Part shown: one piece after another, positions 1-39,529 of the stretch
How the letters are laid out: each line of letters starts with the position of its first letter
Numbering within the stretch: the first letter of the stretch is position 1
Origin: an uncultured Pelagibacteraceae bacterium
Lineage (GTDB): Bacteria; Pseudomonadota; Alphaproteobacteria; Pelagibacterales; Pelagibacteraceae
Direction of reading: 5' to 3'
NCBI GenBank assembly: GCA_902587155.1
Contig: CACIKE010000009.1
Span: forward strand, 1-39,529
Length of the DNA: 39,529 nucleotides
Notes under the pieces: model-generated
Told to the model about the DNA's origin: nothing
Database searches by the model: none
Seen by the model: only the letters and a program-made list of their open reading frames with translations
Program-made: the position numbers and the translations under genes

Positions 1-247
1 GAACAATTTTAATAATTTTTTTTAAATTTTTTCTATTAGATAAAATTGCATCAATAATTTCTTTTTTTTTTACGGGAAAAGAGTCAAAATAATTTGGAAG
101 TTCTTTTTTCAATTTTTGAAAAACTTTTCTGTTATATTGATAAATTTTTGCGACTTCTAAATCAGCATTAAATACAGGATAACCAAAACATTTAGCTATA
201 TAAGATTTACCAGATCCTATATCTCCTAAAATACCTATTCTTTTCAT
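1..247 (-). CDS. coaE: Dephospho-CoA kinase, N-terminal part (gene cut by window edge)
   Basis: Reading the minus strand from an ATG at 247 gives 82 uninterrupted codons running off the window. The N-terminus carries a P-loop, GDIGSGKS at about residues 9-16, followed by a conserved Asp in FNAD. This fits CoaE, which phosphorylates the ribose 3'-OH of dephospho-CoA with ATP in the last step of coenzyme A synthesis. The ATG overlaps the aroE stop as ATGA, implying translational coupling. CoaE usually has about 195-205 residues, so roughly 60% is outside the window. The position after aroE and maf matches the alphaproteobacterial order around the origin. The first P-loop Gly is followed by Asp-Ile, a variant of the usual GLTGxGKS. 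Confidence 0.85.
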   Translation of the reverse strand, partial: MKRIGILGDIGSGKSYIAKCFGYPVFNADLEVAKIYQYNRKVFQKLKKELPNYFDSFPVKKKEIIDAILSNRKNLKKIIKIV

Positions 248-1038
248 AAATCTAAAAAATTTTTTAATTCATCATCAATTTTTGGTTTAACCTTATGCCA
301 TAGTTTAAATGCCTCAAAAGCCTGATAAATGAACATCATTTTACCATTAGAAACCTGACAGCCTAAGCTTTTACCAGTTCTTAAAAAATTAGTCTCTTTT
401 GGATTATAAATAACATCATAAAATAGCTTTTCTTTATTTATATTTTTAAAAATCAAACCTATTTTATCTTCTTTGTTTAGACCTAAACTGGTAGCATTAA
501 TAATTATATCGAATTCTGGTTGATCTCCCCAGTCAACTAAATCGATGTTTGGAAAATTTTCCTTTAAGTTTTCAGCTTTTTGACTTGTTCTATTGCTTAC
601 TGTTATTTTAGAAACTCCCAATTTTTTTAAGGCATAAATTATAGAAGGCACTACACCTCCGGCTCCTAATATAAATATTGATTTATTATTTAAATCAAAT
701 TCAGTATCTTTTAGACTTAATTCAAAACCTTTAATATCAGTGTTGTGACCTACTAGTTTTTTATCATGTATGTATATGGTATTAACAGATTGAGTAATCT
801 GAGATTCTTCACTAAGCATATCTAAAAAAGGAATGACATCGGTTTTAAAAGGAACAGTAACGTTGATTCCATCTAATTTATTACCCTTAATTTCAGTGAT
901 AATTTCTTGAATTTCGTTTTTATTTATTTTTCTTTTACCATAATTTGCGTCAATATTATTTTTTTTAAACAAATAATTGTGTAATTTAGGTGATAGTGAA
1001 TGTTCTATAGGATTTCCAATTACTATATATTTTTTCAT
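244..1038 (-). CDS. aroE: Shikimate dehydrogenase (NADP+)
   Basis: 264 residues, the normal AroE length. It reduces 3-dehydroshikimate to shikimate in the chorismate pathway. Visible motifs are SLSP (14-17, shikimate binding), NVTVPFK (59-65, with the catalytic Lys65), NTDIKGF (99-105, with the catalytic Asp101), GAGGVVP (125-131, nucleotide-binding loop) and SNRT (148-151, the NADP-specificity region). The C-terminal QAFEAFKLW region is also typical. The start overlaps the maf stop by 4 bp (ATGA) and the stop overlaps coaE in the same way, so maf-aroE-coaE is almost certainly one transcript. Nothing looks damaged. Confidence 0.95.
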   Translation of the reverse strand: MKKYIVIGNPIEHSLSPKLHNYLFKKNNIDANYGKRKINKNEIQEIITEIKGNKLDGINVTVPFKTDVIPFLDMLSEESQITQSVNTIYIHDKKLVGHNTDIKGFELSLKDTEFDLNNKSIFILGAGGVVPSIIYALKKLGVSKITVSNRTSQKAENLKENFPNIDLVDWGDQPEFDIIINATSLGLNKEDKIGLIFKNINKEKLFYDVIYNPKETNFLRTGKSLGCQVSNGKMMFIYQAFEAFKLWHKVKPKIDDELKNFLDL

Positions 1039-1619
1039 TTAAAGTTTTCTAAATATTTTTTTATTTTTTCAACTGGAAGTCCCATTATTGTATTTTCATT
1101 TCCATCAATACTTGAAAATAAATTTCTCCCCTCTCCTTCTATTTGGTAAACGTTATAAGCATATAATGCCTCATCAGAAATTTTTGCTAAATAGTTTTTA
1201 AGCTCATCTTCATTCATTTTTTTCATTGTCAAAGTAGCCTTATCTGTGTGATTCCATACCATAGATCCATTTTTAGAGATACACACTGAACTAATTAAAT
1301 AATGTTTTTTACCATTAAGCTTTCTTAAAATTTCTAAAGCTTCTTCTCTATTGTCCGGTTTTGATATTAGCTCTCCGTTTAAGTCGATTACACTATCAGC
1401 GCCTAAAACTAAATTATCACCATATTTTCCGCTTATTTTGTTAGCTTTTAATTCAGCTAAATTTTTAGATATTATCTCTGGTGAAGCTTTTTCTTTCAAT
1501 AAACTTGATTTAACAACATCTTCATCAACATTTGATGGTCTAACTTCATTCAAAATATTATGTTCATCAAGAATTTTCTTTCTAACTTTGCTTTGAGAAG
1601 CAAGAATAATTTTAAGCAT
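1035..1619 (-). CDS. maf: Maf-family nucleoside triphosphate pyrophosphatase
   Basis: 194 residues, typical for Maf. The family hydrolyses non-canonical or modified nucleoside triphosphates to monophosphates and pyrophosphate. Landmarks are the N-terminal LASQS (6-10) with Arg13 in place of the usual SPRR, GADSVIDL (73-80) with the catalytic-base Asp75, and YQIEGEGRNLFSSIDG near the C-terminus. The SPRR element that normally follows LAS is altered to SKVRK here, a mild divergence. Its start lies within the last codons of ppsR (8-bp overlap). The position next to ppsR and aroE is the usual alphaproteobacterial arrangement beside the origin. The exact substrate class (dTTP/UTP or m7GTP type) cannot be told from sequence alone. 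Confidence 0.9.
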   Translation of the reverse strand: MLKIILASQSKVRKKILDEHNILNEVRPSNVDEDVVKSSLLKEKASPEIISKNLAELKANKISGKYGDNLVLGADSVIDLNGELISKPDNREEALEILRKLNGKKHYLISSVCISKNGSMVWNHTDKATLTMKKMNEDELKNYLAKISDEALYAYNVYQIEGEGRNLFSSIDGNENTIMGLPVEKIKKYLENFK

Positions 1620-2436
1620 TTTCTTTAAAAATTTCGTATATTTTAATTACTGAAGCTGCCGTTTCTTCTACAGATTTTCTAGTTACATCAATTGATGGCC
1701 ATTTATATTTTTTAAAGGTATTTTTTGCCATGTCCACTTCCTTTTTTATCTGTTTTAAATCTGTGTATAATTTATTAGTGTTTTCCCTGAGAGAATTCAT
1801 TCTGTTTTTTCTTATTTCTACTAACCTTTCTGGTTCGGTGTTTAATCCCACAACACATGAAGTTTTTGGATTTTGTTTTAAAATATCTGGGATAGAATCT
1901 TCTGTTATTAAGGGAATGTTTGATGTTTTAAGGCCTTTGTTTGCTAAAAAAATAGCTGTAGGGGTTTTGCTTGTTCTACTAACTCCTAATAAGATGATAT
2001 CAGATTGTTTTATTTCTTTTACAAGATTACCGTCATCATGGTTCATTGTAAATTGAATCGCTTCAATTCTTCTATAGTAGTCTTCATCTAAAGCATACTG
2101 ACCACTTGGTTGGTGTGAGGCTTTTTGGTTTAAAAGTTTAGAAAAACTTAATATTAGATCACCCAACACTCCAAAGCATGGAATTTTTTTCATATCACTA
2201 TTTTTAGCAAGATATTTTGCTAAGTTACTGTCGACGATGGAATATAAGATTATTGAGTTTCTTTCTTGTTCTGCGTTTTCTAAAATTTTCAAAATCTGAT
2301 TTTCTGTTCTGGTAAAAGAATACGTGTGTATCTTGTAATTTATATTTTTAAATTGTGCTTTAATAGCTGTAAAAATACGATCCAAAGTTTCACCGGTTGC
2401 ATCTGATATTAAATAAATTTGATATAAATTACTCAT
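1612..2436 (-). CDS. ppsR: Pyruvate, phosphate dikinase regulatory protein (bifunctional kinase/phosphorylase)
   Basis: 274 residues, matching the DUF299 (kinase-PPPase) family. Members inactivate PPDK or PEP synthase by ADP-dependent threonine phosphorylation and reactivate it by phosphate-dependent dephosphorylation. The N-terminal ISDATGETLDR (10-20) and the P-loop GVSRTSKTPT (151-160) are diagnostic. It is the first gene of the leftward ppsR-maf-aroE-coaE unit. It starts at the edge of a 282-bp spacer across which hemE diverges. In Caulobacter the same gene (CC_0001) borders the chromosomal origin, which is the main reason to look for an origin here. Whether the target is PPDK or PpsA cannot be judged from this window. 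Confidence 0.9.
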   Translation of the reverse strand: MSNLYQIYLISDATGETLDRIFTAIKAQFKNINYKIHTYSFTRTENQILKILENAEQERNSIILYSIVDSNLAKYLAKNSDMKKIPCFGVLGDLILSFSKLLNQKASHQPSGQYALDEDYYRRIEAIQFTMNHDDGNLVKEIKQSDIILLGVSRTSKTPTAIFLANKGLKTSNIPLITEDSIPDILKQNPKTSCVVGLNTEPERLVEIRKNRMNSLRENTNKLYTDLKQIKKEVDMAKNTFKKYKWPSIDVTRKSVEETAASVIKIYEIFKENA

Positions 2437-2718
2437 GTATAAAATGTATATAAATTTGTATTATATTTATCATATTGGACATTTTTCATAATTTTAAATT
2501 TACGTTGTAAAACAATACTTTTATTAACAATATCAAACATGTTGAGATCTTTAATAACCATTTAATGTATTTGGTTAATAAGCTTCAATTTTACGTATAT
2601 ATTTAATAAAATTTAAGTCTTAAATGTTAATAAATTGTTTATAAAATGTTCACTAAATTTAATCACCAATATTCACAAGTTATACTAACATTACTACCAA
2701 TTATATTTAATCATTAAT
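2437..2718. other. Candidate chromosomal replication origin (oriC) in the ppsR-hemE spacer
   Basis: This 282-bp spacer separates divergent ppsR and hemE, the pair that brackets the Caulobacter origin. A hand count over 2461-2700 gives 45 G+C in 240 bases (about 19%). The 9-mer TTATTAACA, two mismatches from the DnaA box TTATCCACA, occurs on the plus strand at 2521-2529 and inverted at 2625-2633. ATATTCACA at 2669-2677 fits TTATNCACA with one mismatch. A TTAA-N7-TTAA element lies at 2551-2565. No perfect DnaA box is present, and the spacer also has to hold promoters for both flanking genes. Synteny is the strongest argument; the motifs are weak because the background is so AT-rich. Confidence 0.6.
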
Positions 2719-3720
2719 ATGTCTCCAATCGAGGAAGTAATAATAAATAAAAAAAGTAATATTAATCCGATTTGGATTATGAGACAAGCAGGAAGGTATT
2801 TACCTGAGTTTAGAGAAATAAGAAAACAAAATCCAGATTTTATCAAACTTTGTCTCAATGAAAAATTATCTAGTGAGATTACTTTGCAACCCTTAAAAAG
2901 ATTTAATTTAGATGCAGCAATAATTTTCTCTGATATTTTAATGTTACCATACGGTTTAAATCAAAATGTTGAATTTAAAAAAAATATAGGTCCATTACTT
3001 GGCAATCTTGACTTAGAAAAAATATCTGATGTTAAAGAAGCTGACTTCGTTGAAAAACTTTCACCTATTTACAAATTAATTAAATTAGTTAGTAATTCTC
3101 AACACACTAAAAATAAAACTACCATAGGTTTTATAGGAGCACCTTGGACTCTATTGGTTTACATGTTAAATAAAAAATCGCCAAAATTAAACTTGAATGA
3201 AAATTTTTATGAAGATAAGCATTTAATTGATAAAGTTTTAAAAACTTTAGACAAATTTTTAAAAATACATATTAAAAATCAAATTGATAATGGGGCTCAA
3301 ATAATTCAGATTTTTGATAGTTGGGCTGGCCTATTAAAAGAAAAAGATTTATCTTATTATACATATAATCCTACATTAAGCTTGGTTAATTATGTTAAAT
3401 CGTTAAACGTGCCTGTTATCTGTTTCCCGCGAGGAATAAAAAATTATAAAGATTATTGTGAAATTGTTAAACCAGATACAATTTGTATTGACTATGAGGT
3501 CGATCCAATACAAATTAATAAAGAAATTAAAATTCCTGTGCAAGGTGGAATGGATCCAAAGGTTCTACTTTCTGATAAAGAAAATTTAAAAAAAGAGGCA
3601 ATAAAATATTTAGATATATTTAAAGATCACCCATATATATTTAATTTGGGACATGGTATTTTGCCAGAAACAGATCCAAATATGATGGATTATTTAGTGA
3701 AAACTGTGAAAGATTATTAA
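2719..3720 (+). CDS. hemE: Uroporphyrinogen decarboxylase
   Basis: 333 residues, close to the family norm of about 340-355. HemE converts uroporphyrinogen III to coproporphyrinogen III by removing four carboxyl groups. The signature WIMRQAGRYLPEF is at 19-31. The catalytic Asp is Asp72 in the IIFSDILMLPYG segment, and the C-terminal FNLGHGILPETDP is typical. Its stop overlaps the hemH start (TAATG). It heads the hemE-hemH-hemJ heme cluster and is the first gene right of the putative origin, so it should replicate very early. The start ATG is the only one fitting the family N-terminus. I see no strong ribosome binding site upstream. Confidence 0.96.
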   Translation: MSPIEEVIINKKSNINPIWIMRQAGRYLPEFREIRKQNPDFIKLCLNEKLSSEITLQPLKRFNLDAAIIFSDILMLPYGLNQNVEFKKNIGPLLGNLDLEKISDVKEADFVEKLSPIYKLIKLVSNSQHTKNKTTIGFIGAPWTLLVYMLNKKSPKLNLNENFYEDKHLIDKVLKTLDKFLKIHIKNQIDNGAQIIQIFDSWAGLLKEKDLSYYTYNPTLSLVNYVKSLNVPVICFPRGIKNYKDYCEIVKPDTICIDYEVDPIQINKEIKIPVQGGMDPKVLLSDKENLKKEAIKYLDIFKDHPYIFNLGHGILPETDPNMMDYLVKTVKDY

Positions 3721-4718
3721 TGGAAAACAAAAACGAACACCCACCAGTAAATTTTGGTAAAACTGGAGTTTTAATAATAAATTTGGGAACGCCCGACTCA
3801 ACAAGTTGGCTCGACATAAGAAAATATCTTAAAGAATTTTTATCAGACAGAAGAGTAATCGAGGTTAACCCGATAATTTGGCAGTTTATTTTAAATGTTT
3901 TTATATTAACTTTTCGACCTTCTAAAACAGCAAAAGCTTACAAAGAAATTTGGATGAAAGACAAAAACATCTCACCACTTTTGCATTATACCCAAAAACA
4001 AGCGGAGAAGCTTTCAAGCATAACGTCAGAAAAAAACCTGATAATAGATTACGCAATGAGATATGGAAATCCAAGCATAAGAAGTAAAATTGCAACCCTT
4101 CATGAAATGGGTTGTGAAAATTTAATAATTCTACCGCTTTATCCTCAATATGCAGCAGCAACTACCGCAACCGTCTGTGATGAAGTATACAGAACTCTTA
4201 TGAAAATGAGATGGCAACCTTCATTAAAAATAGTGCCACATTATGAGTCTAACCCCTTATACATAGAAGCACTTGTAAATTCTTTAAATAAGAAAATTAA
4301 AGAAATAAACTGGAAGCCGGATTTGATATTAGCTTCTTATCATGGAATACCACAAAAATATTTTGATAAAGGTGACCCTTATCATTGTTATTGTCATAAA
4401 ACAACGAGACTGATATCAGAAAAATTTACTTCAGTTGAGATTAAGACAACATTCCAGTCAAGATTTGGTCCCGAGAAATGGCTTCAACCTTACACAGATA
4501 AAACTTTAGAGAGTTTACCCAAAGAGGGTAAAAAAAATGTTTTAGCAATATGTCCGGGATTTTCCTCAGATTGTGTAGAAACTTTGGAAGAAATACAAAT
4601 TCAAGGAAAAGAGAGTTTTTTAGAGTCTGGCGGAGAAAACTTTGATATGGTGCCATGTTTGAATGATAATGACGATCACATAATTTTATTAAAATCTTTA
4701 ATTCAAAAAAATATCTAA
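3720..4718 (+). CDS. hemH: Ferrochelatase (protoheme ferro-lyase)
   Basis: 332 residues. Ferrochelatase inserts Fe2+ into protoporphyrin IX to give protoheme. The N-terminus has GVLIINLGTPDS. The catalytic His208 sits in SYHGIPQKYF, and Glu290 in CPGFSSDCVETLEEI corresponds to the second active-site acid. An AATTATV segment near residue 150 is typical of the porphyrin-binding region. No cysteine-rich C-terminal extension is present, so it lacks the [2Fe-2S] site seen in some ferrochelatases. The start overlaps the hemE stop by one base, and hemJ begins 3 bp after its stop, so these three genes are probably co-transcribed and translationally coupled. Confidence 0.96.
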   Translation: MENKNEHPPVNFGKTGVLIINLGTPDSTSWLDIRKYLKEFLSDRRVIEVNPIIWQFILNVFILTFRPSKTAKAYKEIWMKDKNISPLLHYTQKQAEKLSSITSEKNLIIDYAMRYGNPSIRSKIATLHEMGCENLIILPLYPQYAAATTATVCDEVYRTLMKMRWQPSLKIVPHYESNPLYIEALVNSLNKKIKEINWKPDLILASYHGIPQKYFDKGDPYHCYCHKTTRLISEKFTSVEIKTTFQSRFGPEKWLQPYTDKTLESLPKEGKKNVLAICPGFSSDCVETLEEIQIQGKESFLESGGENFDMVPCLNDNDDHIILLKSLIQKNI

Positions 4719-4721
4719 TTA

Positions 4722-5156
4722 ATGAATACTTACTTACTTTTTAAATCGTTACATTTGATATCTGTTATTTCTTGGATGGCTGGTTTGTTATATCTTCCAA
4801 GAATTTTCGTTTACCATACTCAAAACAATACACAGCCAATTATATCAGATGTATTTAAGGTTATGGAAAGAAAACTATTTTTTTATATCATGACACCAGC
4901 GATGATATTGTCTTGGCTATTTGGTTTGTTGCTTATCCATGAAATAGGATTTCAAAAACTTGGACAAACCTGGATGATTTTGAAGTTGATATTTGTGGTT
5001 ATTTTAACAATTTATCATTTTTATCTTGGTCGAATTCTAGGACAGTTTAAATTAGACCTTAATACACATTCACATAAATTCTATCGATTTATAAACGAAA
5101 TACCGACATTATTGCTTATTTTAATCATATTTGTTGTGATTTTTAAGCCTATCTAG
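4722..5156 (+). CDS. hemJ: Protoporphyrinogen IX oxidase, HemJ type
   Basis: 144 residues of a four-helix integral membrane protein of the UPF0093/HemJ family, which oxidises protoporphyrinogen IX to protoporphyrin IX. The N-terminal KSLHLISVISWMAG, with His11 in the first helix, and LPRIFVYH are family hallmarks. Helices lie at roughly 5-25, 53-73, 84-101 and 124-143. Its place after hemE and hemH supplies the step between them in the pathway. No hemG or hemY is visible in the window. A coproporphyrinogen oxidase must also be encoded elsewhere. It starts 3 bp after hemH, suggesting coupling. Confidence 0.92.
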   Translation: MNTYLLFKSLHLISVISWMAGLLYLPRIFVYHTQNNTQPIISDVFKVMERKLFFYIMTPAMILSWLFGLLLIHEIGFQKLGQTWMILKLIFVVILTIYHFYLGRILGQFKLDLNTHSHKFYRFINEIPTLLLILIIFVVIFKPI

Positions 5157-5192
5157 GGTTGAATATTTACAAATAGCATATATATTGAAAAT

Positions 5193-5212
5193 ATTATTAA
5201 GTCCTTAATAAT
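5193..5212. promoter_or_regulatory. Perfect 9-bp inverted repeat directly upstream of rho
   Basis: ATTATTAAG at 5193-5201 and CTTAATAAT at 5204-5212 are exact reverse complements separated by TC, ending 8 bp before the rho start. The loop is too small for a full 9-bp RNA stem, although an 8-bp stem with a 4-nt loop is possible. It lacks GC, so it is unlikely to be an efficient intrinsic terminator. An operator or a weak leader hairpin in the rho 5' region is possible. rho leaders are autoregulated in other bacteria; whether that applies here is inference. Confidence 0.35.
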
Positions 5213-5220
5213 TTCTAATC

Positions 5221-6489
5221 ATGAACATACAAGAACTAAAACTCAAATCATCTGAACAACTAATTACACAAGCAGAAGAGCTTGGTATTGAAAACGCAAG
5301 TACATTAAGAAAACAAGAAATTCTGTTTGCAATTCTTAAAAAAGTTGCTGAAAAAGAGGAAATTACAGGGGCTGGCGTTTTACAATTGCTTCAGGATGGA
5401 TTTGGTTTTTTACGAGCAATGGAGTCAAACTATCTCCCTGGTCCTGACGATATTTATGTCAGTCCAAGCCAAATAAGAAAATTTGGCTTAAGAACTGGAG
5501 ATACTGTTGAGGGACCCGTAAGAGCTCCCAAAGAGGGCGAAAGATATTTTGCTTTGCTACAAGTTAGTAAAATAAATTTTGAAGAACCTGATAAATCTAG
5601 ACACAAAATAGCATTTGATAACTTAACTCCTTTATACCCAGATAAACAATTAGTTATGGAAGTTGAGGCAACAAAACCAGACAAAAAACAAGATTTAACA
5701 CCAAGATTAATAGATCTTGTTAGCCCAATCGGAAAAGGTCAAAGATCGATAATTATTTCTCCGCCTAAGGCAGGGAAGACTATGATTTTACAAAGCATAG
5801 CAAACTCAATTGCTAAAAATTATCCAGAGTGTTATCTGATAGTATTATTAATTGATGAACGTCCAGAAGAAGTAACGGATATGCAAAGAACCGTCAAAGG
5901 TGAAGTTATTAGTTCAACTTTTGATGAGCCTGCACAAAGACACGTTGCAGTAGCTGAAATGGTAATAGAAAAGGCCAAAAGACTTACAGAACATAAGAAG
6001 GATGTAGTGATACTACTAGACTCAATAACAAGACTAGGTCGAGCTTATAATGCTGTTATACCAAGTTCTGGAAAGGTTTTAACCGGTGGTGTAGATGCTA
6101 ACGCACTCCAAAGACCCAAAAGATTTTTTGGTGCCGCAAGAAACATAGAGGAAGGTGGATCTTTAACTATCATATCTACGGCCTTGATAGATACTGGAAG
6201 TAGGATGGATGAAGTAATTTTTGAGGAATTTAAGGGAACTGGAAATAGTGAAACCGTGTTAGATAGAAAAATTGCAGATAAAAGGATTTACCCTGCTATT
6301 GATATAACAAAATCAGGAACTAGAAGAGAAGAATTGTTATTTGATAAAAATGATCTTCAAAAGATGAATGTATTAAGAAGAATAATTGCCCCGATGGGGA
6401 CAATGGATGCAATCGAGTTCATTAGTTCTAAATTAAAAGATACTAAAAACAATTCTGATTTCTTCAATTCAATGAATAAACCTAGCTAA
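5221..6489 (+). CDS. rho: Transcription termination factor Rho
   Basis: 422 residues, full length for a Rho without an inserted domain. Rho is a hexameric RNA helicase that ends transcription at C-rich untranslated RNA. In order it has the N-terminal helical domain, an RNA-binding cold-shock-like fold ([25 protein letters not shown]), Walker A SPPKAGKT (180-187), [10 protein letters not shown] near residue 217, [13 protein letters not shown] (Walker B region) and the R-loop TGGVDANAL. All catalytic elements look intact. It follows hemJ after a 64-bp gap and ends one base before the convergent sulfotransferase stop. The scarcity of intrinsic terminators in this window suggests heavy reliance on this factor. 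Confidence 0.97.
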
Positions 6490-6490
6490 T

Positions 6491-7333
6491 TTAAAGATAG
6501 CCAAGTTCTTTTAATTCACTATTAAGCTCAGCTTCTAACTCTTTTTGAATGTTTTTTGGTAGTGTATTTTGCCAAATATTGCTGGGTCCTTTGTTAAAGA
6601 ATTTTACTTTTTCACTCTTTCCTTTGACGAAAACGTTCTCTGTAAAATCACCATTATCTTCAATTTTTTTTAATGCTTCAAAAGAGGTTGATTTTATAAT
6701 ATTTTCTTTTTTGGTATCAGACACCTCGAAAGCGATGAAATTTTTAAGAAATGCAATAATTTTATCAATCTCTTGATGTATATTTTTTACTAAGTCCTCG
6801 TATTTAATTATTAACAAATTTTCATTATCGTTCGTCCAAAACCTATAATGTTCTTTCCATGATCCAAGGTATGTAATTACGTTTCCGCCTCTTAACTCAA
6901 TTTCTTTGCCAGGAGAAAGAATTTTTGATGTGAGAAGAAATTTTTTAGACTCCTCATTAGATTTACTAAAGTGGTTTGATATGGAGTCTATAAGATTTCT
7001 AGGATCTCTAACAATGTAAATTGTAGCTCGAGTACATTCTTTATTGGTAAAAGGATAATTATCAACCTTACAGTTTAAATGATGTGTTTTGAAAAATTTT
7101 ATTTTAGTATTTAAATTAATTCTCTCTTGAGATGTAATCCAATGCTTTTTAATTTCGTGAATATTATTGTAATCTTGAGTAAAATATTCAAAAAATCGTC
7201 TTTGTGGATATTGATCAATTTTTTTTATACTAGGAAAATCAAATATTCCATCTTCTGTATAGACTAAAGAAGAAATTATAGACCTGACCCATGTATTTCC
7301 ACTCTTCGGATATGATGCTACCCAAATAATCAT
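6491..7333 (-). CDS. Sulfotransferase family protein (copy 1)
   Basis: 280 residues with the PAPS-dependent sulfotransferase fold. The 5'-phosphosulfate loop YPKSGNTWVR is at 8-17. The 3'-phosphate-binding IVRDPRNLIDS lies near 130-140, followed by a KYEDLVK segment and a C-terminal FFNKGPSNIWQN that resembles the family's PAPS/dimerisation end region. Such enzymes move sulfate from PAPS to a hydroxyl or amine; the acceptor is unknown here. It has no signal peptide and should be cytosolic. It sits alone on the minus strand between rho and mnmE, interrupting a plus-strand housekeeping block. It has a paralogue of identical length at 23334-24176. Short acceptor-loop differences between the copies suggest different substrates. 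Confidence 0.85.
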   Translation of the reverse strand: MIIWVASYPKSGNTWVRSIISSLVYTEDGIFDFPSIKKIDQYPQRRFFEYFTQDYNNIHEIKKHWITSQERINLNTKIKFFKTHHLNCKVDNYPFTNKECTRATIYIVRDPRNLIDSISNHFSKSNEESKKFLLTSKILSPGKEIELRGGNVITYLGSWKEHYRFWTNDNENLLIIKYEDLVKNIHQEIDKIIAFLKNFIAFEVSDTKKENIIKSTSFEALKKIEDNGDFTENVFVKGKSEKVKFFNKGPSNIWQNTLPKNIQKELEAELNSELKELGYL

Positions 7334-7371
7334 AAAAGTTTATAATTATATAAAATAAAAAACCAAATTAT

Positions 7372-8703
7372 ATGACAATTTATGCATTATCTAGTGGACC
7401 AGGTATTTCTGGCGTAGCTGTTGTGAGAATTTCAGGTCCAGATTCCTCAAATGTGTTAAAATCGCTAACTAAGCGTGAATTGCCATCTCCGAGAGTGGCT
7501 ACCCTTCGAAAAATAAACAATATCAATACTTCTGAGTTTATTGATGAGGGGCTAATTTTATGGTTTCCCGGCCCTCAGAGCTATACAGGTGAAGATATGG
7601 TCGAAATACATATTCATGGCGGCAAAGCTGTCGTGGAAGCGCTTTTAAATACTCTCTCAAATGTAAAAAGTTGTCGGCTAGCAGACCCTGGTGAGTTTAC
7701 AAAGCTAGCTTTTCAAAATGGAAAGATAAGTTTGTTAAAAGCAGAGAGTATAGCTGATTTAATCTCGGCAGAAACCGAAATTCAAAGATTGCAAGCAGTA
7801 AAAATGATGAAAGGAAAATCTTCAGAAAAATTTAATGAGTTGAGAGAAAAATTATTGAAAATTTTGTCATTTGTTGAGGCTAAAATAGATTTTCCCGATG
7901 AGGATTTGCCAGAAGAAAATTTAAAAAGGATAAAAGAGGATTCATCGAACGTCTTAAATGAAATTAAGAAAATTTTAAACGATCAAAAAGTTGGTGAGAT
8001 AATTCGTGAAGGTTTTAAAATTGCAATTGTAGGTCCAACTAATGCAGGTAAGTCTAGTCTATTAAATAATTTGTCAAACAGGGAAGTTGCAATAGTCTCT
8101 GAAATTGCTGGCACCACAAGAGACGTTGTTGAAACACGTTTAAATATAGATGGTTATCCAGTTATAATTTCAGATACAGCGGGTATAAGAGACTCCAAGG
8201 ACGAAATCGAAAAAAAAGGAATAAAATTATCATTAAAAAAAGCTGAAAATGCAGATCTAAAACTAGTAGTGGTGGATGCCAAAAGTATTGATTTAAGCGG
8301 ATTTTTGAATGATTTATTAAAAAAAGATGCAATTCTAGTTATTAATAAATCAGATCTGTTGCAAGATAAATTAGATCCTGAAATTTCCGAATTTAATCAT
8401 GTTTTGATTTCACTAAAGGACAATTTAAATATAGATAAATTAATTTCTAAAATAAAAAACCACTTAGAAAATAAATTTATATCAGAGGAAGATATCCTAA
8501 TTACAAGAGAAAGACATAGACAACATTTGCTACAGTGTGTTGAATACTTGAAAAATTTTTCAGACAAAAATGATAAAAAAGATTTTGATAAAGGTGCCGA
8601 GGATTTAAGATTAGCCACAAGACAATTAGGTATGATTGTTGGTAAAGTTGATGTAGAGGAGATATTAGGCAGTATTTTTAAGGATTTTTGCATTGGAAAA
8701 TAA
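7372..8703 (+). CDS. mnmE: tRNA uridine-5-carboxymethylaminomethyl modification GTPase MnmE
   Basis: 443 residues. MnmE works with MnmG to install the (c)mnm5 group on U34 of tRNAs that read split codon boxes. The N-terminal formyl-THF-binding domain begins IYALSSGPGISGVAVVRISG. A G domain is inserted in the helical domain, with G1 GPTNAGKSS (221-229), G2 GTTRD, G3 DTAGI and G4 NKSD. The essential C-terminal CIGK (440-443) is intact. The gene starts 38 bp from the divergent sulfotransferase and precedes mnmG, its functional partner, by 114 bp. No anomalies seen. Confidence 0.97.
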   Translation: MTIYALSSGPGISGVAVVRISGPDSSNVLKSLTKRELPSPRVATLRKINNINTSEFIDEGLILWFPGPQSYTGEDMVEIHIHGGKAVVEALLNTLSNVKSCRLADPGEFTKLAFQNGKISLLKAESIADLISAETEIQRLQAVKMMKGKSSEKFNELREKLLKILSFVEAKIDFPDEDLPEENLKRIKEDSSNVLNEIKKILNDQKVGEIIREGFKIAIVGPTNAGKSSLLNNLSNREVAIVSEIAGTTRDVVETRLNIDGYPVIISDTAGIRDSKDEIEKKGIKLSLKKAENADLKLVVVDAKSIDLSGFLNDLLKKDAILVINKSDLLQDKLDPEISEFNHVLISLKDNLNIDKLISKIKNHLENKFISEEDILITRERHRQHLLQCVEYLKNFSDKNDKKDFDKGAEDLRLATRQLGMIVGKVDVEEILGSIFKDFCIGK

Positions 8704-8817
8704 TAGTTGTTTTACGGGGTTTTTAGAAGGTTTTTGTCTATTCTTGTTGATTATTAACAGTTTTTTTAAAAAAAACAGAAATCTTGTAAATATTATAATC
8801 GAATATAAATTTAGTTC
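8704..8817. other. mnmE-mnmG spacer, probable mnmG promoter region
   Basis: This 114-bp gap is the largest inside the mnmE-parB block. It holds a TATAAT hexamer at 8794-8799, about 20 bp before the mnmG ATG, with no convincing -35 at the standard distance. It also contains the AT-only inverted repeat GTTTTTTTAAAAAAAAC at 8760-8776 and one copy of TTATTAACA at 8751-8759, the 9-mer found twice in the ppsR-hemE spacer. A promoter here is plausible; anything more is speculative. Confidence 0.3.
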
Positions 8818-10689
8818 ATGAAAAAAGATTTACGATTTGATGTAGTTGTTATCGGAGGTGGTCATGCTGGTTGTGAAGCAGCAGCTGCCTCAGCAAGACT
8901 TGGCATAAACACTGCTTTGTTTACACATAACAAAAATACAATCGGGGAAATGTCATGCAATCCAGCCATAGGTGGTCTAGGCAAAGGTCACTTGGTTAGA
9001 GAAATTGATGCTTTAGATGGAGTTATGGGAGAGGTAGCTGACAAGTCTGGAATACAATTTAGATTATTAAATAGAAGTAGAGGACCTGCTGTAAGAGGAC
9101 CACGAACACAGTCTGACAGATCATTATACCGTAAATATATGCAAGAAAAACTTGTAAACTATTGTAATTTAAGCATTTTTTCTGATCCTGTAATAAGGTT
9201 TATTTTTGAAAATAATCAGATAAGTGGATTTATAACATTCAAAGGTAATAAAGTGAGTTGTAAAAAGTTAATCCTAACAACGGGCACTTTTTTAAATGGT
9301 TTGATACATATAGGTGATGAAAGAACTCCTGCTGGTCGATTTAATGAAAAACCGAGTACAGGTTTAAGTGAACAGTTAGAAAAATACAATTTTAAAATTG
9401 GAAGATTAAAAACAGGGACTCCTCCTAGGTTAGATTCTAGAACAATTAATTTTGAAAATTTGGAAAAACAGTTTGCTGATGAAAACCCGTACTTTTTTTC
9501 TTTTCTGACAAAAAACAATTTAAACAAACAAGTGTCATGTTCCATGACTTATACCAATGAAAGAGTTCATAAAATAATTGAAAAGAATTTATCTAAAAGT
9601 GCAATGTATTCCGGAAGCATACAAGGTGTTGGTCCTAGATATTGTCCTTCTATCGAGGACAAAATAGTAAAATTCGCTGATAAGGCAAGACATCAAATAT
9701 TTCTAGAGCCTGAGGGCCTAAATGATTATACTATTTACCCCAATGGTATATCAACTTCTCTACCTGAGGTTGTGCAACATGAAATACTCAATAATATCAG
9801 TGGCTTAGAGAGCGTAAAGGTAATTAGACCAGGATATGCTATTGAATATGATTATATTGACCCTAGAGAGCTTTTTTTAACTCTAGAGACAAAAAAAATA
9901 AAAAATCTTTATCTCGCTGGACAAATTAATGGAACCACAGGTTATGAAGAAGCAGCTGCTCAAGGTCTTATTGCAGGTATTAATGCCGCTTTATCCTTAA
10001 AGAGTATGGAACCTTTTATTCTAGATAGATCAGATGCTTACATTGGCGTTATGATAGATGACTTAGTTACCAAAGGTGTTGCTGAACCTTATAGAATGTT
10101 TACATCTCGAGCAGAATATAGACTAAGTCTTAGATCAGATAATGCAGACTTAAGGCTTACTCATAAAGGAATTAAAATTGGTTTAATAGCAGATAATAGA
10201 AAACAACTCTTTGAGGATAAATTTAATAAATTAAGCAAAATATCTCTTCAAATGTCTAATTTAAACATTTCACCCTCTAAGGCAGATAAATTTGGAATTA
10301 AAATAGCTAAAGACGGCGTTTTTAGATCAGCAGAGGAAATTCTTACCCAAAAAAGTGTTGATATGACAAAAATAAGGAATATTTGGCCGGAAATCGCTGA
10401 TTATGGAAATGAAATTGATGAACAGATTGAGATTAACTCACATTACAGAGGATATTTAAAGAAGCAAAAGGCCGATATTTTAGCCTTTAAACGAGATGAG
10501 AATTTGACAATACCAGATAATATTGATTATGATCAATTTTCAGGCCTTTCTAATGAGGTAAAAGCCAAATTCAAAAAAATAAGGCCTAAAACTATGGGTC
10601 AGGCTTTAAGAATCGATGGAATAACTCCTGCAGCTGTATATATTTTGTTGTCACACGTCAAAAGAAAGTCTATTAAGCATATAGCTTAA
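8818..10689 (+). CDS. mnmG: tRNA uridine-5-carboxymethylaminomethyl modification enzyme MnmG (GidA)
   Basis: 623 residues, full length. MnmG is the FAD-dependent partner of MnmE in making (c)mnm5U34. The dinucleotide-binding motif [12 protein letters not shown] is at 11-22. [23 protein letters not shown] follows within the first 75 residues, and the [17 protein letters not shown] signature occurs near residue 370. The C-terminal helical region that contacts MnmE and tRNA is complete. Its stop overlaps the rsmG start (TAATG), giving the classic gidA-gidB pair followed by parAB. No unusual substitutions noticed. Confidence 0.97.
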
Positions 10690-11336
10690 TGGATAACATA
10701 ATTTTAAATTCTTATTCCAAAATCTCCAATTTGAATGTTTCACGTGAAACTTGTAATGAGCTCGAGAACTTAATCTCGATGATACAGGAAAAAAATCAAG
10801 AAATTAACATTATAAGTAAAAAAACAGATGAAAAAGAGGCTATAAGAGAGCGGCATATAATAGATTCAGCACAAATTATTGATTTTGTTGATTTAAACAG
10901 CAATACAACCTCAGATTTAGGCTCAGGAGGTGGAATGCCTGGATTAATTGTAGCTATAGTGATGAAAAAAATAAAGAATAACATGAAAGTAAACCTTTAT
11001 GAAAAAAGTTACCACAAATGTGTTTTCCTGAGAGAAGTTTCAAAAAAATTAAATTTAAATACAAAAATAATTCAAAAAGATATTTTTTCACTTAAAAATA
11101 TTGAAACAGGAACAATTATGTCCAGGGCATTTAAGCCAATGCCTGTCATTTTAAACTTGGTTAATGAAAATTTTAAAAAATATAAAAATATTATTTTTTT
11201 TATGGGAAGTAGTGGGAGAAAAACTCTTAATGAAACTCTTCAAGAGTGGGATTTAGAATATGAAGAAAAAAAAAGTTTAACTAGCAACGACTCGTTTATA
11301 TTAAACATCAAAAAAATTAAAAAAAAAATTTCATGA
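10689..11336 (+). CDS. rsmG: 16S rRNA (guanine-N7)-methyltransferase RsmG (GidB)
   Basis: 215 residues, normal for RsmG, which uses SAM to methylate N7 of G527 in 16S rRNA helix 18. The glycine-rich SAM site DLGSGGGMPGL is at 76-86. The preceding RERHIIDS is conserved in the family. Residues 16-21, NVSRET, are encoded by a near-perfect parS sequence, so the DNA doubles as a centromere element. The gene overlaps mnmG by one base upstream and parA by 4 bp downstream. The C-terminal part is Lys-rich and poorly conserved, as often seen in AT-rich genomes. Confidence 0.94.
   Translation: MDNIILNSYSKISNLNVSRETCNELENLISMIQEKNQEINIISKKTDEKEAIRERHIIDSAQIIDFVDLNSNTTSDLGSGGGMPGLIVAIVMKKIKNNMKVNLYEKSYHKCVFLREVSKKLNLNTKIIQKDIFSLKNIETGTIMSRAFKPMPVILNLVNENFKKYKNIIFFMGSSGRKTLNETLQEWDLEYEEKKSLTSNDSFILNIKKIKKKIS
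10736..10751. other. parS centromere-like ParB binding site inside rsmG
   Basis: TGTTTCACGTGAAACT matches the bacterial parS consensus TGTTTCACGTGAAACA at 15 of 16 positions, including the whole central TTTCACGTGAAA palindrome. It lies in the rsmG coding region (codons for N-V-S-R-E-T), about 0.6 kb before parA, and 8 kb from the candidate origin. ParB binding here would nucleate the partition complex. The AT-rich background makes a 15/16 match containing CACGTG very unlikely by chance. I found no second copy in this window. Confidence 0.9.
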
Positions 11337-12127
11337 AAATAATTTCAATTATAAATCAAAAGGGTGGGGTTGGAAAAACAACAACTGTAATTAATTTAGC
11401 GTCCGCCTTATCTCAACTTGGTAAAAAAATTTTAGTAATTGATTTAGACCCTCAAGGGAATGCTACTACAGGATTAGGATTATCAAACACCTCTCAATCT
11501 GATCAAACAATTTATGGAATTCTCAATGGGACAATGTTGATTTCGAACGTTATTAAAAAAACAAACTTTCAAAATCTTGATTTAATATCATCGAATGTAG
11601 ATCTGTCCGGATTGGAGGTTGAGACTGCTGGTGATAGTGATAGAGCCTTTATACTTAAGGCTAAATTAACCGCGTATTTTAATGATTCTAGAGGATTATA
11701 TGATTATATCCTCATAGATTGTCCTCCTTCTTTGAGTCTTCTAACAGTAATGGCTTTGGTATCATCTAACTCACTGCTTGTGCCATTACAAACAGAATTT
11801 TTTGCTTTAGAGGGACTTACACAGCTTATGAAGACTATTGAGAGAATTAAAACTAACTTGAATCCACAATTGGAGATCCAAGGCATACTTTTAACTATGT
11901 ATGATCGAAGAAATAAACTTTCATCACAGGTTGAACAAGAAGCGAGAGATTATTTTAAAGACAAAGTTTACCAAACTGTAATACCTCGAAATGTAAGATT
12001 ATCAGAGGCGCCATCGCACGGTATCCCAGTATTAATATATGACAAGAATTGCCCAGGAAGTAAGTCATATTATAGTTTTACAGACGAGTTTATGGCACAA
12101 GAAAATAAAGTTGGGAGTGCAGCATAA
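11333..12127 (+). CDS. parA: Chromosome partitioning ATPase ParA (Soj family)
   Basis: 264 residues. ParA is a Walker-type ATPase that binds nucleoid DNA and moves ParB-parS complexes. The deviant Walker A motif KGGVGKTT (10-17) with the signature Lys10 is present. LVIDLDPQGNATTGLG follows at about 35-50, and the later ILIDCPPSLSLLT is the Walker B region. Its start overlaps rsmG by 4 bp and its stop overlaps parB by one base, so expression of the partition pair is coupled to the rRNA methyltransferase. A parS site lies immediately upstream within rsmG, a common chromosomal par locus organisation. Confidence 0.96.
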   Translation: MKIISIINQKGGVGKTTTVINLASALSQLGKKILVIDLDPQGNATTGLGLSNTSQSDQTIYGILNGTMLISNVIKKTNFQNLDLISSNVDLSGLEVETAGDSDRAFILKAKLTAYFNDSRGLYDYILIDCPPSLSLLTVMALVSSNSLLVPLQTEFFALEGLTQLMKTIERIKTNLNPQLEIQGILLTMYDRRNKLSSQVEQEARDYFKDKVYQTVIPRNVRLSEAPSHGIPVLIYDKNCPGSKSYYSFTDEFMAQENKVGSAA

Positions 12128-12969
12128 TGAATAAAATAAAAAAAGGACTTGGTAGAGGATTATCTTCCTTAATCGGTGAAACAAAGGTTGAGAATAAAAC
12201 AAATAATCTAAGTTTAGCCGAGATAGTTCCGAATAAATATCAACCAAGAAAAAATTTTGATGAAGAAAACTTAAATGATTTAGTTAATTCAATAAAAGAA
12301 CGGGGTGTTATTCAGCCAATTATAGTTAGAAAATCTAACACGAACAATTCTAAATATGAGATTATAGCTGGAGAAAGAAGATGGTTAGCGGCACAAAAAG
12401 CAGGACTTCATGAAATTCCTGTAGTTGTTACAGACGCTGATGATCTTAAATCTTTAGAATTTGCAATTGTTGAAAATGTTCAGCGACACGATTTGAATCC
12501 TTTAGAGGAAGCACAAGGCTATAAAAGATTGATAGATGAATTTGCATATGATCAAGATAAAGTATCAAAATTTATAGGTAAAAGTAGAAGCTATATTTCT
12601 AACTCACTAAGATTACTTAATTTGCCCAAAGAAGTTCTTGATTTTGTAGAACAAAAAAAAATCACTGCTGGTCATGCGAAGATATTAGTAGGGCTAGATA
12701 ACGCTGTTTTTCTAGCAAACAAATTTATTGAAAAAAAATTATCTGTTAGACAAGCAGAAAATTTAGTTAAAATATTCAGAAAAACTAAAAAAAATGCTTC
12801 CACTAAAGTGGATTCAAATATCCGAGATTTAGAAAACTCTATATCTGAAAAAATTGGGCTTAGTGTTTCTATTAAAAATAATAAAAACAATAAAGGCACA
12901 ATATCATTTTATTACAAAGAGCTTGACCAATTAAATAAGATAATTGATATAATTAAATCTGGATATTAG
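12127..12969 (+). CDS. parB: Chromosome partitioning protein ParB (Spo0J family)
   Basis: 280 residues, typical for chromosomal ParB. ParB family members are CTPase clamps that load at parS. The N-terminal KKGLGRGLSSLIG is the ParA-contacting tail. PNKYQPRKNFDEENL and the GERRWLAAQKAG segment form the CTP-binding domain, and ENVQRHDLNPLEEAQGY belongs to box II. The helix-turn-helix region around SKFIGKSRSYISNSLRLL should read parS. The C-terminal dimerisation domain is short but present. The last 17 bp overlap the convergent holA 3' end. A cognate site is visible in rsmG. Confidence 0.96.
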   Translation: MNKIKKGLGRGLSSLIGETKVENKTNNLSLAEIVPNKYQPRKNFDEENLNDLVNSIKERGVIQPIIVRKSNTNNSKYEIIAGERRWLAAQKAGLHEIPVVVTDADDLKSLEFAIVENVQRHDLNPLEEAQGYKRLIDEFAYDQDKVSKFIGKSRSYISNSLRLLNLPKEVLDFVEQKKITAGHAKILVGLDNAVFLANKFIEKKLSVRQAENLVKIFRKTKKNASTKVDSNIRDLENSISEKIGLSVSIKNNKNNKGTISFYYKELDQLNKIIDIIKSGY

Positions 12970-13951
12970 TATTTTCAACTTTATCTAAAATCATATTGTT
13001 TATAATTTGATTAGAAATCTGAGGATTTCTTTTAATTAAACTCTCAGTATTGTTTAGATCTTCAATAAAACTCTCAATATCATTTAATTCCCAAATTTTG
13101 ATTTGATGCTTAATTATATTCTTATCCTTCCAGAATATTGGAGGTTTAAATGAGTTAATTACTTGATCAATATTATTATTTTCCTTTAAATTTAGTCTTA
13201 ATTTCCTTAGTCTTTTTAACTTATTTAAAAAAGTTCTTAAAATTAAAATATTATCCTCACTTGATGGGATATTTTCATTAAGAATATTGAGAGTTCTTTT
13301 TTTATTTTTGCTCAGACAATTATCTACTAACTCTACAGCACTGTAATTTTCGCTTAGGTTTGTTAATTTTAAAATATCTTCTAATTCTAATTTTTTATTG
13401 TTTCGACTTAGGTTAGTAATTTTTTGTAATTCATTTTTAAGATTAATTCTATCCCCTTGAGCTCTTTGAACAATTAAATTCAAATTTTCTTGCGATAAAT
13501 TTATTTTGTTTTCGTTTAAAATTTTTCTGGCAATTGTGACTAGTGTCTGGCTCGTATCTTCATAAAATGGAATTGTAAGTGTTCGTTTATCTTTTTCGAA
13601 AAAGTTACGAATTTTGGATTTTTTTTCCAATCTTTTAGCTATAAGTATAAAAATTTCACTTTTGATTTTAGACTCAATAATCTCCTCAATTATATTTAAA
13701 GCCTTATCAGTTACTTCGGAAATTATAATTAATTTCTCGTTCTCAAAAAAAGATTTTGAATATATACTTTCAAAAAAGATTTCCCTGTTAGCTATAATCT
13801 CTTTTTCCGTATATCTGTAAGTGTTTTCTCTATTAAAATTTTTAAAATGTGTTTTTATTATTTCTAATTTTAGACCCTCATTTTCACCATAAAATAAAAA
13901 AAAATTAGCTTTTTCCTTAAATTTACCAATCTCAAAATGTTTAGAGATCAT
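12953..13951 (-). CDS. holA: DNA polymerase III delta subunit
   Basis: With the ATG at 13951 the protein has 332 residues, beginning MISKHFEIGKFKEKANFFLF. An upstream ATG at 13990 would add 13 residues and lengthen the overlap with lptE from 11 to 50 bp, so I prefer the shorter form. Delta opens the beta sliding clamp within the clamp loader. The family signature is FLFYGENEGLKLE near the N-terminus, plus an RAQGDRINLKNELQKI segment typical of domain II. The rest is strongly diverged and Lys/Asn/Ile-rich. The order leuS-lptE-holA facing parB is conserved in Alphaproteobacteria and supports the call. The 3' end overlaps parB by 17 bp in convergent orientation. Confidence 0.85.
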   Translation of the reverse strand: MISKHFEIGKFKEKANFFLFYGENEGLKLEIIKTHFKNFNRENTYRYTEKEIIANREIFFESIYSKSFFENEKLIIISEVTDKALNIIEEIIESKIKSEIFILIAKRLEKKSKIRNFFEKDKRTLTIPFYEDTSQTLVTIARKILNENKINLSQENLNLIVQRAQGDRINLKNELQKITNLSRNNKKLELEDILKLTNLSENYSAVELVDNCLSKNKKRTLNILNENIPSSEDNILILRTFLNKLKRLRKLRLNLKENNNIDQVINSFKPPIFWKDKNIIKHQIKIWELNDIESFIEDLNNTESLIKRNPQISNQIINNMILDKVENTNIQI

Positions 13952-14408
13952 TTTGAATAGTGTTAAAAAATATGTCCATATCTTGTACAATTTTTGAAAT
14001 CATATTTTTTTCAATATTATTCTTATATTGATTTAGCTCAAATTTATTGTCCATAGAATTAAATGGTGACTCTTTTATGAATTTCTTTGTAAAAATCTTA
14101 CCACTCTTTTTATTAGTTAAAATCAAATTAACTTCTAAAACAAGTTTATAACTAGAGGCATTACCTTTTTTATCTTTTGAAATTATATTTTCTTTCTTAA
14201 AACTTTCTAAGTCTAGATCAAAAATATTTTTTGCGTCATTTTTTTTAAACTTTTCTATTTTACTGATAATCGATTGATTTATTTTTTTATTTCCAGAATA
14301 TTTTATTGTATTAATTTTGAAGTTATTTTTTTGATTAGTTTGGTAGATTGGATTATAACCACAACCAAACATAAACATTAAAATTAATAAGAATTTTAAG
14401 TTTTTCAT
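13941..14408 (-). CDS. lptE: LPS assembly lipoprotein LptE
   Basis: 155 residues. An N-terminal hydrophobic stretch ends in the lipobox MFGC (Cys16), followed by the GYNPIYQ signature of alphaproteobacterial LptE. LptE plugs the LptD barrel and is needed to insert lipopolysaccharide in the outer membrane. The body is very Lys/Asn-rich and poorly conserved, so the call rests on the lipobox, the CGY-P-Y motif and the position between leuS and holA, which is diagnostic in this class. It starts immediately after the leuS stop with no gap, and holA begins inside its 3' end. Confidence 0.8.
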   Translation of the reverse strand: MKNLKFLLILMFMFGCGYNPIYQTNQKNNFKINTIKYSGNKKINQSIISKIEKFKKNDAKNIFDLDLESFKKENIISKDKKGNASSYKLVLEVNLILTNKKSGKIFTKKFIKESPFNSMDNKFELNQYKNNIEKNMISKIVQDMDIFFNTIQNDL

Positions 14409-16949
14409 TTATTTAATAATAAAGTTAATTAACTTATTTTCTATATATATTGTCTTGATAAGTACTTTATTTTCAAGATATTTTTTTATTTGTTCATCTT
14501 TCTGAATATTTTTTATCAATGTTTCTTTATTGATCGATTTGCTTATCGAAAAAACTTTTCTTTTTTTTCCATTTATTTGAGCGACAACATTGTATACTTC
14601 CTTTTCTAAAAATTTTTGGTCTATTTGTGGCCATTGAATATCTTGTAGAGGTTGTTTTAACTGTTCAAGACATTCACTTGAGAAGTGCGGAATTAAAGGA
14701 TTAAGTACTTTTAAAATATTGACATAATTTTTTTCAAAATTGTTACCCCAATCCTCTTTATTAATCTGTTGGTTGTAAAAAGAGTAAATCTTATGGATTG
14801 ATGCTATTACAACGTTAAAACCAAAACGCTCTAAGTCGTAGTTTATTTTATAAATAATCTGATTAGTAAATTTTTCTAAATCTTCATCAAATTTTAAAAA
14901 TTTTTTTTTATTCAGAATTATTTTTTCATGTAAGTTCCATAATTTTTGTAGAAATTTATACGAAGCACTAATCCCGGTGTCGGACCATTGGACATCTTTT
15001 TCTGGTGGGCTGTCAGACAAGATAAATAACCTTACTGCATCAGCACCATACATTTTGATAATTTTTTCAGGATCAATAGTATTTTTTTTTGATTTGGACA
15101 TTGACTCAGAGGGACCAACAATAACTTTTTTTGAGGGATCTTTACTTTGGTAAAAATTTTTCCCATCTTCACTAATTACATCATCAGGATAAATCCAATT
15201 ATTATTTTCATCTTTAAATGTTCTATGACATACCATGCCCTGAGTAAATAAACCTTTAAATGGCTCTTTCAATTTTGTGTTCTTATTATCTAAGCTTATA
15301 GCTCTCATAAAAAAACGTGAGTAAAGTAGATGTAATATTGCATGTTCAACTCCACCAATATATTGATCAACAGGCATCCAATAATCAATGTCGCTTTTTT
15401 CAAAGGGTTCTGTTGTGCTTTGTGCTGAGCAAAACCTCAAAAAATACCAAGAGGAGTCAACAAAAGTATCTAATGTATCAGTTTCTCTTTGACAAATTTT
15501 TCCATCAATGACAATTTTTTTCCACTCATTCTGAGAGTCTAAAGGGTTACCACTAGTATTAAGGTCTATATTTTCAGGAAGTTTAACAGGCAAATATTTT
15601 TCAGGTATTTTTATAACATTATTTTTCTCATCATAAGCTATAGGAATTGGGCAACCCCAGTATCTTTGTCTAGATATTCCCCAATCTTTAAGTCTATAAT
15701 TTGTTTTTTTTTTTCCTAATTTTTTCTCTTCAATAATTTTGATAGTTTCACTTATTGATTTTTCAGGCACATCAAGATCATTTAAAAATTTAGAATTAAT
15801 TATTTTTCCTGGCCCTGTGTAAGCTTCATTCTCAACTTGATAATTTGCATCTTCATTTTTTGGTCTTACAACCGTTTTAATTTCGAGATTATATTTCTTT
15901 GCAAAATCAAAATCTCTTTGGTCATGAGCAGGACATCCAAAAACTGCTCCAAATCCATAATCCATTAAAACGAAATTAGCAAAATAAACTGGGACTTTAT
16001 TTTTGTTGTCCAAAGGATTTATGGCTAAAAGTTCTGTTTTAAAACCAATTTTGTTTGCTTGAGCAATTGACTCTTCTGTAGTTCCGGTTTTGGAGCATTC
16101 TTTTTTAAATTTAATGAAGTCTTTATTATTTTCGTAATATTTAGATAAAGGATGATCCACAGAAAGGGCTAAAAAAGAAAATCCAAATAAAGTATCTGGT
16201 CTAGTAGTATAGCATTTTATTGATTTGACATTTTCAGAACCCTCAATTTTAAAATCTATTTCACAACCAAATGACTTACCAATCCAATTTTTTTGCATTA
16301 TTTTTACTTTATCTGGCCATTCATTTAGTTCATTGAGATCGTTTAAAAGTTCTTCTGAAAAATGTGAAATTTTAAAAAACCATTGATTAAGTTTTTTTCT
16401 TTCAACTAAAGCTCCAGATCTCCAACCTTTTCCGTCTATTACTTGCTCGTTAGCTAAAACTGTTTTATCAACTGGGTCCCAATTTACGTAACTTTCTTTT
16501 CTATAAACAAGACCTTTATCAAAAAGGTCTAAAAATATTTTTTGTTGATGCTTATAATAATCAGGTGAACATGTTGAAACTTCTCTATCCCAGTCTATAG
16601 ATAGACCCAACATCATAAGTTGAGATTTCATTATTTTAATATTATCTTCTGTCCAATTTTTTGGATTTAAATTATTTTGTTTTGCTGCATTTTCTGCAGG
16701 CATTCCAAAAGAATCCCAGCCCATTGGATGGAGTACATTATTTCCCTTTAAACTTTTATATCTGGAGAGAACATCACCAATCGTATAATTTCTTACATGT
16801 CCCATATGAATCTTTCCAGAGGGATAAGGGAACATTTCTAAACAATAAAATTTTTTTTTATTTTTGTTTATGGATGATTTAAAAGTTTTATTTTTTAACC
16901 AATACTTTTGCCATTTATCTTCAACTGTCTTAAAATTATATCTTTCCAC
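14409..16949 (-). CDS. leuS: Leucyl-tRNA synthetase
   Basis: 846 residues, full length for a bacterial class I LeuRS. It charges tRNA-Leu. The HIGH signature appears as HMGH (48-51) within [19 protein letters not shown], and KMSKS appears as MSKSK around residue 616. The connective-peptide editing domain with TRPDTLFG and [13 protein letters not shown] is intact, so post-transfer editing should work. The anticodon-binding and C-terminal domains follow. It is the first gene of leuS-lptE-holA. The upstream lipoprotein gene is 23 bp away on the same strand and may be part of the same transcript. Confidence 0.97.
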
Positions 16950-16972
16950 AATTAATGATTTTTTATTTTCTT

Positions 16973-17533
16973 TTAATCTTTATCTCCAATTATATATGGA
17001 TTTTCTTTTTTATTTTTTTCAATTGCATCATTTCTATATTTGGTAGCTTTTTTTAGGATATTTAAATTTAAATCTGCAACTAAATCGTTATTATTTTTGC
17101 TGATTGAACAATTCGTTAAATTTTGAGTGCATTTTTTTAAAAAAACATTAATGTCTAAAGCATCTGATCTAATTTCATTTGTTAAAAACCTAACAGAAAT
17201 TTTTACCGCCTCATTCGGTGAGTCGTTTTCGCTGTACCAATCAGTTATAACAATTCCACCGCTATAATTCGCAGAAACTAATGGCATAAAATCTAGCGTA
17301 TCTAAAGTTGCTCTCCATAATGGATTTGAACTGGCAAACTCGTAATTTGTTCCAGAGTTTGAGCCGCCCATGAGCCTAAAACCTCTACCTTCCTCGACAT
17401 TTTTTTTGACTCTTTCCCTAGGATCTGGGGGAAAATCTTTTGCACTAACTTTTTTAGGCTTTAGGGCCTGACATCCTGTTTGGGTCAATAAAACTAGTAT
17501 GGATAGCAGAATTAATATATTTCTAGAGATCAT
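16973..17533 (-). CDS. DUF3576 family lipoprotein
   Basis: I take the ATG at 17533, giving 186 residues beginning [20 protein letters not shown] followed by Cys21, a clear lipoprotein signal with lipobox LTQTGC. A longer reading from 17635 adds 34 residues that would bury the signal, so it is unlikely. The mature part has [17 protein letters not shown] and a [10 protein letters not shown] segment, which I recognise as the DUF3576 family found beside leuS-lptE-holA in Alphaproteobacteria. Function is unknown; the context (LptE, porin) suggests an outer-envelope role. It lies 23 bp upstream of leuS on the same strand. Confidence 0.8.
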
Positions 17534-17736
17534 AATATTAGGTTTATTAACATAAATTGTTATGTTTAAAATTAGAATATGTCTTATTAAAAGTGTTAGT
17601 AAATAGTGAAAAAAAGTGATGCAAAAATACAACACTATAATAAATTTTTGGCGAAGATTACATAATAAGCTAAGAATTGATCCATTATTTGTTAAAACAG
17701 CTCTGTTTATAATTAATTATAAAAAGGAGTACATTT
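17534..17736. promoter_or_regulatory. Divergent promoter region with porin -10 and strong RBS
   Basis: The 203-bp spacer lies between the divergent DUF3576 lipoprotein and the porin. A perfect -10 hexamer TATAAT is at 17708-17713 and a near-perfect Shine-Dalgarno AAGGAG at 17724-17729, 7 bp before the porin ATG at 17737. The -35 is unclear: TTGTTA at 17689-17694 is too close, so the true element may be degenerate or activator dependent. If this -10 is used, the leader would be short, under 20 nt. The ribosome site is the strongest I noticed in the window, consistent with high expression. Confidence 0.5.
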
Positions 17737-18672
17737 ATGAACAATCTAAAAAAAGTAGGATTAACTGCGTTAGCTACTACTTTAGTTTCTTCAGCTTCAT
17801 TTGCTGGTGAACTAACTGTAACTGGTAGTGCAGCATTATCTTACACTGGTCTTAGCACCAACTCACACACTAATCCTTGGGCTCAAAATAACAGCATCAA
17901 GTTTAATGGTGGTGGAGATCTAGATAACGGTATGACAGTATCTGTCTACTATGAACTAGACCAAGGAAACAATGTTTTTGATGACTACAACCTAAAACTA
18001 GGTATGGGTGATGCAGGAACTTTGTCTTTCTCAGGTAACTCATCTAGCGGAAGTGGTGTTGACAAACTAAAAGATATCGTACCAAACGCTTACTCTCCGG
18101 TTTATGAAGCTACAGATGCTACTGATAGTGGTTTAATTGATGCTTCAGGAAACGCTCAAGCAGGTCAATGGGGTTACGATGTAACAGCAGGTGGATTTGA
18201 TCTATCTATGTCATACAACCCGCAACCAGGTGCTGCAGGTAAAGCTGCTGAAACTGGTTATGCAGTTAAATATTCAGGTTTAATGGATGGTTTAACATTA
18301 AGTGCTGGTTACTTTGATGATGGTGATGAAGCTGAAAACGATACTTATGGTATTGAGTATACTATGGGTAATGTAACAGCTGCTTATCAAATCACAAAAG
18401 TTGACTACACAGCTACATCAGACACTGATGAAGATGCAAATCACTATGGTATATCTGTAGCGATTAATGAAGACTTCTCAGTATCTGCTGGTAGACAAGA
18501 GATCGAGTTTGATGGTGCTGGAGAAGATGAAGTAAACTCTGGTTTTGGTGCATCATACACAATGGGTTCAATCTCAATGTCTGGTGGATTTAACAAAAAT
18601 GAAAGTAAAGGTGGAAGCGGAACAGCAGAAGATATTGAAGCTACTATTTTTGCAATCTCATTTGCGTTCTAA
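17737..18672 (+). CDS. Outer membrane porin (general Gram-negative porin type)
   Basis: 311 residues with a classical signal peptide (1-23, ending ASFA) and mature start GELTVTGSAALSYTG. The mature protein is acidic and Gly/Asp/Ser-rich, with alternating-residue beta strands such as GYAVKYSGLMDGLTLSAGYF and YGIEYTMGNVTAAYQ, and it ends in Phe (ISFAF), the usual barrel-assembly signal. It most likely forms a trimeric 16-strand diffusion porin. Its codons are less AT-biased than those of its neighbours, it has a strong ribosome site and a dedicated terminator, all consistent with an abundant protein. It stands alone between divergent and convergent neighbours. Substrate preference cannot be assigned. 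Confidence 0.85.
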   Translation: MNNLKKVGLTALATTLVSSASFAGELTVTGSAALSYTGLSTNSHTNPWAQNNSIKFNGGGDLDNGMTVSVYYELDQGNNVFDDYNLKLGMGDAGTLSFSGNSSSGSGVDKLKDIVPNAYSPVYEATDATDSGLIDASGNAQAGQWGYDVTAGGFDLSMSYNPQPGAAGKAAETGYAVKYSGLMDGLTLSAGYFDDGDEAENDTYGIEYTMGNVTAAYQITKVDYTATSDTDEDANHYGISVAINEDFSVSAGRQEIEFDGAGEDEVNSGFGASYTMGSISMSGGFNKNESKGGSGTAEDIEATIFAISFAF

Positions 18673-18691
18673 TCATCCGATTAGTTAATTT

Positions 18692-18727
18692 AAAAAGGCC
18701 CCTTATTTTTAAGGGGCCTTTTTTTTT
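18692..18727. terminator. Strong intrinsic terminator, bidirectional, after the porin
   Basis: AAAAAGGCCCCTT (18692-18704) pairs perfectly with AAGGGGCCTTTTT (18711-18723) around a 6-nt loop, followed by more T residues to 18727. The 13-bp stem has a six-bp GC core. Because the stem begins with five A residues, the minus-strand transcript also ends in a U run, so it can stop the convergent thiE-like gene, whose stop codon lies at 18726. It is the only convincing intrinsic terminator I found in this window. Confidence 0.95.
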
Positions 18728-19256
18728 ATTCAAACAAAGAAATAGCTGCAAAACCAAACGGATTTATCATACTGAGTTTTTTAATATTGTTATTATTTAT
18801 GCCCCCTAGTGATATATCCTTCATTGAAGTAAAGTCTTTAAGCTTTAGGTATTTAAAAATATTTAATTCTTTATTATTCTTGTCTTTAAATAAAGGAGAA
18901 ATGAAAATTTCTTGAACATTTTGAAGTTCTTTAATTTTGATTTCCTTAAAATTGTGTGCTGACCCTAAAATTTTAAAATTTTTTTCCAACCTTGCTAATT
19001 TAAAATTTAAATCTTTATTATAAGATGAAATATATATGCCATTTGCACCAATTTTTCTTGCTAATTTCAGATTATTGCTTAAGTAAAAATTTCTTCGATT
19101 TTTTTTGCAAAAATTACGCAGTTTAATTAAAGTATCTATTGGTGTTTCTTTGTCTTTATTTCTCCATATAAAAGATATATTTTTATTTAAGTTAATTAAG
19201 TGATTTTGATTAAATTCATTTATAAAATAGTATTTTTTTAAGTTATTAATATGCAT
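18726..19256 (-). CDS. Thiamine-phosphate synthase/TenI-like protein (divergent)
   Basis: 176 residues from the ATG at 19256 (a GTG one codon upstream is the alternative). The pattern of short beta strands and the C-terminal ISLGGINNNNIKKL and FAAISLF resemble the phosphate-binding end of ThiE/TenI TIM barrels. FIWRNKD could stand for the QLR-K-D strand, and GANGIYISS for the GADGVHLG strand. It is shorter than typical ThiE (about 210), and several catalytic positions are not obvious. It could be a true TMP synthase, a TenI-type aminase or a relic. ThiE-like genes next to yggS are common in Alphaproteobacteria. Its start overlaps the yggS start head to head. Confidence 0.6.
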   Translation of the reverse strand: MHINNLKKYYFINEFNQNHLINLNKNISFIWRNKDKETPIDTLIKLRNFCKKNRRNFYLSNNLKLARKIGANGIYISSYNKDLNFKLARLEKNFKILGSAHNFKEIKIKELQNVQEIFISPLFKDKNNKELNIFKYLKLKDFTSMKDISLGGINNNNIKKLSMINPFGFAAISLFE

Positions 19257-19916
19257 CACACTGAAACTAATTTAATTGAAATTAGGAATAAAATTAAGGA
19301 TAAAATTAATTTATTATCTTTTGATCAATATCATCCAAAAATAATCGCTGTGTCAAAAACTTTCAAAGAAGAAGATATATTGCCCTTATTAAATTATGGA
19401 CATTGTGACTTTGGCGAGAACAAGGTTCAAGAAGCTCTATTAAAATGGCCTAAACTTAAGAAAGTATACAATAATGCAAAATTACATATGCTGGGAAAGT
19501 TGCAAACTAATAAAGTAAAGTTTGCTGTTGATATATTTGATTACATCCATTCCTTAGATAATCTTAAACTTGCAAATAAATTAGCGAATGAAATTCACAA
19601 AAAAAATAAAAAAATAAAGATATTTATTCAAATAAATCTAGGTGGTGAAAAACAAAAATCCGGGATAAATCCTAGTGAACTGGAAATATTTTATAAAAAT
19701 TGCCTGTCATTAAAATTAGATATTGTTGGGACCATGTGTATTCCACCAGATAACAAAGATCCAAAGCCATTCTTTAAAGACCTGTTTAATTTAAACAAAA
19801 AAATTAATCTTTCTCAGATAAGTATGGGTATGACAAATGATTATTTGGAGGCTTTAGAATATAGGACAACATATTTAAGAATTGGTACAGGTATATTTGG
19901 CAATAGAACTAATTAA
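19251..19916 (+). CDS. YggS-family PLP homeostasis protein
   Basis: 221 residues of the single-domain alanine-racemase-like barrel family (YggS/PROSC). It binds pyridoxal phosphate and balances free PLP and amino acid pools without a known catalytic role. The PLP lysine is Lys36 in IIAVSKTF. FGENKVQEA, HMLGKLQTNKVK, FIQINLGGEKQKSG and the C-terminal LRIGTGIFGNR are hallmarks. The ATG at 19251 is the only start compatible with a full N-terminus, and it shares the ATGCAT palindrome with the divergent gene. Its 3' end overlaps the convergent L,D-transpeptidase by 8 bp. Confidence 0.93.
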   Translation: MHHTETNLIEIRNKIKDKINLLSFDQYHPKIIAVSKTFKEEDILPLLNYGHCDFGENKVQEALLKWPKLKKVYNNAKLHMLGKLQTNKVKFAVDIFDYIHSLDNLKLANKLANEIHKKNKKIKIFIQINLGGEKQKSGINPSELEIFYKNCLSLKLDIVGTMCIPPDNKDPKPFFKDLFNLNKKINLSQISMGMTNDYLEALEYRTTYLRIGTGIFGNRTN

Positions 19917-20406
19917 TTTTAATCTTTGTTTTTTTACTGATCAATTTAGCTAAAATTAAAAAATCTTTTTCACTTAATGCAATACATCCTTTAGTTGGTA
20001 AATAATTTTTTGTTAAATGCAAAAAAATAGCACTACCCTTAAATCTTATTGGATTTTTATGATTATATTTTATTAAAATAAAAAAATCATATTTATGGTC
20101 TTTACGGTATAATTTCTCATAATTTATTTTAAGATTTTTTTTAATTTCTATTTGTTTATTATAGAATTTGCTATTCGGATCATCACACCAACCCATATTT
20201 TTTTTTATGGGAATTGATCTAAGTTTTGAAAGAGGTTTTTGAACTCTATCTGCTCTATAATAAATATTACCTAAATTAAATTTGCCTTTTGGTGTTGTAA
20301 GATCACCCTCAAGTTTTTTTTTGCTAAACCCATTTTTTCCGATAGAACACCTAAATTTAAAATCATCAACCAAAAGTGTATCTTTATTTTTGATAATAAT
20401 TATCAT
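19909..20406 (-). CDS. L,D-transpeptidase catalytic domain (YkuD) protein
   Basis: 165 residues composed almost entirely of a YkuD domain. The lead-in GKNGFSKKKLEGDLTTPKG matches the family, and the active site is FLHLTK...TKGCIALS with His130 and the catalytic Cys141. MGWCDDPNSKFYN is typical of the COG3786 type. Such enzymes form 3-3 peptidoglycan cross-links or attach proteins to peptidoglycan. No signal peptide or membrane anchor is visible at the N-terminus (MIIIIKNKDTLL), unusual for a periplasmic enzyme. It overlaps yggS by 8 bp at the 3' end and starts only 12 bp from the divergent regulator gene. Confidence 0.85.
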   Translation of the reverse strand: MIIIIKNKDTLLVDDFKFRCSIGKNGFSKKKLEGDLTTPKGKFNLGNIYYRADRVQKPLSKLRSIPIKKNMGWCDDPNSKFYNKQIEIKKNLKINYEKLYRKDHKYDFFILIKYNHKNPIRFKGSAIFLHLTKNYLPTKGCIALSEKDFLILAKLISKKTKIKIN

Positions 20407-20418
20407 ATTTTATAAAAA

Positions 20419-20979
20419 ATGAATTCTCGAATATTAATAATATATGAATATCAGATTTTATACCAAGTATTAAATGAAATTAGCGAAATTTTAAATTTCG
20501 AGATTATCCAGTTTAATGAGAAGGATTTCAAAGAATTTATTTATGATCAAAAAAATAATTATTTGATTATTTCAGAAAAAAAAATTGAAGGAGTAAAAAA
20601 TTGTTTAATTTTGGATAATCTTCCAATTAAATTTGAAAAGCTTATTGAAATTATAAATATTAAGTTTCTAAAAAATAAATTTTTGGATCAATCATATATT
20701 GAAATAGGCGAATATAATTTAGATTTGAATTCCAGGAAAATTTCACTTGGAAATAAAAGTTTAAATTTAACTGAAAGAGAAACAAATTTAATAATTTTTA
20801 TTAAAGATAAAAAGAATGTGACGATTAAAGAATTACAAAAAAAGGTCTGGGACTATTCACCAGATTTAGACACACATACAGTTGAAACACATATCTATAG
20901 ATTAAGGAAGAAAATGAAAGAAACTTTTGGGAATGAAAGTTTTATATTAAACACCAGTAATGGTTATTCGATAGATTAG
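20419..20979 (+). CDS. Orphan OmpR-type winged-helix regulator with degenerate receiver domain
   Basis: 186 residues. The C-terminal part (about 95-186) is a clear OmpR/PhoB winged helix: LTERETNLIIFI, LQKKVWDYSPDLDTHTVETH and IYRLRKKM, then the wing ending NTSNGYSID. The N-terminal part has receiver-like alternation (ILIIYEYQILYQVLNEI) but the acidic pair is replaced by YEY and no phospho-acceptor Asp is apparent where YLIISEKK stands. It therefore probably acts independently of phosphorylation. No kinase gene is nearby. The ATG is 12 bp from the divergent L,D-transpeptidase start, which makes that gene a candidate target. It ends 3 bp before the convergent PfkB kinase stop. Confidence 0.82.
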   Translation: MNSRILIIYEYQILYQVLNEISEILNFEIIQFNEKDFKEFIYDQKNNYLIISEKKIEGVKNCLILDNLPIKFEKLIEIINIKFLKNKFLDQSYIEIGEYNLDLNSRKISLGNKSLNLTERETNLIIFIKDKKNVTIKELQKKVWDYSPDLDTHTVETHIYRLRKKMKETFGNESFILNTSNGYSID

Positions 20980-20982
20980 TGA

Positions 20983-21909
20983 TTAAATTCTAGCACCTAT
21001 TTTTTGAATAATCTTTGAAGACAACTCCGTACCTTTAATTAAACATTCATTAGAATCTAATTGGTTAATTACACCATGAAGATATCCTGCAGCGAATAAG
21101 TCCCCAGCTCCAGTTAAATCTTTTATTTTTAAATTAGATTGGGCATTAATTTCTGTAACCTGGTCTTTGTTTATTGAAACTGCACCATTTTCTCCCCTAG
21201 TAATTATCACATTTTTTTTAATTTCTTTTGAAAATGTGATGGCTTCTTCAAATGTTTCTGAGCCAATTAAGGATAATATTTCTTGTTCATTTGCAAAAAT
21301 AATATCTAATTTATTCTTAACTAACTCCATAAAATGTGGCTTATGTCTCTCTACACAAAAAAGATCTGATAGTGACATAGCAACTTTTTTTGAAAGAGTA
21401 ATAGCTTTGTCAAAAGCTTTCTTCGGATCACCTTCATCCCACAAATAACCCTCTAAAAAAACTAACTCTGCATTTTTTATATTTTCTTCTTTAATATCAT
21501 TATCATTTATCTTTCCAGCAGTTCCAAGAAATGTACACATTGTTCTTTCAGAATCAGGTGTTATTAAAATTAGACAAGATCCAGTAGGTAATTCCTCTTG
21601 TTTTTTTTTATATAAGTATTTTACTTTTTCTTTTTTTAAACCATCCTCATATTTTTGACCAAGTTCATCATCGCTAACTTTTCCAATAAATCCAACTTGG
21701 TTTCCTAATTGAGATAAGCCAACTATTGAATTAGCAACGGATCCGCCTGAAATAGTTTCTTCAATTTTAAGAGATGTAAGTAATTTTTCAAATTCTTCTT
21801 TGTCTATTAATTTCATAGTACTTTTTGTTAGTGAATGTTGCGTTAAAAATTCATCTGATACTTTACAGAGCACATCAACAATAGCGTTTCCAATACCCAA
21901 TATTTTCAT
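20983..21909 (-). CDS. PfkB-family carbohydrate kinase, probable adenosine kinase
   Basis: 308 residues of the ribokinase/PfkB family. N-terminal MKILGIGNAIVDVLCKV, the GGSVANSIVGLSQLG substrate loop and the C-terminal DLTGAGDLFAAGYLHG, with the catalytic base Asp270, are all present. The pattern fits the group annotated as adenosine kinase in Alphaproteobacteria, which phosphorylates adenosine to AMP. A different sugar or nucleoside substrate cannot be excluded. The start overlaps the nth stop by one base, so dapB-nth-kinase is likely one transcript. The 3' end lies 3 bp from the convergent regulator. Confidence 0.82.
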   Translation of the reverse strand: MKILGIGNAIVDVLCKVSDEFLTQHSLTKSTMKLIDKEEFEKLLTSLKIEETISGGSVANSIVGLSQLGNQVGFIGKVSDDELGQKYEDGLKKEKVKYLYKKKQEELPTGSCLILITPDSERTMCTFLGTAGKINDNDIKEENIKNAELVFLEGYLWDEGDPKKAFDKAITLSKKVAMSLSDLFCVERHKPHFMELVKNKLDIIFANEQEILSLIGSETFEEAITFSKEIKKNVIITRGENGAVSINKDQVTEINAQSNLKIKDLTGAGDLFAAGYLHGVINQLDSNECLIKGTELSSKIIQKIGARI

Positions 21910-22562
21910 TATGGCTTTTTTGTAATAAATGGTTTTTTTCGATTAGGATAACAAGAAGTACAAATTTTACAACTCAATCCATAACAATCTCTTGCCTTAC
22001 AATATTCCCTGCCATAATAAATTATTTGTAAATGTAATTTGTTCCAATATTTTTTAGGAAACAATCTTTTTAAATCATTTTCCGTTTGAACAACATTTTT
22101 TCCATTTGTTAACCCCCACCTCTGGGCCAACCTATGAATGTGGGTATCAATAGGAAAAGCAGGATGACCAAAACCTTGGGACATTACTACGCTAGCAGTT
22201 TTATGTCCTACGCCTGGTAATTTTTCAAGTTCTCCAAAAGTTTTGGGCACTTTACCTTTATAATCTTTAACCAGTATTTTTGACAAATTATAAATACTCT
22301 TTGCTTTAATCCTAAAAATACCGATTTTTTTAATTAAAGTTTCTATTTTTTTTCTTCCTAATTTAACAAAGTGCTCTGGTTTGTGATATTTTGGGTAAAT
22401 ATTTTTAGTTACATTATTTACATTTACATCTGTGCATTGAGCAGAAAGAAGAACGGATATTAATAGTGTAAATACATTTCGACTTTTGAGTGGAACTTTA
22501 ATACTTGGATATGTTTTATTTAGTATCTTTAGTATTATTTTTGCTCTTTGAATTTCATTCAT
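21909..22562 (-). CDS. nth: Endonuclease III (DNA glycosylase/AP lyase)
   Basis: I take the ATG at 22562, which overlaps the dapB stop as TAATG and gives 217 residues, the usual Nth length. An ATG 20 codons upstream would run into dapB. Nth removes oxidised pyrimidines and cleaves the AP site. The helix-hairpin-helix LPGVGHKTASVV carries the catalytic Lys121, and FPIDTHIHRL carries Asp139. SAQCTDVNVN near residue 40 is also conserved. The C-terminal iron-sulfur cysteines are spaced unusually: Cys188, 193, 198, 201 and 204 rather than C-x6-C-x2-C-x5-C. A [4Fe-4S] cluster is still likely, but the ligand set is not obvious. Confidence 0.93.
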   Translation of the reverse strand: MNEIQRAKIILKILNKTYPSIKVPLKSRNVFTLLISVLLSAQCTDVNVNNVTKNIYPKYHKPEHFVKLGRKKIETLIKKIGIFRIKAKSIYNLSKILVKDYKGKVPKTFGELEKLPGVGHKTASVVMSQGFGHPAFPIDTHIHRLAQRWGLTNGKNVVQTENDLKRLFPKKYWNKLHLQIIYYGREYCKARDCYGLSCKICTSCYPNRKKPFITKKP

Positions 22563-23344
22563 TATTTGAAATTCATTAAGTCTCTCATTGAATATAAACC
22601 AGGTTTTTTCTTTATCAACCAACTAGCAGCTGTTAGCGCACCTTCAGAGTAAAGTGCTCTATCGAATGCCTCATGATTAAGTCTTATTATTTCTTTCCCA
22701 CTAGAAAATAAAACTTCATGTTCTCCAATAATTTGACCTTTTCTAACTGAATTAAAATTTATTTTTTTTCCATAAGGAAATTTTTTTTTATTTAGATATT
22801 TCTTACCTATAATTCCATAGAAATTTCTATTTTTTCCGATCGCTATGCCCTGGCCTAACATTAATGCTGTACCAGAGGGATGATCTTTTTTAAATTTATG
22901 ATGAGCTTCAAAAACTTTACTTAGAAAATTATTACCTAAAGACTTTGATGCAATTTCAGTTAAATACATCAAAAGATTAATTCCAAGACTCATATTTCCA
23001 GCTTTGAGAATTGGAATTTTTTTTGAAATTTTTTTTATTATATTTTCCTCTTTTAAAGTAAAACCTGTAGTCCCAATTATCACTCTTTTTTTTTGTTTGG
23101 CAGCAATATCAAGAACTTTAAGCGTACATTTTGGAATTGTGAAATCTATTATAACGTCACTTTTCTTAAAGGCTTCAGAACTATTTAATTTTGGTAAAAT
23201 ACCGAGAATTTTTTTTTTTTGTAACTTATTTTCTGTGAGACTGTTAATTTTAAATCTTTTATCTTTACTTGCAGATTTGATTAGTTGCTGTCCCATTCTA
23301 CCCAGACATCCTGTAATTGTTAAATTTATTTTTTTAGTTTTCAT
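22562..23344 (-). CDS. dapB: 4-hydroxy-tetrahydrodipicolinate reductase
   Basis: 260 residues. DapB reduces 4-hydroxy-tetrahydrodipicolinate to tetrahydrodipicolinate in the lysine/diaminopimelate pathway, feeding peptidoglycan. The nucleotide-binding loop ITGCLGRMGQQ (10-20) and IIGTTGF are visible. The catalytic EAHHKFKKDHPSGTA motif, with the HH pair and the Lys, lies past the middle. The start lies 11 bp inside the 3' end of the upstream sulfotransferase, and its stop overlaps nth. A cell-wall precursor gene beside the L,D-transpeptidase neighbourhood fits the envelope theme but may be coincidental. Confidence 0.95.
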   Translation of the reverse strand: MKTKKINLTITGCLGRMGQQLIKSASKDKRFKINSLTENKLQKKKILGILPKLNSSEAFKKSDVIIDFTIPKCTLKVLDIAAKQKKRVIIGTTGFTLKEENIIKKISKKIPILKAGNMSLGINLLMYLTEIASKSLGNNFLSKVFEAHHKFKKDHPSGTALMLGQGIAIGKNRNFYGIIGKKYLNKKKFPYGKKINFNSVRKGQIIGEHEVLFSSGKEIIRLNHEAFDRALYSEGALTAASWLIKKKPGLYSMRDLMNFK

Positions 23345-24176
23345 ATTGAAAGAATTTTAAATCATTTCGGTAATATTCATTCATTTTCTTAATCATGTTC
23401 TCATCAAGATTTTTTTTCCAGTCGTTTTCTGGTCCTTGATAAAAAAATTTAATTTTTCTATTGTCTTTTAGAGAATATACGTTTTCACCAAACTTGCCCG
23501 CATTTTCTATGTTTTGTAGACTTTTAAAGTTAGTAGTATCAATTGCATTATTGAGCTTTTTTTGATCAATTTTATTGTCAAATCTCATTAAGGTATTAAC
23601 AAAAACTACTAGCTTTTCAAACGTTTGAGTTGGATTTTTAACCATATCCTCGTATCTTATTGTAACTCTTCTAAAAGACTTATTACTTAACCAAGATCGG
23701 TAATTAATTCTCCAAGAGTTTACTATATTTGTTTTTGCATAGTTTTTTAGGTGTGGATAGTCTTCTAATACTTTATTTTCATCTTGCATAAATTTTAATG
23801 CCTCATCATAAGAATCTAAATCATTGTGATTTTTAACTGAAGTGATTACATTTCTTGGATCTCTGATGACATAAATAACCCCTAGGGTGTACTCGGGCTT
23901 TGTAAAGTCATTTCCAAATGCAGTAATTAAAGAATTGTGTGTTTTTAAAAACTTCACTTTTTTTTGGTCGCGAATATCTTTTTGTGAAGTTTCCCAGTGT
24001 TTATGAATTTCACCTTGTTTGACCTTTTCTTTAAAAAATTGTTTATTTGGATAATCTTCTATTAGATTTAACTTGTTAATATCAAAAATTCCATTTTCGC
24101 AAAAATAGTAAGCTGTAAGAAAAGATCTGATCCAAGTATTTCCACTTTTTGGATATGAGGCAATCCAGATAATCAT
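23334..24176 (-). CDS. Sulfotransferase family protein (copy 2)
   Basis: 280 residues, the same length as the copy at 6491-7333. It has YPKSGNTWIR at the same positions (8-17), VIRDPRNVITSVKNH in the middle, RYEDMVKNP, NFKSLQNIENAG and a C-terminal FFYQGPENDWKK, all in the same order as the first copy. It belongs to the PAPS-dependent sulfotransferase family; the acceptor is unknown, and no PAPS synthesis gene is present in the window. It is cytosolic by sequence. Its 3' end overlaps dapB by 11 bp, so it reads as the upstream member of the dapB-nth-kinase unit, about 70 bp after dnaJ. Confidence 0.85.
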   Translation of the reverse strand: MIIWIASYPKSGNTWIRSFLTAYYFCENGIFDINKLNLIEDYPNKQFFKEKVKQGEIHKHWETSQKDIRDQKKVKFLKTHNSLITAFGNDFTKPEYTLGVIYVIRDPRNVITSVKNHNDLDSYDEALKFMQDENKVLEDYPHLKNYAKTNIVNSWRINYRSWLSNKSFRRVTIRYEDMVKNPTQTFEKLVVFVNTLMRFDNKIDQKKLNNAIDTTNFKSLQNIENAGKFGENVYSLKDNRKIKFFYQGPENDWKKNLDENMIKKMNEYYRNDLKFFQYEN

Positions 24177-24247
24177 ATTTATTTATTAAACTAGGTATTA
24201 ATTATTTCAACTTAAATATTATTTTTGATGAACTAAAGTTGAATTTA

Positions 24248-25384
24248 TTAACTTTTCCAAAAATCTTTTGCTTTTTGAAAAAATTTTTTGATACTTGGAT
24301 TAGATTTATCGTTTTCTATTTCTCTGAATTTTTCTAAAAGACTTCTTTGTTCTTTATTCAAATATACTGGAACTTCAGTTTTAATTTGTACATACAAATC
24401 TCCAAAATCTCCTCTACGCATAAAAGGCATTCCTTTGCCTTTCAACCTAAATTGTTTACCATCTTGAGTTCCATCAGGTATTTTTATTTTTGCTTTTTTA
24501 CCATCAATTGTTGGTATTTCTATTGTTGTACCAAGTGCTGCATCTGCTATGGAAATTGGAAACTCAAAAAATAAATTTACATCTGATCTTTTAAATAATT
24601 CATGAGATTTTACATTTATAAATAAATATAAATCACCACTAGCACCGCCTCTTGTCCCTGCTTCACCTTTGCCAGCAAGTCTAATTCTTGTCCCGTCATC
24701 AACTCCCTTTGGTATTGTGACAGATATTTTTTTTGAAGTTTGAGTGTTTCCTTGTCCATTGCAGTCAGAGCAAGGATTTGTTATTTCTTCCCCGCTTCCT
24801 GCACATTGAGGACATGTTTGTTGAACTGTAAAAAAACCTTGATTAGATCTTACTCTACCGTTTCCACCACAGTAAGTACATCTATCTGGGCTAGACCCAG
24901 GTTTAGATCCGTTTCCCTTACATGTGTTACATTTTTCTGATGTCGAAAATTGTATATTTTGTTTCTTCCCTGAGTAAGCTTCCTCTAATGTAATCGATAA
25001 ATCATATCTTAGATCTGAGCCTCTATTATTTGAACTTCTTCCCCTAGAACTTCTTCTTCCACCACCAAAGTCACCAAAAAAATCTTCAAATATATCTGAA
25101 AAATCTGCACCATTGAAACCTCCAAAACCACCAAACCCACCTTGTCCACCACCACCATTTTCAAATGCAGCATGACCAAAATTGTCGTAATTTTCTTTTT
25201 TAGATTTATCAGATAGAATTCCGTAAGCCTCACTTGCTTCCTTAAATTTTTCTTCGGCTCCCTTATCGCCTGGATTTTTATCTGGATGATATTTTACAGC
25301 TAACTTTCTATATGCAGATTTTAATTCTTCAGGGGATGCGCTTTTATTTACACCGAGGACGTCATAATAATCTCTTTTTGCCAT
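24248..25384 (-). CDS. dnaJ: Chaperone protein DnaJ (Hsp40)
   Basis: 378 residues with the full type I layout: J domain with HPD at 33-35, Gly/Phe-rich linker ([21 protein letters not shown]), four zinc-binding CxxCxGxG repeats ([32 protein letters not shown]) and C-terminal substrate-binding domains. DnaJ delivers clients to DnaK and stimulates its ATPase. The gene follows dnaK after 27 bp with a GAGG Shine-Dalgarno 7 bp before the ATG. No terminator is visible after it. All key residues look intact. Confidence 0.98.
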
Positions 25385-25411
25385 TTATATACCTCGGAAG
25401 ACAAATGTATG

Positions 25412-27337
25412 TTAAGCGCTCTTTTCTTTATTCTCGTCTTTTACTTCCTCAAAATCAGCATCAACAACATTATCCTCTTTTTTTCCTTTGTCATCTTTAC
25501 CATCATCTTTATTAGAATCTGGTTTTGTATTTTGTTGTGATTTATATATTGCTTCTCCAAGTTTCATTGAAGCTTGAACTAGTGCCTCAGTTTTTTTCTT
25601 AATATCATCTGTGTTTTCACCTTTAAGAGCCTCCTTTAATTGACCTGAGGCATCTTCAATAGCTTTTTTGTCGGCTTCAGATACTTTGGAACCGTGCTCT
25701 TTAAGATTTTTATCTGTAGAATGAATTAACGTATCTGCTTGATTTCTTATATCTACAGATTCTCTTTTCTTTTTATCAGCTTCTTTGTTGGCTTCAGCAT
25801 CTTTTACCATTTTCTCAATCTCTTCATCACTTAAACCACCTGAAGCTTGAATTTGAATTTTTTGCTCTTTTCCAGTACCCTTATCTTTCGCTGAAACGTT
25901 AACGATACCATTCGCATCAATATCAAATGTAACTTCAATTTGAGGAACTCCTCTAGGTGCAGGTGCAATTCCAACAAGCTCAAAATTTCCTAAAATTTTA
26001 TTATCAGCTGCCATCTCTCTTTCTCCTTGCAGCACTCTAATAGAAACAGCAGGTTGATTATCTTCAGCAGTTGAGAATACTTGACTCTTTTTAGTAGGAA
26101 TTGTTGTGTTTTTTTCAATTAGTTTTGTAGAAACTCCACCTAAAGTCTCAATACCTAAAGAAAGAGGAGTTACATCTAATAGTAATACATCCTTCACATC
26201 ACCCTGAAGAACACCTGCTTGAATTGCAGCACCCATTGCTACAACCTCATCAGGGTTAACACTTTTATTAGGTTCTTTCCCAAAGAAATTTTTTACTTCT
26301 TCGATTACCTTAGGCATTCTAGTCATACCACCAACCATTACAACTTCATCAATTTCATTGGCAGTGATACCAGCATCTTTCAATGCAGTTTTACATGGTG
26401 GCATTGTTTTAGCTATAAGATCTTCAACTAGCGCCTCAAGTTTTGCTCTTGTAAGTTTTAAATTAATATGTTTTGGGCCAGTTTTGTCAGCTGTAATAAA
26501 TGGTAAATTAATATCAGTTTGTTCAGCTGAGGATAATTCAATCTTAGCTTTTTCAGCTGCTTCTTTTAATCTCTGAAGAGCAAGTTTATCTGATTTCAAA
26601 TCTATTCCATTATCTTTTTTAAATTCTGCAATTAAATATTCAACTACAGAATTATCAAAATCTTCACCACCTAAGAATGTATCTCCGTTTGTTGATTTAA
26701 CTTCAAAGACTCCATCACCAAGCTCAAGTATTGAAACATCAAATGTTCCACCGCCCAAGTCATAAACCGCAATTTTCTTATTTTGTTTTTTATCTAAACC
26801 ATAAGCTAATGATGCAGCAGTAGGTTCATTTATAATTCTTAAAACTTCTAGACCTGCAATTTTTCCAGCATCTTTTGTTGCTTGTCTTTGAGCATCATTG
26901 AAGTATGCAGGAACAGTAATTACAGCTTTTGTAACAGCTTGACCTAAATATTTTTCTGCTGTTTCTTTCATTTTTTGTAAAATAAAAGCTGAGATTTGAG
27001 AAGGAGAGTATTTTTCTCCTTTAGACTCTATCCACGCATCACCCTTTTCTGAATTGACAATCTTAAATGGAGCCGCTTCTATATCTTTTTTAACAGTTGG
27101 GTCATCAAAGTTTCTTCCAATAAGTCTTTTAACTGCAAAAATAGTGTTTTCGGGGTTGGTTACAGCTTGTCTTTTAGCTGGTTGACCTATCAATTTTTCT
27201 TTATCATCCGTAAAGGCAACTACAGATGGTGTTGTTCTAGCGCCCTCGGCATTTTCCAAAACTTTTGCTTGGCTTCCCTCCATTATAGCTACACAAGAGT
27301 TTGTTGTTCCTAAATCTATTCCAATAATTTTACTCAT
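25412..27337 (-). CDS. dnaK: Chaperone protein DnaK (Hsp70)
   Basis: 641 residues, full length. The ATPase domain begins [18 protein letters not shown], includes [18 protein letters not shown] and [13 protein letters not shown], and is followed by the linker [19 protein letters not shown] and the substrate-binding domain. The C-terminus is acidic and ends DENKEKSA. DnaK folds newly made and stress-damaged proteins with DnaJ and GrpE. grpE-dnaK-dnaJ lie in this order on the minus strand, with a 60-bp gap before dnaK that may contain its own heat-shock type promoter. No CIRCE element was seen. Confidence 0.99.
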
Positions 27338-27356
27338 AATAATTAATTATCCTCGT

Positions 27357-27385
27357 CATATATGTGTTATTTTTGATTCTACAAG
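27357..27385 (-). promoter_or_regulatory. Possible sigma-32-type promoter between grpE and dnaK
   Basis: Reading the minus strand, CTTGTA (27385-27380) resembles the RpoH -35 CTTGAA, and CACATATATG (27366-27357) partly resembles its -10. The spacing of 13 bp is acceptable. It lies 20 to 48 bp before the dnaK ATG, with a GAGG ribosome site (27354-27351) between. The match is partial and the background very AT-rich, so this is only a candidate. Confidence 0.3.
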
Positions 27386-27397
27386 CTGTTCCAATCA

Positions 27398-28036
27398 TTA
27401 TTTAGTCTCCAAATTCTCTTTAGTTTCCTCTGTTTTGGCTGTTTTTTCTTGAGTTTTCTTGGCTACGCCAACTAAAGATGGCCTTAGTAATCGATCTTTA
27501 ATAGTGAAACCTTTTTGAATTTCTTGAATTATAGTTCCTGGTTCTTTTGTATCATCCTCAATTTCCATCATCGCTTGATGAAAGTTTGGATCTAATTTTT
27601 TATTTAAACCATCAATCTGTTTAATATCATTTTTGTTAAATATGGATATTAAATCTTTATAAATTATATCAAAATGTTCTAAAGTTTTTTTAAGTGCTTC
27701 AGAGTCTTTCAACTTTTCATCGTTCTCTAAAATACTTTTTGATCTTTCAAAATTATCTATAAGGCTAAGCGCTTCTTTAGCAAATGAAAAACCACCGTAT
27801 TCAAAAGCATCTTCCTTCTCCTTCTCAAACCTTCTTCGTTGATTTTCCATTTCAGCAAATGCTCTAGCTAGTTTATCTTCAAGTTCTAAAATCTTTTCCT
27901 CTGGTGTTAATTCTTTTTTGTTCTCTTCCACTTTTTTATTATGATCATCCGTTTGATCTTGATGCTCATCAGATTTGTTATTTTCTTCCTTGGCTAAATT
28001 TTCGTTCTGGATATTTTTTTTTTGTTCTTTTTCCAT
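27398..28036 (-). CDS. grpE: Nucleotide exchange factor GrpE
   Basis: 212 residues. GrpE dimers release ADP and client from DnaK. The first 60 residues are highly charged and Lys/Glu/Asp-rich (low complexity), followed by the long coiled-coil helix containing AFAEMENQRRRFEKEKEDAF. The C-terminal beta domain has LDPNFHQAMMEIED and GFTIKDRLLRPSLVGVAK, both diagnostic. It heads the grpE-dnaK-dnaJ unit. Only 36 bp separate its start from the divergent rdgB, and no hrcA lies upstream, unlike many alphaproteobacterial heat-shock loci. Confidence 0.96.
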   Translation of the reverse strand: MEKEQKKNIQNENLAKEENNKSDEHQDQTDDHNKKVEENKKELTPEEKILELEDKLARAFAEMENQRRRFEKEKEDAFEYGGFSFAKEALSLIDNFERSKSILENDEKLKDSEALKKTLEHFDIIYKDLISIFNKNDIKQIDGLNKKLDPNFHQAMMEIEDDTKEPGTIIQEIQKGFTIKDRLLRPSLVGVAKKTQEKTAKTEETKENLETK

Positions 28037-28072
28037 AGATGCTTATATGGTAAGAAATTTAGGAATTTCTAG

Positions 28073-28675
28073 ATGTTAAAAAAAAAAATATCAAAATTAT
28101 TAATTGGCACAAATAATAAAGGAAAACTCAGAGAAATTAAGGGTTTATTGCCAAAATCAATTAAGATTTTCTCTACATCAGATTTTAATCTTCAAAGTCC
28201 AGTAGAAAATGGACAAACGTTCAAGGAAAATTCAATAATTAAATCTAAGTATTTTTCAAAAAAATCTAATTTAGTTTGTATTGCTGATGACTCTGGTCTT
28301 GAAATAGATTGTTTGGATAAAAAACCTGGAATTTTTTCAGCCAGATGGGCAGGATCTAAGGGAGATTTTAACAAAGCAATAAAAAGAGTATATAGGGAGT
28401 TAAATAAAAAAGATAAAAAATGGCAAACTAAAAATATAAAAGCAAGATTTGTATGTGCATTATCAATTTGTTATTTAGATAAAATAATTGCAAGTGTTGT
28501 TGGCAAAATAGAGGGTTCTATCTCAAGCAAAATTAGAGGAAAAAATGGATTTGGGTATGACCCAATTTTTATTCCTAAAAAAAAGAGACAAACTTTTGGT
28601 GAAATGACATTTTCAAGTAAATGTAAAATTGACCATAGATCAATTGCATTTAAAAAAATTAAAAAATTTCTTTAA
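28073..28675 (+). CDS. rdgB: XTP/dITP pyrophosphatase (RdgB/HAM1 family)
   Basis: 200 residues, normal for the family. It hydrolyses deaminated purine triphosphates (ITP, dITP, XTP) so they are not built into nucleic acid. TNNKGKLREI (13-22), ENSIIKSKYF, the catalytic ADDSGLEID with Asp73, FSARWAG and GFGYDPIFIP are all present. With maf it is the second nucleotide-pool cleaning enzyme in this window. It diverges from grpE, a neighbourhood often seen in Alphaproteobacteria. Its last 17 bp overlap the convergent LpoA-like gene. Confidence 0.95.
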   Translation: MLKKKISKLLIGTNNKGKLREIKGLLPKSIKIFSTSDFNLQSPVENGQTFKENSIIKSKYFSKKSNLVCIADDSGLEIDCLDKKPGIFSARWAGSKGDFNKAIKRVYRELNKKDKKWQTKNIKARFVCALSICYLDKIIASVVGKIEGSISSKIRGKNGFGYDPIFIPKKKRQTFGEMTFSSKCKIDHRSIAFKKIKKFL

Positions 28676-29813
28676 GTTCTCCGTTAATAATTTGATAAAA
28701 ATTTAATTGATGATTAATTTTATTATCTTTAATTTCAAAAACTCCTATTTTTCCTTTAAATGTATTTTGAGTTTTAAATGATTTGCTTATTTCTAAAGCC
28801 TCATTTTTTAGTGATAGGTAATATATCAAACCTATTAAATCATAACTCAGTAATGATAGATAACTAGGTTTATAATTAAATTTTTTAAAAAATTTATTAG
28901 TAAACTCATCTAAATTTTTCTTGTTAATTGAAGGATAGTAAATTGGTTGTAAATTTTTTTCTTTTAATAAACTTTCATCGAACCATTGATTTAAAGTAAT
29001 TATATATTTATTTTCTGGTGATACGTCAGTATATAGCAATGAAGTGACAACACTTTTTAAACTCTCATCAAAATCTGTAATTATAACAGAATCAAATTTA
29101 ACATTCCCAAGAGTATATTTTTTTTCAAGATTCTCTATAATTCTTTCTTTATTTGGATCATCAGAATTTTCAACTCGTGATATTTCATCAAATAGATTTT
29201 GTTTTCTTATTTCATAGTTTGTAATTTTTTCTATTTGTTTAGTCAATTTAGTAGGGTCAATATCATAATTGTATTGTTTAAAAAATTTTATATTTGAGTC
29301 TTTAATTCCTTTTTTAATTTCTAATTTATAATTAAGATTTGGAATTAAAAAAATTGTTTTTTTTATTTCATTATTTTCCAAAAATTTTTTAATTGTATTC
29401 AATTGTGAAGATGAGTTAATACCACTGCTAATGATATTTTTATGAAGGCCCAAGGTTTTGTTTGTTAAAGACAAAAAAGTAATACTTTTTACTTTATCTA
29501 AAAATAATAAATTTTTATGAAAAACTGGACCTATAACTAGTGATATTCCTTTTTTTTCAAGTTCCAAAGCTGAGCGCAAAGTTACATCAGGATCAGACCT
29601 AGTGTCTTTAGGATATATCTCTATCTCATTATTTTTTAGATCAATTAAGGCCATCCTTATTGAATTAAGTAGTTGTTTTCCTAAGGATGCATTTTCTCCT
29701 GATAAAGGTACTAATACTCCAATCTTGATTTTTGTTTCTTCGGAATATGAAATAGATGTTTCAATCAATAAAACCAAAAATATAGAAAAAACAATTTTAA
29801 AAAATTTATTCAT
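28659..29813 (-). CDS. LpoA-like penicillin-binding protein activator (periplasmic binding fold)
   Basis: 384 residues with a signal peptide (about 1-24, ending SISYS) and a type I periplasmic-binding fold. Key segments are IKIGVLVPLSGENASLGKQL, an IEIYPKDTRSDPDVTLRSALELE stretch and ISLVIGPVFHKN. This is the alphaproteobacterial 'penicillin-binding protein activator' group related to the C-terminal domain of LpoA. It lacks the N-terminal TPR domain and a lipobox. Divergence from rsmI, with a DolP-like gene beyond, mirrors the E. coli yraL-lpoA-dolP locus and strongly supports the call. An ABC amino-acid receptor is the alternative. The 3' end overlaps rdgB. Confidence 0.75.
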   Translation of the reverse strand: MNKFFKIVFSIFLVLLIETSISYSEETKIKIGVLVPLSGENASLGKQLLNSIRMALIDLKNNEIEIYPKDTRSDPDVTLRSALELEKKGISLVIGPVFHKNLLFLDKVKSITFLSLTNKTLGLHKNIISSGINSSSQLNTIKKFLENNEIKKTIFLIPNLNYKLEIKKGIKDSNIKFFKQYNYDIDPTKLTKQIEKITNYEIRKQNLFDEISRVENSDDPNKERIIENLEKKYTLGNVKFDSVIITDFDESLKSVVTSLLYTDVSPENKYIITLNQWFDESLLKEKNLQPIYYPSINKKNLDEFTNKFFKKFNYKPSYLSLLSYDLIGLIYYLSLKNEALEISKSFKTQNTFKGKIGVFEIKDNKINHQLNFYQIINGELKEIF

Positions 29814-29847
29814 TTAATGATTTATATAATTTTAGTATTGTATAATT

Positions 29848-30711
29848 ATGTCTGTAAACCCTAAATTTCAAAATAAAGAAATTAAAAAAGGTTTATATAT
29901 AATACCCACACCCATTGGAAATTTAGGTGATATTACCTATAGAGCAATAGAAATTTTAAAAAAGTCAGATTTTATTTTATGTGAGGACACTCGAATTTCG
30001 AGAAAATTGATGGAAAAATTTGAGGTTAGATCAAAATTATTACCTAATCACAAATTTAATGAAAAAAAAAATTTATCTACAATTATAAATCATTTGAGAA
30101 ATGACAAAATTATTTCACTTATATCAGATGCCGGCACGCCTGGAATATCAGATCCTGGAGCAATTTTGATAGTAAAGTGTGTTGAAGAAAAAATAAATAT
30201 TTTTCCATTACCGGGGCCTTCTGCAGTAAGCACTGCTGTATCAATTAGTGGTTTTTCTGATAAATATTTTTTTTATGGTTTCTTTCCCTCAAAACTAAAA
30301 GATATTAAAAATGATTTAAAATCTCTGGCTCAATTAGACTCGTCTATTGTTTTTTTTATTTCCCCAAAAAAAATAAATAAAGCTATTCCATTTATTAAAA
30401 ATTGTTTTTTTGAGAGAGATATTTTGATTTGTAGAGAAATGACAAAATTTTATGAGGAATATTTAAGATATAAAGTTGATGATTTAAAACCTTTTGATGA
30501 AAACTTAAAAGGTGAATTAACCCTTGTGATATCTGAAAAAAAGAAATTAAAAAAAGGTTCTCTTTTATTAAGTGAATCAGATAAGAATAATATAAAAAAA
30601 ATGATTAAAAAATTGAGTATTAAAGAAATTGTAAATTTAGTCTCCCAAAATAACGGAGTGTCAAAAAAAAAAATTTATGATTTTTGTCTTAAAATAAAAA
30701 ATGAAGTTTAG
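29848..30711 (+). CDS. rsmI: 16S rRNA (cytidine-2'-O)-methyltransferase RsmI
   Basis: 287 residues. RsmI methylates the 2'-OH of C1402 in 16S rRNA, in the ribosomal P site. The N-terminal GLYIIPTPIGNLGDITYRA, LCEDTRISRKL, ISDAGTPGISDPGAIL and PLPGPSAVSTAVSISGF are all classic tetrapyrrole-methylase-fold SAM-binding motifs. It diverges from the LpoA-like gene with 34 bp between. The 3' end overlaps the BON-domain lipoprotein by 11 bp. yraN, which usually sits between them, is missing. Confidence 0.96.
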   Translation: MSVNPKFQNKEIKKGLYIIPTPIGNLGDITYRAIEILKKSDFILCEDTRISRKLMEKFEVRSKLLPNHKFNEKKNLSTIINHLRNDKIISLISDAGTPGISDPGAILIVKCVEEKINIFPLPGPSAVSTAVSISGFSDKYFFYGFFPSKLKDIKNDLKSLAQLDSSIVFFISPKKINKAIPFIKNCFFERDILICREMTKFYEEYLRYKVDDLKPFDENLKGELTLVISEKKKLKKGSLLLSESDKNNIKKMIKKLSIKEIVNLVSQNNGVSKKKIYDFCLKIKNEV

Positions 30712-31294
30712 AATTTTAATATTAATATTAATTACTTTGTTTTTGTCAGGATGTGTTGGTGTCTCTTCAAAAGGAATTTTTGGAACAGGAGTGTCAGTTG
30801 CTTTAGATCCAAGATCTTTAGGGACACAGATTGATGACTCTATAATGCAAAAAAACCTATCAGCAAGATTAGTATTGATGGATAAGAAATATTTTTTATC
30901 AATAAAATCAAAAGTTTTGGATGGAAGAATTTTCCTAACCGGAAAAGTTGATAAACCAGAGGAAAAATTAAAAATAACAAAATTAGCTTGGGAAACAGAG
31001 GGAGCTAGATCTGTGAGAAATGATATTAAAATTAAAGAGAAATTTAACTTTCAACAATCTGCAAAAGATATTTTAATTACTTCACAATTAAGGACAGCTT
31101 TAATTTTAAATAAAGAAATAAAGGCAACTAACTATCAGATAGATACTTATAAAAAGAAAGTTTATGTATATGGTATAGCTTTAACACCAGATGAAAAAGA
31201 ATTAGTAGTGAAAGAGGCTAAAGAAATATTAGATGTTGAGGATGTGATAGCTAGTATTTTAATAGTCGATGATTTAAGAATTCAAAAAAATTAA
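30701..31294 (+). CDS. dolP: DolP-like BON-domain outer membrane lipoprotein
   Basis: 197 residues. A lipoprotein signal ends in LSGC (Cys18), followed by two BON domains: one at roughly 45-110 (LVLMDKKYFLSIKSKV, GRIFLTGKVD) and one at 120-195 (ILITSQLRTALILN, KKVYVYGIALTPDEKELV). E. coli DolP (YraP) has the same size and plan and supports outer membrane integrity and BAM activity. Synteny with rsmI and the LpoA-like gene supports the symbol, though other BON lipoproteins exist. Its ATG lies within the last codons of rsmI, and its TAA shares TTAA with the convergent maeB stop. Confidence 0.82.
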   Translation: MKFRILILILITLFLSGCVGVSSKGIFGTGVSVALDPRSLGTQIDDSIMQKNLSARLVLMDKKYFLSIKSKVLDGRIFLTGKVDKPEEKLKITKLAWETEGARSVRNDIKIKEKFNFQQSAKDILITSQLRTALILNKEIKATNYQIDTYKKKVYVYGIALTPDEKELVVKEAKEILDVEDVIASILIVDDLRIQKN

Positions 31295-33576
31295 GCTTCC
31301 TTATAATCAATTACATCTGATGAATACGCTGCTATTGATGCTAGATTAATTATTTCTGAAGTAGAGGTTCTTAAAGGAGCGATTTCTATTGGAAGACCTA
31401 ACCCAATTAATAATGGTCCAATAACTTTTGCTCTACTCATTGATTTTATCATTTTGTAAGAAATAGCTGCACTATGTTGGCTAGGCATTATCAATACATT
31501 TGAATTTCCCACAATTTCTGAAAAAGGGTAAAGCTCTTTATATAATTCTTCTAGGGCAACATCTGGCTGCATTTCTCCGTCAAACTTAAAATCAACTTTA
31601 TCTTTCTTTAGTATTTCAACTGCATCACTTAATCTTTTAGTCCTGTCAGTTGCTGGTTCCCCAAAAGTGGAATGAGATAAGAAAGCTACTTTAGGATCAA
31701 ATCCAAATAATCTGACTACCCGAGCTGCTGATTTAGCCATCTCTGCTAGCTGATTTGCGTCCGGATATTCAATTACAGAAGTATCACATATGAAAATTGT
31801 TTTTCCTCTATTAACAATTAAGTTTAGTCCAAACATAATTTCTCCAGCTCTAGGATCTACAACTTGAGTTATCTTTTCCAGTGATGAAGAATATCTTCTA
31901 GTATTTCCAGTGACCATTGCATCAGCGTCCTTACATGCTACCATACAAGATGCCCAAACAACCCTATCATTTCTAATTAAACGATCACAATCTCGTTCAA
32001 GCATGCCTTTATTTCTTTGAAGTTTTCCAAAAAGATATTTTACATACTTTTCTCTCTTTTTAGCATCTTTTGAATTGGTAATTTCTATATCAAAATTCTC
32101 ACTGTAACCTATCTTCTTTAATTGATTTTTAATTAGATCCTCTTTTCCAACTAAGATTGGTATACCTAAATTGGAATTCTTAAATGCTATTGCTGCTTTA
32201 AGCATGTTTTCATCCTCACCATCTGCAAAAATTACTTTTTTTGGTTTCTTTTTAATGTAGTTGTTTATGCCCTGCATAATCGTAACTGTTGGATCCAATC
32301 TTTGTCTTAACTGATCTTTGTAACTATCAAAATCTTTTATATCTATTCTTGCAACACCAGAGTCTATTGCCGCTTTAGCTACTGCAGCAGGAATTACACT
32401 TATAAGTCTTGGATCGAATGTTGAGGGAATTATATATTCTTTTCCATAATGTGGCCTCTCACCCCCCATCGCAGCAACAACTTCATCAGGAACTTCTTCT
32501 TTAGCTAAGTTTGCAATAGCGTGTGCGGCTGCAATTTTCATTTCCTCATTTATAGTTTTAGATCTTACATCTAGTGCACCTCTAAATATATATGGAAAAC
32601 CTATTAGATTATTTACCTGGTTTGGATAGTCTGATCTTCCAGTGGCCATAATTGCATCACTTCTTACTTTAGCAACTTCCTCAGGTTTAATTTCTGGATC
32701 AGGATTTGCGCATGCAAATATAATAGGATTATTAGCCATTTTTTTTACCATATCTTTTGTTAAAGCTCCTTTCGCTGACAAACCTAAAAATACGTCAGCA
32801 TTACTGATCGCATCTGATAAAGTTCGATGTTTAGTCTCAATAGCATGAGCTGATTTCCACTGGTTTAAATTTTCTCTTCCATTATAGATCACCCCTGTTC
32901 TGTCAACCATTGTAATGTTTTTTTGTGGAACACCACTTCTCTTAAACAAATTAGCACAAGCCATCGCTGAGGCACCTGCGCCATTGACAACTATTTTTAC
33001 TTCATCAATTTTTTTTTTTGTAATATCCAGTGCATTGATTAGTGCAGCTGTAGTTATAATTGCCGTACCATGTTGATCATCATGAAAAACAGGAATATCT
33101 AAAATTTCTTTAAGTTTTTCCTCAATAATAAAACAATCTGGAGCAGCAATATCCTCCAGATTAATACCCCCAAAACTTGGAGCAAAATTTTTAACACTAT
33201 TAATTATCTCGTTATGATCTTGTGAATCAATTTCAAGATCAATCGAGTCAATATCAGCAAACCTTTTAAATAATACTGCTTTTCCCTCCATAACAGGTTT
33301 TGAGGCTAAAGCTCCTAAGTTACCCATACCTAAAATTGCAGAACCATTACTAATTACTGCCACAAGGTTTCCCTTACTTGTATAGTCAAATGCAGTTTCT
33401 GGATTTTCACTTATGGCTTTTACTGGTGCTGCCACACCTGGCGAATAAGCTAATGCGAGATCTCTTTTTGTAGTCATATTCTTTGAGGAGGAGATTTCGA
33501 TCTTACCTGGTTTATTCTGACGATGATAATCTAAAGCTTCTTTATCTGTATAATGATCAATTTTTGTTTTTTTCAT
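31291..33576 (-). CDS. maeB: NADP-dependent malic enzyme with C-terminal phosphotransacetylase-like domain
   Basis: 761 residues. MaeB oxidatively decarboxylates malate to pyruvate with NADP+. The first ~430 residues are the malic enzyme part ([63 protein letters not shown]). The rest is a phosphotransacetylase-like domain ([30 protein letters not shown]), which in MaeB is regulatory rather than catalytic. It is a stand-alone minus-strand gene with 50 bp to the divergent murJ. Length and domain order match the family. Confidence 0.97.
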
Positions 33577-33626
33577 TTAGCTTAATTAGGTGTACAAATG
33601 AGGTAAATTTAAGACTAATATGATTT

Positions 33627-35156
33627 ATGAATTTAGTTAAGTCAACAGGGACTTTTGGTTTCTATACTATTATTAGCAGATTACTTGGATATTTGAGAGA
33701 TGTTTTGATAGCAATTTTTCTTGGAACGAGTTTTTTGGCTGATGCTTTTTTTGTAGCTTTTAGAATACCGAACACTTTTAGAAGACTTTTTGCTGAGGGA
33801 ACGTTTAACTCAGCTTTTGTACCAAGTTACACTTCAGAATTAGTTCAAAATAAATCTAGATCAAATAAATTTGCTAATGATGTTTTTAATTTATTATTTT
33901 TGGCTTTATTTTTTTTAGTTCTCATAATTGAAATTTTTATGCCAATTTTTGTGGGACTGATAGCACCAGGCTTTGTTGAAGATACTAAAAAATTTGAATT
34001 AGCAACTACTTTAACAAGAATTACTTTCCCCTTTTTAATGTTTGTGAGTCTATCTTCCTTTTTTGGTGCAATTTTAAACTCACATAATAAATTTGCTGCT
34101 GCTTCAGCAGCGCCCATTATTTTAAATATAGTTTTAATTACTATTTTATTTTTTGGAAGATATTTAGGTGATGAATTAATTTACTATCTTTCATACGGGA
34201 TATCTATTGCAGGATTACTACAATTAATTTTTTTATATAGATTTGTAAAAAAATATTATGCCTTAGATTTTGGTTTTAAATTTAAAATCACCAATAAAGT
34301 TAAATTTTTTTTTAAAAAATTATTACCAAGTATTTTTTCCTCAGGAGTTACTCAAATAAATATTTTGGTTGGAACAATTATAGCTTCATTCCAGGCAAGT
34401 GCTGTATCATATCTATATTATGCTGATAGAATATATCAAATTAATTTAGCAATAGCTGGTATAGCAATTGGTGTTGTTGTCCTGCCTCAACTCTCAAAAC
34501 ATGTTCACCAAAAAAAAAAGAAGAAGATATCATTAATTCAAAATAAAGCATTAGAGCTAAGTATGTTTTTGAGTATACCTGCCTCAGTAGCGTTAGTTAT
34601 AGGATCTGAACAAATTATTTCAGCTTTATTTGGGTACGGTTCTTTTGCAGAAAACTCAGTTTTTAATTCCTCGAATGCTCTTTATTATTTTGGCTTAGGA
34701 CTCCCAGCATTTGCATTAATAAAAGTTTTTTCGACATTTTTTTTTGCAAATCATGATACTAAAACTCCATTTTACATTTCCGTAGTTTCTGTTTTGCTAA
34801 ATATTTTCATAAGTGTTCACTTTTTTAAAGATATTGGTTTTATAATTATTCCTATAGCAACAACGATATCCTCATGGTTTAACGCTTTAATATTATTCAT
34901 TTATCTAAAAAAAAATAACTTATTTGAATTTAATGAAACTTTTTATAAACAATTTATTAAGATAATTTTTGCATCAATTATGATGGGCATTTTTTTTCAA
35001 TACTTGATCTTGTTATTTGAAAATCAATTAAGTTACACCTTTTTCTTTAAGTCTGTATATTTATTGTTATGTGTTTTATTCACAATAATTTTTTATTTGG
35101 CATTATCATATTTTATCAAAGCTTTTAATTATCAAGATATTAAATTAAAGTATTAG
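33627..35156 (+). CDS. murJ: Lipid II flippase MurJ
   Basis: 509 residues of a MOP-superfamily integral membrane protein with about 14 helices. MurJ flips lipid II to the periplasm for peptidoglycan synthesis. The N-terminus has TFGFYTIISRLLGYLRDVLIA and AFRIPNTFRRLFAEGTFNSAFVPSY, with the functional Arg residues of the central cavity. SHNKFAAASAAPIILN in helix region 4-5 is also characteristic. Codon use is extremely AT-rich, in keeping with the neighbours. It begins the murJ-trpS-nfu-bax rightward run, with trpS only 3 bp downstream. Confidence 0.94.
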   Translation: MNLVKSTGTFGFYTIISRLLGYLRDVLIAIFLGTSFLADAFFVAFRIPNTFRRLFAEGTFNSAFVPSYTSELVQNKSRSNKFANDVFNLLFLALFFLVLIIEIFMPIFVGLIAPGFVEDTKKFELATTLTRITFPFLMFVSLSSFFGAILNSHNKFAAASAAPIILNIVLITILFFGRYLGDELIYYLSYGISIAGLLQLIFLYRFVKKYYALDFGFKFKITNKVKFFFKKLLPSIFSSGVTQINILVGTIIASFQASAVSYLYYADRIYQINLAIAGIAIGVVVLPQLSKHVHQKKKKKISLIQNKALELSMFLSIPASVALVIGSEQIISALFGYGSFAENSVFNSSNALYYFGLGLPAFALIKVFSTFFFANHDTKTPFYISVVSVLLNIFISVHFFKDIGFIIIPIATTISSWFNALILFIYLKKNNLFEFNETFYKQFIKIIFASIMMGIFFQYLILLFENQLSYTFFFKSVYLLLCVLFTIIFYLALSYFIKAFNYQDIKLKY

Positions 35157-35159
35157 AAT

Positions 35160-36161
35160 ATGAAAAAAAAAATTTTCTCTGGTGTTCAACCTACTGGAAA
35201 TCTTCATTTAGGAAATTATTTAGGAGCTATAAAAAACTTTGTCGATTTAAACAATGATACTCAAAATGAATGTATTTTTTGTGTAGTTGATCTTCATGCA
35301 ATAACTGTAAGCCAAAATCCAAAAGATCTAAAATCAAATATACATGAGACAGTCGCCACATTTGTTGCTAGTGGAATAGATCCTAAAAAAAGTATAATTT
35401 TTAATCAATCTAGAGTTAGTGCCCACACAGAGGCAGCATGGATTTTAAGCTGTGTTGCGAGAATGGGATGGTTAAATAGGATGACCCAATTTAAGGAAAA
35501 AGCTGGGAAAGATAAAGAGAAAGCAAGTATCGGTCTTTATTCATATCCTGTTTTAATGGCGGCTGACATTTTATTATATGACTCAACTCATGTACCTGTT
35601 GGAGATGATCAAAAACAACATTTGGAGCTATGTCGTGATATAGCTCAAAAATTTAATAATGATTATAAAATCAAAAATTTTTTTGTAGTTCCCGAACCTT
35701 TAATTAAAAAAGAATTTTCTAGAATTATGAGTCTTAAAGACGGTCTCAAAAAGATGAGTAAATCTGATGTATCAGACCTGAGCAGAATAAATTTAACTGA
35801 TGATAAAGATCAAATAATAAATAAAATTAAAAAGGCAAAAACTGATACTCTACCTATGCCATCTACAATTGAAGAATTACAAAAAAGACCTGAGGCTAAA
35901 AATTTAATTGGTATTTATTCAAGCTTGATGAATAAGACACTTCAAAAATCAATTGATGAATTTGCAGGTAAAAATTTTTCAGAATTTAAAGAAAAATTAT
36001 CAGATTTAGTTGTAAAAGAAATCAACCCAATTTCATTAAAAATTAAGGATTTATTAGATGACAAAGTCTTTTTGGAAAAAATACTTAAAGACGGATACGA
36101 GAAAGCGAATGAAATTGCTTCAAAAAAAATAAATAAAATTCACGAAATTGTAGGTTTTTGA
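35160..36161 (+). CDS. trpS: Tryptophanyl-tRNA synthetase
   Basis: 333 residues, typical for bacterial TrpRS. It charges tRNA-Trp. The HIGH motif reads HLGN (16-19) in GVQPTGNLHLGNYLGAI, and KMSKSD lies near residue 198. VPVGDDQKQHLELCRDIA is diagnostic of TrpRS as opposed to TyrRS. It begins 3 bp after murJ, which is a common alphaproteobacterial pairing and suggests one transcript. Nothing unusual in sequence or length. Confidence 0.97.
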   Translation: MKKKIFSGVQPTGNLHLGNYLGAIKNFVDLNNDTQNECIFCVVDLHAITVSQNPKDLKSNIHETVATFVASGIDPKKSIIFNQSRVSAHTEAAWILSCVARMGWLNRMTQFKEKAGKDKEKASIGLYSYPVLMAADILLYDSTHVPVGDDQKQHLELCRDIAQKFNNDYKIKNFFVVPEPLIKKEFSRIMSLKDGLKKMSKSDVSDLSRINLTDDKDQIINKIKKAKTDTLPMPSTIEELQKRPEAKNLIGIYSSLMNKTLQKSIDEFAGKNFSEFKEKLSDLVVKEINPISLKIKDLLDDKVFLEKILKDGYEKANEIASKKINKIHEIVGF

Positions 36162-36214
36162 TGATATTTACATAAAGCAGTACCATTTTTTTAAATATTG
36201 CTTATATATAAATC

Positions 36215-36754
36215 ATGTTTGTTCAGACTGAGATAACACCTAATCCTAATTCGTTAAAATTTATACCTGGCAAGGTCGTTTCTAGCGTGGGATCATTTGA
36301 AATAACTAAAAATGACGAGGTAAATAATGAGCTAATTAGAAATATTCTTTCAGTGAATGGTGTTGAGGGAATTTTTTTAAGTAAAGATTTTATTTCAGTT
36401 AATAAAAATGACGAAAACTCATGGGACGAAATAAAGTATATTGTAATCTCACACATAAATGAATTTTATGCATCAGGAAAAGAATTTGTTATTAATAAAG
36501 ATTTAACTGAACAAACCGAGAGCTTTGATGAAATTGAGAAAAGAATAGTGCAGTTACTTGAGGAGAAAATTCGTCCAGCAATAGCTAGAGACGGAGGAGA
36601 TATTAAATTTAAAGAATTTAAAGATGGAGTAGTTAAAGTTCAATTACAAGGGAGCTGTTCTGGCTGTCCTAGTTCGACAATGACTTTAAAACAAGGTGTG
36701 CAAAATCTTTTGTGTCATTATTTACCAGAGGTAAAAAAAGTTGAGGCTATTTAA
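36215..36754 (+). CDS. Nfu-type iron-sulfur cluster scaffold/carrier
   Basis: 179 residues. The N-terminal Nfu_N domain (1-88; FVQTEITPNPNSLKFIPG) is followed by a NifU C-terminal domain (about 105-175; RPAIARDGGDIKF) with the cluster-binding CSGC, Cys148 and Cys151, in GSCSGCPSSTMTLK. Such proteins carry [4Fe-4S] clusters between the scaffold and client enzymes. Possible clients encoded here include MiaB and endonuclease III, both [4Fe-4S] proteins. It lies 53 bp after trpS and 3 bp before the Bax-like gene. The trpS-nfu-(tsaB/fur/miaB) neighbourhood is frequent in Alphaproteobacteria. Confidence 0.93.
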   Translation: MFVQTEITPNPNSLKFIPGKVVSSVGSFEITKNDEVNNELIRNILSVNGVEGIFLSKDFISVNKNDENSWDEIKYIVISHINEFYASGKEFVINKDLTEQTESFDEIEKRIVQLLEEKIRPAIARDGGDIKFKEFKDGVVKVQLQGSCSGCPSSTMTLKQGVQNLLCHYLPEVKKVEAI

Positions 36755-36757
36755 TTT

Positions 36758-37840
36758 ATGAGAAAAATCTTTAAAAAAGATAAGATTAAACCTTTTAGAG
36801 TTTTTGATGAAAATGGCTTAAGCTCACTACCGAGAATTCTTATAAGTAGTGCGGTTGTTATCTTATTTTTTTATTCTTTGCCAATTATTGTCAATTTTAC
36901 AAGTGATAAAATTGAAAGCTCAGCTGGAATTCAAAATAATTCAAAAGCAATACTTGCATACACTCTTAATAAAAAATCTTCAAATTCGTCAAATTCACAA
37001 ATATTTAATGAAGATGATCTCTTAATCGACATTTATAGCCTAAATGATCAAGAAACGGATACAGTAAGATTAGATGCCTCAACAATAAAACAGCTTTTTG
37101 AAGATACAGATTATAAGCTTGATGATGTTAGAAAAAAAAAATTAGTTAAGCCTATAGCTTTAACTTTACTTCCAGCAGAAATTAAAATGATCGAGAGCGT
37201 AAAAAAGAGAAAAGAATTCTTTATACAAATAGTATTGCCATTGATTTTAGAGGAAAATAAAAACATCAAATTAGATAGACGGAGATTATTCAGCATAATT
37301 AATAAGAGCAACAACTCAAAATCTGAGAAACAATGGTTAGAAAAAAAATATAAACAATACGGTATACCGACTAGAGATTTATCAATTCTAAAAAGAAGAA
37401 TGGATATAGTTCCAGTTTCTTTAGCGCTTGCCCAAGCCGCAAAAGAAACAGGTTGGGGAACGTCTAGATTTGCACAACAGGGAAATGCTTTATTTGGACA
37501 ATGGACTTGGTCAGGAGAAGGATTACGACCAAAAGATGCTGAAAAAAGTGAAGGCCACAAAGTTATGAAATTTAATGTTTTGCAAGCTTCAGTAAGAGCT
37601 TATCAAAGAAATATAAATACACATTCAAGTTATGAGGATTTTAGATTAGCCAGAGCAAAGCTAAGAGATCTGGGTGAACCATTAGACAGTATAATTTTAT
37701 CAGAATATTTAGATAAATATGCAGAAACAGGAAATGAGTATGTAAAAGTTTTACAAAAGATTATTCAACAAAATAATCTAAAAGATTTTGATGATGCAAA
37801 ACTATTACCTTCAAGCATTGAGTTAAAAAGTTTAATTTAA
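36758..37840 (+). CDS. Bax-like membrane-anchored glucosaminidase
   Basis: 360 residues. A cytosolic N-terminal stretch is followed by one transmembrane helix (about 27-47), a Ser/Asn-rich region and a C-terminal glucosaminidase domain (about 200-335). The active-site segment LALAQAAKETGWGTSRFA carries the predicted catalytic Glu230, and NALFGQWTW and VRAYQRNINTH follow. It should face the periplasm and cut glycan strands of peptidoglycan, as predicted for E. coli Bax. It starts 3 bp after nfu and ends 6 bp before the convergent miaB-derived gene. The predicted specificity is from the family only. Confidence 0.85.
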   Translation: MRKIFKKDKIKPFRVFDENGLSSLPRILISSAVVILFFYSLPIIVNFTSDKIESSAGIQNNSKAILAYTLNKKSSNSSNSQIFNEDDLLIDIYSLNDQETDTVRLDASTIKQLFEDTDYKLDDVRKKKLVKPIALTLLPAEIKMIESVKKRKEFFIQIVLPLILEENKNIKLDRRRLFSIINKSNNSKSEKQWLEKKYKQYGIPTRDLSILKRRMDIVPVSLALAQAAKETGWGTSRFAQQGNALFGQWTWSGEGLRPKDAEKSEGHKVMKFNVLQASVRAYQRNINTHSSYEDFRLARAKLRDLGEPLDSIILSEYLDKYAETGNEYVKVLQKIIQQNNLKDFDDAKLLPSSIELKSLI

Positions 37841-37846
37841 AAGAGA

Positions 37847-38842
37847 TTATCTAATAATAAATTGTGTTCCAAACCATCTCCATTTACCGTCGTCATTTAT
37901 AGAACAATTAATTCTGCCTCTTCTTGGTAAAAATGGTTCCCTAAATTCTATTGTGAGTTCCTTTTCAATAAGTTTAATATTTGATTTCATCCATTTATCC
38001 CCTTCGTTGGAATAGCAGTTAATATTTTCAATATTTTTTTGATCATCAAAAAATTTTACTTTAAATTTTGGAGGATTATTTTCTTTTGATAATTTTTTTT
38101 CCTCAGGCTCTAATTTTTTATATTCAAGCGGATAATAGTTTATTATTGATTTAAATCTTTTAATATCATTCAATTTTTCTATACTTAATATTAAATCAGA
38201 TAAGCGAAAACCATTACTTTTATAAGCGTTAACATTTTGACCTAACAAAGTTATTTCTCTTACGCCATTGTCCACCAAATATTTTGCTTCATCCAAAATT
38301 TGACTAGGTGGTCTTGAGTACTCCGGTCCTCTTGTGTAAGGAACTACACAAAAATGACAGAACTTATCACAGCCTTCTTGAATTGTTAAAAAAGATGAAA
38401 CTTTTTCTACTTTATTTTTTATTTTACTCAAATATTCAAATTTTGTATCAGCATCAAACTCTGTTTCCTCAAGTTTTCTTTTTTTTTCAACGTATTTTAA
38501 AATTGTATCATTAATTTTGTGGTAAGCTTGAGGACCTATTACCAAATCAATGAAAGGCTCTCTTTTTATCATTTCTTTATTTTCTGCTTGAGCAACACAA
38601 CCTGCAATAATAATTAATGGTTTTTTTTTAAATCTAAAAATTTTTTTTACTCTACCTATTTCAGAATAGACTTTTTCTTTAGCTTTATTCCTTATATGAC
38701 ATGTGTTTAACAAATAACAATTAGCATCCTCGTATTTTTCTGTCTTCTCATAACCAATTTTTTTAACAGCATCTAATATTCTATTAGAGTCATACTCATT
38801 CATTTGGCATCCAAAGGTTTTAATAAAGATTTTTTGACTCAT
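37847..38842 (-). CDS. miaB: Truncated MiaB fused in frame to an unrelated C-terminal tail
   Basis: 331 residues against about 440-470 for MiaB, the radical-SAM methylthiotransferase that makes ms2i6A37 in tRNA. Residues 1-230 are clear MiaB: FGCQMNEYDSNR with Cys12, Cys48 in LNTCHIRNKA, Cys81 in AGCVAQ, the radical-SAM triad CxxxCxxC at Cys158/162/165, and VREITLLGQNVNAY. The match stops at KLNDIKRF, where RYTTSHP is expected. The rest of the radical-SAM barrel and the TRAM domain are absent. About 100 residues follow that do not resemble MiaB and end in GRINCS and KWRWFGTQF. The tail faintly recalls the C-terminus of some polysaccharide-deacetylase proteins. The product is probably inactive as a methylthiotransferase. 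The start directly abuts fur. Confidence 0.8.
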   Translation of the reverse strand: MSQKIFIKTFGCQMNEYDSNRILDAVKKIGYEKTEKYEDANCYLLNTCHIRNKAKEKVYSEIGRVKKIFRFKKKPLIIIAGCVAQAENKEMIKREPFIDLVIGPQAYHKINDTILKYVEKKRKLEETEFDADTKFEYLSKIKNKVEKVSSFLTIQEGCDKFCHFCVVPYTRGPEYSRPPSQILDEAKYLVDNGVREITLLGQNVNAYKSNGFRLSDLILSIEKLNDIKRFKSIINYYPLEYKKLEPEEKKLSKENNPPKFKVKFFDDQKNIENINCYSNEGDKWMKSNIKLIEKELTIEFREPFLPRRGRINCSINDDGKWRWFGTQFIIR

Positions 38843-39283
38843 TTATTGAGGTTTTTTTTTGACCCCATATAATTCTAATTTATGATCTACTAATTTATAA
38901 CCGTATTTTTCTGCAACTTTTTTCTGAAGTTTTTCTATCTCATCATCAACAAATTCTATGATCTCACCTGTTTTAATATCTATCAAATGATCATGATGGC
39001 TTTCGATCATTGCTTCATATCTTGCCTTTCCACCTTTAAAATCGTGTTTTGTTAAGATCCCAGCCTCTTCGAATAATTTTACTGTCCTATAAACTGTGGC
39101 TATACTAATTTTTGGATCAACTTTCAAAACACGGTTATAAAGCTCATCTACATCCGGGTGATCAGACTCGCCATACTCAGACTTAGACTCTGAAATTATT
39201 TTTGCAATAATTTTTCTTTGTTCTGTAAGTTTAACACCTTTAGCTAAACACTTTTGCTCAATTGTATCTGCTGTATCTGACAT
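38843..39283 (-). CDS. fur: Fur-family ferric/metal uptake regulator
   Basis: I take the ATG at 39283 (146 residues, MSDTADTIEQKCLAKG...); an upstream ATG at 39307 lies inside tsaB. The N-terminal winged helix has GVKLTEQRKIIAKII, HPDVDELYNRVL and SIATVYRTVKLFEEAGIL. The dimerisation domain keeps ESHHDHLIDIKTGEIIEF, a typical metal-binding region. The CxxC pairs of the structural zinc site are absent (only one Cys, near the N-terminus), as in many alphaproteobacterial Fur/Mur proteins. Iron or manganese specificity is not decidable. It sits between tsaB and miaB, a common order. Confidence 0.92.
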   Translation of the reverse strand: MSDTADTIEQKCLAKGVKLTEQRKIIAKIISESKSEYGESDHPDVDELYNRVLKVDPKISIATVYRTVKLFEEAGILTKHDFKGGKARYEAMIESHHDHLIDIKTGEIIEFVDDEIEKLQKKVAEKYGYKLVDHKLELYGVKKKPQ

Positions 39284-39291
39284 ACTTAATT

Positions 39292-39529
39292 TTAACTTAT
39301 ATAACAAGGGTTAATCAAATTTTTTTTGAGGTTAAATTTACTGCAAAGATGCGGTATATTTTCGTATTTAATATCAACTTCATTCGGAAAGTCCTTAAAA
39401 CTAAAGCAATAATAATCAATTTTTTTAATCATGTGAATTGCTTTAATTGTTGATAATGAATTTCGAATACCTGCAAAACTACCAGGGCCTCTATTTATAT
39501 AAATTAATGCGACATCACTAATCTCTAAA
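39292..39529 (-). CDS. tsaB: TsaB (t6A modification subunit), C-terminal part
   Basis: Reading inward from the window edge gives 79 codons to a TAA at 39292. RGPGSFAGIRNSLSTIKAIH matches the ASKHA-fold motif of TsaB (usually GPGSFTGLR). TsaB is the dimerisation partner of TsaD in making N6-threonylcarbamoyl-A37. Only about 56 residues follow the motif, against about 150 in E. coli, and the sequence ends NPCYIS, reminiscent of the usual C-terminal P-x-Y-x-R. The second subdomain thus seems missing or extremely reduced. The 5' part is outside the window. The fur ATG lies 9 bp after its stop. Confidence 0.8.
   Translation of the reverse strand, partial: LEISDVALIYINRGPGSFAGIRNSLSTIKAIHMIKKIDYYCFSFKDFPNEVDIKYENIPHLCSKFNLKKNLINPCYIS

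Follow-up and report, generated by a model that had tools for sequence, protein, structure and literature searches.

The 331-aa ORF at 37847-38842 in the window (the whole stretch analysed, 39,529 bp, which is one entire contig of a 985-kb, 24-contig assembly that is 77.8% complete) is very probably a false gene, produced at an inverted chimeric junction, most likely as an artefact of MDA-type amplification at the contig end. The ORF joins pieces of two parent genes, miaB and a polysaccharide deacetylase-like gene (PDA), at a microhomology; the miaB piece and everything beyond it up to the contig end are inverted relative to relatives, and the other halves of both genes are missing from the assembly. 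The features of the locus are as follows.

36758..37840, plus strand: Bax-like glucosaminidase gene in its native position (PF01832, E 5.4e-17; same place and direction in relatives).
37847..38842, minus strand: chimeric 331-aa ORF, MiaB N-terminal half plus PDA tail (ORF, translation, genome match).
37847..38167, minus strand: 3' end of PDA, in its native place and orientation beside bax (tail matches, gene order, PF01522 in a relative).
38156..38167, no strand: junction, sequence common to both parent genes, which forms an inverted repeat when these stand in their native order (alignment to four relatives).
38156..38842, minus strand: 5' half of miaB, about 229 codons, inverted relative to relatives (TIGR01574, gene order, DNA alignment).
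38156..39529, no strand: inverted segment reaching the contig end (reversed match to G061:C1 97437-96064, 93.7%).
38843..39307, minus strand: fur-family regulator, intact, inverted relative to relatives (PF01475, E 1.8e-40; gene order).
39292..39528, minus strand: 3' part of a gene that we take to be tsaB-like, inverted and cut by the contig end (ORF list, gene order).

The ORF is open throughout its translation, with no internal stops. In the NCBIfam profile search its residues 4-231 matched positions 1-232 of the 437 positions of TIGR01574 (MiaB, the tRNA ms2i6A methylthiotransferase) with an E value of 1.6e-68, and the score of 231.8 bits was below the full-length cut-off of 355.3. The ORF resembles MiaB in the N-terminal UPF0004 domain, with three cysteines, and in the first radical-SAM half, with the CxxxCxxC motif; the six cluster cysteines of the original prediction can be read directly in the translation. 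It differs from MiaB in that the remaining radical-SAM part and TRAM are missing in the contig. PF04055 matched only up to position 90 of 166 and no TRAM match was obtained in the Pfam search, whereas the intact MiaB of a relative contained the whole PF04055 and TRAM, which agrees with the earlier statement that these parts had been replaced by a foreign tail. The intact miaB product has 442 aa in the relative L042. The TIGR01574-type half ends at residue 231 of 331, and the contig stops 0.7 kb beyond the ORF.

Searched alone against Pfam and NCBIfam, the tail gave nothing significant (best PF01077, E 0.14), and no PF01522 deacetylase domain was matched in it in Pfam. When 60 other genomes of the genus were searched, 48 (49 of 61 when the assembly itself is counted) had a different protein whose C-terminus matched the last 99 residues of the tail with 50-74% identity. 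The ORFs bearing these matches were 354-363 aa long in most cases and 391 and 426 aa in two, while in three genomes (G006, G018 and G059) they were 36-97 aa long, with the match at or near a contig end. No tail match was found in 12 of the 60 genomes, one of which is about 90% complete. The intact parent protein carries a PF01522 polysaccharide-deacetylase domain at residues 93-212 (Pfam), and from these matches the ORF tail is identified as the C-terminus of a predicted polysaccharide-deacetylase-like protein, PDA. The window holds PDA only from about residue 242 on; the catalytic domain lies upstream of the break and is missing in the contig.

The Bax-like gene (NF007681 'protein bax', E 7.9e-35, 120.4 bits, under the cut-off of 193) ends at 37840 and the chimeric ORF begins at 37847, which leaves the 6-bp gap reported before. 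In L042 (AG-894-K14), bax ends at 3158 and PDA at 3165, convergent and with the identical gap, and the same gap exists in L043, L044 and L045. Therefore, the tail and not the MiaB half sits in its native place. Alignment of the tail to proteins and to the genes beside bax in relatives, a check proposed earlier, thus confirmed that the tail, as the last approximately 100 residues of PDA, comes from the 3' end of a separate minus-strand gene neighbouring bax.

Gene order was compared in two sets, namely 20 same-genus stretches picked from the better tail matches, and the best 80 of at least 590 confirmed relatives ranked by score; the sets overlap, since G058:C10 and the AG-447-L07 contig, for example, have the same length. 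The order bax, PDA, tsaB, fur, miaB, with PDA opposing the other four, was found in all 20 stretches, and nifU precedes bax in 19 of them. Among the best 80 of at least 590 loci, 77 keep this order, with PDA on the strand opposite that of tsaB, fur and miaB; the other three (L054, L063 and L110) hold no PDA and begin at a contig end. Within these 80 best loci, bax is present in the miaB direction in 73, and miaB runs past the break of the chimera, to residue 320 at least, in every one. In the window, the minus strand carries the miaB half, fur and tsaB, so that all three oppose bax. Comparison with G061 (AG-894-K14), which matches the MiaB half best among the best 80 of at least 590, gave the same picture: window positions 1-38179 align forward, save one insertion of about 0.87 kb at around 6494-7365, and only 38156-39529 is reversed, which indicates an inversion reaching the contig end and not a deletion. 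The last 1.37 kb of the window is inverted relative to the relatives examined.

The main reading of the original prediction, a deletion that fused miaB with the 3' end of a minus-strand gene next to it, is on this evidence almost certainly wrong. It was right that the tail is the 3' end of such a gene beside bax; in relatives, however, bax shares its direction with miaB, fur and tsaB while PDA opposes them, so a deletion alone cannot give the present orientation, and fur and tsaB are reversed together with miaB as one block. A simple deletion was rejected, since the orientation in 20/20 stretches and in 77 of the 80 best loci (of at least 590) requires an inversion. The sequence facts given for the ORF stood; what had been overlooked were the reversed fur and tsaB and the contig end 0.7 kb farther on.

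A working MiaB-PDA fusion that has taken on a new role is hardly credible as the product of the ORF. The single open frame without stops would be expected of such a protein, but it would work without half of the radical-SAM domain, TRAM and the deacetylase domain, and a join in frame would arise in about one of three cases by chance. No fused relative was found among the best 80 of at least 590 confirmed loci; the possibility that relatives share the 331-residue protein as a conserved family had been raised before, and a conserved fused family was rejected on this count. L066 and L076 match the chimera over residues 1-315 and 1-309, yet each has a full separate miaB and PDA, and these long matches are probably alignment run-on. 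A limited literature search found no report of a MiaB-polysaccharide deacetylase fusion. The suggestion of a new role thus found no support in the best 80 of at least 590 loci.

The join itself lies in a short run shared by the two parent genes, 9 bp when judged from L043 and L044 and 12 bp from L042 and L045, these relatives standing in for the cell's own native sequence. In the four relatives the two parent sites face each other, 2180-2197 bp apart. For random site pairs in L042 (200,000 draws), the probability of at least 9 shared bp was 0.00023 and of at least 12 was 0.00001. Since such a run is unlikely by chance, a short inverted repeat probably gave rise to the join, through annealing or recombination. 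By eye, the repeat is read as Ile-Lys-Arg in L042, and the product is in frame because both parents read it in the same frame. Mismatches to L042 fall on third codon positions in 26/34 and 21/30 cases in the two halves, so neither half shows decay, which would fit an artefact or a very recent event.

A short repeat at the junction is also what a purely computational misjoin by the assembler would leave. Usual assembly k-mers are longer than 9-12 bp, and the read or amplified molecule therefore probably already carried the join, which makes an assembler misjoin highly unlikely.

An amplification product accounts for the junction as follows. The whole genome of a SAR11 (Pelagibacteraceae) cell would have been amplified by phi29-type MDA, and a nascent strand would have been displaced after extending across tsaB, fur and the 5' half of miaB. 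Its 3' end may have annealed by about 9-12 bases (around ATTAAAAG) to the single-stranded PDA gene 2.2 kb away, from where synthesis would have run on across the PDA tail and into bax. Apart from this product, coverage of the region was probably poor, and the chimera would have become the last 1.37 kb of the contig. In the living cell, miaB and PDA would be expected intact, in the order of bax and PDA convergent, followed by tsaB, fur, miaB and phoH in the bax direction, and the join would not be in the DNA of the cell.

Published MDA chimeras have these properties. According to Lasken and Stockwell (2007, PMC1855051), 406 of 475 chimeras were inverted, 337 of those 406 with parts less than 10 kb apart; complementarity, up to 21 bp, was present in 93.5% of the inverted chimeras under 10 kb, and about one junction occurred per 22 kb. 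The window agrees with these chimeras in that nearby segments less than 10 kb apart are joined with the second one inverted, in that the two parts share a few complementary bases where they meet (9-12 bp, estimated from four relatives), and in that part of the native intervening stretch is missing from the contig. In another study, overlaps peak at 6 nt and are usually 5-8 nt, and distances run from 0 to more than 5,000 nt and are most often 250-300 nt (PMC4595205). With 9-12 bp of overlap and parts 2.2 kb apart, the join in the window is inside these published ranges and above the commonest values. A rate of about one chimera per 10 kbp of MDA is quoted in a third paper (PMC4937190).

That the assembly of the window is also a single-cell genome is suggested by its relatives: in our own count of titles, 75 of the best 80 of at least 590 loci carry AG-/AH- codes, many of them also prefixed 'MAG:'. 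We take these codes to be names of single-amplified genomes. A metagenome bin is normally made without an MDA step, which would count against the MDA reading if the assembly is a bin. An assembly or amplification chimera had been named earlier as a possibility, and the inversion, the short overlap and the distance under 10 kb match its amplification form.

Inversion at a short inverted repeat also occurs in living cells and leaves the same junction, and this counts against the MDA reading. A true inversion of about 2.2 kb, carried by the cell or its strain and arising from recombination or template switching at the repeat, would break miaB and PDA and give two reciprocal fused ORFs. The junction structure and the open, in-frame ORF are as such an event would produce, and the contig stops before the place of the reciprocal join. 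We nevertheless consider it unlikely. None of the 20 stretches or of the 77 informative loci (from the best 80 of at least 590) shows it, it would sever phoH to metK from the upstream tsaB-fur-miaB genes, which probably form an operon with them, and the 77.8%-complete assembly contains neither of the missing halves that the reciprocal join would hold. There is also no relaxed selection in either half, which argues only against an old event. If true, it would be a recent SAR11 inversion at a 9-12 bp repeat, splitting a gene order otherwise common to all the relatives examined.

Sequence searches of the 77.8%-complete assembly found neither the N-terminal part of PDA nor the C-terminal part of miaB, and phoH and metK were not found there either; in the control, the phoH query and the metK query each found their gene in 5/5 relatives. 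The earlier remark that phoH does not follow miaB was correct, and the assembly has no phoH match elsewhere. A second complete miaB, which had been proposed as a check, was absent from the assembly, where the chimera and the intact 441-aa protein of a relative both matched the window copy only. The last 300 bases of the contig have no second full copy in the assembly, the only other match being 42 bases at 84% in C2. As metK is expected to be essential and is nevertheless absent, the missing block (the PDA N-terminal part, the miaB C-terminal part, phoH and metK) is most likely an assembly gap. The rest of miaB falls in this gap, and the loss of miaB or of ms2 modification proposed earlier cannot be inferred from an incomplete assembly.

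The biological yield of the false gene favoured here is small, and loss of MiaB in the cell cannot be concluded from it. A gene that is fused or truncated at the end of a contig in a (probably) single-cell genome can be an artefact of amplification even if it is open and in frame, and a quick test of such a fusion is to see if the genes on its far side, too, are reversed relative to relatives.

Some variation was seen among the aligned genomes. L085 (AG-907-J03) has its PDA match in three pieces and tsaB in two, which may reflect frameshifts, decay or sequencing errors. DNA identity to L045 (AG-333-I10) is 89.2% over window positions 35001-38179 and 80.6% over fur, tsaB and the miaB half, unlike L042-L044 with 91-94% over the latter genes, and this may reflect recombination in the L045 lineage. 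Identity to G061 drops to 83.6% over window positions 12972-32931, from 89-92% in the forward-aligned flanks. At the place where G061 lacks about 0.87 kb, the window has a 280-aa ORF (6491-7333, minus strand), presumably sulfotransferase-like by its PKSGNTW motif and located between genes that we take to be rho-like and mnmE-like.
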